From positions 682,001 to 746,000 of the forward strand of contig OZ017758.1 of assembly GCA_963969365.1 (NCBI GenBank): 64,000 bases of DNA, in the 5' to 3' direction. The DNA is from Asterochloris sp. CNOR1. Taxonomy: Eukaryota > Chlorophyta > Trebouxiophyceae > Trebouxiales > Trebouxiaceae. Positions 1-64,000 of this stretch are shown one piece after another. Every line of letters begins with the position of its first letter. The stretch's first letter is position 1. The translations under genes were made by a program, and so were the position numbers. The notes under the pieces were generated by a model. The model was not told the DNA's origin. It did no database searches and was given only the letters and a program-made list of their open reading frames with translations.

Positions 1-1
1 C

Positions 2-354
2 AGCTGGCTACTAGTCCGCATCCTGCTGTTTTTGTGGTTCTTCATCCACGCATGGAACCACCGAGCTGAGACAGCAGAGCTCAGGGGTCCAGCCATTCTC
101 TTGATCACAATCGTGCCAGCTCTCCTTTTTGGGCTGAACGTCTTCTGGTTCACAAAAATCCTGCGTGGGGTGATCAAGCTGATCTCAGGGCAGCTTCAGC
201 AGGTGGGCTACTGTTCATCTTCTGCTCTTCACCATTGCCAGCTCAGTGGCCACCTTGTGCCAAACTTGTGCTGTGCCTGCTGCAGGATGATGACTCTGAC
301 ATGGGACCCAGAGCTCGCTATAAAGAGTCTGCCGCCCATAAGAAAGGGACATGA
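2..354 (+). CDS. TLC-domain membrane protein, C-terminal end (5' partial)
   Basis: Two exons, 2..202 and 286..354, join in phase 0 at a GTGGGC donor and a CTGCAG acceptor; the stop codon is 352-354. The first exon encodes two hydrophobic helices around a WFFIHAWNHR segment and ends with an FGLNVFWFTKILRG motif, which resembles the last helix of TLC (TRAM-LAG1-CLN8) proteins of the TMEM56/TLCD type. The second exon is a short acidic then basic cytosolic tail ending KKGT. TLC proteins are multi-pass membrane proteins implicated in lipid handling; the exact substrate cannot be told from this fragment. The N-terminus lies before the window. Ceramide synthase is an alternative, but its catalytic Lag1p motif would lie outside the window. 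Confidence 0.7.
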
Positions 355-693
355 TTTGATTATGTACATTATGCATGTATGGTGGCTGCCATGACCGGTC
401 AGGTCAAACTCTAACTTGAACATAGATGAGCCTTCGATCGGGAGCACGCTTCTGTCTGTCTCAAGCCTCCAGGTCGCCCCTTCTCAGCTCACCACACAGA
501 AGTGAGTTATGTTTGGTGTGACTCGACATCGTTTGCTGTGCCCTGGGGCCTCTAACACCCCCTTGTTGGCTTGATTGGCACAGGTAGCTTTCACCATCTC
601 TCCTCTGCGCAGCACAGCACAGGCTGTCCCCTGAGATCCACGAGAAGGACAGCATTTGCCTCACTGCACAAGCAGGGAAGGCGTCTCTTTGCC
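355..693. other. 3' flank of the TLC gene and probable promoter of the aminopeptidase gene
   Basis: No coding exon with conserved content is visible on either strand here. The stretch should hold the TLC gene 3' UTR and the upstream region of the next gene. I see no clear TATA box or poly(A) signal. Confidence 0.4.
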
Positions 694-3600
694 ATGCCTC
701 TTGAAACCACAACAGCAACCAAGGAGCAGGCACCAGACACATTGGCAGGTGCGCTTAGCGGCATCAAGTGCTTGTCAGATTGAAGCAGCAGCAGGGAGGC
801 AGCAAGTCATCAGTTGCGAAAATCACCTGGTCCAAAAGCTGAAAGTCCCTGTTCGCTGGACCTGAATAGCCTCAGGCAGAGCCAGCCTAGCAGGAGGCAA
901 GCGGACAGCTGGGAAACCATTTGCAGGCAGTGAGCACTTGGTGCAGTATTCCCAAGTCCCTGCCCCCTTGTTCCCTGTCGCCTTGGGCCAAGGGGACTTG
1001 CCGCTGCAGCAGGGCCCCATATCAACTGGCTGGGAGTGATGCTGTGGTCAAGCAGACGCATGAACCCTTGAAGGCAAAGCATTCGGCTGGGTGAAGGTGC
1101 TGAAGTCCTGCCCCTCAGGAGGCACTGGGCACTGCCTGCAGGGAAGGAGGTGCAGCCCTCCACTCCTGGTGAGAAGTTCCGAAAGGACTACAAGCCCACA
1201 TCCTACCTTGTGAAGTCCATCCACTTGGACTTCAACTTGGGAGTGGAGGACACTAAAGTCAAGAGCCGCCTGCATGTGAAGCCCAACCACAGCGCCACAA
1301 ATGGCTCGGCGCCAGAGATGTTCCTGAACGGTGAGCAGCCACAAGTGCTGCACCCTGCACAACTCATCTCTGGCATTTGTGGCAATTGCTGTGTTTGCAA
1401 TCTGTGGGTGGCTTTTCTTGCTCACCTCCCGTTCCTGTCTGGAACAACATGCCAAGTCAATGAGGTATGTGTACCCTCAAAAATCCATCCTTGCCTTGAA
1501 ACATGCTGAGAGGCCCTGAGTAGGCTGCTGCCAAGCAATGCCTGATGGCGTCCTTTGTCTATCCTTGACCAGCTGGTCTGGCCCTGTGCAGGTCGTCAGG
1601 ACGTCAAATTGCTCTCTGTCTCCATCAATGGCAAGGCAGCCCCCAAGGACAGCTATGAAGTCAGCTCAGAAGGCTTGACCCTGCGGCAACTGCCTGCCGG
1701 CAGCTTCGAGCTTGAGACTGAGGTCCAGATCAATCCCAAGGCCAACACTAGCCTGGAAGGCCTCTACTACACAGGTCGGTTTGCTGCTGTTGTGTACAGC
1801 TGCCGCTGGGCAGCAGATGCTGTCAGCAGTGCGGCCAGCACCCGTCGTGGAAGTCCTGTGCCACACAGGACCACTTAGGCGATCGCTCTATGCATTGTCG
1901 ACTCAATCTGCTTTGCCACCCCAGCATTCACTTGGGGCCACGGGCTGCATGCAGAGACACTTCTGGCATGGAGGGCATGTCACTGCCATCTGTGATGGCT
2001 GTTGACTTCTAGGGAGTTGTAGTGCATTCCAGCCAAGAGCTGCATGCTTTGGCTTTGCAGGGGGAAACTTCTGCACCCAATGTGAGGCTGAGGGCTTCCG
2101 TGGCATCACCTACTTCTATGACAGGTCAGAGCAGTGGCATGCACAATCTTCTCCTTGAAGTGTGTGGCGCACCTGCACAGCTGTCTGCCTAAGACTTTAC
2201 CACCGGGGGCGGGGTTTCAGCGCTGCACTCAAATCTGACCCTGTTTGACTGCTGTGGGGTCCCTTACGTCCCTGCCTCACATGCTGCTGCACATGCTGCT
2301 CCCCTGCTTGGCAGATTACCCAGGTCTAGTGAGAGACAGACCTAGTAAGGTGTTGTGGTGGGTGCAGGCCTGATGTGATGGCCAAGTACACTACCAGGAT
2401 TGAGGCAGACAAGAAGCAGTACCCTGTGCTGCTAAGCAATGGCAACCTGCTAGAGGAGGGGGATCTGGACAACGGCAGGTGCGCCTTCTGCGTCTCTGTC
2501 CCTTTGCTGGCCTGAGGCTGGGCATGCGGCTGCATGCTGGCGTTTACTGTCCAGGCAGCCGTCCTCAGCCTGAGGCATGCATGCAGCGGTGTTCATGCTG
2601 ATGGCGTGTTGTCATGGCCCTGAAGGTAGAGTGCAGTGCTCAGTCCCATTAGAGACACCAACCCTGATTGATGCTGAGGCCCAGCTGGCATGGCGTGCCT
2701 GTCATGAGCTTAGCTGATGTGACTTCTTGTTGGCTGCCCACAGGCACTTTGCGACTTGGGAGGACCCCTTTGTGAAGCCCTGCTACCTGTTCGCGCTGGT
2801 GGCTGGCGACCTGGCTCACAAGGAGGACACCTTCAAAACCAAGTCTGGACGTGATGTGGCACTGCGGATCTTTGTGCAGGTCCGGCATGCGCAACTCTTC
2901 CAGCCTGGGCTGTACACTTAGTCCAAGAATGATAATGTGTCCGCTGCAGTCCATGCAATGGCAGCTGCCAGCCTTCCTGCCGGGTGTGACCCTCAAGGCC
3001 CTGCCAGTCGACAAAGCATGCTTTGGTGCTGCAGCACTTCAAAGCCTCCCTGTCTGATCAGTTGCCCTCACCTGCCGCAGCACAAGAACATCAGCAAGGT
3101 GGACTACGCCATGCAGTCCCTAAAGCGCGCCATGAAGTGGGACGAGGTGATAGCCATGCTGCTAACATGACTCATGTGCCATCCTGCTTGAGTTCTTGCT
3201 CGCCTGCTGGTGGCTCTGCATGTCTATGAGACTTTCATATGCATTGTGCGGCTAACTTGCTGCTGCTCAAGTCAAGGCAGAACTCAACATGTACGGGCCC
3301 AGCCAGCCCTAGCCGCACCTGCCGATCTGTGCCCTGCAGGATGTATTTGGCCTGGAATACGACCTGGATCTGTTCAACATCGTGGCTGTGGACGACTTCA
3401 ACATGGGAGCCATGGTGAGGACAGCAGGACAGCAAAGGCCCCGTCGCAGGCATACGCTTACATGGATGCCTCACAATGTGTGTGGATGCGCCAGCAGGTC
3501 CACTTCCCGCATGCATGCACCTCACTGGCAGGATGGTACCCTCTCACAGAACTAAACAGCTGCTGCTGGTGCCCAACCAGTCCAGCTAGCTTCCTGGGGT

Positions 3601-6600
3601 CATGTTGTCAGCGCTGCAGGCGAGCAGCTGTGCACTGCTGAGCACTGCTACACTCCTGCAGGAGAACAAGAGCCTGAACATATTCAACAGCCGCCTGGTG
3701 CTGGCCTCTCCTGAGACGGCCACCGACATGGATTTTGCCCGCATCGAGGGTGTGGTGGGGCATGAGTACTTCCACAACTGGACCGGGAACAGGGTGACAT
3801 GCCGCGACTGGTTCCAGCTGACCCTCAAGGAGGGGCTCACCGTCTTCAGGGATGAGGTCAGCACTGAGGGCCTGCAGGCATAGCAAAGTGCTCACCACAC
3901 CTGCTGCCATGAAAGTACTCTGCAAGTCTTGGTGGATGTCAATCATCAGCAGCTGCTGCTTGTGCTTTTGCATGACCCTGGAGTGTGGAGGCTTGCTCCT
4001 CTACCTGTCTGCTGATGGCCCCTGGGCGCGGAGCTGACTGAGCCCTGTGCCATAGCAGGCAAACATGTCCATTGAAGGTGCTGCTGTGTATCAGCTTGTG
4101 CATTGCTATGTCCAGCAGGTCTGGCAGCAGATTGTGAGCACCTTGAAGCATGTGCAGAAAGGTGCAGTGGGACAGGGCGGCCACCACCGTTGCGCAGAAG
4201 CTGCATCAACCTCGCCTGCACCTGCTGCCTGCAGGAGTTCAGCAGTGACATGAACAGCCGCCCCGTGAAGCGCATCGAGGACGTGATGGCGCTGCGCATT
4301 GCCCAGTTCACAGAGGACAGTGGGCCACTGGCCCACCCCATCAGGCCAGACTCCTACATCAAAATGGTGAGGCTCCACACATGCTTTTTGCAGCTGCTTA
4401 GCCCTCTCCTGGGAAATGGTGGAGAGGACTCCGAAGCATGCCGTCCTCTCAGATTGTCTAACGATATGCGGAGACGCCAATGGTGTCTCTACCAGCTGCT
4501 CTGACCTGCATGTGTGCTCAACAGGGGCTTGTCTATCAGGGGCCTGCCCCTTGCCGCTGCGCGGACCTGCGCAGATGCCTGTCAGGATAGCGTGGTCTGA
4601 AGGCTGGAGCCCTGCCAGAAGAGCTGCCAGCCTGCTGCCGGTGGTTGCTGCCAAATGCACACATCTGGACCATATTGGAAAGTATAATGATCATGCCGGC
4701 GGGAGCCAGCATCCAACTGTTGCGCGCAATTCACAGCACAGCACGCTACTTGGCCTGCTGTAGGACAACTTTTATACCAGCACTGTGTACAACAAGGGTG
4801 CCGCCATCATCCGCATCTACCGCACGCTGCTGGGCAAGGAGGGCTTCAGGTGAGGCTGATGTGGCCACAGAAGGAGCACACAATGCTGCTCATGCATAGC
4901 GAGGGACGCCATGATCGAGCGAATAGTGCACACCATGGCTGCTGATGGGCACCTCACAGCTGTGAGCTTTTCGCTCTTGGTTTCTGGCTGCTTGAGCCCA
5001 GTGCCGCCTGCTGCATGGTCATGTCAGGAAAGGTGCTCCCCTTTCCACTTTGAGGTAACGCTCTGCTGTCTAGCGGCATGGGCCCCTCATCTACTTGATT
5101 GGCCCTTGTCGAATTAAAAGGCACCCTTTGTCTGTTGTACTCAACCCCCAAGCTGCGAGCGTTGCCTCCCTCGTGTAGGCGTGGCATGGACCTGTATTTT
5201 GAGCGGCATGATGGCCACGCAGTCACCTGCGATGACTTCCTGGCGGCCATGGCAGATGCCAACAAGACCGACCTGAAGTCTGTGGGCACCTGGTACGTAC
5301 AGGCCTTCTTGTTCTCCGTCATTGGCGCATACCCATGTCACATTGTGAAGCAGCCCCAGTGAGCTCGTCGCTCTGCTCCTCAATGCAGCTTCCAAATGGT
5401 GGCACCCTGCAGCACAGCCTGAGTGCTGTCCAGAACCTGGCTTCTGAAAGTTGTCAGGTCTGGGTGTCACGAGCTCCCTCCCGGGGTTGCATGGGCCCTG
5501 TTGAGCTGCCCACACTGCAGAGCTGTCTGCAGGTATGAGCAGGCGGGCACCCCATCCCTGCATGTGTCAACCCACTACGATTCCAGCGCTCGCACCTTCA
5601 CAATCAAGACCAAGCAGCACACCCCTGACACACCTGGCCAGAAGGGCAAGAAGCCTGTCATGCTGCCCCTGGCACTGGGCCTGCTGAGCAGGGACGGCCA
5701 TGAAATGCCGCTCCACCTGAAGGTACTCTGTCTGTCTTGTGCTCAAGCCTGTTGGTGTACAAGGCCAATGTCAGGCAGCTGCTGATTGTGGAGGACCTCT
5801 GCATAAGTGACGTGAGTGCCCTGCTGCTGGCTGCTGTGTGTTCTGGCTGGCCCAGTGTCCTGAACTGGACAGCTGCAGACTGTCACCAGCGATTTTGCAG
5901 CCTTTAGGGTCCACGGCAGTGATGTGTAGAGCAAGCCACTGGCCAACAAAAGCTTGCAAGTGGCTGCGCTCGGCTGATGCTGCCGCTGCCTGTGCAAACT
6001 GCAGGGCTGCACAGAGATGCTTGGCACCGTACAGATGCTGCACATCTAGCAAGCCATCATTGCCTGAGATAGGCCAGTCTATTCTGCAGAGTTCACAGAG
6101 CAGCCGAGACCAACCAAATCCTGCATGCCAAGCATGCTGCCATCGCCTGACATAGGCCATGCTGCCAGGGTCCACAGGGAAGCTGGGCATTGAGCAACTG
6201 CTGTTGGAAGCTGCGTGTCAGGCATGCTGCCACTGCCTGACAAGCGCCTGCCCATGCTGCAGGGCTCCACCGAGAAGCTGGGCACCAGCACTGTGCTCCG
6301 TGTGGAGCAGGCGCAGCAGGAGTTCGTCTTCACGGAGGTACCTGGCGAGCCGGTGCCCTCCCTGCTGCGTGACTTCAGCGCGCCTGTCAAGATGGAGGTG
6401 GAGGGGCAGACGGATGATGACTTGGTGTTCCTTCTCGCCCACGACACAGGTCAGCCAGAGCTGGCATTGCATAACCTCGCTTTCTGGTGTCTGCTCGCCT
6501 GCAGCCCATCACACCACCAGCGCAGGCTGTGACACAAGGGTGTATGTCATGGCGATTGGGATGCTGGCTGCATGACCAGCAAGCAGGTTGCGTGTCCTGC

Positions 6601-9600
6601 AGCAGCCAGCAAGTCAATTCAGGCCTGAGGGCGCCTGCCTTACCACAATTTCAGTTTGCCGAAGTCTTGTGGGGTAAGTTAAAGGCTATCGCGCATTGCT
6701 GCTGGTGTGCATGAGCGCGAACAGCTGCCACTCGTGTTCCTGCAGACCCCTTCAACAGGTGGGAGGCTGGCCAGCGCCTGGGCAAGAAGCTGCTGGTCAA
6801 GCTGTACGAGGCAGCTGGCGACTCCAAGCAGGTCAGCATGGCAGCCAGGCCAGACGTGAAGTACGCAGTCAGACTTGCTGGCTGCCCTTCGTTTAGCTGC
6901 CTTTGACGCCAGACTGTGTGCCAAATCCCTGCGACTCCTGGCTGCACTATTGGCCAGTACGGTGATGTGCACCTCCAGGGCCATGTCTGGCTCGTTACTG
7001 GTCAGGGTTCTATTCGCCCACCTCAGCTGCACCTCACCATGCTGCCTTCCTATGCCAATGTCAGTGACTCTGATCCAGGGCAGCGCTGCTATGCTTTTCA
7101 AAGCTCACCGACCCTGGCAGTGCAGGTTAAGAGCGTAATGGCTGGCGGCAGTCTGGTAATATTGTGAAGGCTCTGATGACGCTTGGCTGCTGCAGAAGCA
7201 ATGACTGGCAGACCACAATTTGGCGCCACATACTGTCTCTGGAAAGGTGGTGTTACATGGTTTGCTTCGGGGTGCAGGGTGACTGTGCTCATCCGACTGT
7301 AGCTTTTCTAGACTACAAGCTTCAGTTGCTCCCTGCCTCCTGGTGGTGAGAGCCTGGCTGACGGCACAGCTACAGCAGGTGGCGTGAATTGTTGACAGCA
7401 GCACGCTGATGCCTGATGGGGCTCCAATTCAGCCGTCAGTGTTCTGTAGCGGGCCAGCCTGGGGTACTGCGTGGCTCCAGCTGGTGGTGCAGAATTCAAG
7501 ATATGACAGGATATGGCCTCTGGCTTGCATGTTACTCCAGTGCAGGGCAAGAGCCTGAAGGGCTGCGTGGCTTCTACAGAGGGAGTAATCCTCTGCTGAC
7601 AGCAGGTAATGATCCCCATTTCCTTGTGCAGGCATGAACCTGAGGGCCCCATGGCTGCAGCTGGTGGTGAGGCCCCAAGTAAGTGGCCTGTAGCTCACAA
7701 ATCCTCTGCTGGTGCAGGGCAAGAACCTGGAGGACCGCGTGGCTGCAGCAGGCGGCGTGGACTCCAAACTGGTGGAGGGCTTCCGCAGCATTCTGAAAGA
7801 CAGCAGCCTGGATGGCGCTTTTGCAGCTGCCGCCATCACCCTACCCGCCAGCAGCGAGGTCATCGACCTCCTGCCTGGGGCAGACCCTGTGCGTCTGTTT
7901 GAAGTCAGGTGAACAATGTGCTGCAGCTTGAGACTACACCTGCCATTCACAGGTTGGTCATAGGGCTCTAGGCATGCATGCTGCAATGTTGAGGGCTTTT
8001 GCAGCCACAACAGCAAAATAATTCCGCCCCCGGCAGGAGGCAGGCCCTGCGCGTCTGTTCAATGTCAGGTAGGCGAGGTGTTGAGGCCGAAGAACACACC
8101 TGCCGCCAAGCCCTTGGCGAGAGCGCTCGGTCACGCATCCTGCAGAAGGTATGAACTTCTGCAGCCACAGCCAAGCCCTGCAGGCCAGCAAGGTCATTGA
8201 CCTCCTGCCAGAGGCAGATGGTCTGCAACTCATCAAGTTCTGTACAAAGCGTGCCAAGGTTTGGTTGTGCAGATGCGAGCAATCGTTGTCGTTCTCAGCT
8301 GTGCATCATGAGAGAGCACAGGGCCTATGTGGCTGCAGCATCAGCCCTGCTGGCGCACGACAAAGTCAATGACACCTACTACATGTCCCCAGACCCTGGT
8401 GCAGGCTTCAGCTGGGTCTCTCTGTGCCTCTGCCACTGCTGCAGGATGCTGGTGGTAAAGCAGCTGTTGAGCCTGCTGCGGCCAGACCTGGAGGCAACCC
8501 TCAAACCTGATTGTGTTGGCTCGATGTCGTGCCTTGACTGCCCGTGCCACTCTGTGCCATTGCAGAAAGACTGTGGTCAAGCAGCTGGCAGCTCAGCTGC
8601 AGCCAGACCTGGAGGCGGCTGTCAAGCGCAATGACTCACCCCCTGGGGAGGCTTACTCGCCTGACGCCAAGTCGGCTGCCAGAAGGATGATCAAGAACAC
8701 TGCCCTGGGCTACTTGGCCAAGCTGGGAGAGCCTGACATCAGGGCAGCCCTGCTGCGGCGCTTCAGGGAGGCCAGCAACATGACTGACCAGATGGCAGCC
8801 ATGAGCAGCCTGGCTGATGTTGAAGGTGGGCGCCCTGAGAGGCATGGACGGGTCTATTGCTGACAGTGGAGGCTCACTGTGATGACTCTGCGCATTGGGG
8901 CCTCTGCCCAGTTGTCTTTGCAGAGCTTAGAGGAGGCTGGCCAGATGGCAGCCATGGGCAGCCTGACTACTGGTCGCACCTGGATGTGCGTGGACAGTGA
9001 CTCTGCTTTTGGGAGGCATGCACTTAGTGCCTGCATGCTCAGCTCACTGAACACATGTCGGTGCCAATATGGAGAAAGCGGGGCTGCCTTTGGCTGTGCA
9101 CAGGCAGCTTTGTGGTGCCCTTGGTGCCACACTTGGGTGACCATGGATCCGCGGTGGCAGGCAGCAAGCTCATGCTCAGCCTTTGCTCTGGCAGGGCAAT
9201 ATGACCAGGATGCAGCTTCACCCCTGTGCCTCTGAAGCAAGCAGGCACAAGGATAGTTGAGAAATCCTCTGCTCACTCGCCCATGTTGCAGGCGAGGAAC
9301 GGCAGACGGTGCTCAAGGAGTTTTATGAGCAGTGGAAGGATGAGAGCCTGGTGGTGCTCAAGTGGCTGGGCATCCAGACCAGCAGCAACATTCCTGGGAA
9401 CCTGGCGGCTGTCAAGAAGCTCCTGGACCACCCTGCCGTCAATCTGAACAACCCCAACACAAACTACACTGGTGAGATGAGGCACTGCTGAACCCCAAGT
9501 GCAGCCATCCTCAGCCTCCCTTGCTATGGTGTGGATGGTTTCAGCAGTACTGACCGCACTCTCCTGCCTGCAGTCTTCCTTGGCTTTGTCCGGAGCCCAG

Positions 9601-10036
9601 TCAACTTCCATGCAGCTGATGGGTCTGGCTACCAATTCATTGCTGACTCCATCCTCAAGGTGGGTGTCACTGCATAGGCAATGCTCTTGACCTGCAAGCC
9701 TGCAGCTCGAAAGGCAGTTGTACTGTTGCTACATGATCTGCATCCTTCTCAGTGCAAAACGGGGTTTGCCTTTGCTGCAAGCTATCTGCGGCATGGCCTG
9801 GCTGGCTGAGGTGACCAGCAACCAGGCGACAAAACCCTTCATCGTTCCTGTTTTGCCAGGTGGATCAGATAAACAGGCAGGTTGCATCACGCATTGCCAG
9901 CTCTGCCTTCTCCACATGGCGGCGACTTGACTCAGAGCGGCAAAGCATGATCAAGCAGCATTTGCAGCGCATCATGTCCACCAATGGTATCAGCGAGAAT
10001 GTCAACGAAATCGTCAGCAAGACTCTCAGGGACTAG
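694..10036 (+). CDS. M1-family metallo-aminopeptidase (alanyl aminopeptidase, PepN type)
   Basis: Zinc exopeptidase that removes N-terminal amino acids from peptides. Nineteen exons join with consistent phase: 1156..1330, 1592..1774, 2061..2124, 2368..2478, 2744..2879, 3081..3146, 3340..3414, 3662..3856, 4235..4366, 4764..4849, 5179..5292, 5533..5722, 6263..6449, 6746..6831, 7718..7908, 8566..8825, 9292..9471, 9574..9659 and 9860..10036. They encode 897 residues, as expected for the family. The GAMEN substrate motif is split by an intron (GAM ends at 3414, EN begins at 3662). The same exon as EN carries the zinc site HEYFH followed by the downstream Glu in LKEGLTVF. The PepN-type all-helical C-terminus is complete, ending KTLRD and TAG at 10034-10036. 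The family N-terminus EKFRKDYKP begins exon 1156. The first exon may begin at the ATG at 694 ([10 protein letters not shown]), but its phase does not join directly, so one small exon or the true start remains unresolved. Its introns hold ladders of exon-edge copies described separately. Confidence 0.95.
5985..6262 (+). repeat. Degenerate tandem copies of an aminopeptidase exon start
   Basis: The exon at 6263 begins after CCCATGCTGCAG with GGCTCCACCGAGAAGCTGGG. Weakened copies of this border lie upstream in the same intron near 5995 (TGCAGGGCTGCACAGAGATG), 6100 and 6165 (CCAGGGTCCACAGGGAAGCT), about 70-100 bp apart. The flanking phrase with TGCCTGA before GGC is also copied several times. Confidence 0.8.
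7345..7717 (+). repeat. Ladder of copies of the next exon's acceptor and first codons
   Basis: The real exon starts at 7718 with GGCAAGAACCTGGAGGACCG. Decayed copies sit near 7351, 7449, 7546 and 7631, about 85-98 bp apart. The copy at 7546 keeps the acceptor and reads GGCAAGAGCCTGAAGGGCTG. The copy at 7631 reads CATGAACCTGAGGGCCCC. The phrase ATCCTCTGCTG just before the real acceptor is copied near 7588. Confidence 0.85.
7990..8260 (+). repeat. Copies of the 3' half of exon 7718-7908, including its donor
   Basis: Two decayed copies follow the exon at about 165-170 bp steps. The first (7995-8105) keeps GCGTCTGTTCAATGTCAGG and a usable-looking donor, CAG|GTAGGC, and even repeats the flanking ACACCTGCC. 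The second (8158-8250) preserves the coding phrase for VIDLLPEAD, matching VIDLLPGAD in the real exon. Confidence 0.85.
8436..8985 (+). repeat. Copies flanking exon 8566-8825 on both sides
   Basis: Upstream, 8436-8515 repeats the exon start: TAAAGCAGCTG, then CGGCCAGACCTGGAGGC, matching CAGCCAGACCTGGAGGC in the real exon. Downstream, 8932-8975 repeats the exon end with CCAGATGGCAGCCATGGGCA, matching 8789 onward. The same exon thus has a degraded twin on each side. Confidence 0.8.
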
Positions 10037-10368
10037 GCTTGTTTTTATTGTTCACAAGTGACCACCAGTATGCATGTCAAGTTTGATTGCAGTCAAAAGG
10101 CCTATATAGCTTCCGGAAGCAGGGAGTCACTGAATGAAGTGCTGTTATCTTCGACAGTCAACCCTGATCTCAGAATTCGGCATTGACCTGACCTGCCTGC
10201 CTGGGATTTCCCATTGACCTGTGCTCGCCTGCCACCAACGGGGGACGCTGCTGATAAGGGACTTCAGCGGAATCTGGGCAGGAGCTGAGGTCAGGAGCTG
10301 ATCTCGATCCCGAACGAAGCCCCGAAGGCCTCCTATAGAGACCAAACGGAGGGCAGCAATCAGGCTCG
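10037..10368 (+). promoter_or_regulatory. Intergenic region with probable promoter of the secreted-protein gene
   Basis: 332 bp lie between the aminopeptidase stop and the next ATG. A TATA-like element, TATATAG, lies near 10103-10109. Assignment as a promoter rests on position and this element only. Confidence 0.4.
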
Positions 10369-13300
10369 ATGTCTGCAGCAGCCCTGCTGGTCATCTCAGC
10401 GTTGGGTGAGCAATTGGATTAAACACCATGTCAGCCAGGGCAATTGGAGGTGTATACAATGCTGCAGTGCCGCTTTGAGGGATCCTTGTTGCCAATCAGT
10501 GCGAGCTGATGGCCGTCAAGGACGGCTGCCTGGGAGGTGGGTCTTGCTCATGCTGCTTGCCATTTGTCATGGTCAAGAGACACAGCAAACCCCTGGTCGA
10601 TGAGCTCATGCTTGTTCCAGTGGCGCCCTTCAACGGCACTGGGGCATGTGCATGGATGGTGACAGCGACAGAAAGCAGGTCATCGGCGGCAGTGGGTGCG
10701 GCCCATGCAGCTGCAGAGGCCATCAGACAGCTGTGAGACCACATTGACTGGTGCGTTTGCAGGGCCAGAGTCAATGAGCCTGGTCAGCAGCTGCAACATA
10801 CTGAGTCTTCCTGCCTGCAGCGGCGCCCAGTATGGCCGCAGGCAGAACACTGTGGCCTGCTGAGCCTGCAAAGGCATTCTCTCATCAGCACGTTCGTAAC
10901 AGGCAGAAGGCCTTGTTACTCCCAGTGCAGAGGTGCTCAGTGTGGCCCTGCTTATGCTCCAGGGCCACCCAGATCAGGAAGCACCCCACTCCTCCTCCTG
11001 AATGAGGAACCAATCAGCAATGATACCTCGTTTGCACAGGCACGCCTGGCGTGGCCAGCTGGGCCAGCCGCGGCTTTCCACTGTTACCGAGCCTGGGACC
11101 TGCTGCCCTGCCTGCCTGCAAGTGCGCTCAGCATGGACGGTGCACAGGAACAGTCCCCATGCCATCCAGATTGAAATTGTTGCGCCCTCTCATGCCCTGC
11201 AGCTCAATGGCACCTCAAAAACTGAAGGGCACTTGGCCTGGTCTCCCTGCGTATGTGTGGCCGACATGCATCATCAATCAGCTCAACCACCTCGGGAATG
11301 ACTGTTTATGATCGAGCTGGGATGAGTCTGTAGCACTCTTGATCACTGCTCTGACTGCAGGCGCGCTAAGCGTAGCCAGTGGGCAGACGACAGTGGCAAA
11401 CGCGATCCCTGCGTCCGGCGCCATCCCCGTCAACCTGAGCACCTCGGGGTGGCGCTTCAGTGCTGGCGCCAATGGTCCCCTGCCCGCCCTCTATGAGTAT
11501 GCAGCCGGCTTCTCATTGGTGACCTGCGCCCCACGGCCCCCAAATGTTCTCAACGTGACTATTAGCAAGCTGGTTGTGCCGGGCGCTGGCGCACCCGGGG
11601 ACGCCATCCGCGCGACTGTTCGCACGGAGCTGCCCTCCAATGTCACGGCAGGTGAGCATGCGAGTCGCCCATGTTGGACAGCAATCTTGCAGCCACCATT
11701 GATTCAGGTCCGCACACAGGCTGGTCAGGGGCAGGTGGTGGGGCAGGGAAAATTGAGCGCCTGGCACCGCTATTCGAAGTCACTGCAGGTGGGCATGCAA
11801 GGTGCCGATGTCAGAGCGCCCATCAGCTCTGCGCTGTCTGCGACTGTCTCTCCAGCGTAGACACTGACTGCCCACGGGCAGGTGTGGGATGGGCGTCACT
11901 GTGAGAAGGGCTGCGCTCAGGAATGCCTGCACTCGCAACCTCATAGTGGGGGTGGCGCCACTGCCCACACAGCACCGCCCAGCCATTGCCTCTGCAGCTG
12001 CCTGATCAAGCTCTGTGAGTGTTTGTGGTTGTGGGGACACATCGACTCGGCCAGGAGGCCGTGTTGTGGCAGGCGCCAGCAGGGCCCCTTGGCTCAGGGG
12101 GCCTGCGCAGGCACTGGTGTGCTGCTCAAAGGCACAGGCCAGCCTGACCTTGAACAAAGCTAGATGCGTCCACCTCCTGCAAGCCTCTACAGCACAGCAG
12201 GGCGGCAAGCAGGAATCTGCTTTTGGTGTTCAGTCCAGGCAGCAGCTGCGGCCAGGCATCTGCCAGGTGTCTGGATTGGACAGACCGTCTCAAATGCGCC
12301 CAACACGGCATCAGCCAGCACTATGCAGGCTTGCCGCACAGTGCAGGCCCTCTGGTGGTGGGGAGGCAGCTTCACAGACCCGCTGGGTGGGGGAGGCAGC
12401 TTCACAGACCCGCTGGGTGGGGGAGGCAGCTCCACCAACCCCACCTGACTCTGCAACAAGAGGCAGCACACGGCCCCTTGTGCTGCCTGGAGACACCTCA
12501 GAAGCCTGAGAGGCATACCTTGGCATTATAGAGGACGTCCACAGTCCCCCAACTTGCAGGTCATGCCAGCACGATGCGCTCAAACGACATACACACCCAT
12601 GGTGCTGCCTGCAGGCTCATCACGGCCTGCTGAAGCGGTCTGGCACATCACTGTTTGCAAACCTATCCCCCTCCTACCCAACGGCCTGTTGGCGAGGTCT
12701 GGCAGCTGAACCTGGACATCTGCAGTCCAGGGGGACTGCGCCCCACGAGGCTCACTAACCAGTGCTCCTGCCCTCTGCCTGCAGCCTCCTCAGACCCTGT
12801 GGGCGCGGTCTGGCAGCTCACAGAGGACATTTTCATGGACCTGCAGAGCGGGAACGTGTTCCTGCTGCAGCAGCCTGTGGTGGGCACCTTCCAGCAGGCC
12901 CTCCAGGGCCTGTATGCGTCCAACACCTCAGCTCCCGGGGCAGCTGCCCGCCCGGTGCAGTTCCTGGATTCGACCCAATTCTATGCTGGGGCAGTGGCAG
13001 GGGTGGGCTACCAGACGTTGGCGCCGCCGCCTGTGACAAGTCCTGCAACGTCTGGGTGGGCTCCTGCTGCTGCACCACTCCTCATGCATGTGGTGGATGA
13101 CAGGGCCGCCGCCTCCCAGAGTGTTTGAGGCTGACATGGCAGCAGGCCAGCTCCAGCCATGTGCTTGGGAGAAGCTGACGCAGCTGCCTGTAACAGGCTG
13201 TGCCAAATCAGGCGTCAGTGCTACCACCCAGAGCCTTCAACCTGGTCCTGCATTGTTGCTGTGCACAGCTTCCTGGCCCCACCAGCACCTTGAGACCAGT

Positions 13301-16300
13301 GGCACTGGAGCTCTGAAGCTGTCTCAACAGCCATGAGTCTGTATGGATTGAGCAGCGTCATGGGGCACTGCCAATTAGGCCTGGGAGCGCTGCCGTTGTC
13401 AGCAGCTCAGCTCAGGGACATGTGTCTGCCAGTGGGAGGGAGCCAGCTGCACAGACATGCCAGCCTTACCGCTGCTGTGCAGCATCTGGCCAGCCTCCTT
13501 GGCACCCCCTCTTTTCTGCAGCTGTCCAGAGAGATGTGCAGGTGCCCCTGGCTGATGCTGCTTACCTGCCGGCACTGCAGGGCTGGCCGGCCGCTGGGCC
13601 TGGCAGGTGACGTGATGGCTGTGACCAGCACCACAGATGCCTGGACCAAAGCGATTGAGAAGCTGTATTACTACAGTGGCCTTGCGGCTTTGCAGGCCAG
13701 CCCGAATGCAGTCTGCCCCGCAGCTGCCACGTGAGCTGCCTCTGTGGCTGGTGACTGGCCAGCGCTCCACCTGTGCTGCCTGCATGCTGCTCAGCAGGAT
13801 GAAGTGGAAGTGTGCTTCTGCACCACTTGAGTACTGGCATGGCCTTGGGTTTTGAAGTGGGTGGAATGCAGCCAGCAGATACAGCAGATTTGGGAGTGTG
13901 CTGGCTGGCGCTTTGAGTCAGAGGGCCTGGGCGGCCCTTACACTGCCTGAGGAATCTATCATAGCTGGGACGCTTGTGAGCGGCAACAACACCCTGATGT
14001 TGCAAGCTCCTGCTGCAGGGGCCAGTATCAGGTGTACCCTGTGAGCAACTATCTGAGGCAGTATGTGCTGGTCAATGCCAGCAACCTGGGGCCTTACTCA
14101 GTGAGCTTTGCAGGGGTTTCCTTGAGGCGCTGTAAGCACTGGCTGTGTCATGCCTGTGACATCTGCCTTGGCTATGACATGTCTCGCTAGGGGCCGGCAG
14201 GCATCCGCATTGCAGCATCGCTGCACGTTTCCCGAATCTGAGCTCCCCGCACCAGGCCGTGTGCTTGAGCAGTCCTGCTGCAATGTTCCCCAGCACATTG
14301 TCGTGCCATCCTGCTTGCTGCCTGCCTTGAGAGACGTGCTATGGCAGGCAGCTGACCCCCAGCAATGCTGCACCATGAGCTGCTCTTGCCCCTGCAGAGC
14401 TTTGACAACATCAGCATGGGAGCCTACGGAGAGACCTATGTGGCCACCGCTCGCGAGTCCCTTGACGCGCCCTATGTGGCTCTACAGTACAGCCGCTCGT
14501 TTCTGCCGGTGAGCAGGCTTGAGAGCTTGCATTCCCTGCAGCTGCCTGACTGCATGCTTTGCCTCACTGCCAGCGCCAGTCTGCGCTGCTGGCATCCTCA
14601 AGCTCTGTCAATGCGGCGCAGCCCATTGCTTGTCGCATCTGACTCTAAATGCTATGCAGTCAGAGGGCATGGCAGGAACGCTGCTGCATTGTGTGTGCAG
14701 CAGCCAGCAGGCACCCTGTCGCCCACATCAGCGGGCCTGCTGGCCGCTTCCTCACGTGCAACCAGGACTGAGCACGCCTGATACGAAGCCCTGGCCTGCA
14801 GGCTGACATCATCCTGGACACCAGCACCTTCCGCGACTTCACGACCGGGGAGGCCAGCTGCATTGCAGCCTGCACCCAGGCCGAGTATGCGGGCATCCCC
14901 TGCAACCTGCTCAACTGGTGCGCTGACAGCAGCGGGTGCGGCAACTCCACCAGCCGCGTCACCCTCGGGTGGGGCGACTGCCAGCTGGGCTACTCGCGAG
15001 CAGTGAGCGACCAGCAGTACCTGCCACCTGTCATGCAGGGAGGCCCAGGCTACATCTCAGGTCAGTCTGATTGCTAAGGAGCTCACCAGCGGTGCTTGCA
15101 AGCCAGTGCGCATCTGGTGCAGACTGATCCTTGCATGTGTTTCCTGTGCTTCCTGGCATGGTGCCCAATTTTATTCGTCTGCAGCTTGGTCCCACCAGGC
15201 TCCAAGGGTGTGCCATCTTGCTTGACATGGGTCTGTGTTGCTGCCACCTGCCGCCTGCGTCACGCCTGGCCCCCACCTTGAACCCTGACCTGCCTGCAGC
15301 GCGCTTCACGCCCTACCTGCCCGACGGCGTCTCCCCTTTCCAATACAACATAACCACCACCAACGCGGTTCTGGCAGCTGCCCCTGCCTCGGGGGGCGCT
15401 GCCCTCATCCCTGTGGCCGGCACCCCCACAGCGGGTCAGGCTGTGCCCACTTCTCAGGACAACGCCAACGCCGCTTTCAGGGGCCAGCAGGCAGCCCTCG
15501 GCGGCCCCATGGCTGCTGCGCCTGCCCCTGCACCCGCTGCCAGCTTCCAGTCTGTGGCCAGCAGCAGCTTTGGTGGCGGTTGTGACTGCAGCCTACCCAC
15601 CGTCTACAATGCGGCGGCTCCTGACCTTGCTCTGCAGCTGATCCTGACGGGGGCTTGTCCATGGGACATCAACTCTGGATGCCCAAATGGCACGTACGGC
15701 AGTGGCAACAAAGGTGGGCAGCACTGTTACTTGTTGCAGCAGCAGTCAGCCACAGCAGCATGTTGGAGCCATGCGTGCAACTACAGTTTGTGCAGGGGCA
15801 TCAGCCAGGCCTTTCAGTGCATTTGCCAGCTGTACTGTCTTTGGTACCTGCATACTGTAGCAGCAAGTGGCAGTTTTGCCCTGCTCATAAGCTGCCCTCC
15901 AGGATCTCCCCCCCTCAGCTGCTTGTTTCTATTTCAGAGAGTTGAGGCTCGGATGCTGCAGGTGGCTGCAACCAGATTGGCTGCCTCAATGTCGGCACAG
16001 ACAATGTGGGCACCCGCAACATTGGTCAGGGCAACAGAGGCGACAACCTTGTCGGTGAGAGAGCTGTTGCTGGTCAATCAAGAAGGGAGGAGCCAGTACT
16101 GTTGGACAGCCATCCTGAGGTTGTCTGCACTGCTACATAGCAGAGACAGGATATGCACGCCTGCTGAAGTGTATTACAATGCTCTGGCTGCAGGCACAAA
16201 CCTTGTTGGCAGCGGCCTGACGGGGCAGAACCCTGGCCAGCCTGCAAGTGTGGGATTGGACGACCCCAACATCAAGAGGGCTGCTGATGCAGCAGCGTAC

Positions 16301-16438
16301 ACGCTGTCCATTGGCGGGGCATACCAAGATGCTTCTGCTGCGGCACGCGCTGCATACTCGCAGCCGCAAGCCGGCGCTCCCCAGTCTGCCCCAGCCACGC
16401 CTGTCACTTCAGCAGCCGGGCGGCGCCTCATGAGTTGA
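10369..16438 (+). CDS. Large secreted Cys-containing protein with N-x-G repeats; function unknown
   Basis: The first exon, 10369..10405, encodes a hydrophobic leader (MSAAALLVISALG). It joins 10480..10536 in phase, giving a signal peptide followed by CELMAVKDGCLG. Other well-supported exons are 11361..11651, 12785..about 13040, 14398..14508, 14802..15060, 15300..15713, 15962..16054 and 16194..16438; stop at 16436-16438. Exons between 10536 and 11361 and between 13040 and 14398 are not fully resolved, although fragments such as YQVYPVSNYLRQY near 14030 look real. Many NxS/T sites and paired cysteines (CIAACTQAEYAGIPC) suit a cell-wall or extracellular protein. The exon 15962..16054 plus the start of the next encodes repeats of the form N-x-G-x-x-N-x-G (NVGTDNVGTRNIGQGN), like bacterial Pentapeptide_2 repeats. 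I do not recognise the protein. Confidence 0.65.
12356..12445 (+). repeat. 30-bp tandem repeat in an intron
   Basis: The blocks 12361-12390 and 12391-12420 are identical; a third partial copy follows from 12421 and a partial one precedes. The unit contains GGGAGGCAGCTTCACAGACC. It lies in an intron of the secreted-protein gene. Confidence 0.9.
12620..12784 (+). repeat. Two decayed copies of the start of exon 12785
   Basis: The real exon contains GGGCGCGGTCTGGCAGCTCA followed by AGAGGACATT. Copies near 12688 (GGCGAGGTCTGGCAGCTGAA then CCTGGACATC) and near 12630 (GAAGCGGTCTGGCACATCAC) precede it by about 60-110 bp. Confidence 0.8.
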
Positions 16439-16969
16439 TGCCTTCTCAAACTGCCTCTTCACCCCAATCCCACATCCCAATGCCTTGTGAAACCCAGCCT
16501 AGACTTTGTGTGCCAGTAGCATTGATGTAGCTTCAAGCTGCTCCTCGAGGCCTGCCTGTGCCCCCTGCACGGTGTCGTACAACCTCAAGCCATTTTTCTC
16601 GCAGGCAAGCCTGCCATTCACAGTCTCCTATCCTCCCCTCATGCGCACAACATGTACTCTGCATCCTGACCCTCATGAGCTGAGAATGAGCATTGCAGTG
16701 TCAACAGCCCTGGAATATGGGCATTGCAATGTGAGCACTGCAAGTCATCCATTGAACCCAGCCTGGACAATACCTCCCGAGTCAGTGTCTAAAACTCTCT
16801 GTGAGTCACTGGTGGGCGGGCCATATTGCGTCTGTCATGTGGCCATGGGGTTTTGAATGTCAAAGCCAACCTGCAGACTAGACTGGATCTCCGGCACTTC
16901 TTGTCAGCCTACACTTCAGCTCAGTGTCCTACACAATCCTGAAAGCACAAGCCTTGTGGTAGAATGCCC
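16439..16969. other. Convergent intergenic region (3' flanks)
   Basis: 531 bp between the stop codons of two converging genes. No conserved coding content, RNA gene or repeat is visible; it should hold both 3' UTRs. Confidence 0.5.
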
Positions 16970-19900
16970 TCAGCTCTCCGGCTGCTCGTTGCCGGTCAGC
17001 CTTTGCTTCAGCTCAGATTTGCGGCCAGTGACCAGCATGTTGCGTTCCCGCAGTTCCTCCTTGAGCTGGGGCACTGTCATGTTGTCTGTCAGGCGCTCCA
17101 GCAGCTCGGCCTAGAGGCAGGCAAGTCCAACTTTTAGCAGCTGACCTTAGAGGCTTAGCCTGAAGGCGGTTCCGCGGGAGACAATGCTTGGAGCAGCGAA
17201 GGCCAATGAGTGCCATGTACCCCCAACAGCAGAGGAAGGCAGCCTCCGCAAAGGCAGCTCCACCTCAAGCAGGCGCACCACTCTGCATACCTTGTCCGTT
17301 GAGGCAGGCAGGTCCTGCCCTCACAGCACCACTGCAGGCTTGCGTACCCTGAGCCATACATGGGCAGCTCCATCTCCCACCGCAGACATCTTGAGACGGC
17401 CCCCCTCACTCTGCAGGGCTCACCTTGACCTCAGAAGAGGCAGCCCCAGGTAGATAGTCTCCCCTTGAGCTGCACCACAGCTGACCTCCGTCACAGACAC
17501 TCCCAACACAGGCTTGTGCAGTCTCACCGCAACGGAGGCAAACAGACCCCATCGTGCAGCATCGCACCAGCTTAATGCCCAGGACAGGCAGACATATTGA
17601 GGATCATGCCCGCCGTCGACCTCTCATCTTGGAGGGCTCCCTTCTGCAGTCTCAACTCGTGTCTGCACACCCTCTCACCCACCTTGACCCCCGAGACAGG
17701 GAGGCCCCGCTCCCGCAGGCGCTCCTTCAGCTGCGCCACAGTCAGCTTGCTCAGGTCATCCTTCTCAGCATCCTGCCCTGCTGAGCTGCCAGGCTTGGCG
17801 TGAGGCGCCGCCTGCTGCTCGCTGCTGCTGCTGCCGTCCTGCTCTCCAGCTGCTGCTGCTGCTCCCTCAGGCTCCACATACATGTCCTCAAGGCCTCCTG
17901 CGTGTGTCAGATGGATTGTGACCTGGCAACTGTGCTTTCAAAGGCCTCAGCAGACTACAGGTTTTCTCTACTCTCATCCCCGGGGGAGCTGACGGTACAC
18001 ACAGCCCTGGCTGTAAGACAGACTGATGCATCCTGCAGCAGACAAACCTGAGGCTGCCCAGCTTCCTGAGCGCCTCAGCTGATTGCAGAGGTGACTGATA
18101 AAGCATGAGAGGACGCACTCAGCCCCAGCTGGGTGCCTGAGCTGTGGCTGGGCAGCAAAACACATGCCAGAAGCAGGCCCATTGCCGGTGCTTAGGCTTT
18201 GCTAGCCACCACCTTGAAAGCCACTGTGAATGGAGCCGTGCATGGGGACGGTTGCAGGCTGGGACTGACCTGCAGGATTCTTGTAGACGATACCAGGGAC
18301 CTGGGAGATGGGCTCGCTGCTGTCCGCTGATGTGGGCTGCGGCAGGGTGTCCCCTTCTGGCAGCGTGGCTGCATACTTTTCCAGCTCCCTCTTGGCTGCA
18401 GCAGGCATCAGCAGTGTTTCCATTGCCGTGAATAACAGCCGTGACTGGCAGCAGCGTGACTTGCAAAAGGACTGCAGGTAGACAACGGGCCTGGCTTTGG
18501 AGTGCACAAGGCCGGCTCCCTCTTGGCTGCAACTGAACATAGCAGTTTCCAGAGATGCTCAGCAAGGCAGGCTGGCCGCAACCCATCCAGAGTACCTCCT
18601 CAGCCCCTCGTCAGTTGCAGCAGGCAGGCAGCAGTTCCTTTGATGGCAGGCAGGAGGTGCATGCATGCAGCGCTCTCCTGGTGCAATAGGGCCCTCCTTG
18701 CGCAGTGAGGATTAGCATTGTAGCAACAGCATCCATTTGCCGATCTAGCTCGAACTAGGATGGAGCAGCAACCCAGGTGGAGTGCTACGCAGCAATGTTG
18801 CTGGCAGCACACCAGAAGAGAGGATGGCCAGCACACTTCTGCAGCCAATGCACAAGCCTACCTGAGAGCATGTTGTCCCAAGCGCTCCCATGCAGAGCAG
18901 GCGTGTCGTTGTTGGGTCCCAGCAGCTCCTGTAGACGCGGCAGAGAGCTGTCAGAGGCACAACCGCTTCCAGGCACCCCTAGCAGCCAGCGAGCAACAGC
19001 ATTCATGCATCCCACAGCACGTGTTGGCCAGCACCTCCTCCAATGCAAGCTCCCGCTTGGGCCAAAGAGCCCACAAGCTGCACAGAGGTATCATGTCGAT
19101 GTCGCAGTTCTGGGCTGCTGCACACAGCTGCATCAAGGGGCCTACAAGTGGCCCCTGCAGACCGGCAGCCAGGCTTATGCCTGACGCAAATGCACAGCAC
19201 CCAGCAGAACGTTTTCAGGTGCAGCACACAGTTGCACCTCTTCAGTGTACTCCTGAACAGCAGCAGCCCCGCTCCCAGCCAGCGCTTCCTTTGACTTGTC
19301 CTCTTGGGCGGCAGCCTTCTTCCTGCGGCTTTCACCCCGCGCGCGCGGCTTAACTGCGTCGGCCCCGTCCGCAGGTGCCGCCGCTTTCTTTCTGCGACTG
19401 GTGGCCCTGGCACGCGGCTTGGGGGTGTCTGACAGTTCTGCTGGGGCTGCACGCAGAGACAACCATTGGGCCATCTATGCTGCCTCTGTAGTCTCCCTTT
19501 GCACAGAAAATGGCTGCTTTGGCACAGGATGCTGTGCCTGCTTCGCTCTTGTATTGCTGCCTTTGCAAGAATCAATGTGCACACAGACATGCACTAGGTG
19601 CTGTGCCTCGCCTCAAGCTAGCACACAGGCCATACACGCTGTTGACCATCAAGCTGCTGTCCCAGCCATCAGGACCTGCAGCAGCCACAACCGATTTTGG
19701 AGTGGAGGAAAAGGGGCACATGGAGCACACCTGCTGCAGCCTTCTTTCTCCGGCTGACGCCCTTGGTGGTGGTGGCGGAAGCCCCGGGGGTATCAGCCTC
19801 GTCCGCAGGGGTGGCAGCCTTCTTGCGGCGGCTGGTCGCACGGGCACGCGGCTTGGGGCTGGCAGAAGCTGTGGTGGTGCTGCTCGCCACTGCCTGGGCT

Positions 19901-21885
19901 CCTGCTGACTCACGGTCAGAACCGTTCCCAGCATTTGCAAGCTCTGCGCCAACAGGGGAAAGAAGGCGCTGGTACTCCGATAGCGGGGTGAAAGGCAGCC
20001 AGCTGAGAGGAATCACCTATCACAACTGGCTTTAGCTGAATCAGGCCCTCCTTGCCACACTCAAGCCAATTAGGCAGTGGCAACAAGTGGAGGTCTGCAC
20101 CAAGCTCCGCCAGTAAGCAGCTATTACACTGAAGGAGTGGATGCCGCGCAGGACCCAGTGAAAGCTCATCTGCAGCACCAGCGCCTGGCCCGCCAGCGGC
20201 TGTGCAGCTGCTTGCAAGCAGTAGACCCAAGCGTGTGAGGTGTCGGCTGACCACGTCAATGCAGCTCACCTGTACCAACCCTGTCCCCTCCAGCTGGGGC
20301 CTGCAGCTGCTCGCTGCCTGCATCACCAGAGGGGGCGCCCTCCTTCTTGCTGGAGCTCTGTGCTGGTGTGGCTGCCAAATCTGCTGCAGCTGGGCCTGTT
20401 GCCTGCATGTGCATAGCCAGCACAAGCATCAATGTGTTAATTCAGCAACCTTGGCTGCTGCTGGCGAACCAGTGACTGGTATACGCATTTGCAAGACTAG
20501 CTCGTCATCAATAGGATGTGAACTGCAGCTAAACCTCATCTTCCTCCCGCAGCCAGCAAGCCGCCCCAAGCTTGACTTGCAGCTGCTGGGCTTACAGCCA
20601 GACCTGTGATGGGCATCTGCATGAAAGGGACTATCACTGCATGGCCGCTGCATATGCTCACAAGCTGCTCTCCCACATCATGGCGCACAACATTGCAGTG
20701 AGGCGCCCTGGCCCAACCAACTGCATGCAAGCAACTGCCTCCTGGCTTGAATGAGCTGCTGTCAAGCAGTCCTGCCACTTGCCTGTCATTGAGGCATTCG
20801 ATCACAGCGCTGCATGTCAGCATCAGTACATACATTCCTCTCACCTGCAGATGCCTGCCAGGGCCAGCCCTGACCTCGTGCCTGCCATCCCAGCCATCTG
20901 ACACAAGCAGCGTGGTGTTTGAGTCCTCTGGCACCTGAATTGAGAGATTGTCCCCTGCAGTGCAGTGCCACAGGCTGAAGATTGTGCTCCTGATGCGCTC
21001 CTTGCTGACTGCAGGGCACCTCACAGTTTGGCTGACAAGGCCCTGCAGAAACCAGCAAAAGCCAAAGGCTGCTACTGACTGAGCTCTCATATCAGACAGG
21101 CAGCACCGCAGCACAACAGCAGCCGAGGTGCGAACATTATGATGCCTGTGCTGCCTCACTGAGTAGGCAAGTAGCCAGGCCTGATAGGTGGAGTTCACAG
21201 CCCTGGCAGATGAGCATGTGAGTGAGACCAGTGTGCTGCCAGCGCATTACCTTGCTGCCATGCCTTCTGTCCGCCCTTTTGTTGCACCACAAACTTGTAC
21301 TCCAATTCGGCCCTGCACACACCAGGACTGCCTGGCAGCGTCAGGCAAGGTGCAGTCCTCAGGAATGATGCTAAGTGCATTGCCGTATGCTCCTGATGCA
21401 GACTGCTCTCTATCCACTGAGGGTGTGCTCTCAACAGCTTGGAGACCTGGCCTCACCCTGATGGCAGATCCAGATTTGCGGTCCACACATCAGCATTGGA
21501 CCAGTGCAGTTCAGGAGCAGCATCAGCGTCCCATGATCCCAACTCAGGGGTGCTGCCTACTATAGACACCTTGTCGCCAAATGGCACCTTCAAGTCACAT
21601 GTCTAGGAAGTTATTTGTCTAAAAATGCATCAAAATTTGGGAGCAGCCACAGAAGGTGGTCTGGAAGGTTGTGCCTGTTGAGCGCGCCCAGATTGCAACT
21701 CCTGTAATGCATGCACGGTAATCAGGGTCCAGCTGTGCACAGAGACCCACCTTTTTGGGGAGATTGAATGTCACACGAGTTTTCTTGCCTGCTGCCGCAC
21801 AGCATATTAAGCTTGTGCGGTTACTGCAATGTACAGTGTGGCTGATCTTCAAACCAGATCGGCTGAACGCTCCCACGCTCATCAT
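16970..21885 (-). CDS. Probable plastid CBM20 starch-binding protein with basic repeats and two tandem SAP domains
   Basis: Resolved exons in coding order are 21885..21751, 21587..21457, 21312..21251, 20954..20875, 20383..20270, 19943..19731, 19446..19238, 18928..18862, 18395..18270, 17897..17683 and 17110..16970. All joins close except one missing piece between 20875 and 20383. The N-terminus (MMSVGAFSRSGLKISHTVHC) looks like a chloroplast transit peptide. Residues from about 38 form a CBM20: TRVTFNLP, FGDKVSIVGSTPELGSWDA, ELEYKFVV and LLVSDGWDG. The middle is low-complexity, with four SRRKKAA units, two preceded by PRARAT, one by PRARGE and one by TTTKGV. The C-terminus holds two adjacent SAP motifs, LTVAQLKERLRERGLPVSG and MTVPQLKEELRERNMLVTG, joined across an intron at VK|AELLERL. 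CBM20 binds starch; SAP helices usually bind DNA or scaffold chromatin. A starch-to-nucleoid or pyrenoid role is inference. Confidence 0.85.
18380..18570 (-). repeat. Copy of exon 18395-18270 acceptor region in its upstream intron
   Basis: The exon edge near 18380-18420 contains AGCTCCCTCTTGGCTGCAGC. A copy about 130 bp away, near 18517-18556, reads GGCTCCCTCTTGGCTGCAAC followed by the same GCAGTTTCC-like phrase. Confidence 0.75.
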
Positions 21886-22087
21886 GATCTCTCCAGCAAT
21901 AGGTCACGAATGATTTTGACTTCGACCCAATTACATGAGGTGCCCAGCATTGAGCATTTTTGAGGTCGAGGTCCTGACTGAACCAAATATCAGTACTGAC
22001 AGGAACAGCCTGGGATGTCTGATGAAATAATCTAGGTAGCTTGTGCATGACAGCAGTAGCTGTCCAGCTAACGAGAAAGCAGAAATA
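21886..22087 (-). promoter_or_regulatory. Short spacer between the OSCA stop and the CBM20-SAP start
   Basis: Only 202 bp separate the stop of the upstream minus-strand gene from the next start codon, so the OSCA 3' UTR and the CBM20-SAP promoter must share it. No clear element seen. Confidence 0.4.
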
Positions 22088-25000
22088 TCATGTGAGGCTT
22101 GCTGACTGGTGCTGGCTCTCCACGTCAGCTTCCCGCAGCTCTGTGTGGTCCTTTCTGCTCTTGCCAGACGACTTGTCTGCCTTCCTCTGGGCTTGAGCCT
22201 TGGCACCTGATGCAACGTAGTCATCCACGGCACCGGAGACCTCGTCCTTCTCCCTGAGCAGGCGCCGCAGCTCTGCAAGCAGCCAGGTTGTACTGAATGG
22301 GGCTGCCACGTGCATTTGCTGTTCGTGATGGCTGCCAGCCAATCTGGGATGATACTGATGCAGCAGCAGGTGGACTTCATGCGCGGTGCTGCCAGCATGC
22401 TTGAGCAGCAAGAGCATACACATGCAGTACCTCGCAGGCATTTGGGCCAGGCAAGCAGGCTTGGCTGGCACACACAACAGAGCGGCAGGGCACCATGCCC
22501 GACATGAACTTGCCAGCACTTCCACCGCACGTCGCATGGCAGTTAGGCAAGCGTTGCCTGACTTTGTCAGCAACAGAGTGCAGCACCGCAGGTGGACATC
22601 TGCTTCACTCAGGGCAGACTCATCAGGCACCCAAGATCAACAAGAATGGCAGATGCAACAAAGCGCAAGCACCTGACTCATCCAAAAAGAAGGATGCAGG
22701 AATGTACTTGTCTCCCTGTGGCCCCTCTTGATGGGCTGCATCCATCAAAGGCTGCTCCAGCTCAGTCTGCTCACCCTGCAGAAACGCAGACAGCTTGAGA
22801 GGGTAATTAGTGCCAACAACTGGGCGGTGCAGGCGGTGCACAGTGCAGCCTGCTTGCACACAATGTTAGTGTCAACGGTTGCCAGGGGTAGAGCAAGCCT
22901 CTTTGCATTCAGTGCTTGAGTTCGCAGCAGCCCTGTTGTGCAGGCAAAGCACCCTGATTCACTGAACCGATGGGCAGAACGCAGCCCCACTGCCAGCCGT
23001 GCAGCATCTCTTGCACCCTTTCAGAGACCACTTGGCCGGTCATGAGGCACAAAGATTTGCTGATACACCTGGGATGTGCCCACCTGCTCGACCTGGTCCA
23101 CGTCTGCAGCAGTGCGCAGGCTCATGATACCCTGAGGCTTGCTGAAGAGGCGGCGGCAAACCACCACAAAGCCAGCGGACAGCACAATCAGCGGCACTGT
23201 GAGAATGGTCTCTGCTGGGGCTTTCTTGACTCCAAAGAGGGCTGCAGTGCACACAAGAGCACACAGGTCTCAGGTGCTCCACAGCCAGAGAATTACTGCA
23301 AGCAGGCTGTTCATGCCCAACATGCCAAGCCATTGCTGTGCAGCTTGATGCAGAGTGGTCTGCATGCTGGGCAGTTTGACATCTCCTGGCATTGATTCTT
23401 GATCACCAAGCTTACTCACCTGTCATTATGATTTGGAAAAAAAATAGGCCGACCATGATGTGGTCAAACATGTCCATCCACAGCTGCACAGACATGGCAT
23501 TGCCCTCAGGCGACCTTGGCACCGCTGCTTGCTGAAACTGTGCAGCAACCTCGCTGGGCAATGCTGCTGAATGAAAGCAGCGGCCAGAACAAGCAACTCA
23601 CTCTGCCGCCGCTCTCCACATTGGGAACATACACATATGCAAAATTGTACTTCCAGAACAGGGAGCCCATCAAGAAATATACGCCTGCAGCAGGTCCACC
23701 ATAGCATTGCCAAAGCAGCAGGCATGACCTTGTCCTCTCATGAGCAGCAGCTCTTCATTCAGGCTGGGACTGGAGAGTATCTCGAGCACGGCTGTTGCAA
23801 CAGCCTGCCCAACAGCTGCAGACGAAAGAGATAAGTGGAATGCAGGCTGCACTTGCCTGCCAGGGGTGCAATGAGAGGCTGCATCACGCAGAAGACCAGA
23901 CCCAGCAGGATGATGATTGTGTCATTTGCCACCTGCAGCCAGGAGCCACTTGGACGTAACAGTCGTGGTGAGACTCTTACAAAGCCAGCCTGCACATCTA
24001 AAACGCATCCAAGACACAGTTGAGCTGCGGGCAAACCTCTCAGCCAACAATAAATAGCCCTCGTCTCAGAGCTGGCATGTGCTGGCAGCGCACAGCTGGC
24101 AACATCCAACAGCTTGACCTTCACTGGCAGTACAAAGCTGCCAGGGGGCCAGCATCTCCAGGCTGCCAGCCGGCACCGTGCTCACATTGGTCCCATACTT
24201 CATGTAGCTCTGCTCCCACACACGGGCCTTCTGGCGCTCAGTGGTTGCCAGGCGATAGCGCAGCCAGAAGATGACCAGCCCTGGCAGGCGCAGCAGACCC
24301 AAAGGCTGCTTGATGAAGGCCTGCAGACGAGTCAGTCACCACATCAGTCATGGTACCTTGGGCAGCTTGCATAGGGATCGTGGAGCAGCCTGGCCACGTG
24401 TGGCCATCATGACACTGCTCCCTTGTGACAAGACACCTACAAGCTAGCCAGCCTACCTGGACAAGGATGTAGGACATGAAGAAGGAGGCCACCTGGGGGG
24501 CTGCGGAGCCCAGGGTGGTCACCACTCCTGTGGGGTCGTCCAGGAAGGCATTGATCTGCAGGGGTGCATGCAGGCAGTGAGCAAGGGGAATACTGCAGGT
24601 GTGCGGCCTGAGACAGCAAGCTGCAGGCCGTCAGGGTGGTGGGAACGGCTGCAGTCAGATGCTGACAGAGCGTTGCAGCACCAGGCAGCAGCGGGACAGG
24701 CTGCAGCACACGAAGGCTGTGCCCCTGCACGGCATGGCCTGAGAAGCAATGCCACTGTTCAGGGGGATGAATACGGGTGCAGGGGGCTTGGGAGGCATGG
24801 CCCGAGATGCAGGTGCTGCCTCAAGGAGCGCCACAGCATCACAACAGGGTGACAAAGAGGTAGCACAAGGTCGACGGCAGCATGCAGATGCAGCAGCAAT
24901 GGTGAGCTCACCTGTGTCAGGAAGGTGCCGACCAGCAGGGTGCCAATGAAGGTCGTTATGACCTGCAGCCAGCGCTGAATTGACACCTTGCAGGTCGTGA

Positions 25001-28000
25001 TTTGTGAAAGGGTGTGCTGTGCACAGGACTGCTTGGGGCGACAGTACACACCTACAGCAACTGCCTCTGTGGGCATCAGGCCCCACCGCAGCTGTATCTA
25101 TCAGGCTCAGGCCAGCAATGCCATGCAGCGCTTGAGGGGCAGTGCCCTGGACCAGTGGGGGTTGAACAACCCGTCCAAAGCCAGGAGTCCAGGGTACCTA
25201 TCAGTGCTCACTTGGAAAGCAAAGTATTTCCTGACTACTCCAAAGTCGATCTGCGTCTCAGAAATCATCTTCTGGATGTGCCTGTTCAGCAAGGTCAAGA
25301 GCATGGGCAGCACCGCCAGGAAGATGGTCAGCGCAAGACCGGGCAGGATGGATGTGATGATGGAGTTGAGGATCTTGATCTGCAGCCAGCGGACACATGG
25401 GTCTGGGCAATTGCACCCTGTCAACGCAAGTCTTCTGGGTGACCATGACTGCCAGTCTTGTAGATGTGACTCTGACTGCTGGTGTGGATACCCGGTCTTC
25501 ACTGCACGCCATGTGCAATTCTCCCAGCCAAAGCTGAGGGTGCCATCGCGCTGGAATGTCACCCTCAGCAGGGCTGCCAGCCAAGGGACACTCAACCTCA
25601 TAAAGGGCAGGATCAGGAACCTGAATGCACTGGGGCCCACAGACTAGAGATGCAGGCCAGGCCAGTCGAGGCTTTCATGGTGGCAGGTGCACCCAAATGC
25701 TCAGTGCTCACGTCCGTGATGACTCTGAAGAAGTGGTACCTCTGCAGTTTCTGGACTTGAATCAGCGCCTGAACAGCACCTGCAAAGCAGACAGAGTTCT
25801 GTATGGGCCTGCCGCTGGCAGCAGGGACTCAGCAGCTGCCACCAAGATGGATCCACCCCGCATGAAGTGTCCTGGGCGGGTGCCTGCAAAGTCTGCCAAC
25901 ACACATCACACAGTGTGCACCGCATCACAGGTGCAGCACTAGGCCAGCCGCTGCACACACACAGCAGAGCGACTCACTGACAGGGATGAAGTAGAAAGCG
26001 CACATCACGAAGAAGATGGCCCACGCTGCAAGCGTCCGTAGGCCGCGCACTCCGCTGGCCTCGCCCAGGTTTGACCACACGATTTCCTGCAGCAGGAGCA
26101 GTCCAGCACTGTGCCCGCTCAGGTGGCAGAGGCTGCATGCTGCCGGATAATGAGCGGGACCCCTGCAACCTGCAGCATGGAGGCCCCAGACCACACCTGT
26201 CCTTCAAGTGCAGCGCAGGGGCAGTCTGCAACCTTGCTCTGCTGGGTGTTCTAGGCACTGCCCTTTCAGGGGCGCAGCAGGAGGGCAGCAGGTTGACCCA
26301 GCCGGAGATTACAAGCCAAGGGGCCCATGATATGCTTTGGTGGACTGGGGTGCTGTGAAGCTCCCACTGCACATTGCCACAAGACAAGTACATACAGCCT
26401 GGCGTGCAGGTACCTTTCTGCATGGCTGTGACGCCTCCCCAGTGCCCCTCACTTGGTCAGATTGCGATCTTTGCTGGTAGCTATGTGCCCTGCACATCTG
26501 GTGACATTTGCACACAGCGCAGCAGCTCATCTTGACGTTGTGCAGCTGTGGTGCGGACAGGAGGGCAGGTTGATACCCACCTTGGGAGTTGGCGCTGCTG
26601 AGGTAGTCCAGTAGCGCTGATCATGGTGCATCATGCTGGTGCTGGCCACAGTCTGGGTCCTGTGGTCGTTGAAGGTGACAAATGCAGTCGGGATGGGCTT
26701 CTTGCGGGCCGCTTCCTGCATGAACAAGACCTGACATGTGACTGAGCAGCACAGGTGTGCATGGAGGCAGTTTTCAATATGATGTGGTGCAGTCTTGGGC
26801 TTGTCTGAGTCTGCAGCTCAAGACAGGCCTGTCGACTGCCAGCTGAGCCTGCTGTGTGGTCCATCAGTGGATCGTCCCAGACCAAACAATTGAAGCAGAT
26901 CCCTGCTGCTGTGGTGCAGCAGATGTGACGAGCCAGCAGAATCAGGGGGAATGAGCAGTACTCACAGCAGGCTGAGGCTGCAGCCTGCTCATTGACATGT
27001 GTGGCCCATGGGTGGACCAACAGACAGGCAAAGCTGGCAGCGTTACTGATAAAGGTGTTTCAGCACTCTGCCTTAGGATCATCAGCTGCTGTGGGTCATT
27101 GCGCAACCAAATCCAGCGGGCACAGCTGGTGAACTTGCAAATTCTGATGTTGACAGCACCCCTGCCCCACCTGCTGCTCCTTGATCTCCTTCTCCAGCTC
27201 TTGCAGCCTGTCTGCCAAGAACTCTATGGAATCCACCTTGACAGGCTTCTTGCCGTACTTGTCCTGCCCCCACTTGCCAAACTGCAGCCCGGACACGCGC
27301 ATCTGCAACAAAGCACACGAGGGTTTGAGATTATTGGTATGGTTGCTGGAGCTACAGACTGTAGCTTATTCTAAAGCAGCTTCCAGTCCCTGCTTTCAGA
27401 ACTGCAGCCCTGGCACACACCATCTGCAGAGCGAGACTTCCCACTGGCATCCGAAATGCAACACCTGCTGCTGCCTACACCTCTGGTTCGGCCTAAGGCA
27501 GCATATTCCCACGACTTGTCAAGCAGCCTGATACCAGCGTCTGCAATGGGGGACAAAGGAGCTGAGCTGACGGCATGACGGTGCCTTGGGCCCTGCCTGC
27601 ACCTGCAAGACAATGCCACGCCCTGTAGCCATACTGCAAGACACCACATACACAATCGGGTCTCAAGGTGGACTGCTGCTGCATGCGCCCCTGGTGTCCT
27701 GAGGCTCTTGCAGACCCTGCATCTACCACCAGGGCTCATCGTATGACTCCTCTACAGTGGGAGGAGGCTGCATTAGACGTGCGTGTCGCCTCAGAGAGGT
27801 GTGGGAGGAGGCCCTGCAGAGCAGCTCACTGTCTTGCGCTTCTTGATCTTCTTGCCACGCTCCATCTTCATCTGGTACAAGTCCAGGGTGTCCTCCAGCT
27901 TGCGCGTCTTCTTTGTGTACTCCTTGTACAGCTTGTCCAGCTTCTGCAGGAATGTAAGAATCATTTAGTTGCAGCACTCATGTGCGCACTGGGTGGGCAG

Positions 28001-31000
28001 CTTGTCAAGCGCCTGCAGCAGGTCGCACCGGGGCATGCCCAACTGCAATGGTGTCCAGCAGATGTGACAGGGATGTTGGAGGCAGCTCCTATACAGTGCA
28101 GCTGGGCCAAGGCAGTGCTCTTCTTGGGCACCTGCAACACGACAGACATGTGCATGTGTACAAATTACCAAGCACCTCAACAGCAGGGTGCAAGCCAATG
28201 CTGTGTGTGATTGCTACTTGCTTTTGCAGCGCCTGAGTGAGTGGGAAGTGTCATGCAAAAGTGTTGTGTTGTCTGCACCAGGCAGACTGGTACCGCACAA
28301 CAAGTGCAGAGGACACAGCAGCTGCCCTGCACCTGGCTGCCGGTGCAAGCCCTCCCTGCTAGCGTCTGGTGCATGCGGCCGAGCCGACCTGCACCTGGCT
28401 GGCCGTGCAAGGCCCCCTTGCCAGCGTCGTTCATGTGGCCAAGTCCTTGCTGCCGGCGGGCTTGGCCAGGAGTGCCACTGTCCCCTGAGAGTACCACCCT
28501 AACAACACTGTCACCCTCCAGGACTGTCACCGTCCCTGGACTGCCAGCGCACCCCTGAGTCCACAGCCAGGCTGACGTCCTTGACCTTCCCGGGGAAGAC
28601 CTCCTGGAACTCTCTGCGCACCATCTGCTCCCCAGTCAGCCCTGATGCCAGCATGGCCTCCGCCTGCACATGTCAGTGGGGAATATGTGATCCACTGCAG
28701 CATCATTTGGTAGGTGGTGTCCTCGGGGTGATGCTTGCAGCTGTCGGCCGGCGACACGACAGGTGCCAGTGGTAGCCCCAGGGCCCAATGTCAGCATGGC
28801 CTCTGTCTGCACATGTCAGTTGGGCAATGGATGGTTGCTGTTTCTGGGGTGATGCTTGCAGTAGTCACACCTGGGCGCAGCTGTCGGCCACCGACACAAC
28901 AGGTGCCAGTGACAGCCTCAAATCAAGCTTGGCCAAGAATGCACAATCAGCCATGCCCCCACAGTAATTGTGACGAGCGCTCACAGTCCAGCTTGCCATG
29001 CAGGCAGTGCTGGCGGCAGCCGGCATACCAGCAGCGATGCATGGGGTCACAGCCGGCTAATCCTTTCACAGGGAGTGTGGCCACCAGCTTGGGCAAATGA
29101 AACCCCGCCAGCAGGCAGGCCAGGCCGCAGCAAGGATGCAGGACGCATCCACATGATGCAGCCAGAACAGCAACTGCACCATGCACGTGGGCAGGCTGCC
29201 CTTCTGCAGCCCAGCCCTCCACCAAAGCTCAGCATGTCCCAGCCTGCATGTCATGGAGATGAGCACCTTGGGGTATGCCTCAAAGTTTGTGAGGCGGGGA
29301 TGGCTTGCGCCAGGCTCATCATGGTCCTGGTGTCCGCCCTCCAGCAGGACATTCTGGCTGCGCAGCAGGTCAGGGTTGTACTCATAGGGATGCGTGCTGC
29401 CTGCAGTCACCACCAACATCCTATGCTCACGGTGTGACAGCTGCAATTGCAGGAAGCAGCACATCGCATCAACAGCTGTGTGATAGCTGCAGCCTCACAA
29501 CACTGGCTGACAAGATGTCAGGCCACTGCCACTGCTTAGTTGCATCCGGACACTGCAGCAGACACAGCGGCTGCCAGCTGCCAGCACCCATTATCAGCCT
29601 CAGATCTGACTGCAGCTGTTCAACTGAGTTGCTGTGGGGCACTGCAGGAGGCTCTGCTGTGGTGCACGCAGCTGCTGGAAGGCAGCTGGCAGGTTCCTCT
29701 GCTGGCTTGTGTGAGTTGTCGCCCCACCTGCCGGTGACGTGTGGGTGCCCTTCGCGGTGGCCTGTGTCTTGCCAGACGCCGGCTCAACAGTCACGCCACG
29801 AGCAGCCGACTGCTGAGCTGTGGAGCCGCCTATGACACTGCAGCCACAAGAACGCAGACTCAGCATTGTGGGTCAGCAAAGCAGATGGCCACAGGCACAA
29901 TCGGCCAGTGGTGGCCTTGCTGGTCTCTCTGAGTTTGCACTTGCAAATATTCCGCCTAAGGAGCAGCGGCACCACATGGACAAGGGCAACTGTGGCACAG
30001 CAGCCTTCTACACGTGATGCAGGCTTAGCACAGCACCCCCCAAGAAGGGAAGTAGGGCCAGGCAGGCATGTAGGCTGCCACCCCAGACCTGGCTGTGTGA
30101 GACAGGCATTGCCTGTTCACTGCCTGAAGCAAGCATGCCTCAGGATGCAGCGCCAAAGAGGTGCTGAAGCAGGTGATGCATGAAGCCAAGTGGCTGCTGC
30201 CGGACAGCACTGGGTAAGGCACTTGCTTTGCCGACCTCTGTGGCGCCTCTCGTGCATCCTGGTATCTCCTTGAGGCATCACTGAAGCCTGCCGGCCTGAC
30301 AAGCCCCACCTCAATTACCGACCTCTTGCGCCAGTGGGGCCTCCTGAAATTTGCCCAAGGCATCATTAAGGCCTGGTGGCCTGGCCAGCACCTGCTCGTC
30401 AACCCACCTCTGCGGCGCCTCCGGTGCATCGTAGTACTTCCCAGAAGCATCGCTGGAGCCTGACGGCCGGGCCAGCTGCTGCTCAGCGTCCTTGAACTCG
30501 TCAGACTGCCTCTGCTGCTGCCCCTTGGGTGCGCTCTGGACTGACAGGCTCTTCATCCCCGGCAGGCGCGAGGCCTGCTTCCCAATCATCACCACTGCTT
30601 TGCCCGCCAGCCCCTGCACAGCACAATCAGGCAGTGAGCAAAGTCGAGCCGTCACACCCAGGGACCATCATGAGCTCGTCTGCGAGCCCCTGCACAGGCA
30701 CTGTCAGTGAGTGAATTGAGAGTGAAATTCCACAGCAGCTCAGCTGAGATAAGAGAGCTACTGCAGCATGCAGCTCAAGGCCATTAGGGCTGCTCGCCAG
30801 AGAAGGAAAAGGTCCGCAAACCACCATGCAGCCATGGCAGTGGCAGCCGCTCGTGTGCCCACCTTGTGCAGGCAGGGGATGTCGTCCACCATGATGGTCA
30901 ATGATTCTGTCCCAGCACGGGCGCTGTTCAGGTGTGCAATGCGCAGCTTGACCGCCTCCTTGTTGTAGCGCCACAGCTGCCAGTACACGAACAGGGACAC

Positions 31001-32354
31001 TGCCCACACAGAGATCCAATCGGCCCACAGCGCCTTGGATTTCTCGTCCAGGTTGCTGACTGCCAGCTGCAGGGGCAGGAGCAGGTGAGCGGCTCAGCAC
31101 AGGTGCTGACTCCCTGCTGTGAGCATGAAGAGGGTTGCCAAATGCAGGGGCAGTGGTAGTCGCGCGGCTCAGCCTAGCTATGACTAGTGGGGTGACGGGG
31201 GGCAGTGCGAGGCATAGAAGGCTGCTGTCATGCAGGAGGCTGCGCAGAAAGCAGCTTATGCATGATGGTGTCCAGGGTAGTGACTGGCAGCGGCAGAGGT
31301 TCTTGGACACCTCAGCTCAGCTCTGGTAACCTAACATAATGTATCACAGCTGGCAACCAGTGATCGAGGGGCAGTGATTGCAGCAGTGGAGCAACAGACC
31401 GTGTGGCTGTGTGTTCAGCTAGTTGGCATGCAGGTGGGGTGCAGCACGGTGTGTTGCGTTCCTGTGCAAGCAGTACAACACTGTGCTGAGGGGCACTGCG
31501 TAAGCCTTCAAGAGTTGGGCTCATGGTGAGAGCAACAGGGCATGCTGTGCTACCTTTGAATAAAGCACACTTCTGGGTTGCCCCACCTTGTCCAGGTTAG
31601 TGTAGGCTGTGCTGCCAGCTTGTATCTGCTGGTCAACGTAGTGGCCCTGCAACACAGGGGCAAGAGATGTGTCGAAGGGAGGGAAGCAGCAGCTGCTGCA
31701 CTGGGTTGCTGTCTGAACAGGGACAGCAAGCTGCAGAGCACATCAGCCTGCTCACCCGGGTGATGTGGATGGGCAGGAGGATGATGCAGCACCATAGCGT
31801 GCAGAACGCAAATAGCTCCATGCCTGCAGGCGGGGGAAATGCGTCCTGTTCCTGTGACATATGTCTGCAGCCCTGCTGCTGGACACTGCAATATGAATGG
31901 AGCAGCTGGCCGGGTGCACCCACCAAACCTCTGCACACGGATGTACAGTGCGGCATCTGTGCCATTCAATCGGACAATATCCTGCTCTGAGTACTGCAGG
32001 GTGGGCCACACCCAGCTGAAGGATCCCAGCTTCAGTTTCTTGGGCTTCACTGGGCTCTCTATGAACCTGAACAACAGGTGGCAAAGTGTGCTGCTGGTCA
32101 TCACTGCACATTCTGACAACACTATCATGCAACCACGACTCACGACTTGGGCTGGTAGAATTTTTCTGTCCAGGCTGTACCCCTGCGAAGCACAGTGACG
32201 ATGTTGGTGGCTGTGGAACCATTATACTTGCTCGCATGAACACCAGCAAGGAGGCCAGGGCTGACCGGAAGAAGCCAAACAGCAGGATGATGATCAGGGC
32301 TATGGCTGCATCAAGGCCAAGAGCAATGCCCAGGGCCTGGCCGGTTGTCGCCAT
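22088..32354 (-). CDS. OSCA/CSC1-like mechanosensitive or hyperosmolality-gated cation channel
   Basis: Multi-pass membrane channel of the OSCA/TMEM63 family (RSN1_TM, PHM7_cyt and 7TM domains). Exons: 32354..about 32230, 32066..31924, 31823..31756, 31646..31587, 31066..30863, 30613..30408, 28663..28553, 27943..27830, 27302..27171, 26715..26581, 26086..25978, 25779..25712, 25643..25563, 25379..25212, 24962..24912, 24555..24457, 24320..24186, 23932..23857, 23684..23602, 23483..23420, 23241..23084, 22775..22673, 22272..22088. Start is the ATG reading MATTGQALGIALGLDAAIAL, a first membrane helix. Landmarks are AALYIRVQRFG, TIMVDDIPCLHK, PTAFVTFNDHRT, ILPGLALTIFLAVLP and APLAG|VYFLMGS. One junction uses a GC donor (23857). 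Not resolved: the exon 1 to exon 2 join, where the frame shifts near 32230, and the stretch 30408-27943, where the phase does not close and one or two exons (perhaps VPKKSTALAQLH near 28120) are missing. The tail is hydrophilic with many Lys and Ser residues. Confidence 0.9.
28300..28490 (-). repeat. Two copies of a 60-65 bp intronic unit
   Basis: In the OSCA intron, CTGCACCTGGCTG...GTGCAAG appears near 28326 and again near 28391, with further shared blocks such as AGCGTC and GCGGCC/GTGGCC. The copies differ at several sites. Confidence 0.7.
28648..28925 (-). repeat. Duplicated acceptor and start of OSCA exon 28663-28553
   Basis: The real exon edge on the plus strand reads CAGCATGGCCTCCGCCTGCA then CATGTCAG. 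About 142 bp away, 28791-28822 reads CAGCATGGCCTCTGTCTGCA then CATGTCAG. Both are followed by GGGGTGATGCTTGCAG and CAGCTGTCGGCC blocks, so the duplicated unit is at least 130 bp. Confidence 0.85.
30235..30480 (-). repeat. Three tandem copies of the end of OSCA exon 30613-30408, with donor
   Basis: On the minus strand the exon ends with coding for ARPSGSSDASGKYYDAPEAP and CAGAG|GTGGGT. The intron then repeats it twice: a copy reading ARPPGLNDALGKFQEAP with AAGAG|GTCGGT, and a copy reading VRPAGFSDASRRYQDAREAP with CAGAG|GTCGGC. Each step is about 80-100 bp and each copy keeps a GT at the donor position. Confidence 0.9.
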
Positions 32355-32665
32355 TTTGGCTCGGCCTTCAGGCAATGAAACAAAGAAGGTGCTCTGCCAC
32401 TCAGGCCGCTGCCTGCTGCTTCGCCAGGGGCTGCTGCTCCTGGGCTCTTACTGCGCCAAGTGGCACTCAGAACTCAAAAATGTCGGACAAGCTGTTGACC
32501 GCTTGCGGTCTCTGTCTGGGGACTAACAGAGTTGCTGTGAAAGCACAGCACCCCGGGTATCTTTTCAAATGCGTCCTGCAGGCTTGAGCCTACTTAGGTC
32601 CAGGGGGGCAGAGGCCAGCTTATCAGACAGGATGCTGACCTTCTTGCCCCGCCACCTAGATCTGA
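32355..32665 (-). promoter_or_regulatory. Spacer between dolichyldiphosphatase stop and OSCA start
   Basis: 311 bp without recognisable coding content. It must carry the OSCA promoter and the 3' UTR of the neighbouring minus-strand gene; no distinctive element was found. Confidence 0.4.
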
Positions 32666-33674
32666 TCAGTCCCTTTTATCAATGACCTGTTGCCTTCCAC
32701 TCGAGCCAGCAGGGGGGCATGCCATCTCATATTCAGCCTGCAGCTGATCATGGGTTTGCCAGGTGTCTTTGACCCATAGTGCACGGGCCAGCTGCCAGCG
32801 CTGCATGGCTGGAAACCACTTGGCAAGCTGGCATGTTGCCGCAAACCAGACGAGTGCCACGCTGGCCCCAATGCCTGCACCAGCCACCACCTGTGCCCAG
32901 CTGTGGTATCCAAGATAAACCCTGGAATACGCGACAGCTGCCGCCAGGCTGGTGAGGCACACCGCCTCCAGAAGCGGCAATAGGCTGGTGCTTCTGCTCC
33001 TGCTGCGCAGCTTGCGGTGGACTGCCACGAGCAGGAACATCATTACAGCAAAGACGATGACCTGCAGACCGGTATACCAGGTATACCTGAGATCGCGTCT
33101 TGGATGCTCTGCAGCAGCGTCAGCGCATAAGCAGTTTCAGGCCTGACCTGTGTGTGGTTGGATGGCATGCCAAACTGCTCACAGTTGCCCAGCAGCTCAC
33201 ACTTCAGGGGCGGCCTGGGCTGCTTGATGTGGCGCTTCAGCCCGGTGGCCAGACCTGCATGATGTGATGGCAGGGCAGCTGGCTTGTCAGTGCAGAGGAG
33301 CCCCCACTTGGCCTGTAGGACACTTGCACTGCTTGAGCTCACCTGCGTTGAGGAGCATGCCTATCAGGATCCAGGCGGCATGCAGCTCCCTGCAGGGGGG
33401 GCATGTCTTCCTGCAACTAGGTGACGTGATGAGAGGCAGACAGAGTCATGCCATGTGTGGCTTAAGGCAGTAGATGGTGAGGCACACAGCATCTGGCAAC
33501 ATCAGAAGTTGAGGCACGGAGAGCACCTCACCTGCGGCTGTAGACAATGGTTGCCTGCACAACGATGGAGACATGTGGTGCCAAACTGATGTGCGCCAGT
33601 GCCTTTCCCAGGAGGTCACCACTGTCATGTTGGGCACCATCAATGCAGACTCTCGTCAAGCTGGTGGAAGCCAT
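32666..33674 (-). CDS. Dolichyldiphosphatase (PAP2 superfamily, DOLPP1/CAX4 type)
   Basis: ER membrane enzyme that hydrolyses dolichyl diphosphate to dolichyl phosphate, recycling the lipid carrier of N-glycosylation. Four exons, 33674..33532, 33389..33343, 33254..33148 and 33061..32666, join with perfect phase to give 230 residues, the usual size. All three PAP2 phosphatase motifs are present: KRHIKQPRP (K-x6-RP), MPSNHTQ (the PSxH motif) and SRVYLGYH (SR-x5-H). The N-terminal exon reads GDLLGKALAHISLAPHVSIV, matching the family start. Several hydrophobic helices follow each motif. The start ATG at 33674 is the first in frame and fits family length. It faces the ARL2BP gene across a short shared upstream region. 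Confidence 0.95.
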
Positions 33675-33959
33675 GGGGCTCCTGTATATCACTGTGATTG
33701 CCTTCTGCTTGGCTTAAGGTGCATATGCGTGCTGAGAGCAACACATTCGTCAAAAGTACTTTGACACAAAAACCCTTTGACCAGTCGCGCCACTTTTGCA
33801 GATAGCAGGCAATCATGGGTTTGTCATTCCGAGAGCGCCAGCCAGTCAAGACAAACTCATGGAATGCTGGGGAAGAGGTCAGGCTCTCATCTCCAGCAAG
33901 TGCACGAACACACCCTGCCACCAAACCTCAGACCCTGCCATCCGCAGGAGGATGTTCAC
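33675..33959. promoter_or_regulatory. Bidirectional promoter region, dolichyldiphosphatase / ARL2BP
   Basis: 285 bp separate two divergent start codons. No TATA box is obvious. Shared promoter function is inferred from geometry. Confidence 0.5.
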
Positions 33960-35496
33960 ATGCAGAACTATGGCCAGGGTGACGCTGCCACACAGCAATT
34001 CGATCGCACAGTGGAAGCACTCACCGGTACAATGTGCAGCCTGCAGACCTGCATCAGATGCTGCGCAGCAATGCAGCATGTTGTATGACACTCGGCTGGA
34101 AGTGTTGACGTGGCGCATGCAGATCTCCTGGTAGACCCAGCCTTTGAGCAGGTGCAAGGCACTTTCTGCCACCAACACAGCCACGAGTTTGAGGTGACAT
34201 GCCCTAGTCACAGAACACCCTGGACTTGATGCAGCCAGCTGTGGCGCACCTGCTCGGGCCGCTTGCTGCCAGCGTGCCAGCCCAGCCCATATACAACAGC
34301 TGTAAGGTGCCAAATGCGCAGGACACAGAGGAGAACAGGCTGGTCTACATGACCTTGTTCAAGCAGTACCAGGTAGCTGTGGAGAGCCTGATCCTGCAGC
34401 GGTTGAAAGAAGCGGTACCTGGCTTCAGTATGGACGCGTTTCTCGAGGTCAGGAGCCTGCTGTGCATTGTGGGAACAACCCCTTGTGGCTCCAAGGTGAT
34501 CCTTTGCTGTGTGCTGCAGTGATTTTGGGTGTGATGGTTGAGGCTAAAGCACTGAGTGCTCCAGTGAAGACATTTGGAGCTGGAGGGAGTGTGCATGAAA
34601 ATCCTGTGTGACACCTAGATAAATCCTTTGCCATGTTTCATGCTGACTGAGGTCCTGGCTAGGCAAAGCATGCTTGTGCAATCGGACTAACAACTGTGCA
34701 CCCAGCAGGCCAACGTTGGCAGCACATCTGCATGGGCTGCCCAGAGTGGCACAGATAACCAGAATAGCAGGGTCAGAGCTACTTTTTGCAGGTACTTTCC
34801 CCTGCACTCAGGAAGCAGCAACTATCAAGAGGTGCTCACAACTACCTCTTTTGCTGCAGGCTGGACAGATTTTCCGATGTATGCAAGCATTGCTGCATTT
34901 GCTGGTGCGTCACTGGTTGTGCAACCCTCCATCGCTAACAGTATAGTGGCTTGAGGCTGCAGGAGCTCCATCACCGGCACGATGAGCTGATGGAGGAGGT
35001 AGCTGACCTTCTGCTAAGCCTGACAGACTTTCAGGAATTCAAGAGTCTCATGCTGGATTTCAAGGAGGACCAGGGCAAGAACAAGGACCTTCATGTGAGC
35101 ATGATTGCCATGCACGATGATGACTGCATGCTCTGTGATGTACATGCATGTGAGCTGGGGTGGCCATCACGGTGCCTGCTCTTTGTTGTTTGTGCATATG
35201 TGGGGCACCAGCCTGCCTGCCACCAGAGGCCCTTTCCAGTGCCGTCCATGCAGTCACCTGAGATTTGAGAGCCATTGATGTAGCCTGTGTGAGGCATCTG
35301 AAAAACGCTGCACAGCGTATGGCTCCTGTGTAGGAGCATGTCAGCTCTAGAAGGGGCACTCCTGTACGCTCTGAATCAATTTCAACCCAGAGAACCCATG
35401 CTGGGTGCCAGCAAGACACCTCTGCAAGCCAGGCTGACTCCTGCACTGTGACTGCTGCAGGTCAGCGTCAGGCCGCTTGTGCCGCACATTACATAG
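33960..35496 (+). CDS. ARL2BP: ARL2-binding protein (BART domain)
   Basis: Effector that binds GTP-loaded ARL2/ARL3 small GTPases; known in animals at cilia, mitochondria and the nucleus. Five exons, 33960..34026, 34123..34193, 34322..34447, 34963..35094 and 35461..35496, join in phase to give 143 residues, slightly shorter than the animal protein. Conserved features are FDRTVEALTD near the N-terminus, HEFEDTEENRLVYMTLF, ILQRLKEAVPGFSMDAFLE, and DLLLSLTDFQEFKSLMLDFK near the C-terminus. These match the helical BART fold in order. The ATG at 33960 gives MQNYGQGDAATQQ; family members also begin with a short variable leader. The 366-bp intron before the last exon shows nothing coding. Confidence 0.93.
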
Positions 35497-36008
35497 ACAG
35501 AAGTCAGTCAAGGTCCAAAGCATTTCTTATGTTTCATGTAACAGCCATGAGGGGACGGGTACCAGCGCAAAGGGAGCTGAGTGGATGCTTGGGAGATTGG
35601 GTTCGGCCCGAGGGCTGCTTTTGATTGACACTGTTTTCACATCACTGGGGAGGTTTCATGAAAGAGGGCATTGCCCAAAGGCTGGGGCAGCTGCCATGGC
35701 TTCAGATTCAATTGACTCGAGTGTTAGGGGGAGGTGCCTCCCTCTTGACCTTCTTTGCATTGACCCTCAGGCGGCTCTCTGCAGCGGCCCGCGTGTCAGC
35801 CATGGAAGCCAGGCCCTCCAGCCTGCAGCAGGTCTGGTCGCCTTCTGACTGGCATGCAAGACTGCAATCCAGGTTGCAACCCCCCCATATCTTATGGCCA
35901 CCTTGCTCCTCAACCTCCGCACTCTACCTGGCTTTGAATGGCCCGCCCTGGTCTCTCAAGCTCTATGCCTCCCCAACAGGAGTATCCAGAATCCATCTGC
36001 TGCTCAGC
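35497..36008. other. Convergent intergenic region
   Basis: 512 bp between converging stop codons. A possible extra 3' exon of the Tudor-like gene could lie here, because its last codons overlap a good AG|GTGAGC donor at 36010. Otherwise nothing is recognised. Confidence 0.4.
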
Positions 36009-39000
36009 TCACCTCTCAAAGCTGGGGGTCCTGTGCCTCTCCAGGAGTCCATCAGCTGCTTCTGCAGCTTCGTCAGCAGCCAGGTCAGGGGCCCTGCCAG
36101 CAGCAGGTGCTGCCTCCGCCTTCCTCTTGCCTCCCTGCTTGGCTCTGGGCTCAGGGGCAGGGCAGGAGCCGCCTGCAGCCGAACCAAACGGCTGCTGCCT
36201 GCTGCTCTGCCTGGTCACCTTGGCAGGCGCACGGGAGGCAGCAGGTGCGGCCCCACTTGCAGGCTGCTGTTTGTCGCCATCACAGGCTGGCTGGACCGTG
36301 GGCTGTGCAGCGGCAGGCTGTGCCCGCTGCTGCTGCTCCTGCCAGCCAGCCACCACCTTGCGGGGCCTGTGCTTGATGTCCTTGGCCTTGGCCTTCCTGT
36401 GGTGGCCTGCAGCACAGCAGCAGGATCAGCGCAGCTGCCACCTCAGGGCCGGGCGTCTCAGCCCTGCCGCAGATCATGGGGGCAGGACGTCATCAAACAT
36501 CAGCTGCATACAAAGCAAAGGGTCCTGACAGCACTGGACAGCACGCACCCACGTGCATCACATTTGACTCCTGAAGTTAGAATTTTGAGGACAAGCGAGC
36601 TAAGCTGCACCACCGTGGCCTTTACCAGCCTGACAAAACACCACATGGTGGCGCTGCCAATCCGTTGCGTGCCTGAAGACCGCAAACCCCCGTGGCAGCC
36701 GCACCTGTGGCTGCCTGGCACCTGCAGGCCAACCTCACACCTAGCGGCCTGCCGCCAGCCTGCCACTGCAGACGTTCAGGCTCCCACCTGTGGCTGCCTG
36801 GTTCTTGCGTGTCAGCGCCTGCGCCAGCACCTCAATGGCGGCTGCGTCATTGGCCTCCTCAGCTGCCCCCACACGCTGCAGGGGAACCCCCTCCTCCCGC
36901 GCCTCCATGTCAGCCAGAAACTGTCGGATGTCAGTGGCTGGCAGGTAGTAGCGAGACCCGTCGTCAGGGAAGCGGATGACCACACAGCCTGCAGAAGGAA
37001 GCAGGTCTCAGGGAAGCAGGTGACCCCCGCAGCTGGTGACCAGGGTGGGCTGAAGTGGTGCCGTTGCAGCAGCACAGATGACGCAGTGGAAGGACCTCTG
37101 TTGCAGGGCAGAGAAGCAGCCGCTCATGCAGCCTGCGCAGCAGGCGCATGAAAGGAGGCTGGAGGAATGGCTGGAGGTGAAGCTGCTCATGGAGCCCTGG
37201 ACTTGCAGCACCACCCAAACAGCCTGCCTGTCAGGCTGCCAAGTAAGCCAACTGCTGTAGCCGTGCAGAGGCTTTGCTGGAGGTCAAGTGGATCTCAAAG
37301 CAAGAGCATACCAGGCCTGAGCACTGTGCGAGCTCAGCCCTAGGTGGCAGTTGGGCAACAGGGTCTTGCTTCGACCTGGGTGCATCCTCACTCAATGCGC
37401 AGCCATAAGCACATGTGAGGCAGCAGCAGGGCTGGCAGGTGTGATGACCTGCATGGGAGTGGTCCCTCTTCATGACCTGCCCTGTGTAGAACACGTCTGG
37501 CAGGGGGACGCCGAAGACCACCCCCGGAATGTCCACCATCTTGCCCACCACATCATCGTACGGGGACTTGCGCTTCAGGCGGCCAGAGGCTGCAGGCACG
37601 CACTCGAGTGTGGGTCAGGCCACCCTGCCTTGGCGTCAGCCGATGGGCCGCCACCTTCTGCGCGTCACCCCAGCAGCCAGTGTGCAGGCTCCCATCCAGC
37701 TGGTGCACAAGCTGCCTGGGAACAGGCAGACCTGCAGTGCTGTGTTGTGCAGGCCAAGCAGCAAAGCAGGGTTGCGCTGAAACAGTCAGGCCTGCAATCC
37801 AGCTCTGGCAGCCAAGGCAGGCGTTGCATACTGAGAACTCATGCCAGTCGCCCCCCCTCACAGTGGCACAGGAGCACGAGCATCGTGCAGATGTACTCAC
37901 GCAGGCGGATGGGGCGCCCCTTCATGCCCGTCCTGGCATACACTGGTGCAGGCTTGGCCCCGGCCTCAGCCTTTTCCGCTGGGTGCTCCCCTGCAGCATC
38001 AGCATCCCTGCGCGCTGCAGAGGCCCCTCCTGCTGCAGTCTCGTCCTCACTGCCCTCTGAGGCAGGCTGGTGCTGCCCCCCGGGCAGCGAGGTGCTGGCG
38101 GCACTGCCACCGGCACCAGCCATCCCCGTTGCACTGGAGGCGGGAGGCTCACTGGCCTCTCTGGCACCCTCTGCAGCTGCCGGAGGGGCCTTGCGCTTGC
38201 GCGCCCGCTGCCTGACTGCAGGCGCCTCTGCTAAGCCTGGCGCTGCGCTGGGCGCGGCAGGCTGCTGGCTTGTGCAGGCGGCGTCCGGAGGGCGAGGGGC
38301 CCCCTGGGCACCAGTGCTACGGCCCTGAGCTGGCCCTCCCTTTGGAGGTGGAGCCTGCTCAGCCTCTACAGCAAGAGCCTGCCCTGCCTTTGCTGCTGGC
38401 GCTCGCCCTTGCTTTGCAGCTGGGGCAGCGCCAGGCGCTGCTGAGGCCCCTGCTGGCGCTGCGCCAGGAGGTGCATCCCCAGCAGCAGGCCTGTTGCGGG
38501 TGGAGGGCACATGGTGCCGCGCCTGCACAGAAAGACAGGGCACCGATCAGCACCCTGTGCAACAAGTGCCACATCAATGCACCTTAAAAGCTGGCAAGCC
38601 AAGCAGCCAGGGCTCCACACAAAGACTAGTCACGTCCCCAAAGGTTGCAACACCACATCACAGCCAGAGCACTATGGAGCTTGCAAATTCGTGGTGGCTA
38701 GACTCATGTGCACGCAGCTGAGCACTTGCCGACTCAGCGGCTGCGGTGCACGGCAGAGGGCCACAATCTGCAGTGGCTGCACACAGAAAGCATGTGCTTC
38801 CTGATCAGTGCCTGCCTGCACCACCTCCTCGCTCACAAAAGGCTGCCCCCACACTTCCCCTGCCTCTTGTGAAAGGAGCAGGTGTGTGCAGGTGTGTGCT
38901 CATGATTGCTTGCCTGCATCTCCCGCATGCGCTGCTCCTCCAGCACAGCTGCCAGTTTGGCCTCCTGCATCTCAGCTCGCAGCAGCTCTGCTGCAGAGTC

Positions 39001-39932
39001 AGCCGCAGGAGGAGGAGACCTCCGCTTGCGGGCACGCTGCCTGTAGGCAGCGTAACAGGAGCCAGTGGAGAGCAGCAAAGGCAGAGGCAGCTTTGGGGCT
39101 GCCTGCCAGCCAGCCGGTGCTGCTCATGCCAGCAGCACAGTTCGCATGCAATAGCGAGGTCACCCTGAGCGTTGCATATGGGCTGCTCAACCTCAGTATG
39201 CAAGCAAGTCTGGTCGGTCCTCAGCACATGTCCAGGACATGCCGCTTGTCGCCCGTTGCCATGCCTCTGTGCTTACAGTATCAAGAGGGCTTCATTGACT
39301 CACCGGGGAAGGGGCTTGAAGGGCAGCACGGCAGCCTCGGGCACAGGCCCTGGGCCGTCCGCACCAGCCATGACCTGCGCTGCGCTGAGAGGGGGCCCTG
39401 CCGTCGCAGGGTCCAGCACTGAGGCGGGGGTGGCGCTGCGGCAGGGTGGGGCCCCTGAGCTGGCATCCAACCCCTCTGCCACCAGGGCCCCTGCGTTGTG
39501 GGAGTCCTCTGCAGCAGGCGGATGCTGCTGTTCTCCACACTGGCCATCTGAGCTGCCAGGGGGCACTGACCCTGTCTCCGCGGCCACTGGCACTGCAGTG
39601 CTCCCCTGATGGGCGCCCAGCTTGTGTGCAAGCTCTGGGGACACCTCGAGTTTGATGTTTGAGTGCAGGGCCTCTGAGGACACCTCACCCTTCATCCTCT
39701 TGGGCGGTCGTGGAGCCTGGCTGAGCTTGCTGGTGGGCGGTGCTGCCTCAGCACCTGGGCTTGGCGTGGGCTGCTGGGTCGGGACTGAGAAGGCGCCCGC
39801 CAGTGCAGGGTCCCCCACAGCAGGAGCCATCTCAGGGGCAGCAATGCTGGCAGGGAGAGGCGCAGCGTTGCTGGCACTGGCCTTTGTCGCTGCCTTCTGT
39901 GCCCTGCAACTCTGTTGGCGGGTCTGGCGCAT
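36009..39932 (-). CDS. Nuclear protein with Tudor-like segment and basic RARKR repeats
   Basis: Six exons, 39932..39304, 39040..38914 (GC donor), 38522..37901, 37589..37449, 36988..36788 and 36406..36009, join with closed phases into about 705 residues. Most of the protein is Ala/Pro/Ser-rich and probably disordered. Two related basic blocks, RQRARKRRSPPPAAD and RQRARKRKAPPAAAE, look like nuclear localisation signals and an internal duplication. The only folded-looking part is GRPIRLPSG...GKMVDIPGVVFGVPLPDVFYTGQ followed by CVVIRFPDDGSRYYLPATDI. This resembles Tudor/PWWP-like beta barrels that read chromatin, but the family is not certain. After it comes HHRKAKAKDIKHRPRK, also strongly basic. 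The stop at 36009-36011 overlaps a consensus donor, so the true C-terminus may differ. An upstream exon beyond 39932 cannot be excluded. Confidence 0.65.
38500..38815 (-). repeat. Decayed copy of the exon 38522 acceptor region
   Basis: The acceptor zone at about 38500-38560 (GCCTGCACAGAAAG, then GATCAGCACC) has a weaker relative near 38750-38815 (GGCTGCACACAGAAAG, then GATCAGTGCC), about 235 bp upstream in the intron on the minus strand. Confidence 0.6.
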
Positions 39933-40825
39933 GATGCTGCAGGGCAGCACCCTGACCAGACTGCAGGCAGAAGCCCGAAGCAAGTGAGAGGCACTAGCAT
40001 GAGCAGCACAGGGGTTCACTGGGCAGACAGGGCACGTTGGTGGACCAGAAGGGCCCCATGCAGGCTGGCGCAGGGCTGAGCTGGTGGCAAGACCCCTCAG
40101 AGCAGCAGCGGGGCAGCAGGAAGCACCCAGAGGCACTGCAGAGGACTCCTCCTCAGCAGAGTTGAGCAGAGGGTCTGGGCCTCTTACTGAAGGCTTGCCT
40201 GGGTAGTTGGGGGCAGTAGGCTGCCGGGAAGAGCTTGCACCTCGTTCCCAGGAGCAAGTTCGAACTTTAGCAACCCCCTAGGTGTCGGGCTGGCTCTCAA
40301 GTGCTCCCCTGGCGGAGTGCTGGTGCTCCAGAACAGATCAACGATGCAGGAGAGCCAAGCAGTTGCTGTGCTGCAACTGTGAGCCTGAATTTGGCTGTTT
40401 TTCTGGTTTAACTGCAAGTGGCAGCCTGAAAGCATGGCTGGCTGTGCAGCTTTTCAATGGGAGCTCCTTCTGTTATGGAGGTGCTGCACTATAAGAGCCC
40501 TGCTAGGCCAGGGGCTTCCCAATACAACCCAGATTGATTGCTGAAGCCGACAACTCCCATGCACAGCATGAGGACTGGCAGTTCAGTGCATGAAAATTGA
40601 GTCTGTGAAACATTTCTGCATGGTCCTCCCCCAGAGAAGTGCAATGCCCATTGCTATGTGTGCTTCTGTTGGGCGCTTGAAGGGAACAGTACACCTCTGT
40701 TGTTTGCAGGGGACAGCTGCACACACCATGGAGACCATAATTTCAGGTTGGCATACTGTTGAGGGCCAAGTGCTGCCTGAATTCGGGGTGCTTGAAAGCA
40801 GGCACAGCTGCAGCTGCCACGCTTT
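39933..40825. other. Intergenic region upstream of the Tudor-like gene
   Basis: 893 bp. The half next to 39932 should hold the Tudor-like gene promoter or a 5' exon; the half next to 40826 should hold the PHO88 3' UTR. No conserved coding segment or repeat stands out. Confidence 0.4.
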
Positions 40826-42901
40826 TCAGGAAGTCTTCTTGATTGTCTCCTTTGTGCCGTTGCTGCCAGCAGCTGATGCTTGAGTGGGGCCAGCACCCTG
40901 CTTGCTGGCATCGGCCGTCACCTCCTTGGCCTTTGCAGCGCCCTCTGTGAACCTGCAGCATGGGTGATGACCCTTGGATGCAAGGGACTCAGTGAGGAAG
41001 AGGGGTGTATCTATGCATGCGGCATGCCCAGAGCATCTGGTGGAGGCCCTTCTTGAGGTGACGCAGCCAGTGGTATCGAGTGTGCGCAGCTGCCATGCTG
41101 TGTCTATCAATTGCATGTATATATGCGCATCCTCAGAAGTGGACCCCTGCACGTTACAAGGCCAGTGCTCTCTGTCTTCCATGCTGAGTATGCACAAAAA
41201 GAGACTGCCTGACTCAGGAAGGAGAGACCATGCTTGAAGGCCTTCGTAAGGTATCTGCAAAGCTGTGTGCTTCAGGCCTGGCCATGCATGCAGAGCGGCA
41301 CACATACATCATAATGCACTGTTTGAAGCGGCAAGGAGCCACTGGTGGGGGTTGCTTCTGCAGCAACAGCCCGGCCCATGTGGCAGCCCCACAGCTGGTG
41401 CTCTGTACTGCATACAGCTGCTCACAGGATGCGTGTCATGCTGCAAAACCCTTGTTGTTGCTGCATGGCAATGCCAGCTGACGTCCTGGTGCACAAGTCT
41501 TGGCTGCGGGGCTTTGCAAGTGGTTACCACCTCAAAAGGCCACGGCCACAGCTGGTGACCACTGCCCACCACTCAAGTGATGTGACTAGCTCTGCCTCAC
41601 CATCATGGGGCTCAGATGCATGCCAGCTGAAGCCGTCCATGACTGTTGCAGTGGCACCCTGTGTGCCCACTGCCTGGTCGCGCAACCTTGTCACCACATG
41701 ACACGATGCTCGGCAGCCCAGCTCAACTCGCCAGCAACACAGCCAAAGACCTCTCTGCCCTCCCACTCACGCTGCAAATGGATTGTCCTCCTTCCAAGGC
41801 CGTGCCAATGCCCCCTGTGGGGCCTGACCCAGCACATGCACCTTAAAGAGCTGAGACTCGAATAGGTTTAGGGGCAGCATGACGATCTGCATGGCCAGTG
41901 GCTGGAGATACCTGCAGGCCACACGAGCAGTTAAGCAGACATGTGCTGCTTTGTGTTGGGGTCTGGCCAAGACGCAAGCTGGGGCATGCACTCAGCAAGG
42001 CACTGCAGTGCATAGTATCCTGCTGAGGTGCACACTTTGCGTATTGCTGCAGTGCAGCATATCAGTCTGGCACAGGCGGTCAGCTATCGCTGGAGCCTCG
42101 GCAGCCTTGCTTGATGTACGCAAGAGACGCAAGCCCTGCAGTCACTTACCCCTTGTACGCGTGGAGGCCGACAACAATGAGGACAGGCTGCATTTGCAGG
42201 GGTAGGCAGATGGTCAGACGTAGCCACTGGTCAGCATGGCACAAAGGCAGGCAGGTGGCCACACCGACACAGAGGCAGGCAAGTGGTGACACCAGCTGAG
42301 GCAGGCAGGCATTCAGCCAAGTTTGGGCTGGCATGCAACATTGGTGGCACCTGGCTCTGGGATCAGCAGGCCAGTGATAGCAAGGCCTGCTTTTGACGCG
42401 AGAGCTGGACCTGACATGATGGCAGCAAGTGCATGCAGGCATACAACGAGACATGCAGATGGGAAGCTGGCATGGCTGCTGCCTCATCGTGGTTCAAAAC
42501 AAGCTTGAGGCAAGCTCACGAGGCCCATCTTGGAAAGCAGCTTCTTGAGCTCCGTTTGGTCGTACTCCCATGTGGGCGTGCTTTTTGTGACAGGGTCCCT
42601 GCAGAAGTAGCAGAAGGTCCTCAGTGCGTATTGCGCTGGTTGCAGACCTGCAGAGCATCATTGCTTGATGTGGCAGTGCTGCTGGACATCAGCACGCGCA
42701 CTGGCCAGGCTTCTTGACTTCGTGCTCCACTACTGCTTGGTCATGCTTCTGTGTGATTTGTCTGTGGATGTAAAAGATCAGGGCTGCTGCTGCCGTCACC
42801 ACCAAGGCAAAGGCTGCCCTCATGGTGGGGTGATCAATGTCCTCGCCATACTTCTTGTAGAGCCAGAGACTGAGTGGGGCAGCCAGCATGGACAACTTCA
42901 T
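40826..42901 (-). CDS. PHO88/SND3 family ER membrane protein
   Basis: SND3/Pho88 acts at the ER in SRP-independent targeting of membrane and secretory proteins; it was first named for phosphate transport in yeast. Five exons, 42901..42702, 42598..42520, 42187..42150, 41911..41771 and 40952..40826, close in phase to 194 residues, the family size. It begins MKLSMLAAPLSLWLYKKYGE. Hydrophobic helices follow (AAFALVVTAAAALIFYI and PVLIVVGLHAYKG). The signature DPVTKSTPTWEYDQTELKKL is present, as is the family C-terminal segment FKVHVLGQAPQGALARPW. The last exon adds a hydrophilic tail, AKEVTADASKQGAGPTQ, ending KKTS. The intron before the last exon (40953-41770) is 818 bp and shows no coding content. 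Confidence 0.93.
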
Positions 42902-43345
42902 GGTTAAAGCTCTAGAAATACACCTGCACCGCATGGGGACCCACTGAGACGTGTTTGGCAGTTGTTGGAAGCCTCTTGGCAGCTCAGCAGAATGTGGGGC
43001 CGCACCAAGTCTCTGCGATGGGTCGCGATGTGGTGCTCCACTCTATGCCTTGGCTAGCTGTTGCGGACACTCACTGGATCTGTGCGTAAGTCCTTGTGCA
43101 GGTCAGATTAGGGCTTCAACTAGCTCTGACACATGGTGAAGTATGTGGAATGAATGTCAGCCTGGCCCGCCTTGAACCACAACAACACCACATGCTGTGG
43201 CAAGACATGGTACTATAGTGAATATCGAGGCAAGGGCCATTCTTTGCCAAGATGAGCATCATTGCTCTGAAGTACCCTAACTAAGTGCCAGGGTGTTGCT
43301 GCTCACTGCCCTGAAGCAGGAGCTGAACTTGAAAGCTCCTGAGAC
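42902..43345. promoter_or_regulatory. Bidirectional promoter region, PHO88/SND3 and TMX-like genes
   Basis: 444 bp between divergent start codons; no coding content visible. Both genes encode ER proteins, so shared control is possible but unproven. Confidence 0.5.
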
Positions 43346-44724
43346 ATGCGTGCCATTCTCTGGGCGGCACTGGCATGCCTGATCAGCCTCAGAGTCCAGG
43401 CGTCTTCAGTGATCGACCTGACAGATGCCAGTTTTGACGTCCACACAGCGACAGGCAACGGCAATTGGATGCTGGACATCTATGCCCCCTGGTGCAGCCA
43501 CTGCCAGGTGTGGCCGCTGCAGCGCCAAACCTTTGGGCAACACCCATTACAAGACAGCCGACAGCCACCCTTGCTGTCCAGTCACGCCTGCTACCCCTCT
43601 GCAGACGCTGGCTCCAGTATGGGAGGAACTGGCAGATGAGTTGCATGGCAAAGTGAACGTGGGCAAGGTGGGATGGCGGTATAGCATGGCCAATGCTACC
43701 TTTGCCAGACCATGCAGCAGGTCTGCCTCCCTCAGGCCAGACCATGCAGCAAGTCTGCCTCCCAGAGACCAGAGCTCGCAGCAGCCTGCAAGTGCCACTC
43801 CCCACTGCAGTGACGCTATTCTGTAGAGGCCATCTGTTCCATGCTGTGCTGCATGCAGATCAACGGGGAGGAAAATGAAGGCCTGATGGCCAGGTTTCAG
43901 GTCCAAGGTGGGCACGTTTGCTTGGCATGGCGGGGCAAGCAGCAGGCACTCGTCGTGGTGCTGCATGCAAGCATCCTGCATGAGCACTTGTGCACAGGCA
44001 TCGCAAGCTCAACCCCTGGACACAGGCGCCAATTGCTGCTGCAGGCTTCCCCACCATATTCCATCTGAATGGGGAGACTGGGGAGGTCCGGCGGTATGAT
44101 GGGCCCCGCTCAGTTGAAGCAGTGAGTGGACATCAGACCCAGTAGTCCCCTCTGGGCCACATCAAGCCACTCTTACATGGACCCTGCCTGTGGCCATGGC
44201 ATCTCCCTGACTTGTGCCACCAATTTGCAGCTACAACGTTTTGCCAGCAGCGGGTGGGGCGAGGTGGAACCCTTGCCCTTCTGGGACAGCCCCACCAGCG
44301 GATGGGGTCGCCTTGTTGGCCTTCTACACAGGTGCTGGGACTGCATGGTGTGCATATCACTTGACCTGGTGACCGATGGGCGTTTGCAAGTGCCTCTCCT
44401 CCCCCCAAAGATTGCTCACTCTTCACAGAGGCTATGCTTGATGCAGTCTTCCCTCGACAATAGGTCAATGGATCAGCTTTTGGCACCACCAGAAGGGATA
44501 CTCACAGCTTAGCATACTGGCTGGCCTGCTGGTCTTGCCGCTGATTGCAGGTAACGAGCAACGCATGCTCCTTACAGAAGCGCCGTGTCTTAGCATGACA
44601 GCAGATGTCAGCAATGCTTGATTCAAGACTGCGTGGCACAATCGCTGCAGGTCTCACACTCATCTGCGCCCTAGACTACAGAGCACAGGCTACAGCGGAC
44701 CGAATTCATTACCATCACCAGTAG
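43346..44724 (+). CDS. TMX-like ER transmembrane thioredoxin-domain protein, CSHC active site
   Basis: ER oxidoreductase-like protein. Seven exons, 43346..43507, 43605..43667, 43859..43907, 44045..44121, 44231..44331, 44477..44550 and 44651..44724, give 199 residues. Residues 1-20 form a signal peptide (MRAILWAALACLISLRVQAS). The thioredoxin domain has the redox motif WCSHC (Cys50, Cys53) and the cis-proline region GFPTIFHLNGETGEVRRYDG. A juxtamembrane segment, FASSGWGEVEPLPFWDSP, matches the TMX1 pattern. A single membrane helix, SILAGLLVLPLIAGLTLICA, is followed by a short tail ending RIHYHHQ. Total length is shorter than animal TMX1. CSHC is unusual; PDI has CGHC and TMX1 has CPAC. The acceptor for exon 44477 was chosen by phase (GATCAG|C). 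Confidence 0.88.
43704..43765 (+). repeat. 32-bp tandem duplication in TMX intron 2
   Basis: CCAGACCATGCAGCAGGTCT at 43705 is repeated as CCAGACCATGCAGCAAGTCT at 43737, both followed by GCCTCCC. It lies in the intron 43668-43858. Confidence 0.9.
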
Positions 44725-44861
44725 TCCTGTGCCCTTTTCAGCAGCATGTCATGCAGCATTGTTCGGCAGCAGTGCCCAGCCTCATGACCAACAGTAGAGT
44801 TGGATGAATGCCCGCACAAGTGCTTATGAGCACAATGAAATTACAATAACAGAATGTATGA

Positions 44862-47800
44862 TCACATGCGTGCAAGTATGTCTTCGAGGGCATCCCTGCA
44901 TGCAAGAGGGACGTATGAGATAGACCAGGCAGCTTGAAGGCTCTGCACTGCTGCCAGATTCCAAAGCAGAGCGCACAAGACCGACCTGTATGTTGTGCAA
45001 AGGTGATCTGAGATGAGCGACGATGTGAGCACGATTCTCTTGAATCTATGCTTCGGGTCAGGGTCGCCATCGATGATGCTGTGGGAGGGGGTCTTGCTTT
45101 TCCCAGTCTCCCTGGTGATGAAGAGCAGCCTGCCAGGTGCGTACAAGCGGGTGGGTTCAATGAATTTTGCGGCCTCCTCGACAGCAGAGTCCGTTGTAGC
45201 CTGCACGCAGGCGGTGAGGCTTGGCTTCAGTGCACATGCACGCCTGCAAGCGTTCTGCCAGGCCAGCAAAGCGACAAGCACAGCACAGGGAAGCAGCACC
45301 ATTGTTGTTGCCAGCAGACCTCACCTCTGCTGCATCCTGTGCCTCAGTCAACTTGTCTGCCCTGGAGACATATCCCACAAGGTCCCGCAGCCACTTGAAG
45401 GCCTCAACCTGGGGCGCCTTTGCCTGGTCACTAGGACTGCAGCCAGACAGACAAGCATCGTGACAGCCAGGCTGCCTCCAAGCATGGTCTGCAGTGGCAG
45501 CAGCCTGCCCTCATGCCGTGGGCTTGATACACAGTCCATCCTGCCCTGCTCACGCCCACCCAGGTGTCAATAGAAAGCACACAAACCTGCTTGCACTGTC
45601 CTCGCCACCCCCTTGGCCACTGTCACTCGCGCTCTGGCGCTGCAACGCCTGCTGAACGTGGTGTTCCAGGTCCTTTGCTATGCTGCCACCCAGCGTGGAC
45701 GCGGCTGAGGCGGCCATCTGAGACAGCTTGTGTGACAGCACCTGCACGCGACATGTGGCAGCAGCCATCAACACCATGACAGGCTGCAGCTGAGGCCTGT
45801 CATGTTCACACCGCTGTGACCGGCCTCACCTTATCTTTCAGCTGGTCTTCCCAGTTGCTGGCTGCGATTTCCTTGCGCAGGTCCTCAAACGTGGCCAAAC
45901 AGGAGCGCGGAATGACGTCATGCTGCAGCATGCACAACGAGTACTGGTCGTGGCATGCTGGGAGGCATGCATGCATGGTTGCACTGCATGGACAGGCTGC
46001 ACATGTCTGCAGGTGATGTTCACTGTCCAGGAGCTTCTGTTGGTGTTCATTGCAGCTCAGCCTGCAACTGGGAACTTACGGCAGCCATGCTTGGTGACAG
46101 GGACAAGGCTGCAGTTGCTGCTTGTAGCCCCTGAGCTGCAGCTGACATTCACTTCTGGCTACAGCTCAGCTTGCAATGCATGGCAGCAGGTGGTGGCTGC
46201 AGCCAACAGCCTGTGGGTATGAGGCTGCAATGCAACCACCTGGCAGACCACAGTGGTGATGTAGTCCCGACACCGCAGAGCATTCTCCTCGCACACAACA
46301 GGTGGGGTGGCAAAGCCCACGCAGCTCATCTGGGGGTTGCCCCATCTGGTGGCAGCCCCTGTGTCATTGTGCAGCATCATGGCCAGCAATGCAGCCGTGC
46401 CAGCCCCCAGGGAGTGCCCAATGATCTTTAGATCCTGGTACCTGCAGATGCAGACAGTGTGCTGCACTGTTGTAACAGACATGGGCGCTGAGCACATGTC
46501 TAGGCTGGAATCACCATTCAGACAGTGCAGACACATCTGGATGAGCATACGAGGGTGGGTAGCATGCCATGACTGCTTTCTGAAGTGATATGAGGAGCTG
46601 TGAAGACCTTGATTTCTCTTGCTGCTCTAAGGCTAGCTGAACACATATGCTGACGGTCCAGACACAGCCAGTGTGCCTTTCCTGAGTGTACAAATGTCCC
46701 CACAGACATCTCTGGGGATCCACGCTGCCACCTACCCTGTGTCCTGCATGACCTTCGAAACAGTGGTCCCTTCATGCTCCAGCAGCCACCGCGCTGCACG
46801 CAGCATGCCCATGTGCGCCTGCACTGTTGCACCAGACGTTGGGGCTGAGCACATGTGCAGGCGAGTTGGGGCTGAGCACATGTGCAGGCGAGTTGGGGCT
46901 GAGCACATGTGCAGGCGAGTTGGGGCTGAGCACATGTGCAGGCGAGAACCACCAGCTGCATGCCCAGTCTCAGCAGACATCAAGCTGAGCAGACGCGCAA
47001 TTGCTGCCCAACAAACGGTGTCGCTCACCTGACCTCCTTGAAAGTGCTCTGTGCTGCCTGCAGGCACAGGGACAGTCCTGCTGGCAGGAACAAAATTCTT
47101 CTCATTGGCAATGGTGTGAGCTGAAAGTCACAAAGGCTGCAGTGCCGCCCAACAACAGACCCACTGGACTCAACCCAGCAGAGAGCTTCTTGAGCGTCTA
47201 CCTGCCATGTCCGTCAGAGCATCGCTGAGGCTCTTGGTGCCGCGCACGGCCAGAACAACCTGCTTCTGCTCGGGCCGCACCGCAATGCAGAAGCCTGGCT
47301 GGAAGTGGTCCGCCTTGCTGAGGTACTTGACCACATCTTCTTTCTGCAGGGGCGTGGTGCTCTGCTGTAGCTTGCTTTGTCAGGTGCAACACTCAGGGTC
47401 AGGGATGGAGCAGCGCAGAGCTGGCTCGGTCAGATTGTCACATCTGACTTGTTGGACCTATGGCAGAGAGCAAAGCATAGCAATCATGCAGCTGGGCCTG
47501 TCTGATCCAGACCTGGTAACGAGGGGGTGAGCTGAGGGTGGGAGCGCAAAGGGTTCATGGCACTTGATGGCACTTGACTTGCCATAAGCAGGACCCAGGG
47601 GTAGGTGTGCCAGGGCACGACCAGGCAGTCTCATTTGGACCCATACACTCATGATCACCTCGATGCAGCTCAGCTTGCACATCTTCTCAAGGTTGGCTTC
47701 GTACACAGCTGCAAGCACACGTCCTTTGCAGTCAGCAGCTGTGCAGATGCTGTACAGGGCAGAGCATGACGGGCCCCAGCTACATGCAGCTCCCACCATC

Positions 47801-48562
47801 TGCGATCTTGCATTCATCCAGCAGATCCTGGATCAGCTGCCTGCGCAAAGAGCAGCATGCACTCAGATACATCCACCCCCTTGTGGGAAAGGAGCATCAC
47901 AACAGGATCTGGCTTTCATCTGGTCGGCGGGAAGGAGCCGCATCTGCTGCTCAAAGTGTATCAGAGGTTTAGAGGGGGCTCACTTGTCCTGCAGAGGCAT
48001 CCCCTCAATGCTGTCGACTATGCCCTGCTTTGCATGCTGGTCTGCAGCATTGGCAGCAAGCCTGTCAGGGGTAGGGTGCTTGTCGGGCAGAGACGTCATG
48101 CTGGGGATGTTGGGGGGATCATGGTGCTGCCCAGCTCCCCCATCATGCTGAGTGCTGCTTCACCTGCCAGCACCAGCAGCCCAAAGGTCAGATCTCCAAT
48201 GCTCCAAGGACCTGCAAATAGGGCTGACAGTTGGAATGCTGTTGCTCAAGCAGGGACGCTGTCGCCCAAACAGAGAGACCTCCGCACGCAGGCTCACCCA
48301 GATGTCCCCTGGATCGCTTCAGACTCTCAGTGATCACAGCAAAGCCTTCTGATTGAGCACTGCTCTCCTTGCCCTGCACACAGGCCGTGAAGCCGTCAGA
48401 GCTCTTCTGCACATAAGAGCCTCGCGCATTCACAGCGCAGATGCAGCACAGATCAGCTCCACCTGTGCAAACCAGCTGATGCTCTTTTTCTGCTGCCAGA
48501 GCAAAATGCCTGCTGTGCGACGAATCCCAGCTGCATTCAGAGCCTGCATGAGGACCCAGCAT
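44862..48562 (-). CDS. Class 3 lipase, sn1-diacylglycerol-lipase-like
   Basis: Alpha/beta hydrolase that likely cleaves acyl esters of glycerolipids. Thirteen exons close in phase: 48562..48463, 48211..48164, 48041..47984, 47840..47797, 47708..47659, 47343..47202, 46823..46736, 46441..46240, 45922..45830, 45741..45587, 45436..45325, 45200..44986 and 44895..44862, giving 446 residues. The nucleophile elbow is IIGHSLGAGTAALL (Ser187). Upstream is the lipase beta-strand and oxyanion region VVLAVRGTKSLSDALTD. The C-terminal exons carry RLYAPGRLLFITRETG and SSLISDHLCTTYRDALEDIL, where the His matches the catalytic His of DAGL-type enzymes. Exon 48211-48164 encodes a short hydrophobic stretch (DLTFGLLVLA), but no multi-helix membrane domain as in animal DAGL. 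The first exon is Ser/His-rich and not conserved, so the exact start is the least certain part. Confidence 0.9.
46452..46946 (-). repeat. Four-copy 27-bp repeat beside a lipase acceptor, plus a displaced copy
   Basis: From about 46838 to 46946 a 27-bp unit containing GGGGCTGAGCACATGTGCAG occurs four times, nearly identical. On the minus strand it ends 14-15 bp before the acceptor of exon 46823-46736. A decayed relative of the acceptor plus repeat (CTGCACTGTTGTAACAGACA, then GCGCTGAGCACATGT) lies at 46463-46500 in the next intron. Confidence 0.9.
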
Positions 48563-48677
48563 GTGGTCCTATATAGCACAGCCAGACAGGCCCATTGCAG
48601 GCTAGCTTCCAAACAACAAACAATGTACAACCAAAAGTTACTGTTCAACACAGCTGGTCAATGTTTGACTCGAGGTC
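48563..48677. promoter_or_regulatory. 115-bp bidirectional promoter region, lipase / F-box
   Basis: Only 115 bp separate the proposed start codons of divergent genes. A TATATAG element is at 48570-48576, very close to the lipase ATG. If both starts are right, the two transcripts must overlap or have very short leaders. Confidence 0.45.
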
Positions 48678-50263
48678 ATGCACCCTGTTCAGGGCCGGGA
48701 GGCAGCAGCCTGGAGTGTAGACTCGGCACTGAGGCCTGTGAGTCCCAGGTGCATGCAATGGCCACACTCAAGCCCCCTTTCGATACAGGCAACCAGGCAA
48801 CCCTGGCTGCAGGTTGCTGATGAGAGCCAGCTTGTGGCAGAGCTCATAAAAAGAGTGGGTCCTTATGCAGACGCTGCCTTGCTGGAGAGACATCTGCGCG
48901 CAGCCAATGGACGGTTGCACTGGGCAGGTCAGCACAGTCTCTCTGCACCAGCAGCTGCAGATGCGTGTGGCGTCATGCCCTCCTGCCATCATCTTCACCG
49001 ACACTCTGCAGTGAACAGCTACTTTCGCGATGTGTGTGTGGCACGGCATGCTGGGCAGCGCGACTTTGAGCCCAGGAGCAGCTCCCATGTCATTGCAGTG
49101 CGCACACGTGGCGCAGCAGCTGCGCCCAGCAGCAAGCTTAAAGTGCCAGGTGAGCTTTTCTGAACAGGGCGCCCCCTGGCTGCCCTGACTGCATGTTGTT
49201 TTCCGACGTCTGATGGCCACTGTATCGTGGAGCACAACGACCAACAGAGTGCACAGACGCCGTGCCTGCTGCAGGTGGTAGCCAGTCAGATGCGGCCGTG
49301 CTGTCTGAGAACGTGGCTGGGGTGCGCGCTGCCAGCACAGAGGCTGCTGGCCCTGGTGGGTGCCGGCAGGAGCAGGCCTGCCTGCAGCAGCTGCCTGAGA
49401 CACTGTTGGAGTCCATAATGGCCCGGACGGATGTGGCCACAGTCTGCCAGGCAGCCAGCACCTGCCGCACCTTGCACGCAGTGAGCCTTGCTGCCATCCT
49501 GTTGATGGTCTGCACCACGCTGCTTTACAGCACAGCTTGCCGAGAAAGGTTGATGCTGTCTGCACCCCCAGGCCACTTGACAATGTGACACCCATATGGA
49601 GGTGTGCTGCTTGCATGAGCCTGCCACACAGCAGGCAGGACACATGCATTGCACAGCCACAGTCGTGCCATTGTTTGCCCTTTGGTGGGCAGATGCTCCA
49701 CAGCATTGACGCCTTCTGAGCACTGTGCAAATTGTGTGCAGGTGGGAACTTCAGACACTGTGTGGCGGGAGCTGTTCCTACACTTGTGGCCTGGGCGCGG
49801 TTTATCAGCCGCCTCACGGCTGAATGCACGCAGTGCTGCTGCCTTGACTGAGCCGCACATGAAAGCACAGGAAGCCGCCACACAATCAGCCTGCAATGCC
49901 CAGGCATCTGGCACGTCTAGTACTGAACAGAGGCCAGAGCCCGCTGGCACTGGCAGCACAGGAGAGGCCACAGGCTGCCTACAAGCCAAGGCAGAGATCA
50001 ACAGCCTGATGAGAGGGGTCCAGAGCCCTTGGCAGGTTGCCCTCCGCCAACGAGCACAGTGCGAAAGCAGCATGCGCTGTCCAGTGGGAGTGAGTTGCAA
50101 AAGCGCTGTATGCCCAGTACTCTATGGATACCCGAGCCGCGACCTGGTGAATCTCATGCGGGCGCACAAGCTCGTGCTGGCTGGAGACTATCTGCTGGAA
50201 GACCAGCCATGCTGGGCCTGCACTGAGTGCGGGCATCATTGGCTCAAATTTTTCTATGACTGA
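48678..50263 (+). CDS. F-box protein with N-terminal UBA/CUE-like helix bundle and Cys-rich C-terminus
   Basis: Likely substrate receptor of an SCF ubiquitin ligase. Five exons, 48678..48737, 48813..48927, 49012..49149, 49275..49480 and 49742..50263, close in phase to 346 residues. Residues about 21-60 (VAELIKRVGPYADAALLERH, then RAANGRLHWAVNSYF) look like a UBA/CUE-type ubiquitin-binding bundle. The F-box is LQQLPETLLESIMARTDVAT with QAASTCRTLHA, continued in the last exon by VWRELFLHLWP. The C-terminus has a low-complexity linker and then cysteine pairs (CPVGVSC and CWACTECGHHW) that could bind zinc. The first exon (MHPVQGREAAAW) was chosen because its donor, CCT|GTGAGT, is consensus and in phase. 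Confidence 0.82.
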
Positions 50264-50383
50264 AGTGAGTGCCTCGACCCTCTCTGAACGTGCTGTGCAG
50301 GTCTTCCCATGCCTTTTTCATCCCTGCAGTGTTGCTTCTTTGAAGTTGCAGGCTTGGCACCTCCCTCCACTCAAAGCATGTGT

Positions 50384-52304
50384 TCAAGGATTGAGCAATG
50401 CCTCTTGGTCTCCTGAGCAAGGGTGCTTGGTAGGGTCTGGGTAGTACTGGTAGTGCAGTTCGCCGACATCGTCGCCGCGCACCTTTGTCCAGCCCTTCTC
50501 AGTGACGTGGTACACTGCAAGAATCAACATCAGGTGCGCACAAATTGTGCTTGCTGACTACTTCAGAAACAGAACCTGTGAAGTCTAGGGTCCATGCTGC
50601 TCCGACAGCCCCAATGCCACCGCTCACCGCTGACTGTTCCTCCACTGACAGCATCTCTGAAGGTGGCGTGGTAGATGGATCTGCGGCCAAGCTCAATAGC
50701 TTCATCCACAGACAGGTCCCTGCAAAGGGCAGCATGCACTGTTGTGCAAGACTGCAGCACAGCCTGTGTAGTCGGTGCCCTTACTGGCTGCAGCTGGCCA
50801 AGCTGCTCAGTCCCCTGCACGCTGTCCTGCCCGTCGCAGGCCTGCCCACAAGCCCACACGAAGGTCCTGTGCAAAGCACCTGCTCACCACTTGTAACCAT
50901 TGTCCAGCACGCCGTAAGCATACAGGCTGCCAGAGCCCACTGAGAAGATCTGCCCCTTAGTGCGCTGCCCATCGCTGTCCACATAGTACAGGCCAGGGCC
51001 ATGGGGGTCCCAGCCAGCTATCATGGTGCCCTGCGGGGCAGAACGGCAGTCACTGCAGCAGGGCAGCTGGGCCAGGCAGATAGAGCAGCAGTGGTACGGG
51101 TCTGGGCCAGGCAGACTAAGGCTATCTCTGGGCAGCAGCCTCATGCTGGAGCAAGCCAAGCAGGTTCAGCAGCTACTCATGCGCAGCATCATTGTGCTGC
51201 AGGGGAGGGCAACATGCACTGTGCTGGGGAGAACACCAGCAGGCTGCAGCTTATGAAGCCTTTCCAGGCTGCGGCGCCACAATGCAGGCAGGCGATTCAC
51301 TCACGACTGACAGCCCACGCCCCTTGTATGAGTACATGTTGTTGGCAAACAGCTTGGAGGCTGCTGTGACTGTGATGCGTTTGCCATTGTTGAGCTCATA
51401 CAGACGGCACTGCAGCACAGCAGACTATGTCAGTCAGGGCCATGTCCCAAAAGCATGTTTTGCTTGATGTGTGGCAAGCTAGTCAAACGGAGCTGGTGTC
51501 ACTTTGGGGAGAGGGCCACCCTGCTGGAAGTCAGCAGGTATGATGTTATGTACGTTGGGTCAGGCAGCCCCCGCACCTGCATTCCCAGATTCCGCTGCCA
51601 GAACATGCAGTCTGCGGCGCCTCCAGCCATGGTTCCCAAGAGGAAGGGATTGATCTCAATCACCTTCTTCACCGTCTGAGATGCTGCAGTGCATCACAGC
51701 AGAGCTGTCAGGACAACGACTGGTGCTGCTGACTGCCGCTCCAGGTGCAATAGAGCGCATTGCAGGTGCCAGCTGTGCAGGGCCCAGACTGGGCAGGGCC
51801 CAGGCTGGGCAGCACTACGCTACAAGGGCTGGAGGTGGACAGGGCAGCTGACTGCACAGGGACAGGCTGCTGCTGAAGATTGAGCAGCAGGGCCCAGGAC
51901 AAGCCGAGCTGCCCTGGGAAACCTGCTGTGCAGACAGCTGGGCACTCACAGATGTAGGTCCCCTGACTAGCTCTCGAGTCCACTGCAACAATGATCCCGC
52001 CTTGGAACATGAAGCCCAGCGTGGTCGTCCCATGATTGGGCTTTATCATGTTTATTACATCACGGCTGAAGGTGTCCACCTGCGCAAAGGTATGAGTGAG
52101 ACATGGAACGTGATCTTCGGCACATGAATGCCATTGAGACATGAGTTGGTCTTGGCAGCCCTCCAGCAGGCTCACATCTTCTACTTGGGGCAGGGGGAAG
52201 CTGCTCTTGCTGATGTCCTGCAGCTGCATGGGCTCCAGCATCGATTGCCTGCTCATTGCAGGGGCGGGCTCCAGCATGGACGTGTCCAGCATGGCTGCAG
52301 CCAT
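50384..52304 (-). CDS. PSMB5/PBE: 20S proteasome subunit beta type-5 (chymotrypsin-like)
   Basis: Catalytic beta5 subunit of the 20S core. Seven exons, 52304..52176, 52079..51950, 51683..51577, 51409..51305, 51030..50888, 50719..50628 and 50514..50384, close in phase to 278 residues. A 60-residue propeptide precedes the mature N-terminal threonine (NHG|TTTLGF, Thr61). Conserved blocks are [51 protein letters not shown] and [18 protein letters not shown]. The C-terminus reads [15 protein letters not shown] and then a short extra tail. The gene converges with the F-box gene: only 120 bp lie between the stop codons. Confidence 0.97.
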
Positions 52305-52714
52305 GGAGCTGCTGGGGTCTGCCCCTGAGGCCCCTTACAAGGCAATGCCTACAAATCTGGAAGGCCAGCAGCGGTCCAATCACGTGGACACAGATCAGCT
52401 TTTGTCTGCCTGCTACAGGGATGGTCTGTGTGCTGGCTGTGCTCAAAAACGACACAAAACCCCGTTGGTCAAACTTGTTAAACCCTCCGCTTGAGCTATT
52501 GTGCTCCCTTGACAATCTGGTGGAGATCATGCTGCTGTAACTCTCTCCACAACCAATCAGCAGTGATGGCAAAATTCAAGTACAGTGCTGTCACTCCTGA
52601 GGCAAGCCTGGGGCAGTGTGCTTCTTCCCTGATTGGCCAAGGCATCCTGGCCACAGGGCTTGTCGTGCGAATGCTGACACTGTTGACGATGCCTGCCATG
52701 TGCAGCTGCTTGCC
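52305..52714. promoter_or_regulatory. Bidirectional upstream region, proteasome beta5 / kinesin
   Basis: 410 bp between divergent start codons. An open frame from 52567 (MAKFKYSAVTPEASLGQ) is in a different frame from the kinesin start and may be a 5' exon or chance; it has no family match that I recognise. Confidence 0.4.
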
Positions 52715-55700
52715 ATGGCTGAAGAGCTGGAGAGCCTTGGAGGCGGCGATGCCCGTCTGGGGCACTTGACGGTGTGCGTCAAGCCAGCTCTGCTGCAGCA
52801 CATGGCCCACAGCATTCTGACAGCAAGCGGCAATGCTGTGCACCTGCTGGACCCGCGTGCAGCACCCAGCCTGCCCCTGGACCAGCGCAGCAGGACCTTC
52901 AGGCTGCCCAGCTGCAGCCAGGACGGTGACTGGGGTCAGGAGCTGCATGCCAAGCTCGGGCAGGCGAGCCTCAGCTCACCGTCTTCGAGTGGCGTCTTGC
53001 ATTGCCATGTGCCGCAGCTTGCACATGTTGCTGCTTGTGCACTGCTCAGCGTCCAGGCCCCTTGTTGCTGTCGCCGGGGCTGACACCGAAGCCGCAGCAC
53101 AAGCTGTTTGCTGCACCCACGTGACCAGACACAGACTCAGTCCTTGACCTGCAGGACGCAGTGCAGTGGCTGCTGGAGGGTTTTAACAGCGCAGTGATCA
53201 CCTTCGGGCAGGCGGCCACCGGCAAGTCCCTGGCACTGTTTGGCGCGGGGCAGCAGCTGGAGCAGCCCCTGCTGCTCAGCATGCTGAAGGACCTGTTCCG
53301 GCAGGCGCGCAGCTCGGCCGACTACAGGGTGGGCATGGCCTGCTGGGAGCTGCAGGACGGGCGCGTCAGGGGCCTGCTGGCTACCGACCAGCCTGCTGGC
53401 AGCGACCACGGAAGCTGCGCAGGTGAGGGAAAATGCCCTGCAGGGACCTGAGCAGCCTGCCAGCAGCAACCGCAGGAGCTCTGCAGGTGAGGAGCAAAAG
53501 CCCTGATGCCGGCGCCCTGCTGGCCTGCTGGCTGCTGGTTTTGCCCGCCTGGCAGGCAGCGAACTGGGATCTGGTGCGCGCAGAAGCCTATGCTGAGGCA
53601 ACGTCCCTGATGGCACCGCTGCCAGGCCTGATTGAGACCATGCAGGAGCAGCTTGCTGGGTGCACGTCCCACTGCACCATCCTTAAGAGCAGCGCGGCAG
53701 CGCTCCTTTTGTAAACCGAATTAGTGCCCAGACTGCCTCTCCTCACCAGTTACAGGCTTCAGCACACAGCATGCCTGTGTGGAGGTGGCCTCCCTGTCGG
53801 ACGCACAGGATGCGCTGCAGCAGGCGCAGCTGAACAGTGTCAACTGGGCGACCAACTCGAGCGGGCGCCTGCAGCCCGTGAGCAATCGTGCCCACTTCTT
53901 CCTCCAGTTGCAGCTGTACAACAGGCGAGGCTTGCTGTGAATGGTACCTGCTGCTGATGCCTGCTGGTCACAGGGTAAGGCACATCTGTCGTGCAGCCAG
54001 CAGAGCGGCGCTCACACAAAAGGACTGCGAGGACCTGGCAGCAGCTTAGCACCCAAAGCATGCCTGCCATGCTGCACCTCTTACCACGCACACAGCCCAC
54101 AGCACATGTGACAGAGTTGCTGCTGAGATGGAGCAAGGAGGTCTTCAAGATGCAGCACAGTTCTTGCCATCAGCTGAAGCGAGGTCCAGGCACAGCCCAT
54201 GGCATGCTGCTGCAGGAGCACGCAGCACCTGAGCATGCTGCACGTGGTGGACCTGGCAGGTTCCCACTCTCTCAGCGGCGGCAGCACCCTGGCTGGCGGG
54301 GCAGCAGACATTGGTTCAGACGAGGCTCTGCGCCAGCAGGTGACCTCAGCATGTTGTTAGTATTATACTGCACTGATGTGTGCCCAAGCCTCAAGGGAAG
54401 GGATGATTATGATAATGTTAGGATACATGCGCAGATGTTTCAAACAGATCCAAGTGTCATGAGTGAGCTAGGACCTGCCTTGGTGGGCAGCTCCAATGGG
54501 TTGGGCTGCGCATCTCAGGCTGCTGTGTCCATGGGGGTCGCAAATTGCTTTGACAACAGCTGCAATGCCACAGATTGTTGCTTATGGCATGTTGTGTAGG
54601 CTGCTGGCTGGCTTGACAAGGCTGATGCAATTATGGAGGCTGGTTTGACAAGAGCTCTGGTTTCAGGGCATGCATGCATGTCTGGTCGGCTCACAGACTT
54701 TTGCGGTATATGCAGGAACAGCGTGAGCGACGGGCAACTAACCAGGAGCTGTTGGGGGTGACACGCATGATCACAGCTTTGGCACAGGCGCAGACTGCTG
54801 GTGCTTCAGGTGACTGTGGGTGTCAGGGAGGGTGTGTGGGATCTAGTGAGTGCTTCCCTACAAGTAGGGTCACAGCCTGTATGGTGCTTGGCATGCAGCC
54901 TGCTGCAGTCTACACAGCGGTGCAATAATCTGGCCGGCCAAGTGCATGGCAGGGAGGGGCTGCATGACCCAGCTTCAGAAGGTATTATTTGCCAGGTGTG
55001 GCCAAAACAGGGCACTGTGCTGCAGGTGGCAGCACAGTGGTGTCTGTGCAGGACAGCTGGCTGCTGTGCTGGTGCCAAACATGCTTGGCGCTGCACGCCC
55101 ACCATAGCAAGACCTTGTGGCGAGACCTTGTGAGCGAGACCTGTGCCCCATGCTACAGGCAGCAGTCCAGCAGTCTCTGCGCGGGACAGCCGGCTGCTGG
55201 AACAGGTGACCCCGCTGCTGGCAGGCAACTGCCGCACCTTCCTTCTGGCCTGCGTGTCCCCTCACGCTGCGGAGTATCTGGACAGCCTCAACACCCTGCG
55301 CATTGCCAGCAGGGCTCAGGGCATCAAGGTGATTCAAAACAGATTCAACACAAATGTTTCTGAGATCTGTACTGTGTGGCATAGGTGATGTGAGCTCAGC
55401 ATGCTTCATGCATAGTTAATTGAGAGCCTGTATTGAATCAGCGGCATCTGTTGTCTCTGGGCCCATGGCATGCCCTTGTGAAGGTTGTGTCCTCTGCAAA
55501 GTTCAGCTCCTGTACACTGGCAGCTCAGGGGTTTGCTTGCATGCCTGGGCCCAAAGTCTGGCCCGAACTGCTGCAGACCGCCTGCATGAGGCTGGGGCAG
55601 GTGGCACCAGAGGCCATCCGGCTGGTACCTCTCTGGAGGGCGCTGTCATGGAATGCTGCACAGGCCCGGACGCCGCAGCCACAGCCCGTCCCAAGGTGGA

Positions 55701-58700
55701 TGTGCTGCCTGCGCTCTCCTGAGCTGCTGTGCTGTGCTTACCATGTTTGCAAGATGCCAGTCTGGGACTGCTTAAGCAAGTGGCGCTTCTAATGCACATG
55801 CTGAGGTGCAGTGCCCTCTGCAGGCAGGTTGCCCAGTTTCAGCAGCAGCAGCAGCAGGGGCAGCGCGCACAGTCATTTGAGCAGTCAGCGCCAGGTAGCC
55901 TTGCTGAGCATCATGCATTAGCTCCTTTCTTGGGGGACGGCCCAGGTGCTCAGGCTGCCTCAACCCCTCTGGTGGAGCCTGCAGATTGCAGGCAGCCTCA
56001 ACAGGCCAGGCCTGCAGAATATCAGGAGGCTGCAGAGACCTCTGACCCTTCACACAGCGGCAACAACTCAGATGATCGAGCCTCTAGTTGCCATGGAGCC
56101 AGCAGGCAGCTGTTGACCCTGTCAAAGGGCAGCCAGACAGGCAGTCGTCAGGCTGCACCAGATCAGGCCCGGCCAGCAGAGGTGCATGCAGATGGAGGCC
56201 TTAGGCACAGACCTGTAGACTCATCGCTGCAGCAGTCTGCGAAGGCACCAGTCCCGCTGCAGCAGTCTGCGAAGGCACCAGTCCCGCTGCAGCCACCTGC
56301 GCAAGCACCATTGCAGCCACAGGCGCAGAAGCGGCAGCGCCATGCAGACGCGAGGGGGCTGCACCACCTGATGGAGGGCTTGGATGCTGGGCCTGCAGGG
56401 CCCCTGGAGCTCCCTGCCAAGGACCGGGACAGAGAGGATGACCTGTCTTGGCAGACTGTGCTCAATGCAGCGGGGGGGCATCAGGGCAGCATCCCTGAAG
56501 GAAGTGCTGCGGCAGGTGGGCCTGTCTGCACTGCTTGGCAAGCAGGCATGGCCTGTTGGCTGCTGGAGCTGAGGATCAGCAAGAGGCCTGATCTCTTGAC
56601 TATGCTTATGAGCTGCCCTCAATCAGCTTCAACTCCAGAAAGAGCCACATGAAGTGCGGCAAGCTCAGGACAACAAGAACTCAGCAGTGTGCGCACCACT
56701 CCCATTACCCTGCAGGTCTGAGAGCAGAGGGCTCGTTCTCGTTCCACAATGACTCCTCAGCCAACGCACCAGCTGCTGTCTCAGATGACCTGAAGCGGCA
56801 CAGCATGGCAGAGAGCCAGCTGGACAACACCAGCAGGTGACAATCACATGCTGGCTATGCCTGTTTTGCTGCAGCCTTGAATCTGGGCGCTCAATGGCCT
56901 GCTGCACTGCTACCTGCACAAGCTAGATCAGCAGTGTCAGTGTGCTCAGGGACCAGCTGTACTGCTGCCTGCACAGGCTGCTGGAGGACCTCAAAGCTGA
57001 GGACAGCGAGACTGCAGAGGAGCTGGAGCAGCAGCTGGGGCGCCTGAAGCAGGAGTTCCAGCAGCTCTACAGCTGCATGGTGGACGAGCAGAGGCAGGGG
57101 CCGCGGCATGCAACCGCCTGGGAGCGGGAGCGGGCAGTGGCGCGGCGTGCGCGAGCTTTGCAGTCCATGCAGCAGCAGGTGTGCTTCAAGCTGCCTGGAG
57201 GGTCAGGTGATGCTTGAGAGTAAGCAGTGAGGTTCTCAAAAGGGGTGAGCGGTCTTCAAAAGTGAAGGGCGATGATGAGGGGGCAGGGGACGGGGTGCGC
57301 GGTGGCCTGATCTGCAGGTGAGTTGCCTGCTTCCGCTGGGCTTTCATTCTGTCACGGAGGAACGGCAGCTGCATCGAAGCAGGAGCAGGTGGTGGCACAG
57401 CATGCGCAAGCAGTCTGCCAGGCCACAACAGATGCATATTGGTGGGGCTACTTGAACAGGAAAAGGGCCTCCTTGGCAGTTGGTTGCAATGTGGCGCAGG
57501 TGTGTCAGCTCAGACCACGGCTGGTGTGCGGGCCTGCTCCTTGTGAGGTCTGCATGGCACCAGTGGGCTCTGCATCTCTTCTTGCAGGCACAGCTGCCGC
57601 CGGGACTTAAGGTTGATGGTTGGCGGGCTGTCGCAAGCCGGCTTGACACGCTGCCAGGCAGGCACAGCTGCTGCCTGAAGGCAGGAAATGGCACAGTGGG
57701 CGCAGGCAATGCAGGCCACAGTTGGAAGGCATCAAATGCTTCAGGCAGGAGATGCTGGTGCATATCCAGGTGTCATGCTAGTCAGGACCACATCACCTGT
57801 TGTCTCTCCCCGCTCCAATAGCGGCTTGACATCTGCCGGACATAGCCGCCGGCTGCTTGGCAGCACAGACTGGCTGGCATGCTATTGGAGTTGATTGCAA
57901 TGCTGGCTTCTGAGTTGTGACCAGTGACGGTGGCGGTGTGGCCCTGCAGGGTCCTGGGCGCCTGGTGGATCAGGTGCTGCAGCAGTTGCAGGACGTGGGG
58001 CTGAGTGCAGGCGAGCTCGGCGCGCGCGCGCGACATGGCAGCCCTGCCAGCAGCCCTCCGTGCCGGGAGGCACTGCGGCCCAGCAGCGCGGTCAACCAGG
58101 GTGAGCCAGACCTCGCCCCTAAGGCAAATCTGTAAGGTCCAGTGCAGCAAATTGGGTCTCCTAACTTGTGCGAGCCATCATCAGCATCATCAATCAGTTT
58201 GACAATGTTGGCAGTCATGCTTGTGTCATGGGCATGTGGCTCCAAATTGCTCAAGTGGGTTGGTCGGGCTTAAAATTCCACACCTCGAGATGCCTGCGGC
58301 TCCCCAGAGGCTGGGTCTGTACACCGGCGGTGCTGCTGCTGTGAGCTGTTTGAACGTCTTCCCTTCTGCCCCGGCCAACACTTGACCGGTGCCTTCAAGG
58401 CATCCCTCTGCAACGGCGAGTGACTGAGCTCTGTGCCAGCCATGTCCCTGGCTTGCGCTGCAGCATCCCCACAGGGACAGACTGGGGTGCCGATGCCACA
58501 GCGGGTCAGTGAGCAGCAGCTGCATGGCGTCATTCTGGCAGGCGCGCCCGGAACCAGTGGCTCATGGGACGGCGGCCGCCCTTCGGCAGCGCGAGCGTTG
58601 CGATTTCCCCATGCGCATGCCCGGCCGCATGGGGGCAGCCCTGTGGCAGGCTACAGGCCGCAGAAGGCAGCAGCAAGTCAGAGTGCTGGCAGGGATGGGG

Positions 58701-61700
58701 ATGCTGCAGGTAGGCAGGTGGCTGCCACGAACTCAAGCGGCTGCGGAGGTGTGTTTTTGTAACACATGCCTGCATCTTCATCCGCCACCTACCGCATTCC
58801 TCCTGTTCATCTGCCTTGAGGCAGCATACACTGTACAGGGACTGCTGGCAGGTAATACATCAGGGTGCATTTGTGGCCCTCGTGCAGAGCCTATCTGCAA
58901 CGGCATGCAGAGCTGACCAACCTCTGCACCGAGTCGTCTGAACCTGTTAAGATGCAGGTGCTGTCAGTTACAACAGCAGAGTGCAGCAGCAGGGGCAGCT
59001 GCTGCACAGGCGGCCCCCAGCCAGGGAGAGCTCGCTGAGCCTGGCAGAGCTGGTCTCTGCTCCCCAGGCCGCAGCTGACAGCCCCTCAGCTGCTGCCATC
59101 TCCCAGCAGCACCAGCATGGCAGCCTTGCACAGCAGCAGCAGGGGCAAGTCGCCACCACCGGCCGCTCTGCTGCCAGCGGCAGCACTGCCCTGCAGGAGC
59201 CAGGCCTCAGGGATCCACAAGAAGTGGCGAGCTGGGCCGCCAGTCCACCCACCAGCCGTGCAGCCTCCCCTGTGCCCAGCCCACGGTCGCCCCTCAGCAC
59301 CCTGCACACCTATGACCAGCAGGGCAGCCCCAGCATCAACGACATGCTGGCAGGTGTGCCAAGCCTACAGCCGAGCATTGCCCCTCAGCAACCTGCATGC
59401 TGGTGACCAGCAGGGCAGCCTGCCTGCAGCTGGGCTCAGTCAATGCCCACATCTCAAGATACAGGTCCCTAGGTCGCAAGACTGTGTTGCAAGGTATTGC
59501 AACACAGTTTGCATGGCACAGAAGCCAATGACTCTGCACAGCGGCCTTGAATGCTCACTCTGCGCCCTTGCCATCATCGACAACGCACAGGTGTGTTGCA
59601 TGCATGACACTGGCATGCACCGGTGCCTAGGGTGTGCCAAGCCCCGGGGCCTGCAGCCCTCCTTCTGGCCATGCTGCTCGCTGCAGCAGCGGGGCCCCCC
59701 GGTGGCAGTGTCTGCTTCAACTGTCTCCTCTGCTGCTCTGTCAGCAGCTGCGCCTCCCATCTGCCATGCAGGCCGCAGGGTCAGCCCTGACCCTATCCCA
59801 GCAGCTGCAGCAGGCGGCAGCTGCAGGGACGTCCCCCAGGACCACAGGCTGCGGGAGCTGCAGGTGGCCAACGAGGCGCTGGTGGCCATGCTTGATCGTG
59901 AGAAGGGCAACTGCCGCGCAGCCCAGGAAAGGCAGCAGGAGCTGGAGATGCACATGCAGGAGGTGAGTGCACCAGTGCACCAGCTGCAGTCATCACTGCG
60001 CCCATGCACAAGGAAGATATCAGGCTGTACAGTTGCCCGCTGCTTGCATGGGCGAAAACGGCCCCTGTGCCTGCCTGCAGGAGTGGTCACCCTGCACACG
60101 CTCAGAACTGGGTATGTACTGGGTCATGTCCCTGCTGCCACTCCTGAGCTTTCCTGTGGTGCCCAAGCGGTTCTGCAGCACATTTGAACACGCCTCACAG
60201 TGCAACTCATGCGTCATTGTCAGGACCACATATCAGCTGGTCTCAACTCACCATTGTCAGCGTGCTGCCTGCAGGTGGCCACGCAGTACGAGCTGCAGCT
60301 GACAGAAAGTCGCCTGGCTGAGAGCAAGCTGCGAGCAACCTGCCGGCGGCTGGAGAGCGAGGGCATGTTTGCAGAGGTGTTTGACACCTACGAGCGGGAG
60401 ATTGCGTCGCTGCAGGTAGGGTCTCGGTGCAAGGCAGAAGCAGCTTTGAATGCGCAGGCCCCTGAGCGCATGCGCACTCCACGTTGGGTCTGCAGATGGC
60501 TGCGGATGTGTGATGCATTTGTTGTGCCACCACAACCTCACAGCAGACCTGCAATACCGCAATATCAAGGATCCCCCAGCAGTAGCTGCCCGCCTCTCTC
60601 CTGGCCCCTCATGTGACCTCCCAGATGATCCATCAAGCACTAAAAGCAGAAGCAGCAACCTTGTGTACCTTGTAGTGGCCACTCACCCCTGCAGGCAGAG
60701 GCTCGCCACTGCTCCTCACCCCTGCAGGCAAAGGCTCGTTGCATGCGGCCACTGCTACTCACCCCTGCAGGCAGAGGCTTGCCGCATGCAGACCGAGAAC
60801 GTGGAGCTGGCTGCACAGGCAGCTGAGAAACGAAATCAATCTCCAGGGCGTCCGGGCAGCCGCCAGCAGCAGCACAGCTCGCGCAGCTCGCGAGCGGGCA
60901 GCCCTTGCGCACTGCGTGGGCGCGGCGACGAGGCAGCGCCGGTGGCCCTGCCGCCAGGCAGCCTGGATGCGCAGCTGCAGGGCCTGCGCAGGTTGCTCAG
61001 TTGATCATTTGAAGCCTTGCCCTGCTGTGAAACAGTGCAAAGCAGGTCTGTGGGCTGACGGCTGTGTTCGGAGCATCTACACTGGGTGGCACTCCTAGGA
61101 AATGTGCCTGCAGCTGCCAGCCGCACAGCACTGTGACTCAGGACAGCGAGCAGCGCGTTTGCAGGCCCCAAGGCTGTTGCTCATGGTGCCCACCTTCTGA
61201 GAGCAGCTGCCAGCTGCTGTGTTGGGCTCGGCCGCGACGCCGCGCAGACCCAGCGTGCGTGCCATGCAGGGCGCTGAGGAAGTGCGAGGGTGAGCGGGAT
61301 GCAGCCAAGGCTGCCAATGGTGACCTGCAGCGCCAGCAGCGCACCGGGGAGCTGTACAGGAAGAAGGTGGGCACTAGGCAGCGTGCCAGGACCCAGCTTG
61401 GCAGTATTTAGCTCAGTCTGTGAGGAAGTTCCTAAAGAACATGGAATTGGACTTGATGGGGTCCAGTCCCCAGGACCACATTTCTGTGTCCTTGCCTGGG
61501 GATTTCAGGTGTAGCGACCTGGGCCCTGACTGGCCCACCTCACAGAGCCCTGGCAGCAGGTGGGGTGCAAAGGGATGGCAGTCGAGTGCTAAGACTGTCA
61601 TGCACCCGTCCTGTGCTCTGCCCATCTGCACAGGCATTGCAGCATGGGTGAGTTGTGCTCGAGCTGAGGGCTTGCTGACTCCCCTCCCACTCAAGCCGCT

Positions 61701-62830
61701 GCCTGTAGGCGGAGGACAGCATAAAGCGCGTGACGGCCCTGCAGCACCGCCTCGCCCAGCAGCAAGATGAGCTGCATGCCCAGGGTCTGGCCAAAGCTGA
61801 GGCAGCCGCCAGCCTCTCAGCGCTGGAGGGGGACATGGACTTCCTGAAGCAGGAACATGTGGCGGCCCTGGCAGAGAATGCTGAGCTGAAGGCGAGGCTT
61901 GCATGGAACATGCCCCATTGCAGCTGGCGACAGGGAGGTGTGCCTCAGTGTGGCAGTGAACGGGTTTTCAGTTATCCTCACAGGCCGCAGTGCAATGCAG
62001 CCTGCCTAAGCATTGGCATCATGGAGGGTGCGCATCTGGGATCAAGGTGGCGAGCGGGGTCTTCATCATGGCAAAGATGTGTTTGGAGTGCTCTCAGGCT
62101 CCTGCCCTCTTTCTGCAAAGCTTTGTGATCACTGACGTTGCCACAAGCCGACATTCTAGAATGGCAGGCAGGGTCATGGGACAGGCTGGCACACACATCC
62201 TTGACCAATACAAGCTGTATAGCATGTGGCTTTTGTGCACAGTCCAAGGGCCTGACACAGATGCCAAGCATCTGCAGCCAGTGCTTGGGACCTCCAACCC
62301 CCCTCACCCCCCCCCCCCCCCCCCCGAAGTGTTTCGCCTGACTGCAGGAATCGGTGGCCAGCCTGCGGGACCAGGTGCGCGTGCTGCGCTCCCAGAAGCG
62401 GCGGGACGTAGTGCTGGCCAATCTGCCGCCTGTGCGGCCGGACTCTGTGGTCATGCCCCGCGGCAGGAATGCATGCACAGCTGTCGAGCTCTGCAAGCGG
62501 CTGCAGGGCGCCGTCATGCATGTACCAAAGGCAAGCCACCAGCCACGCTACTGCTGGGCGCGTGCTGTCTCCGATGGCCCTGTCACAATTTGGCTGGGAT
62601 GTGAAGGCCACAAGGCTCAGGCTCATCACCATGAAAGATGGCGTACACTGCTGCAGGCTGCAGCCGCCGCAGAGAGACTCAGCACAGAAGTGCAAGCATT
62701 CTTGGAGGACAGGAAGTCAATGCAGCAGCGCGAGGCCATCCTGCTGGACCTTCTCATGGGCAACTTGGCTTCAGTAGCAGGAAAGCCAGCCATGAGACCT
62801 CCATCTCGTGCTACCAGCATCAATGTATGA
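52715..62830 (+). CDS. Divergent kinesin-like protein with long coiled-coil tail
   Basis: N-terminal kinesin motor fold. Start MAEELESLGG sits in a good context (GCCATGG). Clear motor exons: 52715..about 52935 (LGHLTVCVKPALLQHM), 53155..53422 (DAVQWLLEGFNSAVITFGQA, P-loop GQAATGKS), about 53760..53930 (switch I region VSNRAHFFLQL), about 54217..54340 (switch II DLAGSHS), 54716..54809 (NQELLGVTRMITALAQA) and about 55158..55328 (GNCRTFLLACVSPHAAEYLD, SLNTLRIASRAQ). The P-loop fits Walker A, but kinesin GQTGSGKT, NxxSSRSH and DLAGSE are all altered, so motor activity may be weak. A low-complexity region follows (about 55822-56520), then coiled-coil exons: 56977.., 59860.., 60275.., 61275.., 61709.., 62348.. 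and 62657..62830, ending RATSINV. Many tail junctions are not resolved. A split into two genes is possible, but I see no internal start or stop. Confidence 0.8.
53380..53500 (+). repeat. Duplicated exon end and donor in the kinesin gene
   Basis: The exon end CAGCCTGCTGGCAGCGACCA, closing with GCTGCGCAG|GTGAGG at 53422, is repeated 65 bp later as CAGCCTGCCAGCAGCAACCG, closing with GCTCTGCAG|GTGAGG. Both donors look usable. Confidence 0.9.
56227..56316 (+). repeat. In-frame 30-bp repeat in kinesin coding sequence
   Basis: Two identical 30-bp units encode LQQSAKAPVP twice, followed by degraded units (LQPPAQAP, LQPQAQ). It lies in the low-complexity region between the motor and the coiled coil. 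Confidence 0.9.
59285..59455 (+). repeat. Copy of a kinesin exon segment in the following intron
   Basis: CCCCTCAGCACCCTGCACAC and GACCAGCAGGGCAGCC near 59291-59330 are repeated about 93 bp later as CCCCTCAGCAACCTGCATGC and GACCAGCAGGGCAGCC. Confidence 0.85.
60670..60795 (+). repeat. Three tandem copies of an acceptor and exon start (kinesin tail)
   Basis: CTCACCCCTGCAGGCAGAGG, or a one-base variant with GCAAAGG, occurs three times (near 60685, 60716 and 60759). Each has a full CTGCAG acceptor and is followed by CTCG or CTTG. The last one leads into the coding run for ACRMQTENVELAAQA. Confidence 0.9.
62307..62325 (+). repeat. Poly-C tract (19 C) in a kinesin intron
   Basis: A run of 19 cytosines lies 22 bp before the acceptor at 62347, where the polypyrimidine tract should be. 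Confidence 0.95.
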
Positions 62831-62897
62831 CCCTCCAAGTTCAGAAGGAAGAGGACATGCTTTGTACTGTGCACTGGCCCTCTTCCATACCATGCAT

Positions 62898-63901
62898 TCA
62901 TGGCGGCATCGAAATTGTACTGTTGGAAGTTGTGACTGCTTCAACCTCTTTGGGGGAGGGCGCACAGGGGCACAGGCGCTGCGAGTTCAGGTGGCTTCCA
63001 TCGCAGGTGGTGGGCTCCCCGCTGCCATCGTGCACCAGGCACATGGTGGGCCTCTGAATCTTGGGCGCATTGTCAACCACATACGAGGGCATGTCGGGGT
63101 CATTGTCTGCCTCACACCCTGCCTCGCAGTTGAAATGCTCCCTCACAACATTGCAGTGGTTCAGCGCTGGGAAGCCGTCCGGCGCACACTGCATGCCGCT
63201 GGCCACGCAGGCGGCTGTGCAGGTCTGTCCTGTCTCGCCGATCACTGGCTGGACTCCTACAGGAAGAGGGGGTGCGGGGGCCGCTGGCGTCACAGGCTTG
63301 CCTGCAGCAGGGTCACGGCTAATAATGGTGCTTTGCACAGAGAGCGTCACTCATGCACAGAGTGCATGCCATGAAATATGGCTTGAGGGCTTTGCTGTGT
63401 GTTAGCTGCTCAGTGTCTCCATAGTGCCAGTGGTGCACAAGTATGAGCATGAAGGGGCAAAGCACGACTGCTCAGTAGCAGGCAACTTGCCTGAGGGAGA
63501 GAAGCAGTGGTGCTGCGTGTCCAGGTAGGCATTCTCGTGAACAGTGCTGTGTGAGCTGGTGCGGCACTTGCCCCGGCAGTAGGCAAATGCTGAGGCCCAG
63601 TTACCAGTCTCTGGCCTGCACAGGGGCCGCTTGTGAGCTTCTAGCACTGCAGATTCCTGCCTGCATCGAATGCAAATGGCAGCTAGCTGGAGCAAGCATC
63701 AGCCAGACTAGCAGCTTTCCGATACAAGGCCTGTGAGCTTGCTGCAGCCTGCTCCAAGCTTACAAGGAGCAGGCACCCTGGCCTCACTTGTTCAGGCCTC
63801 GAGACACCTGGCTGACAGCTGCAGCAGCCCCATTAGCAGGATTGAGGCAGCAGGCCACACAGGGCTCAAACTCCTCACAGCACCTGGTCTCCAGATTACA
63901 C
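62898..63901 (-). CDS. SPRING (C12orf49) homologue with extra Cys-rich C-terminus; N-terminus outside window
   Basis: In animals SPRING is a Golgi/ER membrane protein that enables site-1 protease (S1P) maturation and thereby SREBP cleavage. Three exons, 63901..63788, 63615..63491 and 63301..62898, join in phase, the second through a GC donor (TCAG|GCAAGT). The family signature is clear: CCEEFEPCVACCLNP, then AYCRGKCRTSSHSTVHENAY and CF. After it comes a further segment of about 110 residues with twelve cysteines (GQTCTAACVASGMQC, HCNVVREHFNCEAGC, CLVHDGSG, QRLCPCAP) absent from the animal protein as I know it. The tail ends STISMPP. The remaining N-terminal exons, with the expected signal anchor, lie beyond 64000; 63902-64000 appears to be intron. 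Confidence 0.85.
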
Positions 63902-64000
63902 CTGCAGCGCGCACACCATCACAGCTCAGCCTGCAGGGGCTGCCCTCGTGCAAGTCCCAAGGGAGCTGACGCCATGCAGCATGAAGCTTCACCCTTGGCA

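What the first reader, a model, noticed from the sequence alone, without database searches (positions are those of the whole stretch)
5985..8985. Introns built from ladders of decayed exon-edge copies
In the M1 aminopeptidase gene at least four neighbouring introns contain several degraded tandem copies of the adjacent exon edge, each including the acceptor or donor site. Steps are about 70-170 bp and decay increases away from the exon. The same pattern recurs in six other genes of this window. This suggests a lineage-specific process: repeated tandem duplication across exon-intron borders enlarges introns and leaves spare splice sites. It differs from introner transposons, because each copy matches its own neighbour rather than a common element.
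Basis: partly seen in the sequence, partly recalled or inferred. Interest (0 to 1): 0.85.

Follow-up and report, generated by a model that had tools for sequence, protein, structure and literature searches.

The report
Old tandem duplications lengthening algal introns
Nearly a third of the introns examined in this probably green-algal genome contain decayed copies of the neighbouring exon's edge, left by short tandem duplications of roughly 100 bases that seem to have happened mostly in one past period.

Summary
In the window plus ten 20-kb samples (264 kb), 71 of 404 exon edges match their own intron, against 13 of 8080 control comparisons; 64 of 215 introns carry a copy. A held-out 40-kb stretch agrees: 5 of 44 against 1 of 880.

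The best-preserved case is a clean tandem duplication at offset 119, with 56 intronic and 65 exonic bases aligned. Copies decay without visible coding constraint.

Decay does not increase away from the exon (15 against 12 comparisons). Targeting of exon edges is not required: random ~100-bp duplications of one old age, with only the exon copy protected, can give the observed ratio of edge to intron-only pairs.

Unexpectedly, the copies have almost one age: a single-age model beats constant birth by about 20 log units, ladder copies form a near-star, and 3 of 119 annotation-free pairs exceed 85% identity. I read this as a past episode of small tandem duplications that enlarged introns. RNA use and kinship are untested.

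The parts
5533..5722 (+). M1 aminopeptidase exon (DUF3458 Ig-like region)
   Evidence: HMM gene model; Pfam PF11940; aligned to E. coli PepN
6005..6054 (+). decayed copy of the acceptor edge of exon 6263-6449 (TGCAG kept; offset 258)
6157..6189 (+). second decayed copy of the same acceptor edge (offset 95)
6263..6449 (+). M1 exon whose first ~50 bp are the source of the ladder upstream
7349..7386 (+). copy of the acceptor edge of exon 7718-7908 (offset 373)
7458..7499 (+). copy of the same acceptor edge (offset 266-268)
7546..7586 (+). copy of the same acceptor edge with TGCAG just before it (offset 172)
7631..7678 (+). copy of the same acceptor edge (offset 86)
7718..7908 (+). M1 exon; acceptor edge copied upstream, donor edge copied downstream. 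The donor at 7909 follows the protein homology; the final HMM put the exon end 5 bp upstream
8008..8059 (+). copy of the donor edge of exon 7718-7908 (offset 159-160); the gapped alignment covers 160 positions at offset 160
8156..8218 (+). second copy of the same donor edge (offset 334)
8452..8504 (+). copy of the acceptor edge of exon 8566-8825 (offset 121-124)
8566..8825 (+). M1 exon (DUF3458_C ARM repeats)
8937..8968 (+). copy of the donor edge of exon 8566-8825 (offset 153; alignment stops 10 bp short of the edge)
12685..12724 (+). acceptor-edge copy in the next predicted gene, intron 11652-12784
17424..17480 (-). donor-edge copy, intron 17111-17682
27382..27416 (-). acceptor-edge copy, score 17, intron 27303-27829
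30236..30397 (-). two donor-edge copies (30236-30313 and 30328-30397), intron 29401-30407
36199..36252 (-). acceptor-edge copy, score 17, very short intron 36173-36256 (weak)
36695..36747 (-). acceptor-edge copy, score 18, intron 36407-36787
37639..37690 (-). donor-edge copy, score 18, intron 37590-37861
53437..53486 (+). donor-edge copy, intron 53423-53755
55029..55066 (+). acceptor-edge copy, intron 54340-55158
55659..55866 (+). two weak acceptor-edge copies (55659-55711 and 55809-55866, score 17 each), intron 55329-56232
57365..57411 (+). donor-edge copy, intron 57179-57949
59368..59420 (+). donor-edge copy, intron 59354-59771

Best explanation
These are fossils of small tandem duplications, with units mostly about 70-150 bp, that fell on the genome without regard to exon borders. 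A duplication spanning one splice site is tolerated: splicing at the outermost site still gives the same mRNA, so the extra unit becomes intron and the intron grows. The intronic copy then decays as ordinary intron while the exon copy is held by selection. That is why such pairs stay recognisable at exon edges after many intron-intron pairs have faded. Most duplications seen date from one past period (about 0.25-0.3 substitutions per site in the intronic copy), with few since. Shown: tandem copies, own-neighbour matching, no visible coding constraint, age peak. Inferred: random placement, tolerance through splicing, break repair as the cause. The cause of the peak is unknown: either a burst of mutation or a spell of relaxed selection that let slightly harmful insertions fix.
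For: Own-intron matches 71 of 404 edges against 13 of 8080 control comparisons; full exon against own intron 73 hits against 3 in control, 52 of 73 starting within 10 bp of the facing edge. Least decayed case: 121 bases aligned at offset 119 across an acceptor, 65 of them exonic, a whole unit, with a 7-bp match between its two outer breakpoints. Gapped pairs occur also inside introns (38), in label-N sequence (5) and in exons (16), against 67 exon-intron pairs and 25 ambiguous of 151. Simulated random placement with one age, K 0.25-0.31, gives edge:intron ratios of 0.98-6.4; observed 67:38 = 1.76. Copy divergence at codon positions 0.199/0.202/0.268, 12 stops in 1257 codons, 7 of 76 gaps a multiple of three. 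Homogeneous divergence, chi2/df 0.91, n=78; logL -164.1 for one age K=0.25 against -184.1 and -186.1 for uniform ages. Near-star ladders. 3 of 119 annotation-free pairs at >=85% identity.
Against: Intron-side homology beyond the splice site is weaker than a simple neutral model predicts: 15 of 41 acceptor and 15 of 46 donor copies exceed the control 95% level, where 94% were simulated for fully homologous flanks; on the ungapped diagonal identity falls to background from about +6 at donors (16 hits) and about -20 at acceptors (20 hits). The random-placement fit leans on the single old age: with uniform ages the simulated ratio is 0.62-0.72, below the observed one. Array-level counts lean to edges more than pair-level counts (74 exon-edge, 14 intron-only of 101). 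In-frame stops are somewhat fewer than simulated (12 of 1257, 0.95%, against about 1.7%). The held-out stretch has higher divergence (0.281, n=9), so the age may not be uniform across the genome. One nearly perfect 68-bp three-copy intronic array exists (L023:545-748). Breakpoint microhomology is suggestive only (5 of 11 with >=5 bp against 19% in control).
Confidence: 0.64

Rival explanations
1. Edge-directed duplication: breaks or template switching concentrate at exon-intron borders (for example linked to splicing, R-loops or chromatin), so exon edges really are duplicated more often than intron interiors.
For: Edges 71 of 404 against 8 of 314 random intron 80-mers at score >=18; 74 of 101 arrays touch an exon edge; 52 of 73 full-exon hits start within 10 bp of the facing edge; uniform-age random placement gives a ratio of only 0.62-0.72.
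Against: Much of the preference is produced by selective decay: exon/noncoding pairs 82 against 54.5 expected under random placement, and the edge:intron ratio lies within the simulated range of the undirected one-age model. Units of about 100 bp reach the exon only near an edge by geometry alone. Intron-only and exonic tandem pairs exist.
Confidence: 0.19
2. A steady process still running at the same rate, the age peak being an artefact of assembly collapse or detection.
For: One near-perfect 68-bp array in the held-out 40 kb; short-period (22-54 bp) near-perfect arrays are present; collapse of near-identical copies in the assembly cannot be excluded.
Against: Steady birth cannot give fewer young than old copies: 0 of 78 below 6% divergence where about 13-15 are expected; log-likelihood about 20 units worse; 3 of 119 pairs at >=85% identity; ungapped segments of >=90% identity at offsets of 60 or more are all only 20-41 bp long. 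No N in the 264 kb and 21 contigs for 56 Mb suggest a long-read assembly.
Confidence: 0.15
3. The copies are functional alternative or mutually exclusive exons kept by selection.
For: Many copies keep AG or GT; the gene finder calls some of them exons; stops somewhat below simulation.
Against: Divergence equal at codon positions 1 and 2 and only slightly higher at 3; 7 of 76 gaps are multiples of three; the copies are partial (aligned median 43-46 bp); the M1 protein aligns to PepN across the introns without them.
Confidence: 0.03
4. Introner or other dispersed element inserted at splice borders.
For: Repeated units carrying splice sites inside introns.
Against: Copies match their own exon: controls against other introns 13 of 8080 and 3 hits against 73.
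Confidence: 0.01
5. Birth of new introns by tandem duplication of an AGGT-containing exon segment (Rogers model), the ladder being the new intron itself.
For: Same class of mutation; known cases in potato and vertebrates (passages seen).
Against: In that model a copy of the upstream exon's end lies at the intron's 3' end and a copy of the downstream exon's start at its 5' end. Such an arrangement was found in 0 of 40 and 0 of 33 hits; the copy lies nearer its own edge in 36 of 40 and 27 of 33. The least decayed copies carry intron-side homology too, so an intron already existed.
Confidence: 0.03

Closest known systems
Small tandem duplications made by break repair (rice insertions, Vaughn and Bennetzen 2014; paired nicks in plants, Schiml et al. 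2016; CST/Pol alpha-primase fill-in, PMC8355091)
   Same: Short tandem units of tens to about a hundred bp; [quoted passage not shown] The two PNAS papers were seen only as reference-list entries there (one search showed that one is not held).
   Different: Here they are dense, old and nearly of one age, and examined through their remains at exon edges; the mechanism is not shown.
[quoted passage not shown] Hellsten 2011; potato RdRp, PMC4974935)
   Same: Tandem duplication of exon-intron sequence supplies splice signals; the potato paper also notes an 83-bp tandem duplication inside an existing intron (passages).
   Different: Here existing introns grow and no new intron is shown; the passages I saw describe single genes, whereas this is spread over the sampled genome.
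Introners
   Same: Repeated units with splice sites inside introns (PMC9860276, search listing only).
   Different: Introners are one dispersed family; here each copy matches its own exon.
Direct repeats at intron borders (Rogers and Bendich 2025, PMC11782384)
   Same: Direct repeats near splice sites reported for all 213 introns examined (abstract and passages).
   Different: Those are 4-30 bp and come from comparing the regions of the two borders; here units are ~100 bp and pair one border with the interior of the intron.

Membership tests
Small tandem duplication (break repair class) | head-to-tail copies whose homology equals the unit length | tested here: met
   Best-preserved case: 121 aligned at offset 119. 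Only 11 of 151 pairs are this cleanly adjacent; median aligned length/offset is 0.60 for exon-intron and 0.82 for intron pairs, which I put down to decay
Small tandem duplication (break repair class) | microhomology or overhang signature at breakpoints | tested here: inconclusive
   5 of 11 clean pairs with >=5 bp shared, control 19%
Introner | copies in different genes belong to one sequence family | tested here: not met
   13 of 8080 control comparisons; 3 control hits against 73
Introner | the element constitutes a new intron with target-site duplication | not tested
   no empty-site relative available
[quoted passage not shown]
   0 of 40 and 0 of 33 hits so arranged within 15 bp
Tandem (mutually exclusive) exons | both copies under coding constraint | tested here: not met
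   codon-position divergence 0.199/0.202/0.268; 7 of 76 gaps multiples of three
Tandem (mutually exclusive) exons | both copies spliced into mRNA | not testable with these tools
   no RNA data
Minisatellite array | regular period with many near-identical copies | tested here: not met
   10 of 31 ladders have the second step within 15% of the first (null mean 20%, P=0.07); divergence about 21%

The most novel reading that the evidence does not exclude
This lineage went through one discrete episode in which tens of thousands to over a hundred thousand ~100-bp tandem duplications became fixed genome-wide (my rough extrapolation from 264 kb), adding a sizeable part of today's intron sequence almost at once. 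Exon edges preserve its date, so intron length here reflects a single event and not slow accretion.
Probability: 0.38. Interest if true: 0.8.

Novelty: new variant of a known kind. Interest (0 to 1): 0.6.

Why it matters
How introns lengthen without transposons is hard to document because neutral intron sequence erases its own history. A copy pinned to a constrained exon edge works as a dated fossil, so the rate, size and timing of intron growth can be estimated from one genome. If the single-age peak holds genome-wide, it would be evidence that intron growth can come in episodes, and would let one ask whether the cause was a repair defect or a drop in population size. The spare splice sites left behind are also natural raw material for alternative splicing.

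Tried and rejected
First gene-finder training from long ORFs called the M1 gene on the wrong strand; reseeded with the homology-confirmed M1 exons; two intermediate versions called too many tiny exons or too few exons before the one used. The idea that the copies are pieces ending exactly at the edge was dropped once the least decayed cases showed whole-unit homology; the intron-side deficit remains partly unexplained. A repeat-induced or one-type hypermutation origin was rejected: the substitution spectrum is broad (261 transitions, 290 transversions; CpG 0.31 against 0.17 for other C/G). Constant array period not clearly supported (P=0.07). Kinship: a viral-contig scan with the M1 protein gave one 38% hit of no use. 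The organism was not identified; 'green alga' is my inference from genome size, GC, intron richness and TGCAG acceptors, not a call. Literature: ten searches showed, in the listings I saw, no report of genome-wide decayed exon-edge copies or of a single-age episode of intron duplications; subscription papers are mostly not held. Rows dropped: 26 of 430 edges, in the 13 of 215 introns under 90 bp; 25 ambiguous, 16 exon-exon and 5 label-N pairs of 151 left out of the 67:38 ratio; 14 of 92 copies with under 20 codon-position-1/2 sites left out of the age fit; one intron of over 3000 bp outside the length bins.
Full report
Setting. The window is G000:C13:682001-746000 of a 56.4-Mb genome in 21 contigs, 58.6% GC. 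I had no other eukaryote genome, so everything rests on this one. I used the window plus ten 20-kb samples from contigs C1-C10, 264 kb in all, and later a 40-kb held-out stretch of C12.

Chance. A plain self-comparison (match +1, mismatch -1, ungapped) finds 51 segments of score 18 or more at offsets 20-600 in the window, against none at two control offset ranges of the same width. The ten other samples give 203 such segments, none in the control range; offsets cluster at about 70-145 bp, with a second group at 20-45 bp. The feature is not confined to this window.

Gene models. I built a small HMM gene finder, seeded with M1 aminopeptidase exons whose protein matches Pfam PF11940 and PF17432 and E. 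coli PepN. It finds 490 introns; 271 of 545 exons are confident and bound 215 introns. These are predictions without RNA support, and some long gene spans are probably fused.

Edge test. An exon edge (60 exonic plus 20 intronic bases) matches its own intron at score 18 or more in 34 of 202 acceptors and 37 of 202 donors; with other introns 8 of 4040 and 5 of 4040; on the opposite strand 1 of 202 and 0 of 202; random intron-internal 80-mers 8 of 314. Counting repeated hits there are 100 copies in 64 of 215 introns, 71 of them crossing the splice site. Whole exons against their own introns give 73 hits in 51 of 215 introns against 3 in control; 52 of the 73 begin within 10 bp of the facing edge. 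With the gene model frozen, the held-out 40 kb gives 5 of 44 edges against 1 of 880, and 40 self-offset segments against 3 in the control range.

What the copies are. The least decayed case (L014:6918-7157, offset 119) aligns over 121 bases across an acceptor, 56 intronic and 65 exonic, a whole unit, with a shared 7-mer at the two outer breakpoints. Gapped extension gives 151 pairs at offsets 45-300: 67 exon-intron, 38 intron-intron, 16 exon-exon, 5 in label-N sequence, 25 ambiguous. So the process is tandem duplication and is not limited to edges. Arrays touch 72 of 215 introns, mostly long ones: 4 of 57 under 300 bp, 15 of 57 at 300-500 bp, 52 of 100 at 500-3000 bp. Longer introns also offer more room for a match, so this supports growth without proving it. 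The arrangement expected for intron birth by exon duplication was not seen (0 of 40 and 0 of 33 hits).

Why edges stand out. Exon/noncoding pairs number 82 where random placement gives 54.5. In a simulation where units fall at random, are tolerated only if they span at most one splice site, and decay neutrally except in the exon copy, the detected edge:intron ratio is 0.98-6.4 for one neutral divergence of 0.25-0.31 and indel ratios 0.1-0.2; the observed pair ratio is 1.76. With uniform ages it is 0.62-0.72, and for single ages in the same first run 1.2, 9 and 23. So no targeting is needed if the copies are old and of one age; if they were not, an excess at edges of two- to three-fold would be implied.

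Fate of copies. Divergence from the exon is 0.199, 0.202 and 0.268 at codon positions 1, 2 and 3; 12 of 1257 codons are stops, against about 1.7% simulated; 7 of 76 gaps are multiples of three and 52 are single bases. The copy decays without visible coding constraint and the exon adds its own silent changes. AG survives in 29 of 41 and GT in 34 of 46 copies whose alignment reaches the site, at mean identity about 0.80. That is near what identity alone predicts (about 0.63), so spare sites are neither clearly kept nor clearly removed.

Age. Position-1/2 divergence averages 0.209 with no excess scatter (chi2/df 0.91, n=78) and no trend with distance. A single age of K=0.25 fits much better than constant birth (logL -164.1 against -184.1 and -186.1); K=0.3 and a narrow gamma do nearly as well (-166.2, -164.7). 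In ladders, near and far copies are equally far from the exon (0.224, 0.215), and copies differ from each other by 0.32 where a star predicts 0.375. Without any annotation, 3 of 119 pairs (offset 60 or more, aligned 50 or more) exceed 85% identity. Against this, the held-out stretch averages 0.281 (n=9) and holds one near-perfect 68-bp three-copy intronic array, so ages may differ by region and the process is not extinct.

Extent (my arithmetic, not a call). 92 copies on 430 edges, with simulated detection of 0.44-0.81 for edge duplications and about 100 bp of catchment per edge, imply about one duplication per 200-400 bp of noncoding DNA. The 43 intron-intron and label-N pairs with detection of 0.03-0.40 imply roughly 100-1300 in the 183 kb labelled noncoding. 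Scaled to 56 Mb this is tens of thousands to over a hundred thousand events.

Open problem. The intron-side half of the unit is recognised less often than expected: 15 of 41 acceptor and 15 of 46 donor copies above the control 95% level, where 94% were simulated for full homology. Short intronic parts, faster intron turnover, or a real edge bias could each contribute.

Verdict. The mechanism is ordinary in kind (small tandem duplication) but striking in density and in its apparent single age.

Noticed in passing
46838-46946: Perfect 27-bp unit repeated four times in a predicted intron: a young minisatellite, unlike the old ~100-bp units.
   Followed up: no
L023:545-748: Three-copy 68-bp tandem array, about 99% identical between the first units, in a predicted intron; units carry acceptor-like TGCAG or TTGCAG sites. 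The youngest long-period array seen.
   Followed up: partly
L012 and L013; L020 and L021: Two of the ten 20-kb samples have no exon-edge copy (0 of 9 and 0 of 10 introns), although L020+021 has intron-intron tandem pairs; regional unevenness was not tested.
   Followed up: no
L019:964-1240: Tandem repeats at offsets of about 102-117 bp with both copies in predicted exon (given there in joined coordinates 10963-11264 of L018+019); possibly a repeat-bearing protein or a mispredicted exon.
   Followed up: no
L022:2046-3107: An IMG/VR contig encodes an M1 aminopeptidase relative, 38% identical in the best segment; the 1062-bp match covers query residues 1-361, so without introns there.
   Followed up: no
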